Positions 1-64,000 of a stretch of 64,000 nucleotides of DNA are shown piece after piece; the first letter of the stretch is position 1, and every line of letters starts with the position of its first letter. The translations under genes were made by a program, and so were the position numbers. The DNA lies in NCBI RefSeq assembly GCF_014863355.1, contig NZ_JACZEP010000007.1:1-64000 (forward strand). The letters are read 5' to 3'. This stretch comes from Aminobacter carboxidus. GTDB lineage: Bacteria; Pseudomonadota; Alphaproteobacteria; Rhizobiales; Rhizobiaceae. Under the pieces are notes generated by a model. It was not told the origin of the DNA and did not search any database. It saw nothing but the letters and a program-made list of their open reading frames with translations.

Positions 1-158
1 GCGAATGGGCCTATGCCAGGCCATACGCCTCATCGAACGAACGCGCCAAAGCCATTCACCACTGGGCAGCAAACTACAACCTAACGCGCCCACACTCTGC
101 ACTCGGCGGCATCAGCCCGTTCCAAAGGCTGAACAACCTTCTTGGAAACGACATCTAG
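1..158 (+). mobile_element. IS481-type transposase, C-terminal remnant
   Basis: An open frame enters from the left edge (codons in phase with base 3) and ends at TAG 156-158. About 51 residues are visible. The segment YNLTRPHSALGG followed by ISPFQRLNNLLG is the typical end of the DDE integrase core in IS481-family transposases; the related IS3 family has a similar ending. The catalytic D-D-E residues would lie left of the window, so it cannot be told whether the gene is intact. No right-end inverted repeat could be identified. Two broken genes follow directly, which fits a decayed insertion region. Confidence 0.7.
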
Positions 159-249
159 CGCCCCATTGGTGCGTCCGTCATTCTGGACGCTCACCCATTG
201 GGGGTACGCACCGTGCTTTCAACAGGGAACTAAATGAGGGGTTTCAGGT

Positions 250-528
250 ATGACCGACCAAGTCGTCGACAACCAGGCGCACCACCGCTTCGAACTCACC
301 GTTGATGATTAGGTGGCCGTTGCCTACTACCGGATCGAAAACGGCAAGGTCGTCCTAGTCCACACCGAAGTGCCACAACACCTGTCTGGACAGGGCATTG
401 GTACGAAGCTGGCCAAAGGGGTTTTCGAGGCTATTCGCGCCAGCGAGCGGAGGGTAATTGCAAAGTGTCCGTTCATGGCGATGTTCGCAAGCCGCCATCC
501 CGAATATGCTGCCATGCTGGACGGTTGA
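250..528 (+). pseudogene. GNAT/YjdJ-like acetyltransferase gene interrupted by an amber codon
   Basis: Read from ATG 250, the frame gives MTDQVVDNQAHHRFELTVDD, then TAG at 310-312, then about 71 more residues in the same frame ending at TGA 526-528. The whole matches the small YjdJ/Gcn5-related family of about 90 residues: an N-terminal RFEL segment, AYYRIENGKVVLVHTEVP, the acetyl-CoA loop SGQGIGTKL, and the C-terminal CPFMAMFASRHPEY block. Everything else is in register, so the stop looks like a recent point mutation, for example CAG to TAG. Initiation at GTG 313, directly after the stop, would give a protein lacking the first strand. Called broken because the N-terminal strand is part of the fold. 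Confidence 0.7.
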
Positions 529-716
529 CGCCAGCACAGGCCGACTTTGAACCGCTGCATGGAGCATCGCCGGAGTCACGGCGTAATGCCGGGTCTTGCG
601 TCTCATGCTGACTTTGCCCAGTGATCTGATACAATCATTCGATGCCCGAGCAAATGAGCTCAATCGTTCCGTTATCGCCACCACGCTAAGTCCGAGCGGC
701 GAATGAAAGGACGGAA

Positions 717-1115
717 ATGGCCAGCGAACCTATTCGTGATCCGGTCAGCGATCATCTTCTGACGCCTCAGAATTCTGCATTCGTCATCATCGACTATCAG
801 CCGGTCTAGGTGAATTCTATAGCCTCCATGGACCGGCAACTCTTGGTCAACAACATCGTTGGGGCGTCCAAGGCGGCGGTCGCCTATGGCTTGCCGATCA
901 TTCATTCAACGGTGAATGTTAAGAGCGGCCTCAACAAGCCGCCGATACCGCAGCTCCGCAAGGTTCTCGACTTCCTGCCCACCTATGATCGAACGACGAT
1001 CAACGCATGGGAGGATTTCGAGTTTCGCCAGGCGGTTGAGCAGAGTGGGCGCAAGAAACTGATCATGACCGCGTTGTGGACCGCCAGGCTGCCTTGGGGC
1101 AAGCCGGACTGTTGA
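717..1115 (+). pseudogene. Isochorismatase-family hydrolase remnant with amber codon and lost C-terminus
   Basis: From ATG 717, with an AAGGACGG-type ribosome site just upstream, the frame reads DHLLTPQNSAFVIIDYQPV, then TAG at 807-809, then VNSIASMD and onward in the same frame. Family members normally read DYQPVQVNSIASMD, so the stop replaces a glutamine (CAG to TAG). The aspartate of IIDYQ and the lysine region KKLIMTALWT are present, but after TALWT the sequence runs into unrelated residues and stops at 1113-1115. The segment with the catalytic cysteine and the last 80-100 residues are missing. Doubly disrupted, so not functional. Confidence 0.75.
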
Positions 1116-1499
1116 TCGGCCGTGATCGGCTACTCCGACTTGATGGCCCGGCCATGAAGGACAATCCCATCGAACTTGACGATTTTGCCCGTGCCTTTGC
1201 AGAGCGCCAGCCATGGCGGAGAAAATCGTCGACGACAGCGAGGAAAGACTCGCCGCATTTCATACGCCGCGGCTGGCCGATGAAGCATATTACGGACCGC
1301 GAGTTAAAATCCCACAAGTTTAGAAACGACTTCTGCGACGGCCATAGCAGCAAAAAGCATGCGCGAAGCAGAAAGTTTGAAAGGATTTCACGAACTCCAG
1401 CCAACAATTCCACAACACAAATCATGATACGGTGGGGAAATTGGTCCTTGATTTTTTTGAATCTCTAAGCTTCCGATAGGTCCTGCACGAGGCCGCGTC
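1116..1499. other. Intergenic stretch with no recognised gene
   Basis: This stretch lies between the isochorismatase remnant and the two-repeat protein. It becomes visibly richer in A and T from about 1290 to 1480. Frames across it show no family signature; one of them crosses the end of the isochorismatase remnant, which suggests a deletion or rearrangement joint there. Best read as decayed sequence. Confidence 0.4.
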
Positions 1500-2132
1500 A
1501 TGCTCACCGATAGCCAGTACATTCTCGAAAGCATCAAGCAGGGATGCACGACGCTTAGCGATGACGAGTTCGTCATCGACAGGCTGGTAAAGTATTTCGG
1601 TAACGGGAGGATTCGGTGGCACGTCGAATTCCGTGGGCATCGCATCGAACTGACGACGGGCCAGATCAAGAAGCAGCCTACCTTCCGAAGGAAGATACTC
1701 GAACAGGCTGGTGTGCTGCCGCCCCAGCGTGCCGGGGCCAACTACCGGCGATGGGCTATCGACCTGAGGAAGAATGCCATCGAGCTTCCTTGGCGGGACA
1801 GGCCGGTCGATGCCGGTTTCGCCATTGATAGGCTCGCCAGCCATGGGGATGGGCGCTGGACGGTTGAATACCAAGGCAAGGCGATCAAGTTCACGACGAC
1901 CAAACTTCGCAGGCAAGTCAGTTTCCGCAAACGCATGCTGGCCAAGGCCAAGGTGCTGCCGCCCCAACTGGACCCGGCTGCCTATCGGAAATGGGTGGAC
2001 TGGCTCATTCAAAACGCCACCGAGGCTGCACCGCAGACCGAGGATGCCTCGATGACAGAGAAAAGCTGGCTTGATGATCTACCAGAGCTAGCCGGCTGGC
2101 AAAATGAAGCACCGCCCCAAGCGACCAGCTAG
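1500..2132 (+). CDS. Hypothetical protein made of two related halves
   Basis: Encodes 210 residues. The protein contains an internal duplication. Residues about 35-95 and 110-170 share the pattern [RW]-[WH]-V-E-[FY]-x-G followed by LTT or FTT, a basic [KR]-x-Q-x-[ST]-F-R-[KR] segment, VLPPQ, and a [RK]-[RK]-W helix. A single unit resembles short modules found in primase/replication-associated proteins of phages and integrative elements; that link is inference and weak. No signal peptide or membrane segment; the C-terminus is acidic and polar. Its place between broken genes and a structured non-coding region fits an accessory island. Function unknown. Confidence 0.55.
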   Translation: MLTDSQYILESIKQGCTTLSDDEFVIDRLVKYFGNGRIRWHVEFRGHRIELTTGQIKKQPTFRRKILEQAGVLPPQRAGANYRRWAIDLRKNAIELPWRDRPVDAGFAIDRLASHGDGRWTVEYQGKAIKFTTTKLRRQVSFRKRMLAKAKVLPPQLDPAAYRKWVDWLIQNATEAAPQTEDASMTEKSWLDDLPELAGWQNEAPPQATS

Positions 2133-2300
2133 GGCGGCAGTTTCCAAAACAGAAGCAATTGAGCCAAAGGGGGCAGCGGACGGTGTCTGCTCTATGCAAG
2201 TACGATCCGCTCAGATCGATATGTCCTGGGTTTCGCCGTTGCTTCGTTTCATTGTTCCTTCGGAACTTCGCCGGGAGATGCACCGCAGCACAACAGTGCC

Positions 2301-2358
2301 GGTCAAATTCATTCGAGCATTTGACCGTAAATCTGTCTGATCCTGGCTCGAATCCAGG
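2301..2358. repeat. Tandem hairpins with complementary loops
   Basis: Hairpin 1 pairs GGTCAAAT (2301-2308) with ATTTGACC (2319-2326) around a 10-base loop. Hairpin 2 pairs CCTGG (2342-2346) with CCAGG (2354-2358) around the 7-base loop CTCGAAT. The loop of hairpin 1 contains ATTCGAG (2311-2317), the exact reverse complement of loop 2, so a kissing-loop contact is possible. Hairpin 2 has tRNA T-arm geometry (5-bp stem, 7-base loop ending CGAAT), but no matching acceptor stem or CCA end is present. Confidence 0.45.
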
Positions 2359-2830
2359 TTCCCTAGGCACACTGGACGCCGCGGCAGATAAACAGGAACG
2401 GATATCATGGCGACCAACCGCGTTGGAGAGGTCACAGCCTTCGGCAGCAGTGCGCCCAAAAAGGGCTGTCGGCGGGTCCCTCGCGGGAACGAAAAAAGAA
2501 GAGAAGCAGAACTTTCGCGTGCAATTTTTGCACACGAACACTCATAACTAACTGATATTATTTATCTATCTTCCCTATCCATCATCGGTGCAACCGCTAG
2601 CTTGTAGTCGTGATATCCAGCCATTTTCCGACATCGAAGATGTGATTGCTGCGGCGCGTTCCGTCACCCAGCATTGCAGCGTGAGCCAAGCATATAGGCA
2701 AGGATCTTGTGCCTCATATCGACGACATCGGCTGAAATCGCAAGGTCTGGCACCAATGCGCACGCCAGCCAGCACGGCCCAGCTACGCCAGCGGCCGGCT
2801 CAAGTCAGTGATGTTCAACCAACAAAGCTC
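2359..2830. other. Non-coding stretch, no recognised gene
   Basis: Lies between the hairpin pair and the end of the YbaN gene. It includes a small hairpin, GTGCAA-TTT-TTGCAC, at about 2519-2533 and an A/T-rich run at about 2540-2585. Short frames exist on both strands but none carries a family signature or a good ribosome site. It probably marks the boundary between the accessory patch and core chromosome. Confidence 0.4.
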
Positions 2831-3304
2831 TCAAACATCTTCGTTCTGCCTGGCCGTCGGGCGCACCTCGTCGGCGCCTTCAGCATCGCCGGCGGCATCA
2901 GTCTGTTCGGGTCGTGTGGTGACATAGATGGCCACCACTGCAACGAATGCGGCGACCGCGACAGCCAGCAATGGCTCCGGCTTAGCGCCAACGAAAAACA
3001 GGCCATAGCCCGAAGCCATGCCCAGGCCGGCCAGGATCTTCGCCTTGCGCGGGACGGCGCCATATTGCCGCCAGGCCCGCAAGGTTGGGCCGAAGCTAGG
3101 ATGATTGAGCATCCACGCCTCGATGCGCGGCGACGATCGCCCGAAACACCACGCCGCCAGGATCAGGAAGATCGTCGTCGGCATGACTGGCACGAATGCG
3201 CCGATGACACCGAGGGCGAGCATGAGCACGCCGAGCGCGACGAGCCCGACGCGTTTCGCCTTGAATGCCGCCTTGCCGGTGGCACGGTGAAACAACGGCT
3301 TCAT
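2831..3304 (-). CDS. YbaN-family (DUF454) inner membrane protein
   Basis: A protein of 157 residues. Residues 20-45 form a hydrophobic helix (LGVLMLALGVIGAFVPVMPTT) ending in the VPVMPTT signature of the YbaN/DUF454 family. The family hallmarks WCFGRSSPR and an LNHPSFGPTLRAW segment follow. Two more hydrophobic stretches lie at about 95-130, and the tail is acidic. It sits 32 bases downstream of the L-lactate dehydrogenase gene on the same strand, so the two are probably co-transcribed. The cellular role of this family is not established; a small integral membrane protein is as far as the sequence goes. Confidence 0.85.
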   Translation of the reverse strand: MKPLFHRATGKAAFKAKRVGLVALGVLMLALGVIGAFVPVMPTTIFLILAAWCFGRSSPRIEAWMLNHPSFGPTLRAWRQYGAVPRKAKILAGLGMASGYGLFFVGAKPEPLLAVAVAAFVAVVAIYVTTRPEQTDAAGDAEGADEVRPTARQNEDV

Positions 3305-3336
3305 TCAGCCAGCTCCAATGGCAGCTTGGCGACGGT

Positions 3337-4479
3337 TCAGCGCCGGGCGATGATGCGGCTGTCAACGTCGTTGATGTCGCGCAAGCCGCAGAAGGCCATG
3401 GTGATGTCGAGCTCCTTGCGGATGATGTCGAGGCAAGCGGTTACCCCCGCTTCCCCGCCGGCGCCGAGGCCATAGAGGAACGAACGGCCGATGAACACGC
3501 CCTTGGCGCCGAGCGCCACGGCCTTGAGCACGTCCTGGCCGGAGCGGATGCCGCCATCCATCAGCACTTCGATGCGGTCGCCGACAGCGTCGACAATGGC
3601 AGGCAGCGCCGAGATCGACGAGATCGCGCCGTCGAGCTGGCGGCCGCCATGGTTGGAGACGATCAAAGCATCGGCGCCGCTTGCCGCTGCCTTCTCCGCG
3701 TCTTCCGGGTCGAGAATGCCCTTGAGGATCAGCTTGCCGCCCCACTGATCCTTGATCCACTTGACGTCGTCCCAGCTCAGCGCCGGATCGAACTGTTCGG
3801 CTGTCCATGACGACAGCGAGCGCAGGTCGGTGACGCCCTTGGCGTGGCCGGCGATGTTGCGGAAGGTGCGCCGGTTGGTGCGCAGCATGTTGAGGCACCA
3901 CCGCGGCTTGGTCGCCAGGTTGATGATGTTGGGGATCGTCATGCGCGGCGGCGTCGACAGGCCGTTGATGACGTCCTTGTGGCGCTGGCCGAGAATCTGC
4001 AGGTCGAGCGTCAGCACCAGTGCCGAGCATTTCGCCGCCTTGGCGCGCTGGATCAGCCGCGAGACGAAATCGCGGTCCTTCATGACATAGAGCTGGAACC
4101 AGAATGGCTTGCTGGTGTTTTCGGCGATGTCTTCGATCGAGCAGATGCTCATCGTCGACAGCGTGAACGGAATGCCTGCCTTTTCCGCCGCCCGCGCGCC
4201 ATGGATCTCGCCATCGGCATGCTGCATGCCGGTGAGTCCCGTCGGTGCGATCGCCACCGGCATCGATACCGTCTCGCCGGCCATCGTGGTCTTGAGTGTA
4301 CGGTTGCGCAGGTCGACGGCGACGCGCTGGCGCAGCTTGATCGGCACGAAGTCGCTTTCGTTCTCGCGATAGGTGCTCTCGGTCCAGGAACCGGAATCGC
4401 AATAGTCGTAGAACATGCGCGGCACGCGGCGCTTGGCGATTGCGCGAAGATCGGCGATCGAAGTTATCGGACGCGCCAT
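3337..4479 (-). CDS. lldD: FMN-dependent L-lactate dehydrogenase / alpha-hydroxy-acid oxidase
   Basis: Encodes 380 residues, the usual length for LldD. It oxidises L-lactate or a related 2-hydroxy acid to the 2-oxo acid with FMN, normally passing electrons to the membrane quinone pool. Visible family features are the N-terminal MFYDYCDSGSW block, the APTGLTGM FMN segment, the active-site SNHGGRQLD (catalytic His near residue 276), DGGIRSGQDVLKA and GRSFLYGLGAGG. ATG 4479 was chosen over a frame 26 residues longer because family members begin with this MARPITSIADLR-type sequence and a GGAG lies upstream. Substrate specificity within the family cannot be read from sequence alone. Confidence 0.9.
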   Translation of the reverse strand: MARPITSIADLRAIAKRRVPRMFYDYCDSGSWTESTYRENESDFVPIKLRQRVAVDLRNRTLKTTMAGETVSMPVAIAPTGLTGMQHADGEIHGARAAEKAGIPFTLSTMSICSIEDIAENTSKPFWFQLYVMKDRDFVSRLIQRAKAAKCSALVLTLDLQILGQRHKDVINGLSTPPRMTIPNIINLATKPRWCLNMLRTNRRTFRNIAGHAKGVTDLRSLSSWTAEQFDPALSWDDVKWIKDQWGGKLILKGILDPEDAEKAAASGADALIVSNHGGRQLDGAISSISALPAIVDAVGDRIEVLMDGGIRSGQDVLKAVALGAKGVFIGRSFLYGLGAGGEAGVTACLDIIRKELDITMAFCGLRDINDVDSRIIARR

Positions 4480-4602
4480 TCCACTAAGCTCCAGAATGCT
4501 GATGTTGATGCGACGACATGCGCGCGGCATGTAAGCCGCCTTCGCGACCGATGCCAAGGGCTGACCGGCAAGATGTCTATCCGAAAATCGCAGACTTTCG
4601 TT

Positions 4603-4956
4603 CTATGTCGCGTGCTCGAGGATGTTGATGATGTTGCCGAACGGATCGCGGACGAAAAACCGCCTCACGCCCCAAGGCTCGTCGGCGAGATCATAGACAA
4701 TCGCATAACGCGAAGTCTTCACCCTGTCATAAAGCTCATCGACATTGTCGACCTCGATCGAAAGCACCGGTACCGGCGTAGCCGATCCACCCTCGCTGGC
4801 CACGCCGAGTTGCGGTGTCATCGCACCACCGGTGCCGAAGGTCAGGATCCAGCCGTGATCCATGAGGACGTCAAGCCCAAGCAATTCGCCGTAGAATGCT
4901 TTTGCCGCCGTCGGGTCGGCTGCGTGGAGATTGGCGACGATGCGACGAACGGCCAT
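4603..4956 (-). CDS. VOC (glyoxalase/bleomycin-resistance) family protein
   Basis: Encodes 117 residues forming a single vicinal-oxygen-chelate module: the N-terminal beta strand VRRIVANLHAADP, helix AKAFYGELLGLDV, and the C-terminal VRDPFGNIINILEH strand that usually supplies a metal-binding Glu. ATG 4956 was chosen because AGGAAA lies just upstream; a frame 17 residues longer exists. It lies between the lactate dehydrogenase and the CO-dehydrogenase-like genes on the same strand. The substrate cannot be inferred; such proteins range from glyoxalases and dioxygenases to antibiotic-binding proteins. Confidence 0.8.
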   Translation of the reverse strand: MAVRRIVANLHAADPTAAKAFYGELLGLDVLMDHGWILTFGTGGAMTPQLGVASEGGSATPVPVLSIEVDNVDELYDRVKTSRYAIVYDLADEPWGVRRFFVRDPFGNIINILEHAT

Positions 4957-5024
4957 GTCCTGTTTCCTTTCTGACATCAAAAGGGGCCCGAAGGCCCCCC
5001 TTGGCACCTTGCGTTTGTTTGCGG

Positions 5025-5822
5025 TCAGGCGTTGGCGGCGGCAACCGCGCGCTTGGCCATCACCACCACCAGATTGGCACGATATTCGGGCGTGGCGTGG
5101 ATGTCGCCCATCAGACTGCCTGACGGAACCGTCACGCCTTCCAGCGCCGATGCCTCGAACTTCTTGGTCAGTGCCGCCTCGATCTCCTTGGAGCGGAACA
5201 CGCCGTCGTCGCCTGCCCCGGTGACCGCCGCGCGCACGCCATCCTTGCCCTTCGTCACGAATACGCCGGTCATCGCATACCGCGACGCCGGGTTGGGGAA
5301 CTTGGCGTAACCCGACTTGGCCGGCGCAGTGAAGGTGACAGCGGTGACGATCTCGTCGTCCTTGAGTGCTGTTTCGAACAGGCCCTTGAAGAACTTGTCA
5401 GCGGCGATCTGGCGCTTGTTGGTGACGACAGTCGCGCCCAGCGCCAGCAGCGCCGAGGGATAGTCGGCGGCCGGATCGTTGTTGGCGACCGAGCCACCGA
5501 TGGTACCGCGATGCCTAACCGCGGGATCACCGATGTGGCTGGCGAGATGCGACAGCGCGGGACAGACTTTCTTCAGCTTCTCGTCGTTGGCGACATCGAA
5601 ATGCGTCGTCGCAGCACCAATGGTGATGCTCTTGCCCGAGACCTTGATGCCCTTGAGGTCGGCAATATGGTTCAGGTCGACGAGATCCGACGGTGCCGCA
5701 AGTCGGGTCTTCATGGCGGGAATGAGCGTCATGCCACCCGAGAGGTACTTGGCGTCACCGCTCTTGATCTTCTTGGCGGCATCCGCGACCGAGGTGGCGC
5801 GATGATAGTTGACGGAATACAT
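5025..5822 (-). CDS. coxM: CoxM-like FAD-binding subunit of a molybdenum hydroxylase
   Basis: A protein of 265 residues. It is the medium subunit of a xanthine-oxidase-family enzyme and carries electrons from the iron-sulfur subunit through FAD. FAD-binding motifs are [15 protein letters not shown] near residues 28-42 and [15 protein letters not shown] near 108-122. It starts 12 bases after the large-subunit stop codon. The order on this strand is small, large, medium (S-L-M), which differs from the classical coxMSL order of Oligotropha. The symbol indicates similarity to CoxM, not proof of CO oxidation. Confidence 0.88.
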
Positions 5823-5834
5823 GGTGCGTCCTCC

Positions 5835-8186
5835 TCAGTGTTTCGCGCCGGCGCGCAGTGCGGCCCAAACCTTGCCCGGCGTCGCCGGCATGGTCAGGTT
5901 GTCATGGCCGAGCGCATCGGTGATGGCGTTGATGACCGCCGGCGGCGAACCGATGGCGCCGGCCTCGCCGCACCCCTTGATGCCAAGCGGATTGCTCGGA
6001 CAAGGCGTATTCGACGTCGAGACCTGGAATGACGGCAGATCGTCGGCACGCGGCATGGTGTAGTCCATGTAGCTTGCCGTCAAAAGCTGACCGCTGGCGT
6101 CATAGACGGCGCCTTCCAGTAACGCCTGGCCAACGCCTTGCGCGATACCGCCATGCACTTGCCCCTCGACGATCATCGGGTTGATGATGTTGCCGAAGTC
6201 ATCGGCGGCGACGAACTGGATGATATCGGTCTTGCCGGTGTCGGGATCGATTTCGACCTCGCAGATGTAGCATCCGGCCGGGAAGGTGAAGTTGGACGGA
6301 TCGTAGAACGCCGTCTCCTTCAGGCCGGGCTCCATGCCTTGCGGCAGGTTGTGCGCGGTATAGGCGGCGAGCGCCATCTGGAACCACGGCACGTTCTTGT
6401 CGGTACCGGCAACCTTGAGCTGGCCGTTTTCGATGACGATGTCACCTTCGTCGGCTTCAAGCAGGTGGGCGGCGATCTTCTTGGCCTTGGCCTCGACCTT
6501 GTCGAGCGCCTTGACGATCGCCGACATGCCGACGGCACCCGAGCGCGAGCCATAGGTGCCCATGCCCATCTGCACCTTGTCGGTGTCGCCATGGACGATC
6601 GAGACGCTGTCCAGCGGCACTCCGAAGCGTGAGTTGACCAGCTGGGCGAAGGTCGTCTCATGCCCCTGGCCATGGCTGTGCGAGCCGGTCAGCACCTCGA
6701 TCGTGCCCACCGCATTGACCCGCACCTCGGCGGACTCCCACAAACCGACACCAGCGCCGAGCGAACCCACCGCCGCCGACGGCGCAATGCCGCAGGCCTC
6801 GATGTAGCAGCTCATGCCGATGCCGCGCAGTTTGCCCTTCTTGGCCGCAGCCGTCTTGCGCTTGGCAAAGCCGGCATAATCGGCCTGCTTCATCGCCGCA
6901 TCGAGCGACGCGCCATAATTGCCGGCGTCGTAGCACATGATGACAGGCGTCTGGTGCGGGAACTGGGTGATGAAATTCGTCCGCCGCAGTTCGGCGGGCG
7001 AAACGCCAAGCTCACGCGCGGCGATCTCCATCGTGCGCTCGAGCACGAAGGTCGCCTCCGGCCGCCCGGCGCCGCGATAGGCGTCGACCGGTGCGGTGTT
7101 GGTGTAGACGGTGCGCACATTGCCGTAGATCGCCGGGATGTTGTACTGGCCCGACAGCAGCGTGGCGTAAAGATAGGTCGGCGTCGCCGAGGAAAACAGC
7201 GACATGTAGGCGCCGAGATTGGCGATGGTGTCGACCTTCAGCCCGACGATCTTGTTGTTCTTGTCAAAACCCATCTCGACCGTGGTGTGGTGATCGCGGC
7301 CATGCGCATCGGTCAGGAAGCTCTCGGTGCGGTCGGCCACCCATTTGACCGGCACGCCGGTCCGCTTGGAGGCCCACAGGCAGACGATTTCCTCGGGATA
7401 GATGTAGATCTTTGAGCCGAAGCCGCCGCCGACATCAGGGGCGATGACGCGCAGCTTGTTTTCCGGCGCGACGTTGTAGAACGCGCTCATCACCAGCCGT
7501 GCGACATGCGGGTTCTGCGAGGTCGTCCAGCAGGTGTAGTGATCCTCGGCCTTGTCGTAGTGGCCAAGTGCTGCGCGCGGCTCCATCGCATTGGGCACCA
7601 GCCGGTTGTTGACGATGTTGAGGCGCGTGACGTGGGCGGCGGATTTGAGCGCCGCGTCGGTGGCGGCGGCGTCGCCAATGCCCCAGTCGAAGATCAGATT
7701 GCCATCTGCTTCAGGATGGAGCTGCGGCGCGCCCTTGCCCAAAGCGTCGACCGCGTCAGCGACCGACTTGCGTTCCTTGTAGGTGATCTCGACTGCTTCC
7801 GCCGCATCGCGCGCCTGGCCCTTGGTATCGGCGACCACCACGACGACGGCGTCGCCGACATAGCGCACCCGGTCGACCGCCAGCGGCGACCACGCGCCCA
7901 TCTTCATCGGCGAACCATCCTTGGAATGGATCATCCAGCCGCAGATCAAGTTGCCGATGCCGTCAGCCTTGAGCTGCCTGCCGGTGAGCACGCCGATGAC
8001 ACCTGGCATGGCCTCCGCCTTCTTGGTGTCGATCTTCTTGATGTCGGCGTGCGCGTGCGGGCTGCGCACGAATGCCGCGTGTTTCATACCTGGAACGACC
8101 ATGTCGTCGACATAGCGCCCGGCGCCGGTGATGAATCTCTTGTCTTCTTTGCGCGCAACCCGCGCGCCGATGCCTTCGATTCCCAT
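5835..8186 (-). CDS. coxL: CoxL-like molybdopterin-binding subunit, form II
   Basis: Encodes 783 residues, a full-length large subunit of the xanthine dehydrogenase/CO dehydrogenase family. It binds the molybdenum-MCD cofactor and carries the active site. The active-site loop reads AYRGAGR (about residues 366-373). That is the form II signature; true form I CO dehydrogenase has AYRCSFR with the copper-binding cysteine. Cofactor-contacting stretches such as [17 protein letters not shown] and the C-terminal [14 protein letters not shown] are present. CO oxidation is therefore doubtful, and another aldehyde or N-heterocycle substrate is likely. The gene lies between the small and medium subunits. 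Confidence 0.92.
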
Positions 8187-8210
8187 CTGAGTTCCTCCCG
8201 AACCTGAAAA

Positions 8211-8303
8211 AGCGAATAGCGAATAGTGAGTAGTGCATAGCGAATGGAGAAAGCGGTGACGGCGGCAGCGGCAAAGCCCCTACTCGCTACTCACTACTCG
8301 CTC
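8211..8303. repeat. Inverted pair of degenerate heptamer arrays
   Basis: The left arm (8211-8247) is a run of 7-bp units of the type AGCGAAT / AGTGAGT. The right arm (8279-8303) is a run of CTACTCG / CTACTCA units. The reverse complement of the right arm aligns with the left arm with about four mismatches over 22 bases, so a long imperfect stem around a loop of about 30 bases can form. It fills the gap between the coxS and coxL genes. A related element with 8-bp units lies at 61463-61545. Confidence 0.7.
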
Positions 8304-8310
8304 CTTCCAA

Positions 8311-8811
<501 letters not shown>

Positions 8812-9083
8812 GAAACCTCCCATGTTGCCGCGACCGGCTAGGTAGACCCCGCACCAGTCAGGTGAGCAAATCCTATCTGTGCCAATGCCGGCTGCAAGCG
8901 CCTTTTTGGATCCAGACACGCAATGCGTGCATGCCAGGGCAGAAAAGACGCCAGATCGGAGCCGCTTCGACTTCCGTCATCTTGCCGCGAGCGAGCAACG
9001 GCCGCCGCCTCATCGTTGATTGCAAGTGGAATGCGCGCGCAGATCGTGCCAAAAGCCGTCATCACGTTTGCGGGAGGCACTGC

Positions 9084-9773
9084 TTGGTCAACTTCGTCAT
9101 CGCTCCGCCCGAGCCGGCTTCGGTCGCCGTTTCCGGCTCGTCCGAACGGTTTCCTGTACGACGCATCTTCTGTGTCGGCCGCAACTACGCGGCGCATGCC
9201 CGCGAGATGGGCAAGGATCCCGACCGCGAGCCGCCGTTCTTCTTCGGCAAGCCAGCCGATTGCGTGGTCGACAGCGGCGCAACCATCCCCTACCCGCCAC
9301 TGACAAGCGACCTGCATCACGAGATCGAACTTGTCGTTGCCATAGGCCGAGGTGGTTCCAACATCGCGACAGAAAATGCGCTGGACCATGTCTGGGGCTA
9401 CGGCGTCGGCATCGACCTGACCCGCCGCGACCTGCAGGATGCCGCCAAGAAGCTGGGCCGCCCCTGGGACTGGGGCAAGGGGTTCGACCAATCGGCGCCA
9501 TGTGGGCCGCTCGTCCGCGTGTCCGAGATCGGCCACCCGGCCAAAGGACGTGTCTGGCTTGCCGTCAACGGGGAGACCAGGCAGCAAGGCGACCTCTCGG
9601 AACTGATCTGGTCGATCCCCGAAGTGATCGCCATCTGCAGCGAATCCATGGAACTGAAGGCCGGCGACCTGATCTACACCGGCACGCCGGCGGGCGTCGG
9701 CGCCGTGAAGCCGGGCGACCGCATATCAGGCGGTGTCGCCGGCGTGGGCGAGATCGAGATTTCGATCGCGTAA
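9084..9773 (+). CDS. Fumarylacetoacetate hydrolase family protein
   Basis: Encodes 229 residues, the typical length for the single-domain FAH family. Members hydrolyse C-C bonds in acylpyruvates or decarboxylate related products in aromatic catabolism. The sequence shows IFCVGRNYAAHAREMG, PPFFFGKPADCVV, the metal-binding E..[L]VVAIGR region, GVGIDLTRRDLQ and the C-terminal GTPAGVGAVKPGD. The start is TTG 9084: GGGAGG lies six bases upstream and known members begin at this point with the same VIAPPEPASVAV-type sequence. It could be a fumarylpyruvate hydrolase, but no gentisate genes are in the window. Confidence 0.85.
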   Translation: MVNFVIAPPEPASVAVSGSSERFPVRRIFCVGRNYAAHAREMGKDPDREPPFFFGKPADCVVDSGATIPYPPLTSDLHHEIELVVAIGRGGSNIATENALDHVWGYGVGIDLTRRDLQDAAKKLGRPWDWGKGFDQSAPCGPLVRVSEIGHPAKGRVWLAVNGETRQQGDLSELIWSIPEVIAICSESMELKAGDLIYTGTPAGVGAVKPGDRISGGVAGVGEIEISIA

Positions 9774-9795
9774 CTGACAGGAAAATGGCGGCGGC

Positions 9796-10281
9796 TCAGG
9801 CAGTCGCCTTCTTGCGCTTCTCGTAGAGCATGACCAGCGTTTCGGCGACGAGTGCTGGCTTGTCCTCGCCTTCGATCTCGATGGTGTTTTCGGCCTTGAG
9901 CAGGTACTGCCCCGGGCCCTTGTCGTCCATCGACATCAGCACGGTGCGCATGCGCACTCGCGAACCGACCTTCACCGGCGAGACGAAACGCACCTTGTCG
10001 AGCCCATAATTGAAGGCGGCAAGCGTGTTGTCGGGCACCACGCCGATCTCCTGGACCAGCGCACCGATCAACGACAAGGTCAAAAAGCCATGTGCAACGG
10101 TGGTGCGAAAAGGGCTGCGCCGCTTCGCCCTTTCAGGATCGACGTGGATCCACTGGCGGTCGCCGGTGCAATCGGCAAAAGCGTCGATGCGGGTCTGGTC
10201 GACGAGAACCCAATCCGAAACGCCGAGTTCCTGCCCGATCTTCTGGCGCAATTCCTCATAGGTCTCGATAGGTTTGCACAC
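9796..10281 (-). CDS. MaoC-family (R)-specific enoyl-CoA hydratase-like protein
   Basis: A protein of 161 residues with a single hot-dog domain. The hydratase-2 motif is present: the D-x(4)-H pattern in ADCTGDRQWIHVDPERAKRRSPF, followed by TTVAHGFLTLSL. These residues form the active site of MaoC/PhaJ/NodN proteins, which hydrate trans-2-enoyl-CoA to (R)-3-hydroxyacyl-CoA. It ends 22 bases from the convergent FAH gene. No operon partner is visible, so the acyl chain it acts on is unknown. Confidence 0.85.
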   Translation of the reverse strand: MCKPIETYEELRQKIGQELGVSDWVLVDQTRIDAFADCTGDRQWIHVDPERAKRRSPFRTTVAHGFLTLSLIGALVQEIGVVPDNTLAAFNYGLDKVRFVSPVKVGSRVRMRTVLMSMDDKGPGQYLLKAENTIEIEGEDKPALVAETLVMLYEKRKKATA

Positions 10282-10368
10282 GCTTCCTCTCCGACGTCAG
10301 CTGGCCAAGTGCTGCGTTGGGGACCATAAACGAGGCGCGCTTGTCAACCTCCAAGCGCATCGGAGACG

Positions 10369-11877
10369 CTACTCCGCAGCTTCGCGCTCAGGCAGATCGT
10401 CGATTCTCTCGGGGTCGCCGGGCGCTGTTTCGCAGCCGAGTTCGGGGAATGCCACCGAGCGTTTGCCGTGAAAATCGGTGCGTACGACGACCAGCCCCTG
10501 CTCCTCGAAATAGGTAAGCAGCCGTCGTGCCCGGCGCGCCGAATGACTGCCATAGGCATGCGCGATGGCAGCGTCCGATGGGCAAGGCGCCCCCTTTACC
10601 GCTGCCTGCGCAACGATCAGAAACACCGCCTGCAGATCCTCTGGAAGCGCCACCGACATGCCAAGCGCCTGCTGCCAGGTGTCGCTCGACGCCGTTTCGT
10701 CGTCGATGCCTGACCGTGCCACAGCGTAGCGGCGGCGGAAGGAGGAAAGCGGCGGCGGCTCACCCTGCAGGCGCTTGATGCGGCAACGCACAAGAAAATC
10801 CTGGTAGAGCACGGCATCGGTGCGGAACGCCGCGTCGGGATCTTCGACCATCTCACGCACGATGGTGTCGATCAGGGCCTCACGCTCGGCTTCGTCGAAC
10901 AGCGGGAAAATCGGCTCGGCGACGGGCGCGGACGCTTCGGCGCGCACCTGTGAAAGCTGGGCGATGATGTCGGCCGTGGGCGTCGGCGTCGGCGGCACCA
11001 CGCGCCGGACTGTCTGGCGCGTTTCCAGCGGGGCCGGTGCGAAGATCAACTCGCGCGTATCGTCATTGGCATCAGGCAGTGGCATCAGCTTGGGGCTGAC
11101 CGAACGCGCCGACGTTTCCACCGGACCAATAGCGACAGGCAGCGGCCGTCGCGACATGGCCGGTCCTAACGCAATGAAGTTGCCACGCGCCAGATCGCGG
11201 AACATTTCGGCCTGGCGGCGCTCCATGCCGAGCAGATCGGCGGCACGCGCCATGTCGATGTCGAGGAAGGTGCGGCCCATCAGGAAGTTGGACGCCTCGG
11301 CGGCGACGTTCTTGGCAAGCTTGGCCAGGCGCTGGGTGGCGATGACGCCGGCCAGGCCGCGCTTGCGGCCGCGGCACATCAGGTTGGTCATCGCGCCAAG
11401 CGAGATTTTCCGCGCCTCGTCGGAGACCTCACCGGCGATGGCCGGCGCAAACAGCTGCGCCTCGTCGACGACGACCAGAACCGGGTACCAGAAATCGCGC
11501 TCGGCATCGAACATGCCGTTCAGGAAGGCCGCGGCACCGCGCATCTGCTGCTCGACATCGAGCCCTTCGAGGTTGAGCACGACCGAAACGCGATGCTGGC
11601 GGATGCGGCCGGCGATGCGGGTCAGTTCGGCCTCGGTGCGCTGGGCATCGACCACGACGTGTCCGAACTTGTCGGCGAGCGTGACGAAATCACCCTCGGG
11701 ATCGATGACGCACTGCTGCACCCACGGCGCGCTCTGTTCGAGCAGGCGGCGCAACAGATGCGACTTTCCCGAACCCGAATTGCCTTGAACCAGCAAACGG
11801 GTCGCCAACAGTTCTTCGAGATCAAGCTGAGCCTTCGCCCCGCCGGACGCCGCTCCCATCTCGATGCCTACCTTCAT
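10369..11877 (-). CDS. HerA-like (DUF87) ATP-binding protein
   Basis: Encodes 502 residues with an N-terminal FtsK/HerA-type P-loop ATPase. Walker A is GNSGSGKSH (about 33-41). Walker B is VLVVVDEAQLF. A downstream arginine segment is QRLAKLAKNVA. The C-terminal third is proline-rich and then less conserved, without a recognised domain. HerA relatives act as hexameric DNA translocases, often with the nuclease NurA; no nurA-like gene is adjacent. In Rhizobiales this protein is usually a stand-alone gene of unknown role. The flanking 220 bases to the phasin gene show nothing recognisable. Confidence 0.78.
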   Translation of the reverse strand: MKVGIEMGAASGGAKAQLDLEELLATRLLVQGNSGSGKSHLLRRLLEQSAPWVQQCVIDPEGDFVTLADKFGHVVVDAQRTEAELTRIAGRIRQHRVSVVLNLEGLDVEQQMRGAAAFLNGMFDAERDFWYPVLVVVDEAQLFAPAIAGEVSDEARKISLGAMTNLMCRGRKRGLAGVIATQRLAKLAKNVAAEASNFLMGRTFLDIDMARAADLLGMERRQAEMFRDLARGNFIALGPAMSRRPLPVAIGPVETSARSVSPKLMPLPDANDDTRELIFAPAPLETRQTVRRVVPPTPTPTADIIAQLSQVRAEASAPVAEPIFPLFDEAEREALIDTIVREMVEDPDAAFRTDAVLYQDFLVRCRIKRLQGEPPPLSSFRRRYAVARSGIDDETASSDTWQQALGMSVALPEDLQAVFLIVAQAAVKGAPCPSDAAIAHAYGSHSARRARRLLTYFEEQGLVVVRTDFHGKRSVAFPELGCETAPGDPERIDDLPEREAAE

Positions 11878-12098
11878 CCTCTACCCCAGTTGAACCCTGC
11901 TGCGCCGGTCCGCGAATCTGTGTCGATTCGCGGAAGGCACAATACCCGGATTCAAAGTGTTAAAGCGTCTTTGTGCGCCCGGACGGACGTAACGCGCTCC
12001 GATGGTGATCGGCCTTCAATAGCATCCGACGACGGGCAATGCGCGAACGCTCTCGCGAAACCCACAAGAGAGCTGAGGTCAGGGCCGAGCCGGGACGG

Positions 12099-12530
12099 CT
12101 ACTTCTTCTTGTCGTAGCTGTCGCGAATTTCGTCCATCGATGCGCGGATGCGCTCGCGCAGGATTTCGACCGACTCCGTACCCGACTTGCGTACGATCTC
12201 GGCGACCTCGCCAGCGTTCTTCAGCGCGGCTTCAAAGGAGCGCTTGGCAAAGTCTGCCTGCTTGCCGAGCAGCTCCTGCGGATTACCCGGCGCGCGGATT
12301 CCTTGTGCCGCCTCGGTGATTTCGTGCAGCGCGCTCTGGATCATTTCACGCTGCTTGGCGACAAGCGAGGAAGCACCGGCAGCGCTCGCCTTGACCGATT
12401 TTTCCAGCGCTTCGAGGTTTTTGCGGTGATGGCTGACAATGTCGTCGACATCGACCGCAGGCATCTTCAGATCGCGGCCGAACTTCGAAAACATGTCCAG
12501 AAAGGATTCCGCTTCCGGCTTCTTCGCCAT
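12099..12530 (-). CDS. Phasin family protein
   Basis: Encodes 143 residues, mostly amphipathic helix with heptad-like spacing, rich in Ala, Glu and Lys and without cysteines. The pattern (FLDMFSKFG at the N-terminus, a central HRKNLEALEKSVKASAAG block, KRSFEAALKNAGEVAEIVRKSG near the end) matches phasins, which coat polyhydroxyalkanoate granules. ATG 12530 is preceded by GGGAGC; the longer frame adds 40 Cys-rich residues that do not fit. It lies 70 bases downstream of the DUF445 gene on the same strand. A second phasin-like gene lies at 62688-63059. Confidence 0.8.
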   Translation of the reverse strand: MAKKPEAESFLDMFSKFGRDLKMPAVDVDDIVSHHRKNLEALEKSVKASAAGASSLVAKQREMIQSALHEITEAAQGIRAPGNPQELLGKQADFAKRSFEAALKNAGEVAEIVRKSGTESVEILRERIRASMDEIRDSYDKKK

Positions 12531-12600
12531 GACTTGCTCCCGTTTGGCTCCGAGGCACTCCCGGAGGTACAAGACCAGAATAGAGCAGCAGTGGTGAGGG

Positions 12601-13929
12601 TCAATTCGCGAGCAACAGCAACTCGGCGGAATAAAGCACGAGGCCGGCAAGGCCGCCGATCAGCATGCCGTTGAACCGGATGTATTGCAGGTCGCGGCCG
12701 ATGTTGATCTCGATCAGCCGGGTCAGCTGGCCGAGGTCCCAGCGCCTGACCTGCTCGGATATGAAACTTGACACGCCGCTCTTCTGGCTTTCGACGAACG
12801 AGGCGAGTGCTACGACGAAACCTGCATTCATGTCGGCGCGGATATGCGGATCACGCGCCAGGTTCTGGCCGACCTCGATGAACAGGCTGGTCAGGTGCTT
12901 CCGCGTCATGGATTGAGGCGATGCGACGTCCTGTTCGATGAAGCCGCGCATGCTTTTCCAGACATCCTGCGCCAGCCCCCGCAGTTCGGGGCGAGCGAGG
13001 AAGTTGCGCTTTAGCTCCTCGGCGCGCCGGGCATAATCAGGCGAGTGACGAAGCTGCTCGATAAAGCCGTGGACGAATTGGTCGAATTCGCCGCGCAGCG
13101 GATGGTCGGGATCGGCCTTAACCTCTTCAAGCAAAGTGGCTGCGGATGCGACGATGCGCTTGAGCAGGTAGGCATCGGCACGAAACAGGTTGAACACCGA
13201 CGGTAGTTCTTCCCTGATCTTCTCGCGCAGCACAGCCAGCGCCTGCTCATCACTCAGGAAGTTGCCGATGATCTTGGTGAACTCGTCGAGCAGGCGCTGA
13301 TGTCGGCGATCTTCGGTAAAGGCCGACAGCAACTCCGCCGCCAAAGGCGCGACCTCAACCTTGCCGATACGATCCAGCATCCGGCGCGTCGCAAACTCGC
13401 GCAGGCCGGAGCCTTCGATCGCCTGCAGCATCTGCGGCACCAGTCGACCGACAAACAGCGACAGCCCCTCCGCCCTGCTGCGGTCCGACAGCCAGTCAGC
13501 GACGAGGGCCGCGAAATCCACCTCCTTGAGCTTCTGCCGCACCGGCTCGGGCGCCAGGAAGTTGGCTTCGATGAAATGGCCGAGGTTGTCGGCGATCCTG
13601 TTTTGGTTGGACGGAATGATCGCCGTATGCGGGATCGGCAGGCCAAGCGGCCGCTTGAACAGCGCCACCACCGCATACCAGTCGGCCAGACCACCGATTG
13701 TCGCTGCCTCGGCGAAGGCGGCAACGAACCCAAGCCATGGCCAGCGCCCTTGCAGCGACTTGGCAATGGCAAACACCGCGACACAGGCTACCAGCGCGCC
13801 GGTTGCGATGAACTTTGTCCGCCGCAATGCCAACAGTTTGGCAGCTTCATCGGAGTTCAGAGCGCGGGCGGCTGTCGGCACGGCGGCGTTCCCGTTTGCT
13901 GCAACCATTCCAGGTCCATCCTTGCTCAT
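12601..13929 (-). CDS. DUF445 family membrane protein
   Basis: A protein of 442 residues. A pair of N-terminal hydrophobic helices (ATGALVACVAVFAIA and a following segment ending in GGLADWYAVVALFKRPLGLPIPHTAIIP) is the DUF445/YjiN signature. A long charged cytoplasmic helical region and a C-terminal hydrophobic segment (GGLAGLVLYSAELLLL) complete the protein. The family anchors at the inner membrane, but its function is not established. It is probably transcribed with the phasin gene downstream. Confidence 0.85.
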   Translation of the reverse strand: MSKDGPGMVAANGNAAVPTAARALNSDEAAKLLALRRTKFIATGALVACVAVFAIAKSLQGRWPWLGFVAAFAEAATIGGLADWYAVVALFKRPLGLPIPHTAIIPSNQNRIADNLGHFIEANFLAPEPVRQKLKEVDFAALVADWLSDRSRAEGLSLFVGRLVPQMLQAIEGSGLREFATRRMLDRIGKVEVAPLAAELLSAFTEDRRHQRLLDEFTKIIGNFLSDEQALAVLREKIREELPSVFNLFRADAYLLKRIVASAATLLEEVKADPDHPLRGEFDQFVHGFIEQLRHSPDYARRAEELKRNFLARPELRGLAQDVWKSMRGFIEQDVASPQSMTRKHLTSLFIEVGQNLARDPHIRADMNAGFVVALASFVESQKSGVSSFISEQVRRWDLGQLTRLIEINIGRDLQYIRFNGMLIGGLAGLVLYSAELLLLAN

Positions 13930-14078
13930 TTTCCGCCCTCGCCTGCCGCTTCAGGGTCGACACGACAAACATGCCTCATGCCGGTCAGATATCGAGACGG
14001 CGCGGCGGATTACAACCCTTCCGACAAATCAGCAGCCGTCATCTTGAATAAACAGAGTGCGCGGTCTATTATTAATCA

Positions 14079-14507
14079 ATGCGCCCGAAACCGATTGCCC
14101 GACGATCCAACGCCATCCGCCTCAAGACCAGGCTGGCGGCTTTTGCCCGGCGGCGCCCAAGGCTTTACGCATCGCGTCACGTGATCCTGGCAACAGCAGA
14201 GGTGCTGGCCGGCATTTTGGGCGTTGGTGCGATTTTCGCTTTCCTGATCCCCAACATCGACTGGTCGTGGATCCCCTGGCCAAGCCTGGATCTGTCATGG
14301 CTGCGCGACCTCTGGCCGGATTGGCTGACGCTGCGCTGGCTTTGGCCCTCCTGGTTGCATTTCAACCTGCCGGACTGGCTAAGACAGGTGCTTGCCTGCA
14401 TGAAGTGGGTCGTTCCGATTGTGGTGGCGATTGCCGTCAGCTTCAATGAAGTCAGGCGCCGGCGACTCAGGAAGATTTCCCGGCAGGAGCAGCCACAGGA
14501 TGAATGA
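14079..14507 (+). CDS. Trp-rich small membrane protein of unknown function
   Basis: Encodes 142 residues. A basic N-terminus is followed by a hydrophobic helix (ILATAEVLAGILGVGAIFAFLIP). A striking tract at about 60-100 has a tryptophan every three to six residues with conserved Pro, Asp and Leu (the pattern W-x-W-I-P-W-P-S, then D-L-W-P-D-W-L and W-L-W-P-S-W-L). A second hydrophobic helix and a basic tail follow. ATG 14079 has no convincing ribosome site, so the start is uncertain. Its end lies just ahead of the TetR gene (ATGA overlap if the longer TetR start is used), suggesting co-transcription. No family recognised. Confidence 0.6.
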   Translation: MRPKPIARRSNAIRLKTRLAAFARRRPRLYASRHVILATAEVLAGILGVGAIFAFLIPNIDWSWIPWPSLDLSWLRDLWPDWLTLRWLWPSWLHFNLPDWLRQVLACMKWVVPIVVAIAVSFNEVRRRRLRKISRQEQPQDE

Positions 14508-14551
14508 ACCGATGGACCAGAGCATCTGCGCATCGCTGGTGGAGCCTGCCC

Positions 14552-15163
14552 ATGCGCACGGTTGACCCTGCCAAGCACGAGGCCAGGCGCCGGCATATCC
14601 TCGCTGCGGCCGCCGAGTGCTTTGCCACCAAGGGATTTCAAAGCACGCGCACCGCCGACATCTGCGCGGCCGCGGGCATGAGCTCCGGCAACCTGTTTCA
14701 CTACTTCCCCTCCAAGCAGGCAATCTTCACGGCGATCTTCGAACAGGACGGTCGCGACAATGCCGCCCTGCTCGAGCAGGCAGCTAAGGCCGACGATGCT
14801 CTCGAGGCATTGCTGGGCTTCGCCGATTTTATGGTCGCGCAGACGGAGTACCCGCATCTGGCGGGCTTGATGCTCGAGGTCATCGCCAATGCCAAGCGCG
14901 ATGCCGAATTCGCCGCCCTTCTCGACCGCAACGACCGCGAAAACCGCGACGGCGTGACAATGTTGTTGAAACGAGCGGCAGAGGCCGGCCAGATCGACCC
15001 GACGCTTGATCCGGTCGCAGCCGCCAACTGGATCCTGGTGCTGATCGAAGGTGCGTTCGTCCGGGCCTCTGCCGACGCCGGCTTCCAGCCCTCCAAGGAC
15101 AAGGCCAGCTTGCGGCGCATCATCACGCGCTTCCTGGCACCCGGAGCCGACGCCCCACGCTGA
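14552..15163 (+). CDS. TetR/AcrR-family transcriptional regulator
   Basis: A protein of 203 residues. The N-terminal helix-turn-helix is clear: RRRHILAAAAECFATKGF, then TADICAAAGMSSGNLFHYFPSK (residues about 10-55). The C-terminal ligand domain is helical and not similar to any specific sensor recognised here. ATG 14552 was chosen because GGAG precedes it; a start at 14504 would add 16 residues and overlap the upstream gene by four bases. The exported glycosidase-like protein starts about 50 bases downstream and may be its target or operon partner; that is inference. Confidence 0.88.
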   Translation: MRTVDPAKHEARRRHILAAAAECFATKGFQSTRTADICAAAGMSSGNLFHYFPSKQAIFTAIFEQDGRDNAALLEQAAKADDALEALLGFADFMVAQTEYPHLAGLMLEVIANAKRDAEFAALLDRNDRENRDGVTMLLKRAAEAGQIDPTLDPVAAANWILVLIEGAFVRASADAGFQPSKDKASLRRIITRFLAPGADAPR

Positions 15164-15216
15164 ACGAATGCCGATCAGGGATCGGCGACACAAGCTGAAC
15201 GCTGATGGAGATGAAA

Positions 15217-16365
15217 ATGGCGAACGAAACCGTTCCGGCCAAAAGGACAGCTGCGTCCGGACGCCGACAGATCATCAAGAGCGGAGCGGCGATCGCTGCC
15301 GGCCTGGCGCTGACCTCCGTCCGCGTTGGGCGGGCCAGCGCAGTTGAGACCACGCGCAAGCACCTTCGCCTGCGCGGCATCGATTACGACACGGGCACCA
15401 ATTACGGGTCGGGACAACTGTCGCGGCAGATCTGGAACCGGGCCGTGGTGCACGAGGACATGCGTGTCATCCGCGACCAGTTGCACTGCAACGCAATCAG
15501 CATTTCGGGCACCAACATCCAGCGGCTCGAGCAGGCGGCGACCGCCGCTTTCAGCCAGGGACTGCAGGTCTGGATGCAGCCGCGCCTGTTCGATGCCACC
15601 AAGCAAGAGATGCTGACCTATCTCGGTGAGGTCGCAACGACTGCCGAGTCACTGCGGCAAGGCCGCGGACAACTCGTTCTCAATGTCGGTTGCGAACTTT
15701 CGATGTTCACGCAAGGCTTCATCGAAGGTAGCAACTTCCAGCAGCGCATGGCGACGCTTTATGCCTCACCGGTTCCGCTTTTCCCTGAGGTCAACAAGGC
15801 GCTTGCCGAGCACCTTGGGCAAGCGAGTGAAATTGCCCGCAAGCACTTCAAAGGCGAGATTACCTACAGCCCGATCCCTTGGGAGAACGTCGATTGGAAG
15901 TTGTTCGACATCGTGTCGGCCAACTACTACCGCGACGCCGACAACCGCTCGACCTATGTCGAGGGCCTCCGCAAGCTGCGGCGCCATGGCAAGCCCGTGG
16001 TCATCACCGAATTCGGTTGCTGCACCTTTGAAGGTGCCGAACAGCGCGGCGGAATGGGGTTCGATATCATCGACTACGAACAGGACCCGCCGCGGGTTCG
16101 GCAAGGCTATGTCAGGAGCGAGCAAACCCAGGCGGCCGAGATCGCCGACCTGCTACGCATCTACGAGGAAGAAGGGATCGACGGCGCCTTCGTCTACCAG
16201 TTCCTGTCGGAGGGCGAAGTGCATTCGTCAGATCCGCACTATGACCTCGACATGGCGAGCCACGCCATCGTCAAATGCCAAGGCATCGATCTCGCCAGAG
16301 GCACGATCCGCTGGCAGCCAAAGCTGGCCTTCCACGAGATCGCAAGGATCTACGGGAAATCGTGA
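15217..16365 (+). CDS. Tat-exported TIM-barrel glycosidase-like protein (often named abortive infection protein)
   Basis: Encodes 382 residues. The N-terminus carries a twin-arginine signal (GRRQIIKSG, then a weakly hydrophobic Ala/Leu stretch ending near ASA), so export by Tat is likely. The mature part begins LRLRGIDYDTGTNY. It carries GCELSMF, like the acid/base strand of clan-A glycoside hydrolases, and VVITEFGCCTFEGAE, like the nucleophile strand with a conserved TEFG glutamate. Homologues are commonly labelled abortive phage infection proteins, but the sequence points to a (beta/alpha)8 hydrolase. ATG 15217 fits GGAG at 15207-15210; ATG 15205 is an alternative. The substrate is unknown. 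Confidence 0.7.
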   Translation: MANETVPAKRTAASGRRQIIKSGAAIAAGLALTSVRVGRASAVETTRKHLRLRGIDYDTGTNYGSGQLSRQIWNRAVVHEDMRVIRDQLHCNAISISGTNIQRLEQAATAAFSQGLQVWMQPRLFDATKQEMLTYLGEVATTAESLRQGRGQLVLNVGCELSMFTQGFIEGSNFQQRMATLYASPVPLFPEVNKALAEHLGQASEIARKHFKGEITYSPIPWENVDWKLFDIVSANYYRDADNRSTYVEGLRKLRRHGKPVVITEFGCCTFEGAEQRGGMGFDIIDYEQDPPRVRQGYVRSEQTQAAEIADLLRIYEEEGIDGAFVYQFLSEGEVHSSDPHYDLDMASHAIVKCQGIDLARGTIRWQPKLAFHEIARIYGKS

Positions 16366-16429
16366 TCAGGCTCCTCTATCCGCCAGAATGTAGCGAAGCG
16401 GGCGCTGCTACACCACGCCGAGGCATGCT

Positions 16430-16996
16430 TCAGGCGGCAATGGCCTTGCCGGTGCCACGCCTGCCGAGGTCGGCGGGTGCGCGCCAATCGGCATCGAGGC
16501 TGGCCTCGCCGGCCAGGTCGATGACGCCGTTGGTTTCGCCCTGCTGAAAGCTGAGCTTGGCATCGAAGCGGCGTGCCAAGGCCTTCATGGCGCTGTTGTT
16601 GGAGTGTGTCGTCACCTGCAGCCTGAGGTAGCCGAGCCCCCTCGCCTGGGCGACGAGGCGCTGAAACAGCCGTCCGCCGATGCCGCGGTTCTGGATCTCG
16701 TGCTCGACGCTGAAGGCGATCTCGGCCGTCGGCTCGCTCTCTTCGGCGCGTTCGTGCAGTTCGGCGGCGGCAAGCACCTTGTCGCCTTCGACGTAGCCGA
16801 TGACGGTAGCGCCTTCGTGGAAGCTGCGTTCGGCATAGGCTTCGAGAAAGCCGTCATGCGTCAGCCCATTGAAGCGGTCGCGCCGGCTCTGATCGTCAAG
16901 TCGCAGCAGATGTTCGGCAAAGCGGGGCAGATCGGACGGCCGCAATTGACGGATTACGCCCGTCAATGGCCGATGTGTATGTATGATCTGTTCCAT
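16430..16996 (-). CDS. GNAT-family N-acetyltransferase
   Basis: Encodes 188 residues. The Gcn5-type fold is shown by VIRQLRPSDLPRFAEHLLRL at the N-terminus, the core AEIAFSVEHEIQNRGIGGRLF with the acetyl-CoA pyrophosphate loop (Q/R-x-x-G-I/G), and NNSAMKALARRFDAK near the C-terminus. ATG 16996 is preceded by GAGGAC; a frame 18 residues longer exists. The acceptor is unknown. Its promoter lies in the same 231-base divergent region as rirA, which holds an IRO box and an Irr-like box, so iron control is possible but unproven. Confidence 0.82.
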   Translation of the reverse strand: MEQIIHTHRPLTGVIRQLRPSDLPRFAEHLLRLDDQSRRDRFNGLTHDGFLEAYAERSFHEGATVIGYVEGDKVLAAAELHERAEESEPTAEIAFSVEHEIQNRGIGGRLFQRLVAQARGLGYLRLQVTTHSNNSAMKALARRFDAKLSFQQGETNGVIDLAGEASLDADWRAPADLGRRGTGKAIAA

Positions 16997-17123
16997 GTCG
17001 TAGTCCTCATGGGTTCCTCCCCAGAGTCTTCGACTCCCGACAAAGCGCATATTGTGCAGCGCAGCATCAAAATCAACTGTTTGACCTATACGTAAATGTA
17101 AGGGCTGGTGTGCGTCGGAAATA

Positions 17124-17138
17124 TGACTAATGATGTCA
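17124..17138. promoter_or_regulatory. IRO box (RirA operator) upstream of rirA
   Basis: The sequence TGACTAATGATGTCA matches the rhizobial iron-responsive operator TGA-N9-TCA exactly. It lies 90 bases upstream of the rirA start and on the other side 128 bases upstream of the GNAT gene. Autoregulation of rirA, or control of the divergent gene, is a reasonable inference. Confidence 0.6.
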
Positions 17139-17156
17139 TATATTTTCGAAACCCTG

Positions 17157-17173
17157 TCTGGAATTATTCTAAG
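17157..17173. promoter_or_regulatory. Candidate Irr box (ICE) upstream of rirA
   Basis: TCTGGAA-TTA-TTCTAAG matches the iron-control-element consensus TTTAGAA-N3-TTCTAAA at 11 of 14 fixed positions, with the better half on the right. It lies about 55 bases before the rirA start, where a repressor could block transcription. Irr repression of rirA under low iron is known from Agrobacterium, which makes the site plausible. Confidence 0.5.
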
Positions 17174-17227
17174 GTATGAGCCATATTAGCGGGACTCGCG
17201 GATTCAACGCAGGGCAAGGAACACGCA

Positions 17228-17689
17228 ATGCGCCTCACACGCCAGACCAACTACGCCATGCGCATCCTGATGTATTGCGCAGCGAATGAAGGACGGCTGA
17301 GCCGCGTCCCTGAAATCGCCGCTGCCTACACGGTGTCGGAACTGTTCCTGTTCAAGATCCTGCAGCCCTTGGTCGAAGCCAAGCTGGTCGAGACTGTGCG
17401 AGGTCGCAACGGCGGCGTACGCCTTGCCAAGCCGGCTGACCAGATCTCGCTTTTCGACGTCGTGCGCGTCACCGAAGAGAGCTTCGCCATGGCCGAATGC
17501 TTCGAGAACGACGCGGCTGAGTGCCCGCTGGTCGATAGCTGCGGCCTGAATGCGGCGCTGCGCGAAGCTTTGAACGCCTTCTTTGAGGTGCTTGGGCGCT
17601 ACTCGATCGCCGACCTTGTCGCGGCTCGACCAAACATGCGCGATCTGCTCGGCATCCACTTCCCCGAACAGCACGCCTTGGCCGGCTGA
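17228..17689 (+). CDS. rirA: Rrf2-family iron-responsive regulator RirA
   Basis: Encodes 153 residues. RirA is the main iron-replete repressor of iron-uptake genes in rhizobia and senses iron through an [Fe-S] cluster. The N-terminus MRLTRQTNYAMRILMYCAAN and the winged-helix segment VRGRNGGVRLAKP are nearly family-invariant. Three cysteines, C91, C99 and C105 (AECF, ECPL, DSCG), are the expected cluster ligands. The gene ends six bases from the convergent hmuV stop codon and directly borders the haem-uptake operon, so regulator and target lie together. IRO and Irr-like sites lie in its promoter. Confidence 0.93.
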   Translation: MRLTRQTNYAMRILMYCAANEGRLSRVPEIAAAYTVSELFLFKILQPLVEAKLVETVRGRNGGVRLAKPADQISLFDVVRVTEESFAMAECFENDAAECPLVDSCGLNAALREALNAFFEVLGRYSIADLVAARPNMRDLLGIHFPEQHALAG

Positions 17690-17695
17690 CGCCGG

Positions 17696-18487
17696 TCAGG
17701 CGACAGCCGACTGCGGCAGCACGAACGGGATATTTGCCTGCGGCACAGCCCCCACGCGCAGCCGGCAGCCGAATACCTTTTCGATCAGACTGTCGGTGAG
17801 CACGGCTTGCGGAGCACCAGCTGCCGCCAGCTTGCCGCGATACATGACGCAGATCTGGTCGGCATACATCGCAGTCAGGTTGAGGTCGTGCAGGATCGCG
17901 ACGACACCGCCACCGCGCCGCGCGAAATCGCGGGCGATGTCCATGATGATCAGCTGGTGCTTGATATCGAGGCTCGATACCGGCTCGTCGAGGAACAGAT
18001 AGCGTGGCTGCCCATCCAGCACCGGCGCCCAGACCTGGCATAGCACCCGAGCCAGCTGCACACGCTGCTGCTCGCCACCCGACAACTCCTGATAGAAGCG
18101 CCCTGCAAAGCCCTCGAGATCGACTCGGGCCAGTGCGCGTTCCGGCAGGCGGTCGCCCTCGCCTGCCAATGCGCCGGAGCGGCCACCCGTCACGCCAAGC
18201 TTGACGATCTCGCGCACCGTGAACGGGAATGACAGGGCTGTCGACTGCGGCAGCACGGCCCGGATGCTCGCCGCTTCCCACGGCTTGAGCTTAGCAGTGT
18301 CGCGGCCATTGAGCGATATCTTGCCCGAAAAGGCGAGCTCGCCCGTCAGCGCCCTCAGGAAGGTCGTCTTGCCGGAACCATTGGGTCCGACGATCGCTGC
18401 CAGTTCGCCTGGACGCACGGTGAAATCCACATCGCTGACGATGCGCGTGCTGCCGATCGACACCGAGACTTGGCGTGCTTCGATCAT
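17696..18487 (-). CDS. hmuV: Haem ABC transporter ATPase HmuV
   Basis: A protein of 263 residues. It is the cytoplasmic ATPase that powers haem import across the inner membrane with HmuU and HmuT. Walker A is GPNGSGKTT (about 34-42), the signature is LSGGEQQRVQLARVL, Walker B is LFLDEPVSSLD, and the switch histidine is in ILHDLNL. ATG 18487 is preceded by GAGGTACAT; the open frame continues over 100 residues upstream but that part overlaps hmuU. It starts 22 bases after the hmuU stop codon. Last gene of the hemP-hmuSTUV operon. Confidence 0.93.
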   Translation of the reverse strand: MIEARQVSVSIGSTRIVSDVDFTVRPGELAAIVGPNGSGKTTFLRALTGELAFSGKISLNGRDTAKLKPWEAASIRAVLPQSTALSFPFTVREIVKLGVTGGRSGALAGEGDRLPERALARVDLEGFAGRFYQELSGGEQQRVQLARVLCQVWAPVLDGQPRYLFLDEPVSSLDIKHQLIIMDIARDFARRGGGVVAILHDLNLTAMYADQICVMYRGKLAAAGAPQAVLTDSLIEKVFGCRLRVGAVPQANIPFVLPQSAVA

Positions 18488-18509
18488 ATGTACCTCACAG
18501 TTCGCCGCA

Positions 18510-19652
18510 TCAAAGATCGACGACGCCGCGCTTGCGCAGCAATATCCACAGGAAGAATGGGCCACCGACGGCCGCCGTGACGATACCGATCGGCAGCTCC
18601 GCAGGTGCCACGATGGTGCGGCTGACCGCATCCGCCAGAAGCAACAGGCATGCCCCCAGCAGCGCCGACGCCGGCAGCAGGTAGCGGTTGTCGGGTCCGA
18701 TCGCCAGGCGCAGCAGGTGTGGTACGACGATGCCGACAAAGCCGATGCCGCCACTGACGGCCACCGAGGCGCCGATCGCCGCCGAAACCGCAACGATCGC
18801 CACATATTTCAACCGCTGCACCGGAACGCCGAGATGACTTGCCGTCGCCTCGCCCAAGGCAAGTGCATTCAGCCCCTTGGCCATGAAAGGTGTCGTCGCC
18901 AGCGCCAGGATGATGATCGGCCCGGCACCTGCAATCTTGAGCCAGGTGGCGCCGGCGAGCGAGCCGAGTTGCCAGAAGGTCAGGTCGCGCAACTGCCTGT
19001 CGTCGGCGATGTAGACGAGCACACCAGTCAAAGCCATGGCCATCGCGCCCAGCGCGATGCCGGCCAAAAGCATGGTGGCGATCGATGTCCGCCCCTGACG
19101 GGTTGCAACGTTGTAGAGGATGATGGTGGTGAGCAGGCCACCGCCGAATGCTGCGAACGGCAGCGCGTAAGTACCAAGCAAAGCCGTGAACGGCGCAAGC
19201 ACCGTGGCACCCAGCACGATCACCGAGACAGCACCTAGTCCTGCGCCGGCCGACACGCCGACCAGGCCCGGATCGGCCAGTGGATTTCGGAACAGGCCCT
19301 GCATGACCGCGCCTGAAACGGCGAGCGCCGCCCCCACTAGCATGCCCAGCACGATGCGTGGCAGGCGAATGTCGTAGACGATGACGCTATCGCGCATCGA
19401 CAGCGCCTCGTCACCCGGCGTCGCACCAAACAGCCAACTGCGAACGAGACCCAGCGCCGAGGCGTCCGATGCCCCCCAGGTCAGGCTGAACAGCGCGGTT
19501 GCGGCCAGAGCCACGGCGAGCACGCCGATGACCAGCAAGGCACGGCCGGAGCGGTCGCCGACGGCATGGCGACCTTGCTCCTGCACGCCGGCATCACCGG
19601 CGATTGTTTCATCCACCACTGTCCCGGCCTTATTTCTTGACCGCGTCGCCAT
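18510..19652 (-). CDS. hmuU: Haem ABC transporter permease HmuU
   Basis: Encodes 380 residues of the FecCD/BtuC permease family with about ten hydrophobic segments. Diagnostic stretches are RLPRIVLGMLVGAALAVSGAVMQGLFRNPLADPGLVGVSAGAGLGAV and, near the end, GFVGIVVPHLLRLAIGPDNRYLLPASALLGA (both shown in the sequence, quoted here only as landmarks of 20 residues or fewer: LRLAIGPDNRYLLP). The first 35 residues are polar, and a GTG inside them is an alternative start. The assigned start overlaps hmuT by 23 bases, so translational coupling is likely. Confidence 0.9.
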   Translation of the reverse strand: MATRSRNKAGTVVDETIAGDAGVQEQGRHAVGDRSGRALLVIGVLAVALAATALFSLTWGASDASALGLVRSWLFGATPGDEALSMRDSVIVYDIRLPRIVLGMLVGAALAVSGAVMQGLFRNPLADPGLVGVSAGAGLGAVSVIVLGATVLAPFTALLGTYALPFAAFGGGLLTTIILYNVATRQGRTSIATMLLAGIALGAMAMALTGVLVYIADDRQLRDLTFWQLGSLAGATWLKIAGAGPIIILALATTPFMAKGLNALALGEATASHLGVPVQRLKYVAIVAVSAAIGASVAVSGGIGFVGIVVPHLLRLAIGPDNRYLLPASALLGACLLLLADAVSRTIVAPAELPIGIVTAAVGGPFFLWILLRKRGVVDL

Positions 19653-20529
19653 AGAACGCCATGGCGAGATCCTTAATCGCCGCCGCCGTGCGCGGGCCGA
19701 AGCCGAGCAGATAGGCGCCGTCCATGCGGATCACGCGCTTGGCCTGGCCGGCCGGTGTGGAGGCAATGGCCGGATGGGCAAACAGGTCGGCATCCGGAAC
19801 CGCGGTACCACCGCCGCGATCCATCATCAGGATCACATCGGGCTTTGCCGTGATCGCCGCCTCGTCGGTCAGTTGCTTGTATCCGGGATAGCCTTCGACC
19901 GCGTTGACACCACCGGCAAGCGCGATGATGCCATCGGCGGCCGTATGGTTGCCGGAAGCCAGGATCTTGCCGCCCTGCATGCTCAGGATGAACAGCACGC
20001 GCTTGCGCTCGCCCTGCGGAATATACTTGGTCAGCGCCTCGGCGTCGGACAACTGCTTGCCGACATCGGCGGCGAGTGCCTCGGCCTTGGCATCGGCGCC
20101 GAGCGCCTTGCCGACGATGCGGATCTTCTGGAGGATGCCGTCGTGGCTGAAGCCTTCCGGCACCTGGATATAGGGAACGCTGGCCTTCTTGAGGACGTCG
20201 ATGGCTTCCTTCGGCCCACTGCCTTCGAGCGCCAGAATGCCAGTCGGATTGACCGACAAAACGCCCTCGGGCGACAGCGCCCGCATGTAGCCCACGTCGG
20301 GAAGCTTGAAGACGGCTTCCGGATAGACGCTGGTCGAATCACGGGCAACGAGTGCCCCTTCTTCGCCAAGCGCATAGACGATTTCGGTGATCGAGCCGCC
20401 GACGGAGGCGACGCGCGTACGATCAGGCAGAACCGTGGCTCCCTCGACCGCCAGGCTGGCTGTCCCAGACGCAAGCAGAACCGACAGGCCTAGTGCGGCT
20501 GAGCGAAGCAGCCGTTGGGGTGTCGACAT
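19630..20529 (-). CDS. hmuT: Haem-binding periplasmic protein HmuT
   Basis: Encodes 299 residues. It is the periplasmic haem carrier that delivers to HmuUV. A Sec signal peptide is present (RLLRSAALGLSVLLASGTASLA). The mature protein begins with the cluster A/F binding-protein pattern RVASVGGSITEIVYALGEE, followed by VARDSTS and PDVGYMRALSPEGVLSV. ATG 20529 has AAGGAG upstream at good spacing; ATG 20535 would overlap that site. It lies ten bases downstream of hmuS. Confidence 0.92.
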   Translation of the reverse strand: MSTPQRLLRSAALGLSVLLASGTASLAVEGATVLPDRTRVASVGGSITEIVYALGEEGALVARDSTSVYPEAVFKLPDVGYMRALSPEGVLSVNPTGILALEGSGPKEAIDVLKKASVPYIQVPEGFSHDGILQKIRIVGKALGADAKAEALAADVGKQLSDAEALTKYIPQGERKRVLFILSMQGGKILASGNHTAADGIIALAGGVNAVEGYPGYKQLTDEAAITAKPDVILMMDRGGGTAVPDADLFAHPAIASTPAGQAKRVIRMDGAYLLGFGPRTAAAIKDLAMAFYGDAVKK

Positions 20530-20539
20530 AATCATCTCC

Positions 20540-21592
20540 TTACGCCGCGTTCTGCTGGACGACCGGCAGCGCCTCGACCAGTCCGCGCCAATCCGCGCGC
20601 TCGTCGTGACCTTCCTTACGCTTGCCGAAGAACTGGATGATCATCTCGCCATTGGCGTCATAAGCCTCGACCGAGGTCACATGGCCATCCTTGGTCGGCT
20701 TGCGAACAGCCCAGAGCTCCTGGACATGATCGGTTCGGAGATGGAGATGGAAAGTCTCGTCCATCACATTAAGCCACGGGCCCATCGGCTTGATGTTCTT
20801 GACGGAGCCGGAATGGATCTGGATGCAGCCATGATTGCCGACAAAGCACATGATCAGCTGTCCGCTTTCAGCCGCCCGGTCGAACACCGCCGGCAGAGCG
20901 TCCTTTTCGAGCCTCCAGGCATAGTCCTGGCCGACCATGCGCATCGCCTGCTGGCGGCCGAGCTTGAGCGACTTGAGCATGCCGAAGAACTCATGCGTGT
21001 CGGTCAGCTTGCTCCAGCGCTCGCGCAGCTCCTCGACACCGGTCGACGTCTCTTCGACCTGCGACTTCACGACGGAAGGAACCGTCACGATGGAAGGATC
21101 CTGGTTGTCGCTGATAAGCTGCTCCACCAGCTTCTGATAGGCATAGAGGTTGGACGCCGGGCGCAGATGGATCTTGTGCACCGCCATGCCGGCAGCATCG
21201 AAGAACTGCAGGCTGCGGCGGATTTCGTCGCCGTCACGCTTTTCTACGGCAAAGCCGTGAACCCAGGCCCTCGGAAAGATCCGGAGGTCGATCTGTTCGC
21301 CGAGCACCATCGCGGCTTGCGCGCCGGGTACAACCTTGTCGTAGACGCCGATCTTCTCATGGACCGCGCTTTCGTTGCGGGTCAGAGCCATGACCTCGCC
21401 GACGGCCTCGATGCCGGCGAGCAGGTCATTGACGCGCGGTTCGATGCGAACGACACCCTCGCCGCAATGCGCGGCCACCAGTTCAGCTTCGGAAATACCG
21501 AGCTGGCTGGCGAGATCGCGCTCGCGCATCTTGGGGTTGTCAGTTCGCGCCCGCCTGATTTCGTGTGGGTTGGGCCTTACGCGCTGGTCCAT
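20540..21592 (-). CDS. hmuS: Haem-degrading/haem-trafficking factor HmuS
   Basis: Encodes 350 residues, the normal size of the HemS/HmuS/ChuS family of cytoplasmic haem-binding proteins, made of two similar halves. Landmarks are EIRRARTDNPKMRERDLA at the N-terminus and VHGFAVEKR and HGCIQIHSGSVKNIKPMGPW, the last in the C-terminal half. Members bind haem after import and release iron. A second, unrelated haem oxygenase (HmuQ type) is encoded at 24988-25302, so the locus has two routes to handle haem. Ten bases separate it from hemP. Confidence 0.92.
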   Translation of the reverse strand: MDQRVRPNPHEIRRARTDNPKMRERDLASQLGISEAELVAAHCGEGVVRIEPRVNDLLAGIEAVGEVMALTRNESAVHEKIGVYDKVVPGAQAAMVLGEQIDLRIFPRAWVHGFAVEKRDGDEIRRSLQFFDAAGMAVHKIHLRPASNLYAYQKLVEQLISDNQDPSIVTVPSVVKSQVEETSTGVEELRERWSKLTDTHEFFGMLKSLKLGRQQAMRMVGQDYAWRLEKDALPAVFDRAAESGQLIMCFVGNHGCIQIHSGSVKNIKPMGPWLNVMDETFHLHLRTDHVQELWAVRKPTKDGHVTSVEAYDANGEMIIQFFGKRKEGHDERADWRGLVEALPVVQQNAA

Positions 21593-21602
21593 TTGGAAAC
21601 AC

Positions 21603-21824
21603 CTACTTGTTGAGAATGAGTTTGCCTTGACGGGTAATCTTCAGGCGATAGAGAGCGCCGCCATGATCGATGCCGATCTCGAAATCGCCGAGAAACAGCG
21701 ACTCGCTGGTCAGTGTCCTGGCAGTCGATCCGGCGATTGGACGCGGCGCCACCTGGCCTTCCGGCCGGCCATATCCGGCCCGAAACTGACCAGAACGGAA
21801 ATGGTTCGGATTGTGTGAATTCAT
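21603..21824 (-). CDS. hemP: Hemin uptake protein HemP
   Basis: A 73-residue protein. The C-terminal half holds the HemP core: TSESLFLGDFEIGIDHGGALYRL, then a KITRQGKLILNK ending (the L-x-I-x-x-G-x-x-Y-x-L-x-x-T-x-x-x-K-L-I pattern). It is a small cytoplasmic protein; in Bradyrhizobium and Burkholderia HemP/HmuP is needed for hmuR expression. ATG 21824 was chosen because AAGGAG precedes it at nine bases; a frame 19 residues longer exists. First gene of the leftward hmu operon, divergent from hmuR across an IRO box. Confidence 0.88.
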   Translation of the reverse strand: MNSHNPNHFRSGQFRAGYGRPEGQVAPRPIAGSTARTLTSESLFLGDFEIGIDHGGALYRLKITRQGKLILNK

Positions 21825-21897
21825 CTCATTCCACTCCTTCATCCGTCCGCCGCGCCGGAAAAGCCCGGTCGAGGCCCTCATGCTTGAATCTATTAGT

Positions 21898-21912
21898 TGA
21901 CTCGTACATTCA
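21898..21912. promoter_or_regulatory. IRO box between hemP and hmuR
   Basis: TGACTCGTACATTCA fits TGA-N9-TCA exactly. It sits 74 bases before the hemP start and 118 bases before hmuR, so RirA bound here could shut off both divergent haem-uptake transcripts when iron is sufficient. Confidence 0.6.
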
Positions 21913-22029
21913 TGTTTACTAGTCAGTGCAATACCGGAGTGATCAAGTCAAGATTTAAGACGTAGCCGGCGAGCGAAAAATTGCTAGCGAGCGAAAAGCA
22001 AGCCAGCACGAGACATTTTGGAGTGGGAC

Positions 22030-24222
22030 ATGGGGCTAGTTGGTCGGAACAAGGCAGCTCTGCTGGGCGGAGCGGCGATAGCGGTACTCGTGGGCGCGCA
22101 TGCGGCCCACGCGCAGGAAGCAAAAACCACTGAGCAGGACAAAAAGCCGCGCGTCACCGTCCTCCAGCGCCTCGTTGTCAGCGCCGGCGTCGCCAAGGTC
22201 GCCATCGACACGCCACAGGCGGTGACTGTCATCGACCAGGAAGACATCGACCAGAAGCAGGCGACCACCATCGGCGAAATCCTGAAGACCACTCCCGGTG
22301 TCCAGGTGCTCGGATCCGACCGCGTCTTCGGCGAAGCCTTCAACATCCGTGGCATTGGCGCGACGGAAAACTCGGCCGACGCAGCCCGCATCGTCGTCAC
22401 CGTCGACGGCGCGCCGAAGTTCAATGAGCAGTACCGCATGGGCTCGTTCTTCTCCGACCCCGAGCTCTACAAGAAGGTCGAGGTCCTGCGCGGTCCGGCA
22501 TCGTCGACCCTCTATGGATCGGGCGCCCTCGGCGGCGTCATCAATTTCACGACCAAGGACGCTTCCGACTTCATCGCCGAAGGCGACCGTGGCGCCGTCC
22601 GGCTCAAGGGCGCCTATGAAAGCAATGGCGACGGCACGTTGACCTCGGCCATCTGGGCACATCGTTTCAACGACGCGTTCGAAGTTCTGGCGCAGGGCAA
22701 CTGGCGCCGCTCCAACGACATGGAAAAGGCCAACGGGGTTACACTCGCCGGCTCGGAGTTCGACGCGTTTTCTGGCCTCCTCAAAGGCACCTATCGCATC
22801 GACGACGAGCAGATCGTTCGCGCGTCGTATCAGCGCTGGGACAGCGACGCCGACGACCAGCCCTACACCCAGACCAGCACGACCAACCCGGCCGCTGGCT
22901 TCGGCACCACCGACCGCCATGTCATCGACCAGACCTGGGTGCTGAGCTATGAGAACGAAGCCGCCGACAATCCGTGGCTCGACCTCAATGTGAACCTGTC
23001 CTACTCGGACACGACCAACAGCCAATCGGGCAATCCCAACGCTCCGGCTCTGCCAAGCACCGGCAACACCGCGATCCTCAACGACACCGACTACGGCTAC
23101 AAGACGATCCAGTTGAAGGCCGACAACACCTTCGACTACACCGGCGAGAGTTTTAAGAACTTCCTGACCGTCGGTTTCCAGGCCAGCCATCAGGATCGTG
23201 TTGCCGACCGCCCTTCGGGCGCGGCCAGGCTGACGGCCCATCCTGAAGGCCAGGAAAACAAGCTCGGCCTGTTTGCCCAGAACGAATTCGTCTGGGACGA
23301 CCGTCTGACCTTGATTGCCGGCGCGCGAACCGATTTCCATTCGATGGACCCGTCCGACTCGATCCCCGGCGCGAAAGGCATCGACGGCACAGCCTTCTCG
23401 CCGAAGGTCGCCGCGCTTTACAAGTTCAACGACAACTTCAACGTCTTCGGCTCGGTCGCGCATACCGAGCGCTTCCCGACCCTCGACGAGCTGTTTTCGA
23501 CAGCCGGGGCGCCGGTAGCTCGCGGCATGAGCCTGGATCTCAAGAAGGAATCGTCGAACAACTACGAGGTCGGCTTCGGTGCTTCGACCGACAATGTGCT
23601 GGGTCTCGACAACACCGTCAGTTTGAAGGTGACGGCGTTCAACAACGACATCACCGATGGTATCCGCATCAATCCGTTCGCGATTGGTCCGACGGCTCCG
23701 TATTATGTCAACGTCAGCAAGATCAACATCTACGGCGTCGAGCTCGAGGGCTCCTACGAGTCGGAATATGTCTTCGGCCGCCTCGCCTATACCCACCTCA
23801 AGGGCGAGTATCCGGACGGCTGGATCGGTCGTAACGCGGCAAACACCATCGCACCCGGCACCACTCTGGAGACCATTCCCCAGGACAAGCTTGTGCTGAC
23901 CCTCGGCGGACGCCTGCCCGAGCATGGCATCACCTTGGGCGCCACGACGACCTTCGCATTCCGGCCCGACTACTTCACCCCGATTGCGCCGGTTCCGTTC
24001 AACCCGGCAAGTCAAGCGGCAGGCGACGGTCCTTCCGGTTCGTGGACCCGTGTCGATCTGTTCGCCTCGTGGAAGCCTACTGAAGGCCAGTTTGTCGGCT
24101 GGGAAGGCCAGTTCGGTGTCCAGAATGTATTCAACGCAGACTACCGCGAGAACCTGCTGAACGACCGCTCCAAGGGCCGCACCTTCAAGCTGACCCTCGC
24201 CAAGCAGTTCGGATACCAATAA
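22030..24222 (+). CDS. hmuR: TonB-dependent haem receptor HmuR
   Basis: Encodes 730 residues. It is the outer-membrane haem/haemoprotein receptor energised by TonB. A signal peptide ends near AHAAHA|QE. The plug domain shows AVTVIDQEDIDQKQATTIGE and the LRGPASSTLYGSGALGGVINF block. The barrel closes with a C-terminal aromatic (QFGYQ). ATG 22030 has GGAG seven bases upstream; TTG 22018 is the alternative. Its stop codon overlaps the next start by one base (TAATG), so the downstream gene is translationally coupled. Probably repressed by RirA at the upstream IRO box. Confidence 0.93.
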   Translation: MGLVGRNKAALLGGAAIAVLVGAHAAHAQEAKTTEQDKKPRVTVLQRLVVSAGVAKVAIDTPQAVTVIDQEDIDQKQATTIGEILKTTPGVQVLGSDRVFGEAFNIRGIGATENSADAARIVVTVDGAPKFNEQYRMGSFFSDPELYKKVEVLRGPASSTLYGSGALGGVINFTTKDASDFIAEGDRGAVRLKGAYESNGDGTLTSAIWAHRFNDAFEVLAQGNWRRSNDMEKANGVTLAGSEFDAFSGLLKGTYRIDDEQIVRASYQRWDSDADDQPYTQTSTTNPAAGFGTTDRHVIDQTWVLSYENEAADNPWLDLNVNLSYSDTTNSQSGNPNAPALPSTGNTAILNDTDYGYKTIQLKADNTFDYTGESFKNFLTVGFQASHQDRVADRPSGAARLTAHPEGQENKLGLFAQNEFVWDDRLTLIAGARTDFHSMDPSDSIPGAKGIDGTAFSPKVAALYKFNDNFNVFGSVAHTERFPTLDELFSTAGAPVARGMSLDLKKESSNNYEVGFGASTDNVLGLDNTVSLKVTAFNNDITDGIRINPFAIGPTAPYYVNVSKINIYGVELEGSYESEYVFGRLAYTHLKGEYPDGWIGRNAANTIAPGTTLETIPQDKLVLTLGGRLPEHGITLGATTTFAFRPDYFTPIAPVPFNPASQAAGDGPSGSWTRVDLFASWKPTEGQFVGWEGQFGVQNVFNADYRENLLNDRSKGRTFKLTLAKQFGYQ

Positions 24223-24662
24223 TGCAGCAGTCGCGATCCGCGACCGGCGTTCTCGCCGGCCTTGCACTCCTCGCCGCCACAGGCATGGCGGGCGCTCAAA
24301 GCGCGCCGCCGGCCCCTGCCCTGGTGCTGGAGCTCAATGCGGCGCAGCCCTCAGACAAGGGCTGCCGCTTTACCTTCGTTGTGACCAACAATCTCGGTGC
24401 TGAGCTTTCCAAGGCGGCGTTCGAGATTGCGCTGTTCAACGAAGCCGGCGTTGTCGACAGGCTGACAGTGCTCGACTTCAAGGAACTGCCGGCCGGCAAG
24501 ACCAAGGTCACGCGTTTCGACCTGTCGGGCACCGACTGCACCAAGGTCAGCCGCGTCCTGATCAACCAGGCCACCGATTGCGCCGGCGGTGGCATCGACG
24601 CAGCCGCCTGTCTCAAGGCGCTGCGGACCGAATCCAAATCCGGCATCGCCTTCGGCATCTGA
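24222..24662 (+). CDS. Exported protein of unknown function coupled to hmuR
   Basis: Encodes 146 residues. The first 25 residues form a signal peptide ending near AGAQSA. The mature part is a small, mostly beta domain with CRFTFVVTNNLG, FEIALFNEAGVVDRLTVLDF and LPAGKTKVTRFDLSGTDC, and four cysteines that could form two disulfides. It looks like an immunoglobulin-like periplasmic domain. The start overlaps the hmuR stop codon by one base. No family assigned; a role in periplasmic haem handling or TonB-system assembly is inference from position only. Confidence 0.7.
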   Translation: MQQSRSATGVLAGLALLAATGMAGAQSAPPAPALVLELNAAQPSDKGCRFTFVVTNNLGAELSKAAFEIALFNEAGVVDRLTVLDFKELPAGKTKVTRFDLSGTDCTKVSRVLINQATDCAGGGIDAAACLKALRTESKSGIAFGI

Positions 24663-24721
24663 AACCAGCCTTGCCCAGACTCCTCTCCCCTGGCGCCAGG
24701 CGCATCGAAAGGCATAAGCCC

Positions 24722-24976
24722 ATGTTCGGAATGAACAAATTCGACCATATGGTGAAACGCCAGGGTGACGGGCTGCTGCCCGAGATGCGCGAGCTGTTCG
24801 ATCGCCTGGCGGCGATAAGGGCGAGCGAAAACGTCACCGACCTCGCCAGCTACCGTGCACAGTCGCCGATCCAGGCTGGCCCGAACCCGAACTTTGCCGG
24901 AGACCACACCGGCGCCAATGTTGTGTCGCTACGCAGCGCTCAAAAGACTACAACAGCGCAACGCAAGGCCCGTTGA
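24722..24976 (+). CDS. Small hypothetical protein in the haem cluster
   Basis: Encodes 84 residues. The N-terminal half is a charged amphipathic helix (KFDHMVKRQGDGLLPEMREL, then a second helix). The C-terminal half is polar and probably disordered, ending in KTTTAQRKAR. No signal peptide or membrane segment. ATG 24722 follows an AAAGG-type site; the frame is open further upstream but overlaps the previous gene. It ends 11 bases before the haem oxygenase gene and is clearly within the same rightward operon. Function unknown. Confidence 0.6.
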   Translation: MFGMNKFDHMVKRQGDGLLPEMRELFDRLAAIRASENVTDLASYRAQSPIQAGPNPNFAGDHTGANVVSLRSAQKTTTAQRKAR

Positions 24977-24987
24977 AAGGGAAGAAC

Positions 24988-25302
24988 ATGTACATCGCAA
25001 TGAACCGCTTCAAGGTGCAGAACGGCTCTGAGACCGCCTTTGAAGACGTCTGGAAGAACCGCGACTCCTCGCTCAACGAGATGAAGGGCTTTCGCGAATT
25101 CCACCTGCTGCGCGGCCCGGTGAACGAAGCCGAAGGCTACACGCTCTTCGCGTCGCACACCGTGTGGGCGAGCCAGGACGATTTTGTCGCCTGGACAAAA
25201 TCGGAAAACTTCCGCAACGCCCACAAGAACGCCGGCTCGTCCAAGGCGTCCTATGTCGGTCATCCGCAGTTCGAGGGCTTCTCGGTCGTCGAAGGCGCTT
25301 GA
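24988..25302 (+). CDS. hmuQ: HmuQ/IsdG-type haem-degrading monooxygenase
   Basis: Encodes 104 residues, a single ABM (antibiotic biosynthesis monooxygenase) ferredoxin-like domain. MYIAMNRFKVQNGSE, FREFHLLRGP, FASHTVWASQDDFVAWTKS and FRNAHKNAG match Bradyrhizobium HmuQ/HmuD and the IsdG family, which open the haem ring in the cytoplasm and free iron. The Asn in AMNRF and His in FRNAHK are likely active-site residues. ATG 24988 follows AAAGGGAAG; ATG 24973 is the upstream alternative. Its place in the hmu locus supports the call. Confidence 0.85.
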   Translation: MYIAMNRFKVQNGSETAFEDVWKNRDSSLNEMKGFREFHLLRGPVNEAEGYTLFASHTVWASQDDFVAWTKSENFRNAHKNAGSSKASYVGHPQFEGFSVVEGA

Positions 25303-25305
25303 AAA

Positions 25306-25665
25306 TTGACTGATCTCGCCCGCAGCATCCCTGTCATGCCCTCGCCGGACATCGGCGAGAGCCGCGATTTCTACCGCGACAGGCTCGGTTTCGACGTCGT
25401 CGGTCCCGAGATGGACGACTATCTGATCGTGCGGCGTGGCGAGATCGAGATTCATTTCTGGAAATCGGACGACCGCAAGCTGCCCGAGGTGACGTCCTGC
25501 TACATCAGGGGCGGCGAGGTTCCCGCACTTCACGCCGAGTTTTCGGCGCGCGGTGTCGAACGGCTAAGCCCGTTCACCGTGCGCCCGTGGAACATGAAGG
25601 AATTCTACATCCACGACCCGCATGGCAATCTGCTGCGCTTCGGTTGCGCGCCCGAAGAAATCTGA
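25306..25665 (+). CDS. VOC-family bleomycin-resistance-like protein
   Basis: A protein of 119 residues. It starts with TTG 25306, three bases after the hmuQ stop codon, so translation is probably coupled. The VOC fold is shown by VMPSPDIGESRDFYRDRLGFDVVG, then IEIHFWKSDDRKLPEVTSCYIR, and the closing FYIHDPHGNLLRFG with the metal-type His and the strand-ending Arg. It is closest in pattern to Ble-type ligand-binding proteins. Why it belongs to a haem operon is unclear. A strong terminator follows directly. Confidence 0.75.
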   Translation: MTDLARSIPVMPSPDIGESRDFYRDRLGFDVVGPEMDDYLIVRRGEIEIHFWKSDDRKLPEVTSCYIRGGEVPALHAEFSARGVERLSPFTVRPWNMKEFYIHDPHGNLLRFGCAPEEI

Positions 25666-25698
25666 AAAGGGCAGGTTCAAACCTGCCCCTTTCCTTTT
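25665..25698. terminator. Bidirectional intrinsic terminator
   Basis: GGGCAGG (25669-25675) pairs with CCTGCCC (25682-25688) around a six-base loop. The stem is flanked by AAAA on the left and a CTTTCCTTTT run on the right. It ends the hmuR operon and, read on the other strand, lies 28 bases past the putA stop codon, so it serves both convergent units. Confidence 0.8.
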
Positions 25699-25725
25699 GT
25701 CCGCGCGTAATCTTGCTCGCAAGCC

Positions 25726-28700
25726 TCAGGCCGATGCCAGCAGGCTGGCATTGCCGCCGGCCGCCGTCGTGTCGACGCAGACAGCACGCTCATGCGCGTA
25801 GGCGGCCGGATAGATCACTTCACTGATCAGCGGAACGATCGGCCCCTTGCGCTCGGCGATCACCTTGCGGACGATCCGCGCGCTCTCTTCCGTTCCCGAA
25901 TAGGCCACGACGTCGACGGCAAGCGCGCGCGCTTCCACCGGGTCGGGGCGACCGTCGATCGCGGCGATCGGCAAATCCTTGCCCATCAGGGCGTGGACTG
26001 CCGCCGGCGCACCGGGAGCAACGGCCAGGACCGCATTGCCTGCGGCCAGCGCCTGGATTGCCTGGGCAAGCAGGGTTTCGGCGTCGGGGCCGAGGCACAG
26101 CACCCGGCCACGTGGGTTGAGCGATAGCGTGTTCGCCTCGCCGGTCGGCCCGGGAAGGTCGACCTGGCCGAAGTCGATGCTCGCCGCAGCCGCAATGGCC
26201 TGAGCACCCTTGCCGCGCAGATGCTTGCGCAGGATGGCGATGCGGTCGGGTCGGGTCGCCCATTCACCGGCATCGACGAGATTGTCCACCAGCTCGGTCG
26301 CGGTGACCTTGCGGCCTTCCGGCAACTCCGTGCCGGCTTCGGGCGATGTGCGGAAACGACGGAGATAGTGCGGGCCGCCCGCCTTCGGTCCGGTGCCCGA
26401 CAACCCCTCGCCGCCGAACGGCTGCGAACCGACGACGGCGCCGATCTGGTTGCGGTTGACGTAGATGTTACCGGCGTGGATGCCGTCGACGATGTGCTGG
26501 ACGCGGCCCTCGATGCGGGTATGCAGGCCGAAAGTCAGTCCGTAGCCCTTGCGATTGATCGCCGAAATAATGTCGTCGATCTCATCGGCCTCGAAGGTTG
26601 CGACATGCAGCACAGGTCCGAACACCTCGCGCTCCATCTCCTCGATGCCCTTCACCTTGAAGACATGAGGTGCAACGAAGCGGCCATCCACAGGGGCGTC
26701 GAGCTTGGCGATGAGCTTGCCCTTGGCTTCCATCTTGGCGCAATAGTCGCGGATCGAGCTCTGCGCTTCTTCGTCAATGACGGGACCAACGTCGGTCGAC
26801 AGCTGCCACGGATCACCAATCGTCAGGGCATCCATCGCGCCCTTCAGCATCTCGACCATCTTCTTTTCGACATCGGTCTGGACGTAGAGCACGCGCAGGG
26901 CCGAGCAGCGCTGCCCGGCACTCTGGAACGACGATGCTACAACGTCGCGGATAGCCTGCTCGGGCAATGCGGTGGAATCGACGACCATCGCGTTGAGGCC
27001 ACCGGTCTCGGCGATCAGCATCGCGTCGGGTGCCGCTGTCTCGGCGAGCTGTCTTTCGATCAGCTTGGCGACCTCGGTCGAGCCTGTGAAGCAGACACCG
27101 GCAATGCGCGGATCCGCGGTCAGCGGTCCGCCAACGGTCGGGCCGTCGCCGGGCAGAAGCTGGATCACGTCCTCCGGCACGCCGGCCTCGCGCATCAAGG
27201 CAACCGCACGGGCGGCGATCAGCGGCGTCTGTTCCGCCGGCTTGGCGATGACCGAGTTGCCGGTAATGAGCGCTGCAGCGATCTGGCCGGTGAAGATGGC
27301 GAGCGGGAAATTCCACGGCGAAATGCAGACAATGGCGCCGCGTGCTTCGGTGCCGACTTCGGCCTTTTCGGCTTCGGCTGCGTAGTAGCGCAGGAAATCG
27401 ACCGCCTCGCGGACCTCGGCGACACCGTCCGACAGCGACTTGCCGGCCTCGCGTGTCGCCAGCGCAAAGAACTCGGCGGCATTGGCCTCGTACAGATCAG
27501 CCGTGCGGCGCAGGATGGCTGCGCGTTCACCGACAGGCTTCTTCGCCCAGGCCGGCTGTGCCTCGATTGCGAAACGCACTGCAGTCGGCACCTGCTTGGC
27601 CGCAGCCTCGGTCACCGTACCGACGATGTCGTCGGGCTTGGCCGGATTGATCACCTTGCGCGACGCGCCATAGCCGGCGGCGCGAGTGACCGGCTTGGCC
27701 GTCCAGCGCTCCGGACCCTTGAACTCCGCCTTGGCACGGTCGAGCGCTGCAAGCGTCACCGGGTCGGTGATATCCCAGCCCTTGGCGTTGGTGCGGCCAG
27801 CGCCGAAGATCGCCGAAGGCGTCGGGATCGAGGGATTAGCTGCCGAGCCTTGCGTCTCCACCGTCTCGAGCGGGTCGCGGGCGATGTCTTCCGGCGCCAC
27901 GTCCTCGTCCGTCAGTTGATGCACGAAAGACGAGTTGGCGCCGTTCTCGAGAAGACGCCGAACGAGGTAGGCCAGCAGGTCGGCATGCGCGCCGACCGGT
28001 GCGTATATGCGGCAGCGGGTGCCTTCAGCCTTGCGCACGGTCTCATGCAGCGCCTCGCCCATGCCGTGCAGGCGCTGGAACTCGAACGACGTGCGATCCG
28101 TGGCCATCGACAGGATGGCAGCGACGGTGTGAGCGTTATGCGTCGCGAATTGCGGATAGATGCGGTCCGTCATCGACAGCAGCTTGCGGGCGCAGGCCAT
28201 GTAGGAGACGTCGGTATTGGCCTTGCGGGTAAACACCGGATAGCCCGGCAGGCCTAGCGTCTGGGCGCGCTTTATCTCGGTGTCCCAATAAGCGCCCTTG
28301 ACCAGCCGCACCATGATGTTGCGGTCGAGCTTGTTGGCAAGCGCATAGAGCCAGTCGATGACAAAGGCGGTACGCGGCCCATAGGCTTGGACAACGACGC
28401 CGAAACCGTTCCAGCCTTCGAGCTGCGGGTCGGCCAGCACGGCCTCGATGACATCGAGCGACAGATCAAGCCGGTCGGCTTCCTCTGCGTCGATGTTCAG
28501 ACCCATGCGCGCCTGCTTGGCGGCAAGGCACAGCGAGCGCAGGCGCTCCGTCATGATCGGCAGCATGTCGTCCTTGTGCGAGACTTCGTAGCGCGGATGC
28601 AGCGCTGAAAGCTTGACCGAAATGCCATGGTTGTAGCGGATGTCGGGACCGTTGGTGCCGTTGTCGAGTGACGAGATCGCCTCGGCATAAGCCCGGTGAT

Positions 28701-29331
28701 AGCGCAGCGCGTCGGTCTCGGTGCGGGCGGCTTCGCCCAGCATGTCGAAGGAATAGAGATAGCCCTTCTGGATCATCGAGCGGCCGCGTTTGACGGCCTC
28801 GGTGATGGTGCGGCCCAGAACGAACTGCTCGCCCATCTCGCGCATCGCAGCCGCGACTGCCGTGCGGATCACCGGCTCGCCGAGGCGACGGACCATCGAG
28901 CGCAGGGTACGTTCGATCGAACCCTCGCCTTCGTCGAGGACACGGCCGGTCAGCATCAGGGCCCAGGTCGAGGCGTTGACGAAGATCGAGCTCGAACCGC
29001 CCGAATGCGACGACCAGTCATGCGGCGCGATCTTGTCCTTGATCAGGTCGTCCATCGTCTCGGTGTCTGGCACGCGCAGCAGCGCCTCGGCCAGGCACAT
29101 CAGCGCCACACCTTCCTTGGTCGACAGGCCGTAAGCAGAGAGGAAAACCTCCATCAGCCGCGGATCGGTCGAACCGCGCACGGCACGCACCAGATCGGCC
29201 GCGCGGGCAGAGATCGCCATGCGATCGTCGTTGCCAAGGGCAGCAGTAGCAGCCAGCCGCTTAACGGCTTCCGCTTCATCTGGGAGGTAGTTGGCGCGAA
29301 TTTCCTGGCGGATGGCGTCGAGCGCTTGCAT
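25726..29331 (-). CDS. putA: Bifunctional proline dehydrogenase / P5C dehydrogenase PutA
   Basis: Encodes 1201 residues. It oxidises proline to glutamate: the FAD-dependent proline dehydrogenase barrel lies at about 170-480, then the NAD-dependent glutamate-semialdehyde dehydrogenase at about 560-1000, with a C-terminal ALDH-like tail. The aldehyde dehydrogenase site is complete: Glu in AETGGLNAM (about 772) and Cys in SAGQRCSALR (about 808). The N-terminus (MQALDAIRQEIRANYLPDEA) has no ribbon-helix-helix, so it cannot repress its own gene as enteric PutA does; PutR next door does that job. Start 29331, divergent from putR with 171 bases between. Confidence 0.95.
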   Translation of the reverse strand: MQALDAIRQEIRANYLPDEAEAVKRLAATAALGNDDRMAISARAADLVRAVRGSTDPRLMEVFLSAYGLSTKEGVALMCLAEALLRVPDTETMDDLIKDKIAPHDWSSHSGGSSSIFVNASTWALMLTGRVLDEGEGSIERTLRSMVRRLGEPVIRTAVAAAMREMGEQFVLGRTITEAVKRGRSMIQKGYLYSFDMLGEAARTETDALRYHRAYAEAISSLDNGTNGPDIRYNHGISVKLSALHPRYEVSHKDDMLPIMTERLRSLCLAAKQARMGLNIDAEEADRLDLSLDVIEAVLADPQLEGWNGFGVVVQAYGPRTAFVIDWLYALANKLDRNIMVRLVKGAYWDTEIKRAQTLGLPGYPVFTRKANTDVSYMACARKLLSMTDRIYPQFATHNAHTVAAILSMATDRTSFEFQRLHGMGEALHETVRKAEGTRCRIYAPVGAHADLLAYLVRRLLENGANSSFVHQLTDEDVAPEDIARDPLETVETQGSAANPSIPTPSAIFGAGRTNAKGWDITDPVTLAALDRAKAEFKGPERWTAKPVTRAAGYGASRKVINPAKPDDIVGTVTEAAAKQVPTAVRFAIEAQPAWAKKPVGERAAILRRTADLYEANAAEFFALATREAGKSLSDGVAEVREAVDFLRYYAAEAEKAEVGTEARGAIVCISPWNFPLAIFTGQIAAALITGNSVIAKPAEQTPLIAARAVALMREAGVPEDVIQLLPGDGPTVGGPLTADPRIAGVCFTGSTEVAKLIERQLAETAAPDAMLIAETGGLNAMVVDSTALPEQAIRDVVASSFQSAGQRCSALRVLYVQTDVEKKMVEMLKGAMDALTIGDPWQLSTDVGPVIDEEAQSSIRDYCAKMEAKGKLIAKLDAPVDGRFVAPHVFKVKGIEEMEREVFGPVLHVATFEADEIDDIISAINRKGYGLTFGLHTRIEGRVQHIVDGIHAGNIYVNRNQIGAVVGSQPFGGEGLSGTGPKAGGPHYLRRFRTSPEAGTELPEGRKVTATELVDNLVDAGEWATRPDRIAILRKHLRGKGAQAIAAAASIDFGQVDLPGPTGEANTLSLNPRGRVLCLGPDAETLLAQAIQALAAGNAVLAVAPGAPAAVHALMGKDLPIAAIDGRPDPVEARALAVDVVAYSGTEESARIVRKVIAERKGPIVPLISEVIYPAAYAHERAVCVDTTAAGGNASLLASA

Positions 29332-29502
29332 GGCGATCCTATGGAGCGGTTGGCATGACGGCGCGGCGGCATAAGGTGCCGCAGAACCCTTTGCCTGAAA
29401 CTAGCATAGCGCCCATTTTCAGGCCGGTCCAAAGACATCGACTGGAAAGACCAAATGATCTACGATTTATGTGTCTGTACGACGATATGGGCTACAAATG
29501 AT

Positions 29503-29955
29503 ATGACTGAAGACCAATTGGACCGCATTGACCGCAATATCATGTTCGCCCTGTCGCGCGATGGCCGCCTGTCCATGGCTGAGCTTGCCACAAAAGTCGG
29601 ACTTTCCAAGACCCCCGTGCAGGCGCGGGTCAAGCGACTGGAAAAAGACGGCTTCATCAAGGGCTATCAGGCGATTATCGACAGCGAACGTATGGGCGAA
29701 GGCCACGTCGCCTTCGTCCAGGTCAAGCTGTCGGATACCCGCTCGGCGGCGCTGGACGATTTCAACCGCGCTGTCCGCGCCGTACGTGAGATCGAGCAGT
29801 GCCACATGATGGCGGCAAGCTTCGATTACCTGCTGAAAGTGCGGACGAGGGACATCGCCGCCTACCGACGTGTGCTCGGCGAACGCATTTCCGCTCTGCC
29901 CCATGTCGCCCAGACCTCGACTTTCGTGGCCATGGAAACGGTGAAGGACCGCTGA
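29503..29955 (+). CDS. putR: Lrp/AsnC-family activator PutR
   Basis: Encodes 150 residues. An N-terminal helix-turn-helix (RIDRNIMFALSRDGRLSMAELATKVGLSKTPVQARVKRLE) is followed by a RAM effector domain. In Agrobacterium and Rhodobacter the divergent Lrp-type PutR activates putA in response to proline, and this gene is divergent from putA. ATG 29503 was chosen because Lrp proteins begin close to the first DNA-binding helix. The stop codon abuts the last codon of the convergent peroxidase gene with no gap. Confidence 0.88.
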   Translation: MTEDQLDRIDRNIMFALSRDGRLSMAELATKVGLSKTPVQARVKRLEKDGFIKGYQAIIDSERMGEGHVAFVQVKLSDTRSAALDDFNRAVRAVREIEQCHMMAASFDYLLKVRTRDIAAYRRVLGERISALPHVAQTSTFVAMETVKDR

Positions 29956-31161
29956 CTAGTCCGACAGCGTCTTCAGGAAAGCCACAAGCGCTGCCTTTTC
30001 GCGCTCCGAAAGCGCCACCGGATGGATCTCCGTTTCGCCCTCGACGGATTTGGGTGCCGACGCGTAGTGCTCGACGACCTGTTCCAGCGACGCAAACTGG
30101 CCTGCGTGCATGTAAGGCGGGCGTCCGGCTACATTGCGCAGCGACGGCGTCTTGTAGGCCCGGACCAGTTCGGGCGAGCTCTTCTGCATGAAGCGTAGTT
30201 CGCCGCACGCCTCCTCTCCGCCATCACGGAATTTCCCGAGGCAATTGAACGGATCGGCCAGAACCTCGCCAACCACGGCAATCCGTCCGCGGTCCGGCGG
30301 CAGTCCGGCAACCTGTGGCACACCGGTGTTGTGGAAATGATTGTCGGTGAAGCGCGGGCCGGTGTGGCAGGTTGAACAATTCGCCTTGCCGATGAAAAGC
30401 CTGAGGCCCTGCCGTTCCTCCGCGGACAGTTCGTCATCGGCGGCTGGCGTCCGACCCTGCGCCAGCGGCTCGGCGAAACGGTCGAAGCGGGTCTTGCCGT
30501 GGACCAGCGAGCGCTCGAAGGCGGCGATTGCCTTGCCGATGTCGGAAAAGATGCGGTCGACGCCATCGCGCTGCGCATCGGTCATCGCAGCCCAGGCAGC
30601 CATTTCGGTAGGTGTTCCGTACGGCCCGGCACTTGCCGGAAGCACCGACAGGTCGGGCAGTGGCCGGAAAATACGCTCGTAGCGCTCGCCGAAGCGGCGC
30701 TTGAGGTAGTGCGCATAGGCGGTACGCGTGCCGGCATGTTCGAGCACATTTTCCAGCGGCACCATCGCCTGCGACCACAGGCTGTCGCGCCTGCCGTCCC
30801 AGAAGAAAAAGGGATCGCGCGCCACGCCAGCCAGGGGCATTGTCCGCCTGTTGGTCTCGCCGACGCCTATGCCGCGAGGCAGATCGTCCTGAAACTGCCG
30901 GTCGATCTTGTGGCAGGTGCCGCAGGCGACATTGCCGTCACGGCTCATGCCGGTGTCGAAAAACAGCGTGGCGCCAAGTGCCGCAGCGCCAGGGTCGTCG
31001 GCAAAACGATTGGTCGGATCCGACGGCAACGGCGCAAGTGCTGCCAGCGACATCGATGCGATGGTGCGCTTCTCCGCATCGGTGAAATCAGTGTCGCTGC
31101 AGCCCGCGACCACCGCAATCACCGCGGTCGCAATCAGCTTGGTGAGGAGGCTGCGTGCCAT
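29956..31161 (-). CDS. Di-haem cytochrome c peroxidase/MauG-like lipoprotein
   Basis: Encodes 401 residues. A lipoprotein signal ends in the lipobox VAGC. Two c-haem motifs are present, CGTCH and CSTCH, separated as in bacterial di-haem peroxidases (CCP/MauG/MbnH). Members reduce hydrogen peroxide with electrons from cytochrome c, or oxidise a partner protein. The start at 31161 follows the stop codon of the upstream gene by only a few bases (GTGAAGCGATG), so the pair is translationally coupled. Whether the high-potential haem has a Met or Tyr ligand could not be decided. Confidence 0.85.
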   Translation of the reverse strand: MARSLLTKLIATAVIAVVAGCSDTDFTDAEKRTIASMSLAALAPLPSDPTNRFADDPGAAALGATLFFDTGMSRDGNVACGTCHKIDRQFQDDLPRGIGVGETNRRTMPLAGVARDPFFFWDGRRDSLWSQAMVPLENVLEHAGTRTAYAHYLKRRFGERYERIFRPLPDLSVLPASAGPYGTPTEMAAWAAMTDAQRDGVDRIFSDIGKAIAAFERSLVHGKTRFDRFAEPLAQGRTPAADDELSAEERQGLRLFIGKANCSTCHTGPRFTDNHFHNTGVPQVAGLPPDRGRIAVVGEVLADPFNCLGKFRDGGEEACGELRFMQKSSPELVRAYKTPSLRNVAGRPPYMHAGQFASLEQVVEHYASAPKSVEGETEIHPVALSEREKAALVAFLKTLSD

Positions 31162-31165
31162 CGCT

Positions 31166-31606
31166 TCACAGCACCAGGTTGAAGGTGGCCTCATCAGCGC
31201 CGGCACGTGCGGTGATGCCGAGTTTGAGCTGCCACCAGCCGGTCATGGAAAACTTCATGCCTTCGATGCGGTAACGTCCGTCGCCGAGATAGGCAGTCGC
31301 CTCGGGGCTGGTCGGCAGGCCATGCGCATGTTCGGGCATGCCGCCGCCTATGGCGATCGCGGCACCCTCGACGGGCGCGCCTTGCCGCGTCTTCACCGTC
31401 ACCACCCAGGCATGCAGTTCGCCCTGTTTCGGCTCGGTCGCCTCGGGGGCGATTGCAACCGAATAGAGGCCCTTGGCCGAATTCTTGGAGCGCGCAAGAT
31501 CAGGCCCCGGAGCGGCAGGTGCCGTCAGGAAGACGATCGAAAGAAAGCCGATTGCCAGGGCAACCAGCCCGAACGCTCCGACGATCATACGCCACGCTGA
31601 AGTCAT
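31166..31606 (-). CDS. FixH/YtkA-like exported protein
   Basis: A protein of 146 residues. One N-terminal membrane anchor (MIVGAFGLVALAIGFLSIVFL) is followed by a beta-rich periplasmic domain with GLYSVAIAP, WVVTVKTRQGAPVEGAAIAIGGGMPEHAHG, and GRYRIEGMKFSMTGWWQLKL. The His/Met-rich loop (MPEHAHG and GMKFSM) looks able to bind copper, as in YtkA/FixH-type domains. ATG 31606 is preceded by GGGAGGAAC. It is the first gene of a pair with the di-haem peroxidase; the pairing recalls MbnP/MbnH-type partnerships, but that is inference. Confidence 0.75.
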   Translation of the reverse strand: MTSAWRMIVGAFGLVALAIGFLSIVFLTAPAAPGPDLARSKNSAKGLYSVAIAPEATEPKQGELHAWVVTVKTRQGAPVEGAAIAIGGGMPEHAHGLPTSPEATAYLGDGRYRIEGMKFSMTGWWQLKLGITARAGADEATFNLVL

Positions 31607-31861
31607 TCCAGTTCCTCCCGCCCGCCGAGAACGTTTTGCTGACAACGCGCCTTCCTTGCACCAACAGATTCGCGGCATCCGCAAGATGGCCGGTTCTCAA
31701 GCACTTGGCTATTCGACAGGCGACGCGGGGGCCGAGCGACCTGAACATAACAATTGCAGCAAGTTACGTCGGCTTTCGGATTCTTCCTGTCAAAGAACAA
31801 GAATAAACGCGCGACCCCTGCGGACCACGCGTTCGTTCAAAATCAGGGGCGCTGTAGCGCC

Positions 31862-33319
31862 TTAGAGCCCCAGCCCGCCGATGCAGACATATTTGGTATC
31901 GAGATAGTCCTCGATTCCCTGATGCCCGCCTTCGCGGCCGAGGCCGGATTCCTTGACACCGCCGAACGGCGCTTCCGGCGTGGTGATCAGCCCTTCATTG
32001 ACGCCGACCATGCCGTATTTCAGGCCTTCCATGACCCGGAACGCGCGGCCGAGGTTGCCGGTATAGAAATAGCTGGCGAGGCCGAACTCGGTGTCGTTGG
32101 CGAGCGCAATCGCCTCCTCTTCCGTCTCGAATTTGAACACCGGAGCGACTGGTCCGAAGATTTCGTCTTTCATGAACATCATGTCGGGCGTGGCGCCTGA
32201 AATGACCGTCGGCTCGAAGAACGAACCGCCCAGCGCGTGGCGCTTGCCGCCGGCAACCACCTTGCCGCCCTTTGCGGTGGCGTCGGCGATGAATTCCTCG
32301 ACCTTTTCGACGGCCTTGTCGTCGATCAGCGGGCCCTGCTGCACGCCGGCGTCGAGGCCGGAACCGACCTTGAGCTTGTTCGACGCCTCGGCCAGCTTGG
32401 CCACAAACCTGTCGTAGATGCCGGCCTGGGCAAAGAAGCGGTTGGTGCAGACGCAGGTCTGGCCGGAATTGCGGAACTTCGCGGTGATCGCGCCCTCGAC
32501 GGCACGATCGATGTCGGCGTCGTCGAAGACGAGGAACGGTGCGTTGCCGCCGAGTTCCATCGAGACCTTCTTGACCGTGGAAGCCGACTTGGCGATCAGC
32601 ATCTTGCCGACCTCGGTCGAGCCGGTGAAGGTGATCTTCTTGACCAGCGGGTTGGCGCAGATCTCGTCGCCGATCTCGCCGGCCGAGCCGGTCAGCACGT
32701 TGACCACGCCCTTGGGGAAGCCGACTTCCTCGCACAGAGCGCCCCAGGCCAGGCCCGAATAAGGCGTCTGCGATGCCGGTTTGACCACGGCCGTGCAGCC
32801 GGCGGCCAGCGCTGGCCCGAGCTTGCGCGACAGCATCGACGACGGGAAGTTCCACGGCGTGATGGCGGCGATGACGCCGACCGGCTCCTTGTTGACGAGG
32901 ATGCGACGGTCAGCCCAGGGCGAAGGCACGACATCGCCATAGGTGCGGCGCGCCTCCTCGGCGAACCACAAGACATAGGCCGCCGACGAGCCGATCTCAC
33001 CCTTGGACTCGGTCAGCGACTTGCCCTGTTCGATGGTCAAGAGTTCGGCCAGCGCGTCCTGGTTGTCCATGATCGCGTCATGCAGCTTGCGCAGCAGCTT
33101 CGAGCGCTCGAGCGCCGAGGTCTTGCGGTAGGTCTTGAAAGCCTCGTTTGCGGCTTCGATGGCGCGGCGGGTCTCGGCCGCGCCCGAACGCGGCACGGTG
33201 CCGATCTTCAGACCCGTCGCGGGGTTGGTGACGTCGATGGTCTTGCCGGAATCGGCCTGCACCCATTCGCCGTTGATGAGATTGGCCTGCCGCATGAAAT
33301 GACTTGTTTTCTGAAGCAT
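31862..33319 (-). CDS. gabD: NAD(P)-dependent succinate-semialdehyde dehydrogenase
   Basis: Encodes 485 residues, a full aldehyde dehydrogenase of the GabD type (4-aminobutyrate catabolism, succinate semialdehyde to succinate). Landmarks are TPWNFPSSMLSRK, FTGSTEVGK, the catalytic Glu in MELGGNAPF (about 253) and the catalytic Cys in NSGQTCVCTNR (about 289), where the CVC context is typical of GabD. The C-terminus has PFGGVKESGLGREGG. AGGAGGTGAAGCC precedes ATG 33319. A glutarate-semialdehyde role is the main alternative. Confidence 0.9.
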   Translation of the reverse strand: MLQKTSHFMRQANLINGEWVQADSGKTIDVTNPATGLKIGTVPRSGAAETRRAIEAANEAFKTYRKTSALERSKLLRKLHDAIMDNQDALAELLTIEQGKSLTESKGEIGSSAAYVLWFAEEARRTYGDVVPSPWADRRILVNKEPVGVIAAITPWNFPSSMLSRKLGPALAAGCTAVVKPASQTPYSGLAWGALCEEVGFPKGVVNVLTGSAGEIGDEICANPLVKKITFTGSTEVGKMLIAKSASTVKKVSMELGGNAPFLVFDDADIDRAVEGAITAKFRNSGQTCVCTNRFFAQAGIYDRFVAKLAEASNKLKVGSGLDAGVQQGPLIDDKAVEKVEEFIADATAKGGKVVAGGKRHALGGSFFEPTVISGATPDMMFMKDEIFGPVAPVFKFETEEEAIALANDTEFGLASYFYTGNLGRAFRVMEGLKYGMVGVNEGLITTPEAPFGGVKESGLGREGGHQGIEDYLDTKYVCIGGLGL

Positions 33320-33543
33320 GGCTTCACCTCCTGAAATGGCGTCGGTTGCGACGCAGGCTTACTCTGAAAATCTTCGAAAAGCGCCCTTTCGGGACAGGTT
33401 GCAGCCCGAAGCGCCTGGCAATTTAGTAGCCTGCCGCCGGGTCGGCGATCAACCGCATTATGGCACAGATACGTTGGTCCAGCCTAACCGAATACGCCGC
33501 CTGGCCGAACGCACGTAGCCGGGCACCCCACCTAACGGAATAC

Positions 33544-33576
33544 CCAAGTTAGCCAAACAACCAAGTTAGCCAAACA
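33544..33576. repeat. 17-bp tandem duplication at a gene end
   Basis: CCAAGTTAGCCAAACA occurs at 33544-33559 and again at 33561-33576. The second copy contains the stop codon and last codons of the AEC transporter gene, so the first copy is a duplicate of the gene end placed just outside it. Confidence 0.8.
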
Positions 33577-34516
33577 CCATTGTCGCGATGGTCAGCCAGA
33601 ACGCGGTCGTGACAACAGCGCAGGCGGTGGCGATTGTCATCTGGTTGGAGGCCAGCGCCTGGCCGGTGCCGAACTGGGTGGCAATGAGATAGGAATTGAC
33701 GCCCGACGGCAGGCTGGCTGCTGCCACTGCCACCTTCGCCGACAAGGGCGGCAGCCCGAACAACCAGGCAAACAGCAATGCCACGGCCGGCATCAGCATC
33801 AGCTTGAGCACCGACAGCGCCAATGCCGGCTTGATGTTGCCCGATATGCCGAACTTTCTGAGCCCGAGGCCCATAGCAAACAGCGCGACCGGCCCGGCGA
33901 TGTTGGCCAGCGCATCGACGAAGCGCGTGGCAAGGCTAGGCAAGGCCACCCCGGTCGCCCTCCAGGCAAGTCCGGCCAGGATTCCGATGATCAGCGGATT
34001 GGTGAGTATCTTGCGCAGAAAATCGCGAATGATGACAAGCGGATGCAGAGGTTCGCTGCGTCTCGGTCCGAACATCTCGAACAAGATGATCGACGCCATC
34101 ATCATGGTTGGCAGATGCACCGAGACGATCAGCGACAGGAGTTCGAACCCCTCCTGTCCGAAGACGCCGAGCATGAAAGGAATGCCGAGCAGCACGAGAT
34201 TGGAAAAAGCCGAGGACACGCCGCCGACCACGCCGGCCTGACCGTCACGGCCGAAAATGCGGGTCGTCACCAGATGTCCCGCAGTCCAGGCGACCGTTAC
34301 GGCAATGAAATAGGTCGCCCATAGCGACCAGGGGGCTGAACCATGAAAATCGGCGCCGATCATGGTCCGGAACAGCAGCAGCGGCAGCGCCACGCCGATG
34401 GCGAACTCGGAAAGGGCATCCCCGGTTTCGCTGCGCAAGTAGCCGGTCGCGCCCGCGAGATAACCCAGGGCCACGAGGCCGAAAACGAAGAGCACGGTTT
34501 CTACGAGAGGTGACAT
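33566..34516 (-). CDS. AEC-family (auxin efflux carrier) transporter
   Basis: Encodes 316 residues with about ten hydrophobic segments, the normal AEC size. Family features are LPLLLFRTMIGADF near the N-terminus, a central cytoplasmic loop, NPLIIGILAGLAWR, and the C-terminal LPSGVNSYLIATQFG. Members export small organic anions such as malate or malonate; the substrate is not predictable here. It stands alone, facing the gabD gene across 246 bases that include a 17-bp duplication and no recognised promoter. Confidence 0.87.
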   Translation of the reverse strand: MSPLVETVLFVFGLVALGYLAGATGYLRSETGDALSEFAIGVALPLLLFRTMIGADFHGSAPWSLWATYFIAVTVAWTAGHLVTTRIFGRDGQAGVVGGVSSAFSNLVLLGIPFMLGVFGQEGFELLSLIVSVHLPTMMMASIILFEMFGPRRSEPLHPLVIIRDFLRKILTNPLIIGILAGLAWRATGVALPSLATRFVDALANIAGPVALFAMGLGLRKFGISGNIKPALALSVLKLMLMPAVALLFAWLFGLPPLSAKVAVAAASLPSGVNSYLIATQFGTGQALASNQMTIATACAVVTTAFWLTIATMVFG

Positions 34517-34681
34517 CGGCGCTCGGCAGGTGGGGAATCGGCTTTGCCGAGCATTGCCCCGCGGTCACGTTCGATCAAGTCACGACACGAGATTGGAAGT
34601 CGGCGAACAGCATTTGGCCTCGCCTTGCCTTTCATTCCACTTTGGCCTCCCTATATCCGCATCGCCTGTTCGGGATCATTC

Positions 34682-35227
34682 ATGCTCAGAATTACCATTG
34701 CGATCATGCTGTTGCTCGGCGCCCTGCCCGCTCAAGCCACGGAAGCCGGCTGGGCGCTGCTGCGCAATGGCGGCCACGTCGTGCTGCTTCGCAATGCCAT
34801 GACCACCGGCACGGTCGAGCCGCCCAGCTTCGACATCGACAAATGCGCGACCCAGCTCAACCTGTCCGATCGCGGCCGCCAGCAGGCGCGCAAGATCGGG
34901 GCGCTGTTCGCCGCCCGCGCCGCCCCTGTCGAGCGCGTGCTGGCCAGCCGCTTTTGCCGGACGCTGGAAACTGCGCGTCTTGCATTCGGTGAACGGATTC
35001 TCGAGCCGACCGCAGCACTCGACAAGCCGACGGATGCGACCCGCGAGGCCGATGTCGCTGCCGTCATGGAGATCATCCGCAACTATTCCGGCTCCGACAA
35101 CATCGTGCTTGTCACCCATATCGAGAACATCCAGGCGCTGACCGGCGCCGCCGCACGCGAAGGCGAAGCGCTGATCGTGGGCCTGCAAGGAGAAAAGCTG
35201 CATGTGCTTGGCCGCATCGTCTTTTAG
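34682..35227 (+). CDS. Exported histidine-phosphatase-family protein lacking the catalytic His
   Basis: Encodes 181 residues. A signal peptide (TIAIMLLLGALPAQA) is followed by the phosphoglycerate-mutase-like core. The catalytic motif, normally R-H-G/A, reads LLRNAM here: Asn (AAT, 34793-34795) replaces the phosphohistidine at position 38. The other conserved elements are kept: LNLSDRGRQQARKIG, LASRFCRTLETA, and the second His in VLVTHIENIQ. The protein is therefore probably not a standard phosphatase. It begins at ATG 34682. Confidence 0.8.
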   Translation: MLRITIAIMLLLGALPAQATEAGWALLRNGGHVVLLRNAMTTGTVEPPSFDIDKCATQLNLSDRGRQQARKIGALFAARAAPVERVLASRFCRTLETARLAFGERILEPTAALDKPTDATREADVAAVMEIIRNYSGSDNIVLVTHIENIQALTGAAAREGEALIVGLQGEKLHVLGRIVF

Positions 35228-35390
35228 AACTCCGGGCGGCCTGCCTTCCCTTGCGTTCCGGGCCGCACGCCTTGACGAAGGCGCAGGATTTGGCCTTTTC
35301 CTGTCCGGAAAAACCGATTAGACAGCCCCTCAAAACTATGCGCGTAGAATCTGTCCCGGGTTCATGATCGCCCTCACCAAAGGAAAAACC

Positions 35391-35672
35391 GTGTCCACGA
35401 CCTTCGACAAAGTCGCCAAGATCATTGCCGAGACCAGCGAGATCGACATCGACACCATCACGCCGGAAAGCCACACCATCGACGATCTGGGAATCGACAG
35501 CCTCGACTTCCTCGACATCGTCTTTGCGATCGACAAGGAATTCGGCATCAAGGTGCCGCTCGAGAAGTGGACGCAGGAAGTCAACGACGGCAAGGCTTCG
35601 ACCGACGAGTACTTCGTCATGAAGAACCTCTGCGCCAAGATCGACGCGCTCGTCGCTGCGAAGAACGCCTGA
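35391..35672 (+). CDS. acpXL: Acyl carrier protein AcpXL for very-long-chain fatty acids
   Basis: Encodes 93 residues, the length of rhizobial AcpXL. It carries the growing 27-hydroxyoctacosanoate chain that is later placed on lipid A. The phosphopantetheine site is Ser37 in [11 protein letters not shown]. The AcpXL-specific ESHTIDDLG and [26 protein letters not shown] stretches are present. The start is GTG 35391 with AAGGA six bases upstream; an ATG at 35364 would add nine residues. First gene of the lipid A long-chain cluster. Confidence 0.93.
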
Positions 35673-35689
35673 GCACGCTGAAGCCACCT

Positions 35690-36877
35690 ATGGCCAATCG
35701 CGACGTCGTCATCACAGGCATCGGCCTCGTCTCCTCGCTGGGAGAAGGCGGTGCAGCCCACTGGGACAAGCTGACAACAGCGGGCACCGCCCCGGTGATC
35801 GACGCCGAACGCTTCCAGCCCTATGCCATCCATCCGCTTCCCGAGATCGACTGGGGCCTGCAGATCGCCAAGCGCGGCGACCAGCGCCAGATGGAGACCT
35901 GGCAGCGGCTTGGCACCTATACGGCCGGCATGGCGCTGGACGACGCAGGCATCAAGGGCAATGACGAGCTCAGCGCGACCATGGACATGGTTGTGGCGGC
36001 AGGTGGTGGCGAGCGCGACGAGGCGGTCGACGCCGGCGTTCTGGCGGCATCGGAAAACCGCACCGACCGCGACGTGTTGATCAACGAGAAGCTGACGACG
36101 GAGCTGCGGCCGACGTTGTTCCTGGCCCAGCTGTCCAACCTGCTCGCCGGCAACATCTCCATCGTCCACAAGGTCACCGGCTCTTCGCGCACCTTCATGG
36201 GCGAAGAAGGTGCCGGCGTTTCGGCCATCGAGACGGCGGCAGCCCGCATCCGCTCTGGCCAGTCGACGCATGTGCTGGTCGGCGGCGCGTTCCAGACCGA
36301 ACATTCCGACATGCTGCTCGGCTACGAATTGGCTGGCTATCTGCATCGCGGCCCATGGAAGCCCGTCTGGCAGCGCCAGGGCTCGGAAGGCGGCGGCGTC
36401 GTCACCGGTTCCGGCGGTGCATTCCTGGTGCTTGAATCGCGTGACCATGCCGAAGCACGTGGCCAGAAGATCTATGCCGAGCTTGGCCCGGTGCTTTCCG
36501 GGCGCGCCCGGCGCCGCAATGGCGGCCTTAGTGCCAACATTGCCGAACTGCTGGCCAAGGCCGAGTTGCCGGAGGGCGAACTGCTCGCCATTTCGGGCGC
36601 CTCGGGCGCGCACGCCGCAACGGCTGCCGAAAGATCCGCGCTGGACGGCAATCCGGCGATCGCGGCCCGCGCCCTTTCGTCGCTGACCGGGCACATGAAG
36701 GAAGCACAATTTCCGTTCGCGGTGGCGCTGGCGGCATTGGCCGTCGATCGTGGCGCCGGCTACCCGGCCTTCGAGGCGGGCGAAAGAGATTTCTCCGGCC
36801 AGCCGCGCAATGTTCTCGCAACGGCGATCGGCTACCACCAATTTGAAGGCATGGCGCTCGTCTCCGCGCCGCGCTGA
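35690..36877 (+). CDS. fabF2XL: Beta-ketoacyl-ACP synthase-like FabF2XL, no nucleophilic Cys
   Basis: Encodes 395 residues of the thiolase-fold KAS family. It begins RDVVITGIGLVSSLGEGG. The loop that holds the active-site Cys in FabF reads GSSRTFMGEEGAG (164-176) with no Cys. A His is kept in LTGHMKEAQF, and the usual HGTGT is replaced by SGASGAH. This resembles a chain-length-factor (KS-beta) partner for the next gene. It starts 17 bases after acpXL, where fabZXL lies in other rhizobia. Acts in the cytoplasm on AcpXL-bound chains (family knowledge). Confidence 0.85.
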   Translation: MANRDVVITGIGLVSSLGEGGAAHWDKLTTAGTAPVIDAERFQPYAIHPLPEIDWGLQIAKRGDQRQMETWQRLGTYTAGMALDDAGIKGNDELSATMDMVVAAGGGERDEAVDAGVLAASENRTDRDVLINEKLTTELRPTLFLAQLSNLLAGNISIVHKVTGSSRTFMGEEGAGVSAIETAAARIRSGQSTHVLVGGAFQTEHSDMLLGYELAGYLHRGPWKPVWQRQGSEGGGVVTGSGGAFLVLESRDHAEARGQKIYAELGPVLSGRARRRNGGLSANIAELLAKAELPEGELLAISGASGAHAATAAERSALDGNPAIAARALSSLTGHMKEAQFPFAVALAALAVDRGAGYPAFEAGERDFSGQPRNVLATAIGYHQFEGMALVSAPR

Positions 36878-36895
36878 AGGGTGTCAGGACAAAAC

Positions 36896-38167
36896 ATGGT
36901 CAATCTGAAGGATCATCTCGGCAGACCCGTCGTCGCCGTCACCGGCATCGGTGTCGTCACCTCGCTTGGCGTCGGCAAGGCAGACAACTGGGCAGCGCTG
37001 ACGTCGGGCAAGTCGGGCATCCATCCAATCACCCGCTTCCCTACCGATCTGCTCAACACCCGCATCTCCGGCATGGTCGACTACCTGCCCTCGAGCACCA
37101 AGGGCGCCAGCGCGCTGACCTATGAGCTTGCCGAAACGGCAGCCCTTGAAGCCGTAGAGGAAGCCGGTTTTGCAACAGACGATTTCGATGGACCGCTGTT
37201 CCTCGCCTCGCCGCCGGTCGAACTCGACTGGCGCGACCGCTTCACGCTTTATGCCGGTGATGATGAAGGCTCGGCCTCCGAGCGCCTTTTGAAGGTGGCG
37301 CGCAGCCAGAACTCGCTCGACATGTTCGACACTTCGCAGTTCGGTTCGATCGCCGACCGCCTCGCCGACCGGTTCGGCACACGCGGCCTGCCGATCACCA
37401 CCTCGACCGCTTGCGCATCCGGCGCCACCGCCATCCAGCTCGGCGTCGAGGCCATTCGTCGCGGCGAATGCGACCGCGCGCTGTCGGTTGGCGCCGACGG
37501 TTCGGCGACAGCCGAGGCGCTGATCAGATTCTCGCTGCTGTCGGCACTGTCGACCAACAACGACGTGCCGGAGAAAGCCTCCAAGCCGTTCTCCAAGGAC
37601 CGCGACGGCTTCGTGCTCGCCGAAGGCTCGGCGGCCCTGGTGCTCGAATCGCTCGAAAGCGCACTTGCCCGTGGCGCCGAGGTGCTCGGTATCCTCAGGG
37701 GCTGCGGCGAAAAAGCCGACGACTTCCACCGCACCCGCTCCAAGCCCGACGGCTCGCCGGCGATCGCCGCGGTCAAGGCAGCCCTTGCCGACGCCGGTCT
37801 CGCCGAAGACGAGATCGACTACGTCAACGCCCATGGCACCTCGACGCCCGAAAATGACAAGATGGAACATCTGTCGCTGTCGACGGTGTTCGGTGAGCGC
37901 ATCCGCAAGATCCCGGTGTCGTCGAACAAGTCGATGATCGGTCACACGCTGTCTGCGGCCGGCGCCATCGAGGCCGCATTCTCGTTGATGACGATGCGTG
38001 AAGGCGTCATACCGCCGACCATCAACTACGACAATCCCGATCCTTCGATCGAGCTCGACGTGGTGCCCAACGTGATGCGGAAGGCCGAGGTTCGCACCGT
38101 GCTTTCCAACTCCTTCGGCTTCGGCGGCCAGAACACCTGCCTTGTCATGGCGCGGGAACCGGTCTAA
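36896..38167 (+). CDS. fabF1XL: Beta-ketoacyl-ACP synthase FabF1XL
   Basis: Encodes 423 residues with the complete catalytic triad of a condensing enzyme: Cys173 in TSTACASGATA, His in NAHGTSTPENDKMEH, and His in NKSMIGHTLSAAGA. It elongates AcpXL-bound acyl chains for lipid A, presumably as the active half of a pair with FabF2XL. ATG 36896 has AGGA six bases upstream; GTG 36881 is an alternative that nearly abuts the previous stop codon. Part of the five-gene rightward operon. Confidence 0.88.
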   Translation: MVNLKDHLGRPVVAVTGIGVVTSLGVGKADNWAALTSGKSGIHPITRFPTDLLNTRISGMVDYLPSSTKGASALTYELAETAALEAVEEAGFATDDFDGPLFLASPPVELDWRDRFTLYAGDDEGSASERLLKVARSQNSLDMFDTSQFGSIADRLADRFGTRGLPITTSTACASGATAIQLGVEAIRRGECDRALSVGADGSATAEALIRFSLLSALSTNNDVPEKASKPFSKDRDGFVLAEGSAALVLESLESALARGAEVLGILRGCGEKADDFHRTRSKPDGSPAIAAVKAALADAGLAEDEIDYVNAHGTSTPENDKMEHLSLSTVFGERIRKIPVSSNKSMIGHTLSAAGAIEAAFSLMTMREGVIPPTINYDNPDPSIELDVVPNVMRKAEVRTVLSNSFGFGGQNTCLVMAREPV

Positions 38168-38209
38168 GCGACCGCCTACACGTCCCAGAGACAAGGATTT
38201 AGCGACATC

Positions 38210-39238
38210 ATGCGCGCATTGCAGCTCGTTGAGGACCGCCGGCTCGAGCAGGTGGACATTGTACCGCCTCCCCCTCCCGGCCTTGGCGAAGTCACGCTGC
38301 GCATCAAGGCAGTAGCGCTCAACCACATCGACGTATGGGGTTGGCGCGGCATGGCCTTTGCCAAGCGCAAGCTGCCGCTGGTCATCGGTGCGGAAGCCTC
38401 AGGCGAGATCGACGAAGTCGGCCCCGGCGTCACCGGCCTTGCACCTGGCCAGCTCGTTTCGATCTATGGCGCCCGCACCTGCGGCCTGTGCCGCCCATGC
38501 CGCGAAGGCCGTGACAATTTGTGCGAACACGTCTCGGGCGTGCACGGTTTCCACCTCGACGGCTTTGCCCAGGAAAAGATCAACCTGCCGGCGCGCCTTC
38601 TGGTGCCGGCCCCTCCCGGCGTCGACGCCATTGGTGCTGCGGTCGCCCCCGTCACCTTCGGCACTGTCGAGCACATGCTGTTCGACAACGCCAAGCTCGA
38701 GCCGGGCGAGACCATTCTCATTCATGCCGGCGGTTCTGGCATTGGCTCGGCCGCGATCCAGCTCGCCAAGAAGATGGGCTGCACCGTTATCACCACTGTC
38801 GGCTCCAACGACAAGATCGAGAAGGCCAAGGCGCTCGGCGCCGACCATGTCATCAACTATCGCGAGGACCGCTTCGAAGGCGTCGTGCGCAAGCTGACCA
38901 AGAAGAAGGGCGTCGACGTGGTCTTCGAGCATGTCGGCAAGGACACCTGGGCCGGTTCGATGTTCAGCCTCAAGCGCGGTGGCCGCCTCGTCACCTGCGG
39001 CTCGACGTCGGGTGTATCCACCGAAATCAACCTGATGATGTTGTTCCAGCAGCAGCTCAAGCTGCTCGGCTCCTTTGGCTGCCGCATGGAAAACATGGCC
39101 GATGCCATGCAGAAGATGGCCGCCGGCCTGGTCAAGCCGATCATCGACACCGAAGTCGACTTCACCTCCATCGACACCGCGCTGAAGCGGATGGAAGGTC
39201 GCGACGTGTTCGGCAAGATCATCCTCCGTATCGACTGA
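38210..39238 (+). CDS. adh2XL: Zinc-type alcohol dehydrogenase / enoyl reductase Adh2XL
   Basis: Encodes 342 residues of the medium-chain dehydrogenase family. The zinc-lobe cysteines appear in CGLCRPCREGRDNLCEH, and the nucleotide-binding fold in IHAGGSGIGSAAIQLAKKMG. In the rhizobial lipid A cluster this position holds the alcohol dehydrogenase/enoyl-ACP reductase-like protein thought to act in making or finishing the 27-hydroxy long chain. The spacing (42 bases after fabF1XL, 13 before lpxXL) supports one operon. The exact reaction is not established. Confidence 0.85.
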   Translation: MRALQLVEDRRLEQVDIVPPPPPGLGEVTLRIKAVALNHIDVWGWRGMAFAKRKLPLVIGAEASGEIDEVGPGVTGLAPGQLVSIYGARTCGLCRPCREGRDNLCEHVSGVHGFHLDGFAQEKINLPARLLVPAPPGVDAIGAAVAPVTFGTVEHMLFDNAKLEPGETILIHAGGSGIGSAAIQLAKKMGCTVITTVGSNDKIEKAKALGADHVINYREDRFEGVVRKLTKKKGVDVVFEHVGKDTWAGSMFSLKRGGRLVTCGSTSGVSTEINLMMLFQQQLKLLGSFGCRMENMADAMQKMAAGLVKPIIDTEVDFTSIDTALKRMEGRDVFGKIILRID

Positions 39239-39251
39239 GGATTTTCCCGAA

Positions 39252-40250
39252 TTGCCCCGCAGGAAGGCCAGCAAGATCCCTAGCCCCACGATGATGCGCA
39301 TCATGGGGCGGCTACGCATGCTGAACTACTGGCTGGTGGCCCAGGTCGCCCTGGTGGCGCTCAAGCTGCTGCGCCTCCTGCCGGTCGACAAGGCGCTCAA
39401 CTTCGCCGATCGCGCCGCTCGCACCGTCGGACCGTGGTTCGGCCGCCACCGCGTCGCGCTCTCCAACCTGCGCGCCGCCTATCCGGACAAAAGCGAAGCC
39501 GAAATCGAAGCCATCGCCCTCGACATGTGGGGCAATATGGGCCGGCTTGGCGCGGAATACATCTTTCTCGAGCAGATTTTCGACCACGATCCGGAGGCGA
39601 CGACGCCTGGTCGCATCGAAGTCACCGGCCGCGACCATTTCCTCAAAATCGCCAGCGAGGACAGGCCGCACATCGTCTTCACTGGCCATCTCGGCAATTT
39701 CGAGCTGCTGCCGATCGCCGCCGCCACCTTCGGCATGAAAATCACATCGCTGTTCCGCCCGCCGAACAACCCCTATTTGGCGGAATACATCTTCTCGACA
39801 CGTGCGTCGAACATGGGCGACCTGCTGGCGTCGCAGCGCGGCGCGTCCTTTGCGCTCGCCGGCATTCTCGACCGCGGCGGCAATGTCGGCGTACTCGTCG
39901 ACCAGAAATTTAAGCGCGGCCTCAGGACGACCTTCTTCGGTCGCGAATGCGAGACCAACCCAGTGCTCGCCATGCTGGCCCGTCACTATGACTGCGACGT
40001 CTACCCGGCCCACTGCATCCGCCTGCCTGGCGGCCGCTACAGGCTGACGATCGAAGAGAAGTTGACGCTGCCGCGCCGCGACGACGGCGCGGTCGATGTC
40101 CAGGCGACGACCCAGATGCTCAATGACACCGTCGAGCGCTGGATTCGCGAGGACCCGGGCCAGTGGATGTGGTTTCACAAGCGTTGGGGCTTGACCGAGG
40201 GCAAGCGCCGCAAGGTCAACAAGGCAGGCAAGATTTCAGCCGATTCCTGA
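39252..40250 (+). CDS. lpxXL: Lipid A long-chain acyltransferase LpxXL
   Basis: Encodes 332 residues. LpxXL moves the 27-hydroxyoctacosanoyl chain from AcpXL to lipid A at the inner membrane. It belongs to the LpxL/HtrB family: an N-terminal membrane anchor (YWLVAQVALVALKLLRLLPV), the H-x4-E catalytic motif in TGHLGNFELLP, GVLVDQKFKRGLRTTFFG and a closing PGQWMWFHKRWG. The start is TTG 39252 with GAGGA upstream of it; in-frame ATGs lie further in. Last gene of the cluster, four bases from the convergent soeC stop codon. Confidence 0.9.
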   Translation: MPRRKASKIPSPTMMRIMGRLRMLNYWLVAQVALVALKLLRLLPVDKALNFADRAARTVGPWFGRHRVALSNLRAAYPDKSEAEIEAIALDMWGNMGRLGAEYIFLEQIFDHDPEATTPGRIEVTGRDHFLKIASEDRPHIVFTGHLGNFELLPIAAATFGMKITSLFRPPNNPYLAEYIFSTRASNMGDLLASQRGASFALAGILDRGGNVGVLVDQKFKRGLRTTFFGRECETNPVLAMLARHYDCDVYPAHCIRLPGGRYRLTIEEKLTLPRRDDGAVDVQATTQMLNDTVERWIREDPGQWMWFHKRWGLTEGKRRKVNKAGKISADS

Positions 40251-40254
40251 CGGT

Positions 40255-41172
40255 TTATCCGCCGTAGTAGTTCATGACGGCGTGTCGGGCCTCGGCGAAG
40301 AACAGCCAGCGCTCGACGACAAGACCGAGCGCGTAGAACAAGGCGGCCAGTGCCGCAGCCGGTAGGGCGACCGCGCCGCCGGCAAAGATCGCCGCCAGCA
40401 ACAGCGCGATGGGCGCCAGCCCGCCAACAAGGATGGCCAGTTCCGACAGCTTGAGCGCGTGCTTGCGCGCGACCTTGAACCCCATCTCGCGGGTCAGGTA
40501 GTTTTCATTGACATGCGGCCGTTCGAACAACCTGACATGGCCGATATTGCCGAGCCCGGTGGCGCTCTCGGGCGTCGACAACGGCGCCAGCGTCCGCAGC
40601 CGCTGCCACCACTGGTACTTGGCGACCCACGCTGCCATGACAAACACGATTGCGATGGCCGCGCAAATTGTGCCGCCGGCACTTGAAGAGTAGCCGGCGA
40701 CCGATGCAAGCAGGAAACCGCCGGCTGCGGCGAACAACAGGTAGCAAAGCGGCGTAAGCCCGCTGTTCCAGGCCTGGATCGAGCGCAGCGAGGCATAGAT
40801 CATCGCCGTGCAGTAGACGGTGATGCTACACATGACCGCGCCGATCAGTCCGGCAGCCGGAAGGTATCGGCCCTCGATCACAGCGAACCATGCCGAAACC
40901 GTCAGCGGCACGAAGGTCGCGATCGCCATCACGCCCTCGCGCGACAGCCAGCTTGAGCGCCATTGCGACAGCGCCCGCCATGCGCGCTGAGGATTGCCGA
41001 GATGCAACGTCGACGACAGCAGGCCGCCAGCGATCATCGCCAGCGCACCCGCATGGGCAAGCTTGGCCGACAGGGTCGAGGCATCGAGCAGGCCAAGGCC
41101 GAGCACCGCTGCCAGGCCGTAGCCGAGCCCGGAAAGCGTGGTGAACAAGATGATGGAGAATGCGGGATGCAT
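40255..41172 (-). CDS. soeC: Membrane anchor subunit, SoeC/DmsC family
   Basis: A protein of 305 residues with about eight hydrophobic segments and the DmsC/NrfD-like pattern (HPAFSIILFTTLSGLGYGLA, GGLLSSTLHLGNPQRAWRALSQWRSSWLSREG). The LGNPxRAW..SxWxxSWLSREG segment is diagnostic for DmsC-type anchors, which pass electrons between the iron-sulfur subunit and the quinone pool. It lies three bases after the soeB stop codon. Assigned to the sulfite dehydrogenase SoeABC because of the large subunit; a DMSO-reductase-type complex is the alternative. Confidence 0.8.
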   Translation of the reverse strand: MHPAFSIILFTTLSGLGYGLAAVLGLGLLDASTLSAKLAHAGALAMIAGGLLSSTLHLGNPQRAWRALSQWRSSWLSREGVMAIATFVPLTVSAWFAVIEGRYLPAAGLIGAVMCSITVYCTAMIYASLRSIQAWNSGLTPLCYLLFAAAGGFLLASVAGYSSSAGGTICAAIAIVFVMAAWVAKYQWWQRLRTLAPLSTPESATGLGNIGHVRLFERPHVNENYLTREMGFKVARKHALKLSELAILVGGLAPIALLLAAIFAGGAVALPAAALAALFYALGLVVERWLFFAEARHAVMNYYGG

Positions 41173-41175
41173 GTT

Positions 41176-41943
41176 TCAGATTCGGTCCAGCATGCCGTCG
41201 AGCCAGGCAAAGAAGCCCTTTGCGCCCTCAGTGTTTTCAGCGAGCACGGCAGAACCGGCACTTGCGGCCAGCGGCTTGCGCGGACGCGGCGGCAGGTATT
41301 TGTTGGTCGGGCGCGTGCCCTGCTCCGGCATCAGGTCATAGCCGCCGCGCTCGGCAACCATGCGCGAGACGTCGGAGCCGGGATCGGCGAGATCGCCGTA
41401 ATGCCGGGCGTTGGCCGGGCACGTGCGCACGCACGAAGGCACGCGGTCGATTTCCCTCAGTGTCTCATTGTAGACACGGTCGATGCACAGCGTGCATTTC
41501 TTCATCACGCCGGCGGCGAGATCCATTTCGCGCGCGCCATAAGCGCAAGACCAGGCGCAGAGGCCACAGCCGATACACTTGCTCTCGTCGACCAGAACGA
41601 TGCCGTCTTCGGCACGCTTGTAGGAGGCACCCGTCGGGCACACGGTGACGCACGGCGCGTCCTCGCAATGCAGGCATGACTTGGGGAAATGCACGATCCG
41701 CGCTTCGCCCGCTTCGCCGATCACCTGCCCGCCCTCCGGCACAACTTCGAATGTGTGAATGCGATTGAGGAAGGCGCCGGAGACATCGGCCCCATACGGG
41801 TCCTGGTCGGACAACGCCGCGCCATAGCCGCCGGTATTCCACTCCTTGCAGCTGATGACACAGGCATGGCAGCCGACGCAGACATCGAGGTCGATGACAA
41901 GGCCGAGCTTTTTGGGTGTCGGCAGCGACGGCAGACTGGTCAT
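41176..41943 (-). CDS. soeB: [4Fe-4S] ferredoxin-type subunit, SoeB/DmsB family
   Basis: Encodes 255 residues. Four cluster motifs are visible: CVGCHACVISC, CLHCEDAPCVTVC, CIGCGLCAWSC with a later CTLC, and a C-terminal CVRTC. It relays electrons between the molybdenum subunit and the membrane anchor. The long C-terminal tail after residue 200 is Pro/Arg-rich. ATG 41943 overlaps the soeA stop codon by four bases (ATGA), so the two are translationally coupled. No Tat or Sec signal, which indicates a cytoplasmic location. Confidence 0.88.
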   Translation of the reverse strand: MTSLPSLPTPKKLGLVIDLDVCVGCHACVISCKEWNTGGYGAALSDQDPYGADVSGAFLNRIHTFEVVPEGGQVIGEAGEARIVHFPKSCLHCEDAPCVTVCPTGASYKRAEDGIVLVDESKCIGCGLCAWSCAYGAREMDLAAGVMKKCTLCIDRVYNETLREIDRVPSCVRTCPANARHYGDLADPGSDVSRMVAERGGYDLMPEQGTRPTNKYLPPRPRKPLAASAGSAVLAENTEGAKGFFAWLDGMLDRI

Positions 41944-44789
41944 TTCGCCCACTCCTGGCCGTAGCGGAGCTCTTCGACATGCGGCCCCCCTCCACCCGGT
42001 TGCGCCAGGGCAGCAAAATGCGGCTCGCTGACCTCGGCCCGTTCGGCTTTCTCGATGCGCACCCTGAGGTCGTACCAGGCTGCCTGGCCGGTAATCGGAT
42101 CCGAGTTCGACCAGCGCATGCCGTCGCCCTTGGGTGGTAGAAGTTCGTGGATCAAGTGATTCATCAGGAAGCCTTTTTTGGCTTCGGGCGCATCCTTGTC
42201 GAGCGCCCAGGCACCCTCGCGCTTGCCGATCGCATTCCAAGTCCAGATCGTGCTCGAGTTGACCGCCTCCATCCGCGCTACTTCGACCTTGATGCGGCCA
42301 TGGTGCGAGATCACCCAGACCCAGTCGCCGTCGACGAGCCCGATCTCGTCGCAGATCGGGCCGGGCACGTAGAGCGGGTTCCTTGTGTGGATCTGCCTCA
42401 GCCAGGCATTCATCGAGCCCCAGGAATGGTACATCGCTGCCGGCCGCTGGGTGATGGCGTGGTAGGGGTACTCTTCGCGGCTGACCGCCGCCTCCTCGAA
42501 CGGCCGATACCAGACCGGCAACGGATCGAAGGTGGCGAGGATGCGCTCGCGATGCGTCTCGGGCGCCACCGGTTCGCGCAGACCCTCGGCCGAGAGCCGG
42601 AATTTCTGCATCGTCTCCTGGTAGAGCTGGAAAATGACCGGCTTCGGTTCGTCGAAGAAGCCCATGCGCACGCCAAAATCCTGGTAGGCCTTGTTGGCGT
42701 GCTTGAAGAACTGCGCTTCGAGTGGAATATGCGCCGAAAAGAACGAGCCATTCTCGATGTAGCGGTTGAGCTGTTCCGGATTGATCGCCCCGCGCCCTGC
42801 CCGGTCGCCATTGCTGCCGCGGAATCCGGCGAGCGGCCCAATGCCCGGCCGCCTTTCGTGGCGCACGATGTAGTCGGCATAATCCGCATAAAGCGCCTTG
42901 CCGCGGCTGTCGACGAAACCGGGCAGCTTGAGCCGGGCGCCAAGGTCGATCAGGACGCTCTGGAAGCCGCGCACGTCGCGATCGGGTTCGACCACCGGCC
43001 AGCGGATGGCATCCTGCACCGCGTCGGGCTCGGAGATCGGCCGGTCGAGCAGCGAAATGCAGTCATGGCGCTCGAGATAGGTCGTGTCGGGCAATACCAG
43101 GTCGGCATAGGCGACCATCTCCGAGGAATAGGCGTCCGAATAGATGATCTTCGGGATGCGGTATTCGCCAGTCTCAGGATCCTTGTCCTCGAGCATCTTG
43201 ATGACGCCCGCCGTGTTCATCGACGAGTTCCACGCCATGTTGGCCATATAGAGGAACATCAGGTCGATCGGGTACGGGTCGCCGGCATGCGCGTTGGCGA
43301 TCACCATGTGCATCAGCCCATGGGCCGAGATCGGCGCATCCCAGGAGAACGCCTTGTCGATGCGCATCGGCTTGCCGTCGGCGTCGATCAGCAGGTCTTC
43401 CGGGCCGCGCGGGAAACCGAGATGCGGGCCGGACAGCGGCTTGTTGGAGCCGAAATGCTCGGCCTTGCCGTGCGGCGTCGGATGCGCCTCGATCGGCTTG
43501 GGGTACGGCGGCTCGAAACGGAACGCACCGGGGCAATCGACAGCGCCGATCAGCACCTGCAGCATGTGCAGGGCGCGGGCCGTCTGGAAGCCGTTGGAAT
43601 GCGCCGAAAGCCCGCGCATGGCGTGGAACGACACCGGCCGTCCGACGAATGCCTCGTGGCGTTCGTCATTCATGTCGGTCCAGGACTGGTCGATCGTGAT
43701 CGCCTCGTCGAAGGCGACACGTGCGATCTCGGCGGCGAGGCCGCGAATGACATCGGCAGAGACGCCGGTCTCCGGGGCCACCGCTTCCGGCGCATATTGC
43801 GGATCGAGGTATTTCTCGGCCAAAAGCTGGAACGACGGCACCGCGAACCGCCCGTCCGGCAATTCCACCCGGCCTGACAAAGCTGCCCTTGCGCCTTTCG
43901 TGCCCAGCGGCACGACATGCTCCGTCACGGATTCAAAGACCTGCGGTCTGCCGCTGTCGTCGCGCACGAAAAGCCCGTGGTCGGCGCTTCCGGGCGCATC
44001 CATCACCAGCCAGGTCGCGTTGGAATAGCGCACGATGTAGTCGACATCGATTTTTCGCGCCTTCAGCAATTCATGCACGACGGCGAGGATCAGCAGGCCA
44101 TCGGTACCGGGCCGGATGCCGATCCAATTGTCGGCAACCGCCGAATAACCGGTGCGCACCGGATTGACCGAGACGAAGCGCGCGCCGCGCTTCTTGAGCT
44201 TCGAAATGCCGATCTTGAGCGGGTTGGAATCGTGATCCTCGGCGACGCCGAACATCACGAACAGCTTGGTCCGGTCCCAGTCGGGCGCGCCGAATTCCCA
44301 GAATGCGCCACCGATGGTCATGATGCCGGCGGCAGCCATGTTGACCGAGCAGAAGCCGCCATGGGCGGCGTAGTTGGGCGTGCCGAACTGCTGCGCCCAG
44401 AAGCCGGTCAGCGATTGCGACTGGTCACGCCCGGTGAAGAAGGCCAGCTTCTTCGGATCGGCCTGCCTGACCCCGTCAAGCCAGCCGGTCGCCAGCGCCA
44501 GGGCCTCGTCCCAGGAAATCTCCTTGAACTGGCCCAAGCCGCGCGGCCCGGTCCTGAGCAGCGGCGCACGCAGCCGCGCCGGAGCGTAATGCTGCATGAT
44601 GCCGGCCGAGCCCTTGGCGCACAGCACGCCGCGATTGACCGGGTGGTCGCGGTTGCCCTCGATGTAGCGGACCTTGCCATCCTTGAGATGAACGTCGATG
44701 CCGCAGCGGCAGGCGCACATGTAGCAGGTGGTCTTGCGGACCTCGTCGGAGACAGGTTCCGAAAGCGCTACATGCGGTTCTGACTTCAT
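41940..44789 (-). CDS. soeA: Molybdopterin catalytic subunit, SoeA-like sulfite dehydrogenase
   Basis: Encodes 949 residues of the DMSO-reductase superfamily. An N-terminal [4Fe-4S] motif is CYMCACRCG with a later Cys in GVLCAKGSAG. The probable molybdenum ligand is the Cys of GGFCSVNMA. There is no twin-arginine signal before it, so the enzyme faces the cytoplasm, as in SoeABC, which oxidises sulfite to sulfate and feeds quinone. Length, lack of signal and the NRDHPVNRGVLCAKGSAGIM block fit SoeA better than DmsA, PsrA or formate dehydrogenase. Function is inferred and not proven. First gene of soeABC. Confidence 0.8.
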   Translation of the reverse strand: MKSEPHVALSEPVSDEVRKTTCYMCACRCGIDVHLKDGKVRYIEGNRDHPVNRGVLCAKGSAGIMQHYAPARLRAPLLRTGPRGLGQFKEISWDEALALATGWLDGVRQADPKKLAFFTGRDQSQSLTGFWAQQFGTPNYAAHGGFCSVNMAAAGIMTIGGAFWEFGAPDWDRTKLFVMFGVAEDHDSNPLKIGISKLKKRGARFVSVNPVRTGYSAVADNWIGIRPGTDGLLILAVVHELLKARKIDVDYIVRYSNATWLVMDAPGSADHGLFVRDDSGRPQVFESVTEHVVPLGTKGARAALSGRVELPDGRFAVPSFQLLAEKYLDPQYAPEAVAPETGVSADVIRGLAAEIARVAFDEAITIDQSWTDMNDERHEAFVGRPVSFHAMRGLSAHSNGFQTARALHMLQVLIGAVDCPGAFRFEPPYPKPIEAHPTPHGKAEHFGSNKPLSGPHLGFPRGPEDLLIDADGKPMRIDKAFSWDAPISAHGLMHMVIANAHAGDPYPIDLMFLYMANMAWNSSMNTAGVIKMLEDKDPETGEYRIPKIIYSDAYSSEMVAYADLVLPDTTYLERHDCISLLDRPISEPDAVQDAIRWPVVEPDRDVRGFQSVLIDLGARLKLPGFVDSRGKALYADYADYIVRHERRPGIGPLAGFRGSNGDRAGRGAINPEQLNRYIENGSFFSAHIPLEAQFFKHANKAYQDFGVRMGFFDEPKPVIFQLYQETMQKFRLSAEGLREPVAPETHRERILATFDPLPVWYRPFEEAAVSREEYPYHAITQRPAAMYHSWGSMNAWLRQIHTRNPLYVPGPICDEIGLVDGDWVWVISHHGRIKVEVARMEAVNSSTIWTWNAIGKREGAWALDKDAPEAKKGFLMNHLIHELLPPKGDGMRWSNSDPITGQAAWYDLRVRIEKAERAEVSEPHFAALAQPGGGGPHVEELRYGQEWAK

Positions 44790-44924
44790 CCGGTGGACTC
44801 CCTGAGCAAGAGTCCTACCGATGCGGCAGCTGAAAGGAAATGCCCTGAAATGGCTCTCTACGGCAAAATTTGTCTATGGCCTGAAAGGAACTTAGATCAG
44901 GCGGCTAAAGTCGCGCCAGAAATG

Positions 44925-44958
44925 AAAAAGCCGAGGAGCCCCCACTCCCCGGCCTTTT
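44925..44958 (-). terminator. Intrinsic terminator after the L,D-transpeptidase gene
   Basis: GCCG-A-GGAG (44930-44938) pairs with CTCC-C-CGGC (44945-44953) around CCCCCA. Read on the minus strand the stem is followed by CTTTTTC, a good T run. It lies about 180 bases past the L,D-transpeptidase stop codon. The rest of the 345-base gap (44790-45134) shows nothing recognisable except the soeA promoter region, in which no box was identified. Confidence 0.65.
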
Positions 44959-45134
44959 CGCAGGCACGTCGCCCCAAACCGAACTGACGGCACATTAGCA
45001 CCAACTTGATTGGCAGCAATTCCTGAGCCGTTGATCAACGTCCCATCAAGGGACTTTGGCCGCCGCATGAAGCAATTTTGCAACAGAAATGCCAGTACCC
45101 CGGCAAATGATACGTATATTTCTGCCTCCGAGCG

Positions 45135-45560
45135 CTAGTTGGTGACGACAATGCGCGTGTTGCTCGCTCCCACTTCCCTGACCAGCGAGTAGAATCTGGC
45201 GGCGTTCGCCGTCTGCAGCCGGACACAGCCGTGCGATGCTGGGCGGCCCAGTTGCCTCACGGCACCCGTGCCGTGGATGGCGTAGCCGCCATTGTAGAAT
45301 ACCGAGTAGGGCATCGGCGAGTTGTCGTATTTCTGCGAGTACCACATCCGGTGCAGGCGCTTCGGCCGCCAGCTGCCGCGTGGCGTGACATATCCCCTGC
45401 GTGCCGTCGAAACCGGCCATTGGTGGATGACCCGACCATCGAAGCTGACGGTCATCGTCTGCGTCGCGATACTGACCCTTGCGACAAGAACATCTGCAAG
45501 TGCCTGAGTTGGAACGCCAGCAAAGCCCAATGCGGCGACCATGAAGAGAGCCTTGTACAT
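45135..45560 (-). CDS. L,D-transpeptidase (YkuD family)
   Basis: Encodes 141 residues. A signal peptide (ALFMVAALGFAGVPTQALA) is followed by a minimal YkuD domain. The catalytic motif is complete: H in IHGTGAVRQLGRPASHGCVRL with the nucleophilic Cys in SHGCVRL. Such enzymes make 3-3 peptidoglycan cross-links or attach proteins to peptidoglycan in the periplasm. ATG 45560 has GGGGAG ten bases upstream; the open frame extends a further 89 residues but that part lacks a family match. It is divergent from the amine oxidase operon. Confidence 0.88.
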   Translation of the reverse strand: MYKALFMVAALGFAGVPTQALADVLVARVSIATQTMTVSFDGRVIHQWPVSTARRGYVTPRGSWRPKRLHRMWYSQKYDNSPMPYSVFYNGGYAIHGTGAVRQLGRPASHGCVRLQTANAARFYSLVREVGASNTRIVVTN

Positions 45561-45742
45561 TCTTCGCACACTCCCCAAACCGGCAGTATTTTCCCTGCCC
45601 ACAGAAGATGGGAGCATAAAAAGCTGTACGGTTCGTAAATTGAACGCGAAAGATGTGCGCAACCAAAACACCCACCAGAGGTAGTATCGGCAGGCTTTCA
45701 GGTGGCCCAAACCAGTGCCGCTCGCCGCACCCTCTGGCCCAG

Positions 45743-45770
45743 TTGACTCGACCCGACATGGGCATAGGCT
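45743..45770 (+). promoter_or_regulatory. Possible sigma-70-type promoter for the amine oxidase operon
   Basis: TTGACT (45743-45748), a 16-base spacer, then TAGGCT (45765-45770) lie about 88 bases before the amine oxidase start. The -35 match is good and the -10 poor. This is a candidate only, in the 297-base divergent gap that otherwise shows nothing recognisable. Confidence 0.3.
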
Positions 45771-45857
45771 GCCCCGTGCAGCTGGGGCCACGTTCCAAGA
45801 TGCTCCAGCCGGATAACGTGCGGCCAACAGCGGACCGTCGCCCGGAGGATCTCAAAA

Positions 45858-47459
45858 ATGCAACCATCCCAATATTTTAGCGGCATGAGCAGGCGAAACC
45901 TGCTGTCGTTGATCGGCCTCACGGCAGGCACGGCGGCGATGTACCAGGCGATGACCAGCCTCGGGCTCGCGGTTGAGTCAGGCTACAAGGGACCGGTCAA
46001 GCTGGAAGGCGATCCGAAGGGCGCCAGCGTGCTCATCCTGGGCGCCGGTCTTGCCGGTATGACGGCAGCGCTCGAGCTCCGCCAGGCTGGCTACAAGGTC
46101 AAGATCCTCGAATACAACAACAGATCGGGCGGCCGTAACTGGACGCTGCGCGGCGGCGACACCTACACCGAACTCGGCGGCGCGACCCAGAAATGCGAAT
46201 TCGACGAAGGTCTCTACATCAATCCGGGCCCGTGGCGAATTCCATATCACCACAACGGGCTGCTCGCCTATTGCCGGCGTCTCGGCGTCACGCTGGAGCC
46301 GTTCCAGCAGATCAACCACAACGCCTTCCTTCATTCGTCCAAGGCCTTCGGCGGCAAGCCGCAGCGCGTGCGCGACATCAAGATCGATTTCCAGGGCCAT
46401 GTGTCGGAACTGCTCGCCAAGGTGGCGCACACCGGCAAGCTCGAAGGCGGCGTCACCAAACAGGACCAGGAAATGCTGGTCGAGGCTCTGCGCTCCTGGG
46501 GGGCGCTCGACAAGGACTATGCCTATACCAAGAGCGTCGCGAATTCGGAATTCCGCGGCTTTGCCAAGGATCCCGGCGGTGGCCTCGGCGCGGCACCGGT
46601 GCCGAGCGATCCGATTGCACTGACCGACATCCTGAGCTCAGGGCTGTGGGGGAGCCTCGCCAATTTCGCGCTCTACGAATTCCAGACGACAATGTTCCAG
46701 CCAGTCGGCGGCGTCGACATGATCGGCAAGGCCTTTACCAAGGAAGTCGGCGACCTGATCACCTACAACGCCAAGGTCTCGAAGATCCATCAGGACGACA
46801 AGGGCGTGACCGTCACTTACGAGGACGTACAGAAACCGGGCACGATGGCCGAGGAAAAGGCCGACTGGTGTATCTGCACCATTCCGCTGACCATCCTCAG
46901 CCAGATCGAGATCAATGTCGGCGCCCCGATGCAGGCGGCAATCGAGGCAGTGCCCTATGCCTCGTCGGTCAAGGTTGGCCTGCAGTTCAAGCGGCGCTTC
47001 TGGGAACAGGATGAGCTGATCTTCGGCGGCGTCAGCTATACCGACCTGCCGATCACCCAGATCTCCTATCCGAGCACCAGCTTCAACACCAACGGCAAGG
47101 GCGTTCTGCTCGGCGCCTACACTTGGAACGGCCCACACTCCTACGAGTTCACTTCGATGGCGCCGGAGGAACGCGTCAAGCGTGCCGTCGAGTACGGCTC
47201 GCAGATCCACCCGCAATACAAGGACGAGTTCGAGAACGGCATCTCGATGGCCTGGCACCGCTCGCCCTTCACACTGGGCTGCGCCGGCGACTGGACCGAG
47301 GAAGCGCGCAAGGAGCACTACGACAATCTCTGCCAGATCGACGGCCGCATCGTGCTGGCCGGCGAGCACGCATCCTACATTCCGGCGTGGATGGAAGGCG
47401 CGATCCTGTCGTCGCTCGATGCCATCACAAGGCTGCATCAACGCGTCGTCGCGGGATGA
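45858..47459 (+). CDS. Tat-exported FAD-dependent amine oxidase/dehydrogenase
   Basis: Encodes 533 residues. The N-terminus has the twin-arginine motif MSRRNLLSLIGL, so the folded flavoprotein is exported to the periplasm. A Rossmann FAD site follows: VLILGAGLAG (59-68), then ILEYNNRSGGRNWTLRGG. The C-terminal FAD block is LAGEHASYIPAWMEGAI (about 500-516). This is the flavin monoamine oxidase family. GGAGGAT precedes ATG 45858. The next gene is a periplasmic cytochrome c, so the enzyme may be a dehydrogenase using cytochrome c and not oxygen, as shown for NicA2/CycN in Pseudomonas putida. The substrate is unknown. Confidence 0.88.
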   Translation: MQPSQYFSGMSRRNLLSLIGLTAGTAAMYQAMTSLGLAVESGYKGPVKLEGDPKGASVLILGAGLAGMTAALELRQAGYKVKILEYNNRSGGRNWTLRGGDTYTELGGATQKCEFDEGLYINPGPWRIPYHHNGLLAYCRRLGVTLEPFQQINHNAFLHSSKAFGGKPQRVRDIKIDFQGHVSELLAKVAHTGKLEGGVTKQDQEMLVEALRSWGALDKDYAYTKSVANSEFRGFAKDPGGGLGAAPVPSDPIALTDILSSGLWGSLANFALYEFQTTMFQPVGGVDMIGKAFTKEVGDLITYNAKVSKIHQDDKGVTVTYEDVQKPGTMAEEKADWCICTIPLTILSQIEINVGAPMQAAIEAVPYASSVKVGLQFKRRFWEQDELIFGGVSYTDLPITQISYPSTSFNTNGKGVLLGAYTWNGPHSYEFTSMAPEERVKRAVEYGSQIHPQYKDEFENGISMAWHRSPFTLGCAGDWTEEARKEHYDNLCQIDGRIVLAGEHASYIPAWMEGAILSSLDAITRLHQRVVAG

Positions 47460-47508
47460 CGGCAGAACCGTTCATCCCTCAATCCTCGTTTTCGCAAGGC
47501 ATGTCGAC

Positions 47509-47922
47509 ATGACCCAGCAATCGAAACACGCAATCGGCCCATTCGCCGCCGCCGTCATTTTCTCTGCACTTTCTGCCAGTGCCGCCGTCGCCGACTCGGC
47601 AGGCGCAACCTTCAGCGACGGTGACAACTTCTCCGAAAAGACCGGCCAGGAACTCTACGCCAACGTCTGCCAGGCCTGCCACATGGACCAGGGCCAGGGC
47701 GCGGTCGGCGCCGGCAAGTACCCGGCGCTGGCCAAGAACGTGAACCTCGAGGCCGGTGGCTACCCTGTCTACGTCATCCTGCACGGTCTCAAGGGCATGC
47801 CGCCGGTCGGCAGCATGATGAGCGACGACCAGGTGGCCGCCGTGGTCAATTATGTCAGGACCAATTTCGGCAACGACTACAAGGACGCCGTGACGGCCGA
47901 AGACGTCGCCGGTTCGCGCTGA
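47509..47922 (+). CDS. Periplasmic c-type cytochrome
   Basis: Encodes 137 residues. A signal peptide ends near AAVADS. One haem motif, CQACH (54-58), is followed by a small class I cytochrome fold with GAGKYPALAKN and LKGMPPVGSMMSDDQVAAVVNYVRTNFGN, where a Met in MPPVGSMM is the likely axial ligand. It starts 49 bases after the amine oxidase gene and is its probable electron acceptor. ATG 47509 was chosen because the signal peptide begins there. Confidence 0.88.
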   Translation: MTQQSKHAIGPFAAAVIFSALSASAAVADSAGATFSDGDNFSEKTGQELYANVCQACHMDQGQGAVGAGKYPALAKNVNLEAGGYPVYVILHGLKGMPPVGSMMSDDQVAAVVNYVRTNFGNDYKDAVTAEDVAGSR

Positions 47923-48047
47923 CACATCATCGCCAAAGTTGACCGACGATCATGCACGAATCCAACAGGTTGGAACCACAGCTCTAGCGATCGAAGCAGC
48001 CGGTGATCCTGCTGGCTGCTTCCCTTCATGCGGCAAAGGAGAAAGAC

Positions 48048-48548
48048 ATGACAACACTGCGGATTTGCGCCGCCACGCTTGCGGCTGGCCTTTTCCTCAC
48101 CGGCAGCGCGATGGCCCAGGACGTCGTGCGCCACAAGAATCCGAATTCGGACTTCCCCATCGCCCAGGCTGTCGAAGTGCCCGCCGGTAAGACGACAGTC
48201 TATGTCAGCGGCGCCGTTCCCTCCGTCGTCGACGAAAAAGCCGAGAACGGCAGCCTCGCCGCCTATGGCAACACCAAGACGCAGACGGAATCGGTCCTGA
48301 AATCCATCGAAAAGACCCTCGACGGCCTCGGCCTGAAGATGGGCGACGTAGTCAAGATGCAGGTCTTCCTCGTCGGCGACCCCGACAAGGGTGGCAAGAT
48401 GGATTTTGGTGGCTTCATGGAGGGCTACACCAAGTTCTTCGGCACCAAGGAGCAGCCGAACCTTCCGGCGCGCTCGGTCATGCAGGTCGCCGGCCTCGTT
48501 GCCCCGGGCTGGCTGGTCGAGATCGAAGTCACCGCCGTCCGCCCCTGA
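48048..48548 (+). CDS. Exported RidA-family (Rid) imine deaminase-like protein
   Basis: Encodes 166 residues. It has a signal peptide (AATLAAGLFLTGSAMAQ), which is unusual because most RidA proteins are cytoplasmic. The Rid fold is clear: VYVSGAVPSVVDEK, TQTESVLKSIEKTLDGLGLKMGDVVKMQVFLVG, and the active-site PARSVMQVAGLVAPGWLVEIEV with the conserved Arg and the C-terminal Glu. Rid enzymes hydrolyse reactive imines and enamines, which is the product type of an amine dehydrogenase. AAAGGAGAAAGAC precedes ATG 48048. Third gene of the triad, 125 bases after the cytochrome. Confidence 0.88.
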   Translation: MTTLRICAATLAAGLFLTGSAMAQDVVRHKNPNSDFPIAQAVEVPAGKTTVYVSGAVPSVVDEKAENGSLAAYGNTKTQTESVLKSIEKTLDGLGLKMGDVVKMQVFLVGDPDKGGKMDFGGFMEGYTKFFGTKEQPNLPARSVMQVAGLVAPGWLVEIEVTAVRP

Positions 48549-48641
48549 GCGGAACGATCTGCGCAGGCTGCTTGCACACGCAGTCTGCGTGCTCGACAGG
48601 ACTTGGCGGATGCGCAAGACTGGTCAAAGATCCCGTCAAAG

Positions 48642-49940
48642 ATGAGTCACGTCGACCGCATGTATGACAAGCTTTTCAAGACCATAGACGACCGTCGTGA
48701 CGAAATGGCGGAGCTCACTGCGGAGCTGATCCGCTTTCCCACCATCAACCCGCCTGGCGACGCCTATCGCCCTTGCGCGGAATATTTGGGCAATCGCCTC
48801 GCCAAGCGCGGCTTCGGTGTCGAATACATCAGGGCTGTGGGCACGCCTGGCGACACCGACCGCTATCCGCGCATCAACGTCATTGCCCGTTTCGACGGCC
48901 GCACGGCGGGGCCTACCGTCCATTTCAATTCCCACATCGACGTCGTCGAGGCAGGCGAAGGCTGGTCGGTCGATCCCTTCGGCGGCGTCATCAGGGATGG
49001 CCGCGTCTATGGTCGTGGCGCCTGCGACATGAAGGGCGGCTTGGCTGCATCGATCATTGCCGCCGAGGCGTTCATGGACGTCAACCCGGATTTTCCCGGC
49101 GCCATCGAGATATCAGGCACCGTCGATGAAGAATCGGGCGGATTCGGCGGCGTCGCCTACCTCGCCGGCAAGGGATATTTCTCCAGGCCCAGGGTCGACC
49201 ATGTCATCATTCCCGAGCCGCTCAACAAGGACCGTATCTGCCTCGGCCATCGCGGCGTGTGGTGGGCGGAGATCGAGACCAAGGGCGAGATCGCGCACGG
49301 CTCCATGCCGTTCCTCGGCGACTGTGCCGTGCGCCACATGGGCGCCGTGCTCGAAGCCTTCGAACAAGAGCTGTTTCCCGCGCTCGACCGCAAGACGACG
49401 CGCATGCCGGTAGTGCCGGAAGGCGCCAGGCGCTCGACCATGAACATCAACTCGATCCATGGCGGCCAGACCGACGATTTCCGCCCCGGCCTGCCCTCGC
49501 CCAACGTGCCCGACTCCTGCCGGCTGACCATCGACCGCCGCTTCCTGCTGGAAGAAAAGATTGACGACGTCAAAGGCGAAGTCATCAGCATCCTCGACCG
49601 CCTGAAGCGCGAGCGAAAGAAATTCGACTACGAGATCCGCGACATCATGGAGGTGCAGCCACTGATGACCGAGCGCGACGCGCCGGTGGCGTCGGCGATT
49701 GCCCAGGGCATCCGCGAGATTTTCGACAAGGAGCCGGAATATGTCATCTCGCCCGGCACCTACGACCAGAAGCATGTCGCCCGCATCGGCCATTTGTACG
49801 ATTGCATCGCCTATGGCCCGGGTATCCTCGACCTTGCCCACCGGCCGGACGAATGGGTCGGCATCGACGACATGGTGCAATCGGCGAAGGTGATGGCAAT
49901 CGGCCTCGACATCTTGCTGCGTGGCCAGTTCAACGGCTGA
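48642..49940 (+). CDS. M20-family deacylase/peptidase (ArgE/DapE type)
   Basis: Encodes 432 residues. The binuclear zinc M20 site is complete: HIDVV (about 95), the bridging Asp in GRGACDMKGG (about 129), the DEESGG Glu pair (about 163) and a C-terminal His. It hydrolyses N-acyl or amide bonds, as in acetylornithine deacetylase and DapE. The substrate is unknown; the peptide transporter downstream suggests an imported peptide or N-acyl amino acid. The start is uncertain: TTG 48603 and ATG 48660 are alternatives, and no strong ribosome site is seen. It follows RidA by about 93 bases. Confidence 0.83.
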   Translation: MSHVDRMYDKLFKTIDDRRDEMAELTAELIRFPTINPPGDAYRPCAEYLGNRLAKRGFGVEYIRAVGTPGDTDRYPRINVIARFDGRTAGPTVHFNSHIDVVEAGEGWSVDPFGGVIRDGRVYGRGACDMKGGLAASIIAAEAFMDVNPDFPGAIEISGTVDEESGGFGGVAYLAGKGYFSRPRVDHVIIPEPLNKDRICLGHRGVWWAEIETKGEIAHGSMPFLGDCAVRHMGAVLEAFEQELFPALDRKTTRMPVVPEGARRSTMNINSIHGGQTDDFRPGLPSPNVPDSCRLTIDRRFLLEEKIDDVKGEVISILDRLKRERKKFDYEIRDIMEVQPLMTERDAPVASAIAQGIREIFDKEPEYVISPGTYDQKHVARIGHLYDCIAYGPGILDLAHRPDEWVGIDDMVQSAKVMAIGLDILLRGQFNG

Positions 49941-50020
49941 AAGGCCAAGCAACGCTTGTCAGCGGCGCGAGGAAACTCATTTCGGCAGCACCGCTGCAAT
50001 TGCAACAAACTTGATTTACT

Positions 50021-50050
50021 CGGCCGGAAAATCGCGCTTCTATCCGGCCG
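50021..50050 (+). other. Hairpin in the leader of the peptide transporter
   Basis: CGGCCGGA (50021-50028) pairs perfectly with TCCGGCCG (50043-50050) around a 14-base loop. It ends 27 bases before the start codon of the binding-protein gene. There is no T run, so it is not a terminator. It may tune mRNA stability or translation. Confidence 0.45.
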
Positions 50051-50077
50051 TCGAAGTCGAAGCGGGGAGATCTGAGT

Positions 50078-51559
50078 ATGAAGCAATGGAAAACCATCCT
50101 GGCAGCCGCAGCGCTGGCGCTGGCATCCAGCACCGCTGCTATGGCCGCCCGCACCGATCTTGTGCTTGGTATGCCGCTGGAGCCGCCGCATCTCGACCCG
50201 ACCGCGGGTGCCGCCGCCGCCATCGACGAAGTGTTCTACGCCAACGTCTTTGAAGGCCTGACCCGCATCGGCTCGCGTGGCGAGGTCCTGCCCGATCTGG
50301 CCGAGAGCTGGACGATCTCCGATGACGGCAAGACCTATACCTTCAAGCTGCGCTCCGGTGTGAAGTTCCATGACGGCAGCGACTTCGACGCCACCGACGT
50401 CAAGTTCTCGCTCGACCGCGCCCGCGGCGAAAGCTCGGTCAATGCACAGAAGGGTCTGTTCGCGCCGGTCGACACCGTCGAGGTCGTCGATCCGACCACC
50501 GTCAAGGTAACGCTCAAGAACCCGCTTGGCTCGTTCCTCTACAATCTCGGTTGGGGCGACGCGGTGATCGTTGCGCCAGAAAGTGCCGACACCAACAAGG
50601 AAAAGCCTGTCGGCACCGGCCCGTTCAAGTTCCAGAACTGGGCCAAGGGCTCATCGATCACGCTGGTCAAGACCGACGGCTATTGGGGCGACCCAGTGGC
50701 ACTCGACAAAGCCGAGTTCCGCATCATCCCGGATGCCGCGGCCGCCATCCCTGCCCTGCTTTCGGGTGACGTGCAGGCCCTGCCCAACTTCGCGCTTGGC
50801 GACGCGCTTGCCCAGGTCAAGGCCGACCCGCGCTTCAAGGTTGTCATCGGCACCACAGAAGGCGAAACGGTGCTTTCGACCAACAACAAGAAGCCACCCT
50901 TCGACAATCTCAAGGTCCGCCAGGCGATCGCGCATGCGCTCGACCGCAAGGCGCTGATCGACGGCGCGACCGGTGGCCTTGGCACGCCGATCGGCTCGCA
51001 TTTCGCGCCACATAACGCAGCCTATGTCGACCTGACCGGCACCTACCCGCACGACATCGCCAAGGCCAAGAAACTGCTCAAGGAAGCGGGCCTCGCCGAC
51101 GGCTTCAAGGCGACGCTCAAGCTGCCGCCCGTCGGCTATGCCCGCCAGGGTGGCGAGATCGTCGCTTCCCAGATGCGCGAGATCGGCATCGACCTGCAGA
51201 TCATCCCGGTCGAATGGGCCGACTGGCTCAAGCAGGCGTTCACCGACAAGGACTACGACCTGTCGATCGTCTCGCACACCGAGCCCAACGACATCGATAT
51301 CTATGCCCGCAAGGACTACTACTTCAATTACGACAACCCGGCCTTCAACAAGGTCATCGACGAGCTCAACCTGACCTCCGACGAGGCCAAGCGCACCGAA
51401 CTCTACAAGCAGGCGCAGAAGATCCTCGCCGACGATGCCGTCAACGGCTTCCTGTTCGAGCTGCCCAAGGTCGGCATCTGGGACGCCAAGGTCGAAGGCC
51501 TGTGGGAAAACTCGCCCATCCAGGCCAACGACCTCACCAAGGTGAAATGGGTCGATTGA
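50078..51559 (+). CDS. Peptide ABC transporter substrate-binding protein (family 5)
   Basis: Encodes 493 residues. A Sec signal peptide (ILAAAALALASSTAAMA) is followed by an extracellular solute-binding family 5 domain: LEPPHLDPTAGAAAAIDEV, LAESWTISDDGKTYTFKLR, then GTGPFKFQNWAKG and VRQAIAHALDRKALIDG. Captures di-/oligopeptides or related compounds in the periplasm for the two permeases and double ATPase downstream. GGGGAGATCTGAGT precedes the ATG. The M20 and amine oxidase genes upstream on the same strand suggest one catabolic unit. Confidence 0.9.
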   Translation: MKQWKTILAAAALALASSTAAMAARTDLVLGMPLEPPHLDPTAGAAAAIDEVFYANVFEGLTRIGSRGEVLPDLAESWTISDDGKTYTFKLRSGVKFHDGSDFDATDVKFSLDRARGESSVNAQKGLFAPVDTVEVVDPTTVKVTLKNPLGSFLYNLGWGDAVIVAPESADTNKEKPVGTGPFKFQNWAKGSSITLVKTDGYWGDPVALDKAEFRIIPDAAAAIPALLSGDVQALPNFALGDALAQVKADPRFKVVIGTTEGETVLSTNNKKPPFDNLKVRQAIAHALDRKALIDGATGGLGTPIGSHFAPHNAAYVDLTGTYPHDIAKAKKLLKEAGLADGFKATLKLPPVGYARQGGEIVASQMREIGIDLQIIPVEWADWLKQAFTDKDYDLSIVSHTEPNDIDIYARKDYYFNYDNPAFNKVIDELNLTSDEAKRTELYKQAQKILADDAVNGFLFELPKVGIWDAKVEGLWENSPIQANDLTKVKWVD

Positions 51560-51565
51560 CGACAA

Positions 51566-51592
51566 GGTGGCGCGCCGTCGCGGTGCGCCACC
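51566..51592 (+). other. Hairpin just after the binding-protein gene
   Basis: GGTGGCGC (51566-51573) pairs with GCGCCACC (51585-51592) around an 11-base loop, seven bases past the stop codon. Such intra-operon hairpins commonly protect the binding-protein mRNA and lower expression of the following permease genes. No T run follows. The next start is about 160 bases on. Confidence 0.55.
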
Positions 51593-51755
51593 CCTAGCCT
51601 CTGCGGGAGCGCGGCATGTTGCCTGCCAATGCGGGGTGCTCTGATGGAGTTCGTCGCCACTATTTCTGGGAGCATCGCAAGAGTTCTGTGAACTGCGCTT
51701 CCCCGCAACCTTTGCGAGCTTTCGAAGCGGCACTTTCTCGGGCAGTTTGCGCTTG

Positions 51756-52703
51756 ATGACGATCTATCTGCTCAAACGCCTGTTGATCGGAATTGCGACC
51801 CTCGTCGTCGCCTCGCTCGTCGTGTTCCTGATGCTCGAAGTCGTGCCGGGCGATCCGGCGCGGCTGATGTTGGGCATGAACGCCAGCGACGCGCAGGTCG
51901 AACTGCTGCGCGAGCAGATGGGGCTGAACCAGCCGCTGGCCCTGCGCTATCTCGACTGGGCCAGCGGCCTACTCCAGCTCGATTTCGGCAAGTCCTACAC
52001 CTATTCGGTGCCGGTGATCGACCTTATCAGGGAGCGGCTGGTCGTCTCCTTCCCGCTTGCCGTGATCGCACTGACCTTGTCGACGCTGATTGCCATTCCT
52101 GTCGGGCTGTTCGCCGCCGCGCGGCGCGGCAAGGCAGGCGACACTGCGGCGATGGCCGTGGCGCAGGTCGGTGTCGCCATGCCCAATTTCTGGTTCGCGC
52201 TGCTGCTCGTCTATGTTTTCGCCGTCTGGTTGCGGCTGGTGCCGGCCGGCGGCTTTCCCGGCTGGGGCAACGGCATCTGGCCCGCGCTCAAGGCGCTGAT
52301 CCTGCCAGCTCTCGCCCTTGCCTTGCCGCAGGCCGCGATTCTCGCGCGCGTCACCCGCGCCGCCTTGATCGAGGTGCTGAACGAAGACTACATCCGCACC
52401 GCCCGCGCCAAGGGCATGCCGATGCGCGCGGTCATGTGGCGGCACGCCTTGCGCAACGCCATGATCCCGGTGTTGACCATCATGGGCCTGCAGTTCGCCT
52501 TCCTGCTCGCCGGCACGATCATCATCGAAAACGTCTTCTACTTGCCAGGCCTGGGCCGCCTTGTCTTCCAGGCAATCACTCAGCGCGACCTGATCGTCGT
52601 CGAAAGCGTGGTCATGCTGCTCGTCGCCGCCGTCGTCCTGGTCAATCTGGCCGTCGATCTCTCCTATGCGCTTGTCGATCCGCGCCTGAGAGCGCGGCAA
52701 TGA
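51756..52703 (+). CDS. ABC transporter permease, DppB type
   Basis: Encodes 315 residues, six hydrophobic segments. Starts TIYLLKRLLIGIATLVVASL, with the DppB landmark EVVPGDPARLMLGMNAS and the inner-membrane EAA loop RAAL..LNEDYIRTARAKGMPMRAVMWRHALRNAMIPV. ATG 51756 is used; TTG 51747 is the alternative. Its stop overlaps the next start by four bases (ATGA), so coupling is expected. Confidence 0.9.
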   Translation: MTIYLLKRLLIGIATLVVASLVVFLMLEVVPGDPARLMLGMNASDAQVELLREQMGLNQPLALRYLDWASGLLQLDFGKSYTYSVPVIDLIRERLVVSFPLAVIALTLSTLIAIPVGLFAAARRGKAGDTAAMAVAQVGVAMPNFWFALLLVYVFAVWLRLVPAGGFPGWGNGIWPALKALILPALALALPQAAILARVTRAALIEVLNEDYIRTARAKGMPMRAVMWRHALRNAMIPVLTIMGLQFAFLLAGTIIIENVFYLPGLGRLVFQAITQRDLIVVESVVMLLVAAVVLVNLAVDLSYALVDPRLRARQ

Positions 52704-53562
52704 ACGAAACGACACCTCGAAGCGAAGGTTTCGGCGAATTGGTCGGCCGCGCGTTCGGCAACCGCTCCTTCGTCATCGGCCTCGTCATCACCCTGGTCGT
52801 CGCTGCCATGGCGGCCGTCTCGTTCTTCTGGACGCCCTTCGACGTCACCAGGCTGGTCGTTGCCGACCGCATGCAGCCACCCTCCGCCGAGCACTGGTTC
52901 GGCACCGACCATTTCGGCCGCGACGTGCTGTCGATGATCATGATCGGGGCACGCAACTCGATCGCTGTGGCGCTGGTCGCCGTCGTCATCGGCATGGGCA
53001 TCGGCGTGCCGCTCGGCTGCTGGGCGGCAGCGCGTGGCGGCTGGGTCGACGAGGCGCTGATGCGCTTCAACGATCTCGTCTTCGCCTTTCCCGCATTGCT
53101 GTCGGCGATCATGATCACCGCCGTTTTCGGACCGAGCGCGATCAACGCCATCATCGCCATCGGCATCTTCAACATCCCGGTCTTCGCCCGCGTCGCGCGT
53201 GCCGGCGCGCTGTCGATCTGGCCGCGCGAATACATCCTTGCCGCCCGTGCTGCCGGCAAGAACAAGACCCGAATCACCGTCGAGCACATCCTGCCCAACA
53301 TCGCCAACCTGCTCCTGGTGCAAGGCACCATCCAGTTCGCGCTTGGCATCCTGGCCGAGGCCGCCCTGTCTTATGTCGGGCTCGGCACGCAACCGCCGAT
53401 GCCGAGCTGGGGCCGCATGCTGTTCGACGCCCAGACGCTGATGATGGTGTCGCCATGGCTGGCGTTGTTCCCCGGCTGCGCCATCTTGATCACGGTGCTT
53501 GGGCTCAACCTGCTCGGCGACGGCATATCGGATATCTTCGATCCGCGGTCGAGGCGCCGCCC

Positions 53563-53566
<4 letters not shown>
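52700..53566 (+). CDS. ABC transporter permease, DppC type
   Basis: Encodes 288 residues. The N-terminal anchor is VIGLVITLVVAAMAAVSFFW. The DppC signature HWFGTDHFGRDVLSMIMIGARNS and the EAA loop REYILAARAAGKNKTRITVEHILPN are present, and the C-terminus ends GLNLLGDGISDIFDPR. The gene overlaps the upstream permease by four bases and the downstream ATPase by four bases, a tight operon. Confidence 0.9.
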
Positions 53567-55188
<1,622 letters not shown>

Positions 55189-55190
55189 GC

Positions 55191-55262
55191 AGCCGGTTCG
55201 CGCAGCGAATTCATCGTGCCAGTGGCACGATGAAAGGCTAGCGAACGCCGGGACGATGCGAA
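55191..55262. repeat. Palindromic intergenic element (RIME/REP-like)
   Basis: The core TTCATCGTGCC (55210-55220) pairs with GGCACGATGAA (55224-55234) around AGT, an 11-bp perfect stem. Outer arms, CCGGTTCGC on the left and GCGAACGCCGG on the right, extend the structure. There is no T run. It resembles rhizobial intergenic palindromes, and may also stabilise the 3' end of the transporter mRNA. Confidence 0.5.
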
Positions 55263-55298
55263 GCAGCGGGGACCCGGCGATCAAGCCTGGAAAAAAGC

Positions 55299-55730
55299 CT
55301 AGGTCGCCGGCTTCACCACATCGACAGGGCTGATGCCAAGCAGATCGAGCGTGCGACGCAGCAGCTTGACCTCGTTTTCCGCCAGATGGGCGTCGGCCTT
55401 GGCGATCTCGGCCATATGGCGGGCCAGTTGCCGGCGTCGTTCGACGTCGAGATCACGGAACATGGCGATGGCCTGCGAACCGTTCGTCTCGTAGCCGAAC
55501 TCATTGAGATACTCGATGACGCCATCGATGCTGCCCTCGGCGATGCCGAAGGCTTCGGTGCAGATCCGGCGAAAGGCGATCATCTCAGCTTCACTGGCAA
55601 CGCCATCCGCGAGGATCATCCGGAACAGCAGCAGCAGCTCGGCCGAAAGCACGGGGTCGTCGGCGACCTTGCGGACGCCGGGGTCGCCCTCGAACATGTT
55701 CAGAATCTGGGTCAACAATCCTGTCACCAT
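55299..55730 (-). CDS. TerB-family (tellurite-resistance-like) protein
   Basis: Encodes 143 residues, all helical. The TerB-like acidic helices are visible in LLLLFRMILADGVASEAEMIAFRRIC and AEIAKADAHLAENEVKLLRRTLDLLGI, where the DG-x-x-x-x-E-x pattern is the presumed metal site. Cytoplasmic. ATG 55730 is preceded by GGAAGGG; a frame 15 residues longer exists. Despite the family name, tellurite resistance is not implied without other ter genes, and none are here. Confidence 0.82.
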   Translation of the reverse strand: MVTGLLTQILNMFEGDPGVRKVADDPVLSAELLLLFRMILADGVASEAEMIAFRRICTEAFGIAEGSIDGVIEYLNEFGYETNGSQAIAMFRDLDVERRRQLARHMAEIAKADAHLAENEVKLLRRTLDLLGISPVDVVKPAT

Positions 55731-55892
55731 GCGAATCCCTTCCGTCGAGGCAACTGCAGTTCCGATATAGAGCAATGCACGGCGAAAAACACTTGGCCCA
55801 ATGGCTGGGCCAGCATTGCCGCCGACGCGCTATTGCGCAAGCGGATGCGCTGTGGTCGAAGGCCTCATCCACTTGGACAGATTTCCGCACCG

Positions 55893-56678
55893 ATGTTCGA
55901 CATAGCCACCGAAACCTTGCTGGTCCTGATCGCAGCCGCCTTCATCGCCGGCTTCATCGATTCCATAGCCGGCGGCGGCGGCCTGATCGCCATTCCGGCA
56001 CTGCTGCTCGCCGGCCTGCCGCCGCTCGAAGCTTTGGGCACCAACAAGCTTCAATCGCTCTTCGGCTCGGGCTCAGCCACCATCAGCTACGCCGCCAAGG
56101 GCCATGTCGACCTGCGCAAACAATTGCCGTTCGCAGCCATTTCATTCGTTGGAGCGATGCTCGGCGCCATGCTGGCGACGGTCTTGCCGGGCGACATCCT
56201 GCGCATTTTCCTGCCGTTCCTGCTGATCACCATCGCGCTCTACTTCGCGTTCAAGCCGAACATGGATGACGTCGACCGCGTCGAACGCCTGCCGCCCCTG
56301 CTGTTCGGGCTGACCGTGGTGCCGCTGATCGGCTTTTATGACGGCGTGTTCGGCCCCGGCGCTGGCTCGTTCTTCATGCTCGCCTTCGTCACCCTTGCCG
56401 GCTACGGCGTGCTCAAGGCGACCGCCCACACCAAGCTGCTCAACTTCGCCTCCAATGTCGGCAGCTTCATCGCCTTCGCGATTGTCGGCGTGGTCGCCTG
56501 GAAGATCGGGCTGCTGATGGGCGTTGCCCAGTTCCTCGGCGCCAGGCTTGGCGCGCACATGGCCATGCGCAACGGCGCCAGGCTGATCAAGCCTCTCCTG
56601 GTCTGCACCTGTGTCGCGCTGGCCATACGCCTGCTCATCGACCCCACCAATCCTCTACGGCTGATGATCGGCTTCTGA
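55893..56678 (+). CDS. TSUP-family (TauE/SafE) membrane transporter
   Basis: Encodes 261 residues with seven to eight hydrophobic segments. The two TSUP repeats are shown by GFIDSIAGGGGLIAIPALLLAG with LGTNKLQSLFGSG near the N-terminus and by GFYDGVFGPGAGSFFMLAFV with TKLLNFASNVGS in the second half. Family members export or import sulfur-containing or carboxylate anions such as sulfite. The open frame continues far upstream; ATG 55893 is the first Met fitting the family N-terminus. Whether it serves the Soe-type enzyme 11 kb away is speculative. Confidence 0.87.
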   Translation: MFDIATETLLVLIAAAFIAGFIDSIAGGGGLIAIPALLLAGLPPLEALGTNKLQSLFGSGSATISYAAKGHVDLRKQLPFAAISFVGAMLGAMLATVLPGDILRIFLPFLLITIALYFAFKPNMDDVDRVERLPPLLFGLTVVPLIGFYDGVFGPGAGSFFMLAFVTLAGYGVLKATAHTKLLNFASNVGSFIAFAIVGVVAWKIGLLMGVAQFLGARLGAHMAMRNGARLIKPLLVCTCVALAIRLLIDPTNPLRLMIGF

Positions 56679-56740
56679 CGGCGTTTTGACCGTCAATCGC
56701 CCTGCTGATAACGTTCGCTTGCCTCAGCGGAGCCAGCACA

Positions 56741-57565
56741 ATGGCAAGCGGCCAGTTTTGCGAAACATCAGCTGAAGCTGTCCAGGCGCAGTTCGAGTTC
56801 GTGCGGCGCGGTCCTTCACCAATCCTTGCCTCCATCGTCACCGAGCTGATCGGCTTTCGCGAACTTGTCCCTGTCTATGTCAGGCAGACCGAGGCGGCTT
56901 CGCTTGATGTTCCGCTCGTCATCAGTTTCGGGGAACCGTTCTCCATCGGCTTGAGCCGGGCGCCCGGAGACAATGACCGCTTCGATAGCTTTGCAGCGGG
57001 CATTCATGCCGGACCAGCGGTCATCGATTCCTTTGGCCGGTCCTGCTGCATCCAGGTCAATTTCACCCCGCTTGGCGCCAGGCGTTTCTTCAGCCTGCCG
57101 ATGAGCGAACTGGCCGACCGCATGGTGCCTTTCGACGAGGTACTTGGCGCTGCCGGCCGCCAGCTTCGAGAACGGCTTGGCCAGGAAGCCGACTGGCATC
57201 GACGCCTCGACATCTTAGAAGGCTACATTATTGAACGGCTTGCAAAAATGCCGGCAATCTCTAGCGAAATCAGCTGGGCGCTGGAAAAGATAATGGCGAG
57301 CGGCGGCCGGAGCCGGATCTCATCCATTGCTACCGAAATCGGCTGGAGCAGAAAACACCTGGCCAGCCGGTTCGCGGATCAGGTCGGTGTCGGGCCGAAG
57401 GCCATCGCGCGTATCATCAGGTTCAATCGCGCCGCAAACCTCGCCAAGCAGCCCAACCGCACAGGCTGGGCCGATCTTGCGGCGGAGTGCGGATATGCCG
57501 ACCAGGCCCATATGGTGCGTGACTTCAGGGAGCTTGCCGGCGCAACGCCGACCGGGCTCGGCTGA
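56741..57565 (+). CDS. AraC-family transcriptional regulator
   Basis: Encodes 274 residues. The C-terminal AraC DNA-binding domain holds two helix-turn-helix units: SIATEIGWSRKHLASRFADQVG and DLAAECGYADQAHMVRDFRELAG, ending in the P-T-G-L pattern. The N-terminal half (about 170 residues) resembles the DUF6597-type sensor found in AraC regulators adjacent to VOC genes. Such AraC-VOC pairs are common, and the VOC gene starts 78 bases downstream on the same strand. Confidence 0.87.
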   Translation: MASGQFCETSAEAVQAQFEFVRRGPSPILASIVTELIGFRELVPVYVRQTEAASLDVPLVISFGEPFSIGLSRAPGDNDRFDSFAAGIHAGPAVIDSFGRSCCIQVNFTPLGARRFFSLPMSELADRMVPFDEVLGAAGRQLRERLGQEADWHRRLDILEGYIIERLAKMPAISSEISWALEKIMASGGRSRISSIATEIGWSRKHLASRFADQVGVGPKAIARIIRFNRAANLAKQPNRTGWADLAAECGYADQAHMVRDFRELAGATPTGLG

Positions 57566-57643
57566 GCCGGTTACATTTGTTCAATACCGCTATCAGGCAC
57601 TCGGCCAAACTGGGCACTCGTTCAACGCAACAGGATACGCCAG

Positions 57644-58063
57644 ATGCCCACGTCAGAAGCTCCCCGCATATTCCCGACACTGCGCTACAACAACGCCGCC
57701 GGCATGATCGACTGGCTGGGCAAGGCATTCGGCTTTGCAGTGCATGCCAAATACATGAACGGCGCCGATGTCGGCCATGCCGAACTCGCGCTTGGATCGT
57801 CGATGATCATGATCGGATCGTCACGTCCCGATGCTTACGGCGCTATCGTCGGCGAACCGGGCCAGAACGGCGGCAAGTCCGTCTATCTGGCGGTTGAGGA
57901 TGTCGATGCCATCCATGACAGTGCCAAGGCGGCAGGTGCCGTCATCGTCCAGCCACTTACCAACCGCGACTATGGCAGCCGCGAGTTCATCTGCCGCGAC
58001 CCTGAAGGCAACATCTGGAGCGTCGGCACCTATTGGCCGAAGGCCGGCGAGCCGGCCAGCTGA
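57644..58063 (+). CDS. VOC/PhnB-like glyoxalase-family protein
   Basis: A protein of 139 residues. The single VOC module reads IFPTLRYNNAAGMIDWLGKAFGF, then GHAELALGSSMIMIGSS, and closes DYGSREFICRDPEGNIWSVGTY. The YGSREF-x-x-x-DPEGN-x-W-x-x-GTY ending is typical of the PhnB/YdeE-like subgroup. It is paired with the AraC-type gene upstream and probably controlled by it. Substrate unknown. It ends six bases from the convergent cobQ stop codon. Confidence 0.83.
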   Translation: MPTSEAPRIFPTLRYNNAAGMIDWLGKAFGFAVHAKYMNGADVGHAELALGSSMIMIGSSRPDAYGAIVGEPGQNGGKSVYLAVEDVDAIHDSAKAAGAVIVQPLTNRDYGSREFICRDPEGNIWSVGTYWPKAGEPAS

Positions 58064-58069
58064 CACGTG

Positions 58070-59539
58070 TCAGCGCGCGGCGGCAAAAATCGCGTCGCAG
58101 TCGAGGTGCCGTTCGAGATGTTCCGCAATCTCGTCCAGCGCGCGCTCGACTTCGGCGCGATAGTCGATGCCGCCGCCCCTGATACCAAGGCTTTCGAGGA
58201 AGCGCCCACGAAAGCCGTCGGCACCGAACAGGCCATGCATATAGGTGCCGAACACCTTGCCGTCGGCCGAGGTCGCGCCGTCGTCGACACCGTTGATGAC
58301 GGCGGTGGGCCGGACACAATCGGCGCCCGTCGTCTTGCCAAGATGGATTTCGTAACCCGACAGAGGCTCGCCGTAGCGCACCGAGCGCGCCTCGACATTG
58401 CGCACTGTCTTTTCCGGCGCCATCACCGTTTCGACGTCAAGCAAGCCGAGGCCCTGGGCAGTTGTGACGCTGCCTTCGATACCAAGCGGGTCGTGCACGA
58501 CACGGCCGAGCATCTGGTAGCCGCCGCAGATGCCGACGACATGGCCGCCGCGCCGGCGGTGCGCCTCAAGATCGCGGTCCCAGCCGTTTTCGCGGAACAG
58601 CAGCAGGTCGCCGATCGTCGATTTCGATCCCGGAATGACCACCAGCCCGGCATCCTCGGGCAGCCGCTGCCCTGGCGGCACGAACACCACTTCGACCTGC
58701 GGTTCGGCACGCAGCGGGTCGAGATCGTCGAAATTGGCGATGCGCCCGAGCATCGGCACGGCAACCTTGAGCGCCCGCTTTTCCCCGCCGGCCAGCCTTT
58801 CGAGGATCACCGAATCCTCCGAAGGCAGCAGCGCCGCCGCCTTGAGCCACGGCACGACGCCGAAGCACGGCCAACCGGTGAAATGCTCTATCGCCTTGAT
58901 GCCGTCGTCGAACAGGCTGGCGTCACCGCGGAACTTGTTGATGAGATAGCCGACGATCATGCGCCGGTCGTCTTGCGGCAGGATCAGGTGCGTGCCGGCA
59001 ACCGAAGCGATGACCCCGCCGCGGTCGATGTCGCCGACAAGGATCACCGGCACGTCGGCGCGGGTGGCAAAGCCCATATTGGCGATGTCGCGCGGACGCA
59101 GGTTGATCTCCGCTGGCGAGCCCGCTCCCTCGACGACGATCAGGTCGGCGCCCTCGCCCAGCTTTTGCCAGGAATCGAGCACAGCCCCCATCAGCTTGGG
59201 CTTCAGCTCCTGATAGTCACGCGCCTTGGCATGGCCGAAGACCTTGCCTTGCACCACGACCTGGCTGCCGATGTCGCTCTGCGGCTTGAGCAGCACCGGG
59301 TTCATGTGGATCGACGGCTTGACGCCGCAGGCGATCGCCTGCAGCCACTGCGCCCGGCCGATCTCGCCGCCGCCGGCCTCGCCCGGAATGTCAGCAACGG
59401 CGGCGTTGTTGGACATGTTCTGCGGCTTAAACGGCCGCACTTCCATTCCGCGATTGCGCGCCGCCCGGCACAAGCCAGCCACCAGCACCGTCTTGCCGAC
59501 GTCCGAACCCGTGCCCTGGAGCATGATCGCCTTGGCCAT
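58070..59539 (-). CDS. cobQ: Cobyric acid synthase CobQ
   Basis: Encodes 489 residues. CobQ amidates adenosylcobyrinic acid a,c-diamide at four positions in vitamin B12 synthesis. The N-terminal P-loop is MLQGTGSDVGKT, followed by FKPQNMSNNAAV. The C-terminal glutamine amidotransferase has its nucleophile Cys in VGICGGYQMLG (about 336) and a His near YMHGLFG. No cobalamin riboswitch was recognised near it, and other cob genes are outside the window. It starts three bases after the end of the cupin gene, so they are probably co-transcribed. Confidence 0.94.
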   Translation of the reverse strand: MAKAIMLQGTGSDVGKTVLVAGLCRAARNRGMEVRPFKPQNMSNNAAVADIPGEAGGGEIGRAQWLQAIACGVKPSIHMNPVLLKPQSDIGSQVVVQGKVFGHAKARDYQELKPKLMGAVLDSWQKLGEGADLIVVEGAGSPAEINLRPRDIANMGFATRADVPVILVGDIDRGGVIASVAGTHLILPQDDRRMIVGYLINKFRGDASLFDDGIKAIEHFTGWPCFGVVPWLKAAALLPSEDSVILERLAGGEKRALKVAVPMLGRIANFDDLDPLRAEPQVEVVFVPPGQRLPEDAGLVVIPGSKSTIGDLLLFRENGWDRDLEAHRRRGGHVVGICGGYQMLGRVVHDPLGIEGSVTTAQGLGLLDVETVMAPEKTVRNVEARSVRYGEPLSGYEIHLGKTTGADCVRPTAVINGVDDGATSADGKVFGTYMHGLFGADGFRGRFLESLGIRGGGIDYRAEVERALDEIAEHLERHLDCDAIFAAAR

Positions 59540-59542
59540 GGT

Positions 59543-60160
59543 TCAGTCCTTTCCGCCGGCGACTGTTCCTGAAACCGTCGACATCGCCGCCAGCGGCCCG
59601 CCACGCCAGAGATAGAGCGCGAGCAGCGGTTCGCTGCCGGTGCGCATCGCGTGATTCACATTGGAGGCATGGTGGATCACCTCGCCACCACGTCTTTGGC
59701 GAAACGGTGCGTCGCCCATCCGCCACTCGGCGCCGCCGGTCAGCGGGATGTAGACCTCTTCGGCGAGATGGTGATGGTCGGGGTACTCGACGCCGGGGCC
59801 GAGCATGAGAAACCCTGCTGCGACCTTGTCATTGACGTAGTGGCCACGGGTGCCGAAAAGCTCCACCCAGCCATAGTTGTCGATGAAACGCTGGCCGAAA
59901 TCGGCGGCTGTGTAGGTCTGGCCCCAGCGGAGTTCATCGCGTTGTGCTGCGAGAATTCTCGCCAACGGTCGCGACTCGGCGTGAGCCGATTCAATGCTGC
60001 GGTCGAGAAGTTCAGAACATTTGACACCGTTTGGCTTCAAAGGGCGGGCGGGCATTTGCCAGTCGATGTCGCCGAGGAACGAGCCTGCCGCTACCGCCGA
60101 ATCGGTTGCCTCGAGGTATTCTCTAAAGGCTTGCAGCAGCCCATCAAAATTTGTCGCCAC
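59543..60160 (-). CDS. Cupin protein of the DMSP-lyase (DddQ/DddL) family
   Basis: Encodes 205 residues starting with GTG 60160. The C-terminal cupin carries the metal-binding pattern of DMSP lyases: GVEYPDHHHLAEEVYIPLTGG (His, Glu, Tyr) and IHHASNVNHAM (His). Upstream, RWGQTYTAADFGQRFIDNYGWVELFGTRG is a family hallmark. Authentic members cleave dimethylsulfoniopropionate to dimethyl sulfide and acrylate, but many homologues in terrestrial Rhizobiales are of unproven activity. It lies upstream of cobQ on the same strand and is divergent from the valine-catabolism genes. Confidence 0.78.
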   Translation of the reverse strand: MATNFDGLLQAFREYLEATDSAVAAGSFLGDIDWQMPARPLKPNGVKCSELLDRSIESAHAESRPLARILAAQRDELRWGQTYTAADFGQRFIDNYGWVELFGTRGHYVNDKVAAGFLMLGPGVEYPDHHHLAEEVYIPLTGGAEWRMGDAPFRQRRGGEVIHHASNVNHAMRTGSEPLLALYLWRGGPLAAMSTVSGTVAGGKD

Positions 60161-60278
60161 GCCTGTTCTCGCCCATGCATTTGCGCACAGCCGCTCTGTT
60201 GAAGGTCGGGTTGCGCGGCCGCATCATTGGTCTAGATTGAGGCCCGCGCATAGCCGAAAAAACGACAGGGAGGCCGAC

Positions 60279-61454
60279 ATGGACGCCGCAATCGACGCGA
60301 CCGCCGGTCAGTTTGAGCTCAACGAAGATCAGCTGGCCATCCGCGAAATGGCGGGCAGTTTCGCCGCCGAGAAGGTGGCGCCTTTCGCGCTCGAATGGGA
60401 CAAGGCCAAGCACTTCCCCGAAGACGTCATCCGTGAAACCGGCCAGCTCGGTTTCGGCGGCCTCTACGTCAAGGAAGATGTCGGCGGATCCGCCCTCACC
60501 CGCCTCGACGCGGTGCTCGTCTTCGAGCAGCTGGCGCATGCCTGCCCGGGTTTTTCGTCCTTCATTTCGATCCACAACATGGCCGCGTCGATGATCGACC
60601 GGTTCGGCAACGAGGAGCAGCGCCAGCGTCTGTTGCCCAAGCTGACGTCGATGGAATGGCTTGCCAGCTATTGCCTGACCGAACCGGGCTCTGGCTCGGA
60701 CGCCGCAGCACTCAAGACGAAAGCGGTGCGCAGCGGCGGCAATGGCAGCGACTTCGTCGTCAATGGTACCAAGCAGTTCATTTCGGGCGCCGGCGACAGC
60801 GACGTCTATGTCGCCATGGTCCGCACCGGCGCCGACGGTCCCAAGGGTATCTCGACGCTGGTCATCCCCAAGGATGCGCCCGGCCTGTCATTCGGCGCCA
60901 ATGAACACAAGATGGGCTGGCACATGCAGTCGACCCGCCAGGTCATCTTCGACGATTGCAAGGTGCCGGCAGAAAACCTGCTTTCCAACGAAGGTGCCGG
61001 CTTCGGTATCGCCATGGCCGGCCTTGATGGCGGCCGCCTCAACATCGCCGCGTGCTCGGTCGGCGGGGCCCAGTCGGCGCTCGACAAGGCGCTTGCCTAC
61101 ACCGCCGAACGCAAGGCCTTCGGTCAGACCATCGACCGGTTTCAGGCGCTGCAGTTCCGCCTCGCCGACATGGAAACCGAGCTCCAAGCCTCGCGCCTGT
61201 TCCTCTACGCCGCTGCATCCAAGCTCGACCGCAAGGCGCATGACGCCTCGAAATGGTCGGCCATGGCCAAGCGCTTCGTCACCGATACCGGCTTCGACAT
61301 CGCCAACGACGCGCTGCAGCTGCTCGGCGGCTACGGCTATTTGCACGACTACGGCATCGAAAAGCTGGTGCGCGACCTGCGCGTCCACCAGATCCTCGAA
61401 GGCACCAACGAGATCATGCGGGTGATCATCGCCAGGCATTTGATTGGAAAGTAG
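60279..61454 (+). CDS. Acyl-CoA dehydrogenase, probably isobutyryl-CoA
   Basis: Encodes 391 residues. An FAD acyl-CoA dehydrogenase: YCLTEPGSGSDAAAL (substrate/FAD), AYTAERKAFGQTIDRFQALQF, and LGGYGYLHDYGIEKLVRDLRV with EGTNEIMR at the C-terminus. The pairing with 3-hydroxyisobutyrate dehydrogenase downstream points to isobutyryl-CoA in valine breakdown; other short branched chains are possible. GGGAGGCCGAC precedes ATG 60279. The open frame continues upstream, but that part is antisense to the cupin gene. Confidence 0.88.
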   Translation: MDAAIDATAGQFELNEDQLAIREMAGSFAAEKVAPFALEWDKAKHFPEDVIRETGQLGFGGLYVKEDVGGSALTRLDAVLVFEQLAHACPGFSSFISIHNMAASMIDRFGNEEQRQRLLPKLTSMEWLASYCLTEPGSGSDAAALKTKAVRSGGNGSDFVVNGTKQFISGAGDSDVYVAMVRTGADGPKGISTLVIPKDAPGLSFGANEHKMGWHMQSTRQVIFDDCKVPAENLLSNEGAGFGIAMAGLDGGRLNIAACSVGGAQSALDKALAYTAERKAFGQTIDRFQALQFRLADMETELQASRLFLYAAASKLDRKAHDASKWSAMAKRFVTDTGFDIANDALQLLGGYGYLHDYGIEKLVRDLRVHQILEGTNEIMRVIIARHLIGK

Positions 61455-61462
61455 CGGTTCGA

Positions 61463-61545
61463 GGGGAGTAAAGCAGTGCGGCAGTAAACTGCAACCTTCA
61501 CTCCCTATTGCCCCATTGCCCTACTCCCCTATTGCCCTATTCCCT
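61463..61545. repeat. Inverted pair of degenerate octamer arrays
   Basis: The right arm (61499-61545) is a run of 8-bp units of the types CCCTATTG, CCCCATTG, CCCTACTC and CCCTATTC. Its reverse complement resembles the left arm starting GGGGAGTAAAGCAG at about 61465, matching about 17 of 23 bases, so a long imperfect stem can form. It lies between the acyl-CoA dehydrogenase and mmsB genes. Same architecture as 8211-8303, but with a different unit sequence and length. Confidence 0.65.
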
Positions 61546-61566
61546 TCCCACTGGAGGAACCAACCA

Positions 61567-62451
61567 ATGACCACCATCGCCTTCATCGGACTGGGCAACA
61601 TGGGCAACCCCATGGCCGCCAATCTCGTCAAGGCCGGCCACGCGGTGCTCGGCTTCGACCTGATGCCCGAACATCTCGAGACGGCGCGCAACAACGGCGT
61701 CACCGTGATGGCCAACGCGGCCGCCGCTGCCAAAGATGCCGATGTGGTCATCACCATGCTGCCGGCCGGCAAGCATGTGCTTTCGGTCTATGAGGACATC
61801 GCGCCGAAGCTGAAGAAGGGCGCACTGCTCATCGATTCTTCGACCATCGACGTCGATTCCGCACGCAAGGCGCACGCAATCGCCGCCAAGCACGGCCTGC
61901 TGTCGGTCGATGCTCCGGTGTCGGGCGGAACCGGCGGGGCTGCTGCCGGCACGCTGACCTTCATGGCCGGCGGCGCGCAGGCGGCGTTCGACATCGCCGA
62001 GCCAGCGCTCAAGCCGATGGCCGGGCGCATCGTCCATTGCGGCGACGCCGGTGCTGGCCAGGCCGCCAAGATCTGTAACAACATGATCCTCGGCATCTCG
62101 ATGATCGGCGTCGCCGAAGCCTTCGTTCTAGCCGAAAAGCTCGGCCTGTCGCACCAGGCGCTGTTTGACGTCGCCTCGACGTCCTCGGGCCAGTGCTGGT
62201 CGCTGACCTCTTATTGCCCAGTCCCCGGCCCGGTGCCGAACTCGCCTGCCAACCGCGACTACCAGCCGGGCTTTGCCGCGGCCCTGATGCTCAAGGACCT
62301 CAAGCTGTCGCAGGAGGCAGCCCAGCAGGCAGGTGCCGTCACCCCGCTCGGCGCCGAGGCAACGCAGCTCTACGCGCTTTATTCGGCCCTCGGCAACGGC
62401 GGCACCGATTTCTCCGGCATCATCAAGTTCCTGCGCGGCGAGACAGCCTGA
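61567..62451 (+). CDS. mmsB: 3-hydroxyisobutyrate dehydrogenase
   Basis: Encodes 294 residues. It oxidises 3-hydroxyisobutyrate to methylmalonate semialdehyde with NAD in valine catabolism. The N-terminal Rossmann motif is GLGNMGNPMAANL (7-19). The substrate loop DAPVSGGTGGAAAG (about 117-130) and the catalytic Lys in GAGQAAKICNNM (about 166-168) are present. CTGGAGGAACCAACC precedes ATG 61567. Same direction as the acyl-CoA dehydrogenase, separated by the octamer array. Confidence 0.92.
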   Translation: MTTIAFIGLGNMGNPMAANLVKAGHAVLGFDLMPEHLETARNNGVTVMANAAAAAKDADVVITMLPAGKHVLSVYEDIAPKLKKGALLIDSSTIDVDSARKAHAIAAKHGLLSVDAPVSGGTGGAAAGTLTFMAGGAQAAFDIAEPALKPMAGRIVHCGDAGAGQAAKICNNMILGISMIGVAEAFVLAEKLGLSHQALFDVASTSSGQCWSLTSYCPVPGPVPNSPANRDYQPGFAAALMLKDLKLSQEAAQQAGAVTPLGAEATQLYALYSALGNGGTDFSGIIKFLRGETA

Positions 62452-62483
62452 TTAATCCAAAAAAGTTCAAAATTTAGGTTTGC

Positions 62484-62499
62484 TTAAGCTCTCGATAAC
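62484..62499 (+). promoter_or_regulatory. Possible CtrA-type site
   Basis: TTAA-GCTCTCG-ATAAC differs at one position from the CtrA consensus TTAA-N7-TTAAC. It lies about 25-40 bases before the candidate structured RNA. Such short motifs arise by chance, so this is tentative. Confidence 0.2.
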
Positions 62500-62520
62500 C
62501 ACGCGGTAACGATGTCCAGT

Positions 62521-62670
62521 TAAAACGGTTGGCAAGGGCGGGCTTCGCAGCCGCCTCTGGCTCCGGATCAGGTCTCGCGTACCGGAGCTGTAAACCTTCG
62601 CTGGTCAAGCGTCGCGAAGGGCCATGCGTACTAGTGGCAAAGCCGCGTTCCCGTCCGGGACGCGGTTTTT
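62521..62670 (+). ncRNA. Candidate small structured RNA with terminator
   Basis: Three hairpins occur in a row: GGCGG/CCGCC (62537-62555), GCTCCGG/CCGGAGC (62560-62588, 15-base loop) and CCTTCGC/GCGAAGG (62595-62620, 12-base loop). A GC-rich terminator stem at 62643-62665 and TTTTT at 62666-62670 follow. The next gene is on the other strand, so this is not a leader for it. It could be an independent sRNA or the structured 3' end of the mmsB transcript. No known family was recognised. Confidence 0.45.
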
Positions 62671-62687
62671 GCGTTGTACCCCTGCCG

Positions 62688-63059
62688 CTACGTTCCGGAT
62701 TTTGTCGCCAACCGGCGAAAATTGGCCCTCACGCGATTGCTGGCTGGTTTCAACGCGGCCGCAACCGACTTCTGCGCGGCAACGCCGTTGAGAACCGAAG
62801 GCGTGCGCCCCGATAGCACTTCTGGCCAGAATTGCAGCGCCGATTGCATGTACGACATCTGCGCCGCCACCATGCCTTCGGCAAGCGCCGTGGTCTTTTC
62901 GGTCACCGCCGCCAGGCTTTCACCGCGCAGCGGCCCGCCATTGCGCGCCTCCGTCGCCATCATTGGCAAGCGCATCGCCATCACCATCGGCGCCAGCATC
63001 AGATTGCCGGCTATGGCGCTGGATTGGCGCGAGGCCCGTGCCAAACGTTTGTTTTTCAT
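62688..63059 (-). CDS. Phasin-like hypothetical protein
   Basis: A protein of 123 residues: a basic N-terminus (KNKRLARASRQSSAI), a hydrophobic/Met-rich segment (LMLAPMVMAMRLPMMATEA), then an amphipathic helical region with RGESLAAVTEKTTALAEGMVAAQMSYMQSALQFW, which is phasin-like. Rhizobiales have similar short proteins near polyhydroxyalkanoate functions, but the assignment is weak. ATG 63059 is preceded by GGAG; a frame 11 residues longer exists. It is convergent with the candidate RNA. Confidence 0.6.
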   Translation of the reverse strand: MKNKRLARASRQSSAIAGNLMLAPMVMAMRLPMMATEARNGGPLRGESLAAVTEKTTALAEGMVAAQMSYMQSALQFWPEVLSGRTPSVLNGVAAQKSVAAALKPASNRVRANFRRLATKSGT

Positions 63060-63160
63060 GCTGCGCACTCCGGCTGCATTGCCTGCCCGCATATGCGGGC
63101 GAGCTCATTGTGCAGTGCACAATATACGCTGCCGCACTGTCATGAACAAGCAGATACGCC

Positions 63161-63571
63161 TCAGCCTGCCGGTTCGAACTGCACATCGACAGGCGGCCTA
63201 AGACCGTTGGCAAGGCGGTTCGTCTCGTTGGCCATCCCGACGACAGCGAGCAACTCCATCAGTTGCGCCTCGCTCATGCCTTTGCCGCGCGCCGCGGCAG
63301 TGTGCGAATAGGTGCAATATTCGCAGCCATTGGTCGCCGAAACGGCGATGTAGATCAGTTCCTTGGTCAGCGGATCGAGCGCGCCCGGCGCCATCACCTC
63401 GCGCACCGACTCCCAGGTTCGCTTGAGCAGTGCCGGATCATGCGCCAGCACCTTCCAGAAATTGTTGATCCAGTCGATCTTCCTGAAAGCCATGATGTCG
63501 TCATAGACGGCGCGGACCGCATCATCCGCATCCTCATACTGGATCAAAGGCACGATCGGTTTGCCGCTCAT
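63161..63571 (-). CDS. AhpD-like carboxymuconolactone decarboxylase family protein
   Basis: Encodes 136 residues. The AhpD-type redox motif is complete: the pattern E-L-I-Y-I-A-V-S-A-T-N-G-C-E-Y-C-T-Y-S-H, with Cys pair C-E-Y-C and the His three residues on. It probably acts as a small peroxidase or disulfide reductant. True decarboxylase activity is unlikely because of the CxxC pair. ATG 63571 starts MSGKPIVPLIQYEDADD. It lies on the same strand as the aminotransferase, upstream of which it does not overlap. Confidence 0.87.
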   Translation of the reverse strand: MSGKPIVPLIQYEDADDAVRAVYDDIMAFRKIDWINNFWKVLAHDPALLKRTWESVREVMAPGALDPLTKELIYIAVSATNGCEYCTYSHTAAARGKGMSEAQLMELLAVVGMANETNRLANGLRPPVDVQFEPAG

Positions 63572-63622
63572 ATGTCGCTCCAGGGGTGTGCCGGGCAGGA
63601 CTTCCCACCCGGCAGATTGGCA

Positions 63623-64000
63623 TCAGGCTGTCCTCAAATCGGCTTGTGCAAGGTCGAGCGCCTTCAGGATACGGTCGCAGGCCATGTCGATGGTTGCACG
63701 CGTCCAGATCAGCGGCGGCGACAGGATCATCGAGTCGCCGGTTGCGCGCATCATCATGCCGTTGGCTATAGCGTGGTCGCGCACGACGACAGCGGCGCTG
63801 CCACCCGGCGAAAAGCGCTGCTTGGTCGCCTTGTCCTTGACGATCTCGATAGCGCCCATCAGGCCGACCGAGCGCACCTCGCCAACGAGGCCATGGCCAG
63901 CGATGCGCTCCTTGAGCATCTGGGCGAAATACGGCCCGGTGTCGGTCTTGACCCTTTCAACCAGCCCTTCGCGCTCGATGATCTCGAGGTTTTTCAGCGC
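63623..64000 (-). CDS. Class III aminotransferase, C-terminal part (runs off the window)
   Basis: The open frame continues to the right edge, so only the last 125 residues are seen: NLEIIEREGLVERVKTDTGPYF, RSVGLMGAIEIVKDK, and the closing ILSPPLIWTRATIDMACDRI. These match the C-terminal domain of omega-amino acid:pyruvate or 4-aminobutyrate-type class III PLP aminotransferases. The PLP lysine lies outside. It could act with GabD in 4-aminobutyrate or a related amine pathway, but gabD is 30 kb away. Confidence 0.8.
   Translation of the reverse strand, partial: ALKNLEIIEREGLVERVKTDTGPYFAQMLKERIAGHGLVGEVRSVGLMGAIEIVKDKATKQRFSPGGSAAVVVRDHAIANGMMMRATGDSMILSPPLIWTRATIDMACDRILKALDLAQADLRTA

Follow-up and report, generated by a model that had tools for sequence, protein, structure and literature searches.

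Rid proteins are known mostly as cytoplasmic guards of PLP enzymes against 2-aminoacrylate. The amino-acid oxidases and dehydrogenases that are encoded with two of them, DadY and DbuB, are cytoplasmic. Like the Rid3 protein considered here, DadY and DbuB are tied to a FAD amino-acid enzyme, but alanine or D-branched-chain amino acids are what these systems handle, DbuB has been classed as Rid2, and no exported Rid was found in the accessible parts of either paper (PMC9714295, PMC12724383). For the Rid3 subfamily, clustering with FAD amine oxidases was published in 2015 (PMC4433059, accessible text), and two Rid3 proteins were found to hydrolyse imines made by a venom L-amino-acid oxidase (LAAO) in vitro (PMC5619798). 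The periplasmic LAO1 of Chlamydomonas, described with LAO2/RIDA, resembles our locus in placing an LAAO and a RidA outside the cytoplasm, and it converts tryptophan to indole-3-pyruvate; it differs in being a eukaryotic system with a reported peroxide-forming oxidase, and no cytochrome c partner was found described in the available part of the source (PMC10805672).

NicA2/Pnao-CycN and the related Tat-FAO/CytC dehydrogenases share another part of the architecture, namely a Tat-exported FAD amine oxidoreductase with a Sec-exported cytochrome c as its neighbour (PMC12224317 and PMC9396064, in the portions available). The first of these studies, with a set of 2911 sequences, reports that a Tat-FAO with a neighbouring Sec-CytC predicts dehydrogenase function well; neither "Rid" nor "amino acid oxidase" occurs in its main text. 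The closest match is the lao-cccA-ridA operon of Gluconacetobacter diazotrophicus (GDI2456-2454, strain PAL5), published in 2016 with a similar division of labour proposed (PMC5053998, in the sections accessible, as for what follows). There, lao mutants lose IAA and most of the tryptophan-derived indole-3-pyruvate, and cytochrome c maturation mutants, cited in the same paper, make 5 percent of wild-type auxin. The Tn5 insertion lowered the transcripts of lao, cccA and ridA alike, so that this mutant does not distinguish what cccA and ridA each do. No note of RidA export or of the RidA subfamily was found in these sections, and no similar cluster was found in the available part of the Bradyrhizobium blr7984 paper (PMC5017801).

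The Aminobacter trio

The locus lies in a stretch of 64,000 nucleotides of Aminobacter carboxidus (contig NZ_JACZEP010000007.1, positions 1 to 64,000), hereafter the window. The trio, of lao-cccA-ridA type, stands on the plus strand, with 49 bases between the stop of the FAD gene and the ATG of the cytochrome gene and 125 bases between the stop of the latter and the ATG of the Rid gene (Table 1). The preliminary description had seen a Tat-type signal on an FAD amine-oxidase-family protein, a signal-peptide cytochrome c (CQACH) and a RidA with its own signal peptide at these distances, and all three were borne out. The flavoprotein scores 194 bits against PF01593, the cytochrome 50 bits against PF13442 and the Rid protein 72 bits against PF01042, each above the cut-off. 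Export signals were called from motif and hydropathy with our own scripts rather than with SignalP. On this basis the flavoprotein has the Tat motif SRRNLL and, after it, a stretch free of charges (hydropathy and charge measured), a Tat-like stretch also common to nine other Aminobacter genomes (L028-L036), and the Rid protein begins with MTTLRICAATLAAGLFLTGSAMAQ. A Tat signal on the FAO and an adjacent Sec-signal CytC, the combination that characterizes the Tat-FAO/CytC dehydrogenases, are thus both found in the trio.

Table 1. Features of the locus, with positions in the window
Feature	Position	Strand	Basis
Tat-signal FAD L-amino-acid oxidase/dehydrogenase homologue, 533 aa (P0001)	45858..47459	+	ORF, PF01593, 2jae match
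Tat signal region of flavoprotein, MSRRNLLSLIGLTAGTAAMYQAMTSLGLAVES	45885..45980	+	motif, hydropathy and charge
c-type cytochrome with Sec signal, CQACH, 137 aa (P0002)	47509..47922	+	ORF, PF13442
Rid3-subfamily imine deaminase homologue with Sec signal peptide, 166 aa (P0003)	48048..48548	+	ORF, PF01042, Rid3 structures
Sec signal peptide of Rid3 protein; cleavage expected after AMA, residue 23	48048..48116	+	sequence, hydropathy
M20-family deacylase and family-5 ABC transporter genes, downstream of trio	48603..55188	+	

The best solved-structure match of the flavoprotein is 2jae, the Rhodococcus opacus LAAO (E 1.6e-86), and the next ones are tetrapod and snake LAAOs, while NicA2 was not found among the best 60 of the 87 solved chains that match. 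In our reading of the alignment, R127 and Y421 correspond to Arg84 and Tyr371 of the R. opacus enzyme, which we take to be the arginine and tyrosine of the substrate carboxylate site. R127 is kept in 158/158 homologue rows and Y421 in 155/158, some genes being counted more than once where loci overlap; with near-copies removed, the figures are 75/75 and 72/75. On this evidence the flavoprotein belongs to the L-amino-acid oxidase/dehydrogenase family of the R. opacus/snake type, and therefore its substrate is likely an L-amino acid and its product an imino acid/2-oxo acid. The preliminary description had called it an amine dehydrogenase: the FAD amine-oxidase family stands, but an amine substrate does not fit the nearest solved relatives and the carboxylate-site residues. 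We accordingly rejected a NicA2-type amine dehydrogenase identity, LAAOs being the closest solved relatives. Compared with NicA2 and Pnao, the Aminobacter system has a flavoprotein closer to LAAOs, an amino-acid-type active site and an exported Rid in addition.

The nearest solved structures of the Rid protein are PSPTO3006 (E 3.4e-38) and PFL1385 (E 2.1e-37), with the next at 1e-6, and both have been assigned to Rid3 (PMC5619798). The hallmark of this subfamily, according to the accessible text of PMC4433059, is that the catalytic Arg and Glu are kept while the Tyr17 position is replaced by Ile; the Aminobacter protein has Ile38, Arg142 and Glu160, and by these residues and matches it belongs to Rid3. 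The catalytic Arg is kept in 193/193 scored Rid3 rows, some genes counted more than once through overlapping loci. The signal of the Aminobacter protein has a hydropathy of 2.15; of the 16 other Rid-family genes in this genome, 11 were scored (most with an extrapolated position), and 10 of these 11 proteins reach no more than 1.03. Nearly all sampled relatives bear an export signal on Rid3, as judged from motif and hydropathy.

All six published lao-cccA-ridA primers have exact matches in locus L240, which located the G. diazotrophicus operon. The trio proteins share 58.6, 49.6 and 55.2 percent identity with their L240 orthologues (LAAO, cytochrome and Rid, respectively), the L240 RidA resembles Rid3 and carries a signal peptide, and the two operons have the same genes in the same order on one strand, with a Tat signal on the LAAO. 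By these sequence measures the Aminobacter operon is orthologous to lao-cccA-ridA, so that the system was already in print and a similar mechanism had already been proposed. The earlier view that a Rid protein for a periplasmic amine enzyme was not well described is thus to be narrowed, given the 2016 operon (PMC5053998), the 2015 report of Rid3 and FAD amine oxidases clustering together (PMC4433059) and the Chlamydomonas pair (PMC10805672); it stands in that no mention of bacterial Rid export was found in the accessible parts of these papers. The G. diazotrophicus operon is tied to auxin synthesis, whereas no indolepyruvate decarboxylase was found above the cut-off in the Aminobacter genome (best 108 of 946 bits), and auxin synthesis as a firm role in Aminobacter was rejected for want of such an ipdC-type match.

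Linkage and location of Rid3 across genomes

The neighbourhood was followed across genomes, as the preliminary description had proposed, and it held. All three genes occur together in 9/9 other genomes drawn from the genus Aminobacter. In a phylum sample of 398 genomes, Rid3 was found in 25, the LAAO in 27 and both in 24, linked in 24/24 (within 3,503 bases); in a class sample of 289 genomes the corresponding numbers were 10, 16 and 9, linked in 9/9. With the two samples pooled, Rid3 and LAAO lie at most 3,503 bases apart in 30/30 distinct genomes that hold both. The hypergeometric p for their co-occurrence in the phylum sample is about 5e-33, kinship between genomes being ignored. Among the best 80 of 574 confirmed Rid3 loci, a set from named genomes that leans to near relatives and includes at least 3 genomes also drawn in the Aminobacter sample, an LAAO gene lies upstream on the same strand at 72, a cytochrome c homologue accompanies 64 of these 72, and no LAAO was found in the available flanks of the other 8. 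We found this tight Rid3-LAAO linkage nowhere in earlier print. A chance neighbourhood with no functional link, in favour of which one could cite that the downstream M20 and ABC genes are only local synteny, is hardly credible in view of these 30 linked genomes and this p value.

The association has exceptions. Rid3 occurs without this LAAO in G187 and G614, it was not found in four genomes with LAAO and cytochrome (G226, G391, G449, G624), and in G650 and G565 additional LAAO copies lie apart from Rid3. From the Rid3-less LAAO-cytochrome genomes and these distant copies, it follows that Rid3 is not indispensable. On the LAAO tree the label "Rid3 beside LAAO" requires 11 changes, some of them stemming from the 1.5-kb flanks of many loci. 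Gene order also varies, as Rid3 precedes the LAAO in G054, G215 and G311 and lies on the other strand in G139. The downstream M20 deacylase and ABC transporter genes are present in 16/16 loci of Aminobacter and near Mesorhizobium (L028-L036 and L046-L052, three genomes being counted twice), whereas in 15 further loci (L053-L067) no M20 match was found and ABC matches are scattered (L055, L061 and L062 only). They are linked only in Aminobacter and its near relatives, and were therefore rejected as part of the operon core.

In Pseudomonas, Rid3 lies beside 27/27 LAAO genes of the sample, a number that keeps three LAAO matches with one in-frame stop each (G710, G728, G704) and assigns G591 to Pseudomonas on the near identity of its Rid3 proteins with PSPTO3006 and PFL1385. 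Both export signals are intact at 16 of these 27 loci; at the other 11, charged residues stand in the Tat core and Rid3 is signal-less. This combination is confined to one clade and amounts to one event on the tree. Since the Tat signal decayed and the signal peptide of Rid3 is absent in the same clade, LAAO and Rid3 seem to have changed compartment together there. Neither the export of Rid3 nor a Rid3 location that follows that of the enzyme was found in print earlier. We are inclined to see Rid3 as a partner subfamily that tracks compartments, i.e., an imine deaminase that is exported and works for a single exported LAAO/dehydrogenase family, in soluble, lipoprotein or membrane-tethered form, with cytochrome-coupled as well as cytochrome-free enzymes, and that went back to the cytoplasm with its enzyme in one Pseudomonas clade.

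Proposed mechanism and alternatives

The operon is probably a periplasmic L-amino-acid catabolic unit, in which a dehydrogenase reduces its own cytochrome c and Rid3 hydrolyses the imino acid. The three-part periplasmic system of the preliminary description is supported in this by the conserved neighbourhood with its gene order, the export signals and the catalytic residues, beside which stand the linkage across phyla, the joint signal change and the orthology with lao-cccA-ridA, all of them established at the level of sequence. The Tat-exported flavoprotein would oxidise an L-amino acid to the 2-imino acid; the substrate would be tryptophan for the G. diazotrophicus orthologue and probably several L-amino acids in general, and an L-amino acid is what we infer for Aminobacter. 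The FADH2 would be reoxidised by the cytochrome c of the neighbouring gene, which would feed the respiratory chain, and the enzyme would therefore act as a dehydrogenase, not as a peroxide-making oxidase. The Sec-exported Rid3, acting in the same compartment, would then hydrolyse the released imino acid to ammonia and the 2-oxo acid before side reactions occur. We counted against this explanation the conserved K372, the LAAO-cytochrome pairs without Rid3, the 8/80 Rid3 loci (best 80 of 574) without LAAO in their available flanks, the variable gene order, the joint effect of the G. diazotrophicus Tn5 insertion on three genes and the fact that the localisation switch is a single event.

It is unlikely that the flavoprotein is instead a genuine periplasmic LAAO, with O2 as acceptor and peroxide as product, for nutrient scavenging or antagonism; the cytochrome would then serve another purpose, e.g., peroxide removal, and Rid3 would still hydrolyse the imine. 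Such an enzyme would agree with the lysine next to the flavin N5, which is linked to O2 reactivity and kept (K372) in 75/75 rows, with the lack of a cytochrome gene next to the LAAO-Rid3 pair in one deep clade of this exported family (sampled cyanobacteria and Pseudomonas), and with the good reaction with O2 of most tested Tat-FAOs that lack a neighbouring CytC (PMC12224317, accessible part). The N5 lysine is present in both the cytochrome-linked and the cytochrome-free clade and is kept in known dehydrogenases too; it therefore does not decide between oxidase and dehydrogenase, and we rejected it as an oxidase sign. Against O2 as the acceptor stand the 5 percent of auxin left in cytochrome c maturation mutants (cited in PMC5053998, accessible part) and the LAAO tree, on which 53 cytochrome-linked rows, with one long-branch cytochrome-free row, form one side, so that the cytochrome label needs 2 changes vs a shuffled mean of 19.1. 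This label was set by hand for L186, L190, L191, L192 and L194, where a signal-bearing CXXCH protein lies between LAAO and Rid3; three of these already bore it, and the change for L191 and L192 took the cytochrome rows from 51 to 53. As judged from this tree, cytochrome c marks one deep LAAO clade.

It is quite unlikely that Rid3 serves here not as an imine hydrolase but as a subunit with a structural or stabilising part in the LAAO, or that it protects against reactive oxidants. The Chlamydomonas LAAO/RidA complex, with RidA as a non-catalytic subunit (cited in PMC5053998, accessible part), and the close genetic linkage speak for such a role, but the catalytic Arg is invariant in the scored rows (193/193, repeats included) and imines made by an LAAO were hydrolysed by both of the Rid3 proteins assayed (PMC5619798). 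An action on amines or alkaloids, as the preliminary description supposed, is very improbable: the superfamily and the export/cytochrome architecture are common to NicA2/Pnao, but the nearest solved relatives are LAAOs, with NicA2 outside the best 60 of 87 chains, the carboxylate-site Arg and Tyr are kept, and tryptophan use in vivo depends on the orthologue (PMC5053998, accessible part).

Should Rid3 indeed be such a compartment-tracking partner, two firsts would follow as far as our literature searches reach: a bacterial Rid system that acts beyond the cytoplasm, and an LAAO-type flavoprotein with cytochrome c as its partner. With Rid3 in the periplasm beside one flavoenzyme, the guarding of cytoplasmic PLP enzymes is hardly possible as its role; imine hydrolysis would rather be a partner step of the flavoenzyme itself, which raises the question of what imino acids damage outside the cytoplasm. 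The LAAO partner also gives Rid3 a named, testable source of substrate, and an LAAO family with one clade linked to a cytochrome and another free of it provides a matched comparison for the determinants of oxidase and dehydrogenase function.

That the R. opacus enzyme, the closest relative with a solved structure, is described as an oxidase counts against a dehydrogenase reading. Finally, one alignment column separates the two clades when the long-branch row L140 is excluded: 94 percent of the cytochrome-linked rows have W126, and 90 percent of the remaining rows have Ala.

The three-gene locus and its published counterpart

The gene positions, the common plus strand and the spacing of 49 and 125 bases, as given in the preliminary description, were all confirmed by reading the open reading frames. 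The flavoprotein P0001 begins with a twin-arginine motif (SRRNLL) followed by an uncharged stretch, the cytochrome c P0002 carries CQACH and a Sec-type N-terminus, and the Rid protein P0003 has a Sec-type N-terminus that ends in AMA. They match PF01593, PF13442/PF00034 and PF01042, respectively; among the matches listed, no NCBIfam model was above its cut-off for any of the three.

Features of the locus and its surroundings (window coordinates unless a contig is named)
Feature	Position	Strand	Remark
Flavoprotein of the L-amino acid oxidase (LAAO) family, P0001	45858-47459	+	
Residue 126 of P0001, directly before Arg127	46233-46235	+	
Cytochrome c, P0002	47509-47922	+	
Rid3, P0003	48048-48548	+	
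Molybdopterin oxidoreductase, 4Fe-4S protein, membrane subunit	40255-44789	-, divergent from operon	ORF reading; large subunit nearby in the 16 loci of Aminobacter and near Mesorhizobium
L,D-transpeptidase (YkuD)	45135-45827	-, divergent, upstream of operon	Kept in the same 16 loci
M20-family deacylase and family-5 ABC transporter	48603-55188	+, 3' of operon	Deacylase matches NF009558, 761 bits (cut-off 428); both kept in 16/16 of these loci
Run of genes like those for acyl-CoA dehydrogenase and 3-hydroxyisobutyrate dehydrogenase	59994-62451		ORF reading alone; as in valine breakdown
Non-Rid3 Rid-family protein, L145	G000 (own genome) contig C26, 978-1532	-	Outside window
Two LAAO and two Rid3 genes	G465 contig C5, 58921-68040		Within about 9 kb

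This locus adds one more member to an operon type already in print, lao-cccA-ridA, known in Gluconacetobacter diazotrophicus (PMC5053998). According to the available part of that paper, two Tn5 insertions in lao abolished IAA and left tryptophan largely unused, the transcripts of all three genes fell in the tested lao mutant, and cytochrome c maturation mutants cited there had 5 percent auxin; its authors propose a LAAO assisted by cytochrome C and RidA. The published primers are exact in six of six cases in L240, the G. diazotrophicus operon, and in five of six in locus L239. Between L240 and the window, identity is 58.6 percent for the LAAO, 49.6 for the cytochrome and 55.2 for the Rid protein, and the RidA of L240 has a signal peptide, like P0003. 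The M20 deacylase and ABC transporter may supply amino acids or peptides locally.

Substrate and electron acceptor of the flavoprotein

It had been proposed that the flavoprotein oxidises an amine in the periplasm, that electrons pass through cytochrome c to the respiratory chain, and that RidA clears the imine. The three-part periplasmic system holds as the most likely arrangement, but the amine gives way to an amino acid. The closest solved relative of P0001 is the Rhodococcus opacus L-amino acid oxidase (2jae, E 1.6e-86); LAAOs from snakes and other tetrapods come next, and NicA2, the cytochrome-c-using amine enzyme named in that proposal, is absent from the best 60 of the 87 solved chains matched. 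In our own reading of the alignment, R127 and Y421 occupy the positions of the LAAO Arg and Tyr that hold the substrate carboxylate; R127 is kept in 158/158 homologue rows and Y421 in 155/158, with Phe in the remaining three (75/75 and 72/75 once near-copies are removed). Judged by these relatives and residues, P0001 looks like an enzyme for amino acids and not for amines. We thus regard the proposed mechanism, with an amino acid replacing the amine, as the most likely one and as reasonably probable: the cytochrome would accept the electrons, Rid3 would act in the periplasm, and an amino acid would be the natural substrate.

The cytochrome label was followed on a LAAO tree of 75 cores, at most 80 percent identical and drawn from 158 rows, in which some deep forks have support below 95 and the label was set by hand for two of the 53 linked rows. 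It requires 2 changes, where shuffled labels need 19.1 on average (0/500 shuffles as low); L140, a long-branch row without cytochrome, falls on the linked side. From this, the cytochrome association looks old and stable in the clade to which the LAAO of the window belongs, and absent from the one with the sampled cyanobacteria and Pseudomonas. The label "Rid3 beside LAAO" requires 11 changes on the same tree, part of them because many loci cover only 1.5 kb of flank. Tat-FAO/CytC pairs are reported to be dehydrogenases in the available part of PMC12224317. The N5 lysine, K372, is kept in 75/75 cores and was rejected as an acceptor indicator, since it is present in nearly all dehydrogenases and oxidases in that part of the same paper and is therefore uninformative. 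Residue 126 is the only column that splits the LAAO clades at the 85 percent level: 94 percent of the LAAOs linked to a cytochrome have Trp there, and 90 percent of the remaining ones have Ala.

Pairing of Rid3 with LAAO

By a wide margin, the nearest solved relatives of P0003 are PSPTO3006 and PFL1385, which the available part of PMC5619798 describes as Rid3 proteins that hydrolyse imines made from five amino acids by venom LAAO. With I38, R142 and E160, P0003 fits the Rid3 pattern (catalytic Arg and Glu retained, Ile in place of Tyr) given in the available text of PMC4433059, which also reports that RidA and Rid3 cluster with FAD amine oxidases. The Arg is kept in 193/193 scored Rid3 relative rows and the Ile in 191/193 (repeats included).

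Conservation of the neighbourhood, which the preliminary description had named as one test of its proposal, is borne out for Rid3 and LAAO. In the class sample (289 genomes; Rid3 at E up to 1e-12, LAAO at E up to 1e-60), Rid3 was found in 10 genomes, LAAO in 16 and both in 9; in the phylum sample (398 genomes), the counts are 25, 27 and 24. Three both-gene genomes are common to the two samples, and in all 30 distinct ones Rid3 and LAAO are at most 3,503 bases apart (median 503; 26 within 726). Without the own genome, the phylum sample gives 23 co-occurrences against 1.6 by chance (p about 5e-33, kinship uncorrected). The gene order varies: Rid3 precedes LAAO in G054, G215 and G311; in G139 the two genes are on opposite strands. 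Rid3 occurs without this LAAO in G187 and G614 (the latter with a truncated frame), and LAAO without Rid3 in G056, G225, G226, G271, G286, G301 and G319 of the class sample and G391, G449 and G624 of the phylum sample; a cytochrome homologue adjoins LAAO in 4 of these 10 (G226, G391, G449, G624). G650 and G565 have extra LAAO copies distant from Rid3. Rid3 is therefore dispensable in some lineages. Two genes of each kind lie together in G465.

Among named genomes (best 80 of 574 Rid3 loci), 72 loci carry LAAO upstream of Rid3 and in the same orientation, broken into several frames in L072, and 64 of these 72 also have a cytochrome c homologue, the other 8 being all cyanobacteria by name. No LAAO was found in the covered flanks of the remaining 8/80 (two Alcaligenes, three Dyella, Citreimonas, Nodosilinea and a gammaproteobacterial MAG). 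Rid3 with an export signal and no LAAO in the covered flanks was observed in L100, L107, L112, L115, L118, L119, L120 and L122.

Export of Rid3 and an apparent joint change of compartment

The preliminary description held that a Rid protein for a periplasmic amine enzyme is not well described; the operon type is in fact published, but export of a bacterial Rid protein was not found in print. The search covered open-licence papers, available in part, and leaves absence unproven. The main text of PMC5619798 uses neither 'signal' nor 'periplasm', and that of PMC4433059 neither 'periplasm' nor 'signal peptide'. In the parts available, Chlamydomonas LAO1 and LAO2/RIDA are drawn in the periplasm (PMC10805672), and a Rid6 protein is predicted for a cytoplasmic nicotine-pathway enzyme (PMC7688666). 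The exported Rid3, its tight pairing with LAAO and their joint switch of compartment, none of them found in print, are of specialist interest.

The N-terminal hydropathy of Rid3 is two-peaked, at least 1.65 in 177/193 rows and lower in 16, which are one Pseudomonas clade (15 rows, repeats included) and one truncated frame. Visual inspection suggests that several Rid3 are lipoproteins (e.g. L021, L023, L156, L159) and that L025 has a membrane anchor, so the route of export appears to vary while export itself persists. The own genome has 16 other Rid-family genes, of which 11 were scored by hydropathy: 10 have no signal-like segment, and one, L145, has an apparent signal peptide and, by reading, genes nearby for proteins that resemble a TetR regulator and a cold-shock protein.

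The genus of G591, taken as Pseudomonas, was sampled with 119 genomes; LAAO is present in 27 of them and Rid3 adjoins it in all 27. Sixteen pairs have an ordinary Tat-like stretch on LAAO and a signal peptide on Rid3. In the other 11 (L202-L212), the twin arginine of LAAO persists, but charged residues stand in the stretch behind it (as in AVGGEQAAKDALAALGLG and its variants); the Rid3 of these pairs has no signal and begins at once, in most cases with MSDSIQRTS. The Rid3 signal label requires one change on the LAAO tree, so this counts as one event, but one that altered enzyme and Rid jointly. The two solved Rid3 proteins lie one on each side of the localisation switch. The alignment of PSPTO3006 to the signal-less Rid3 of L202 begins at residue 1 of PSPTO3006 (E 5.8e-73); PFL1385 likewise matches the exported-form Rid3 of L225 from its residue 1, so that its signal is covered by the alignment (E 9.3e-96).
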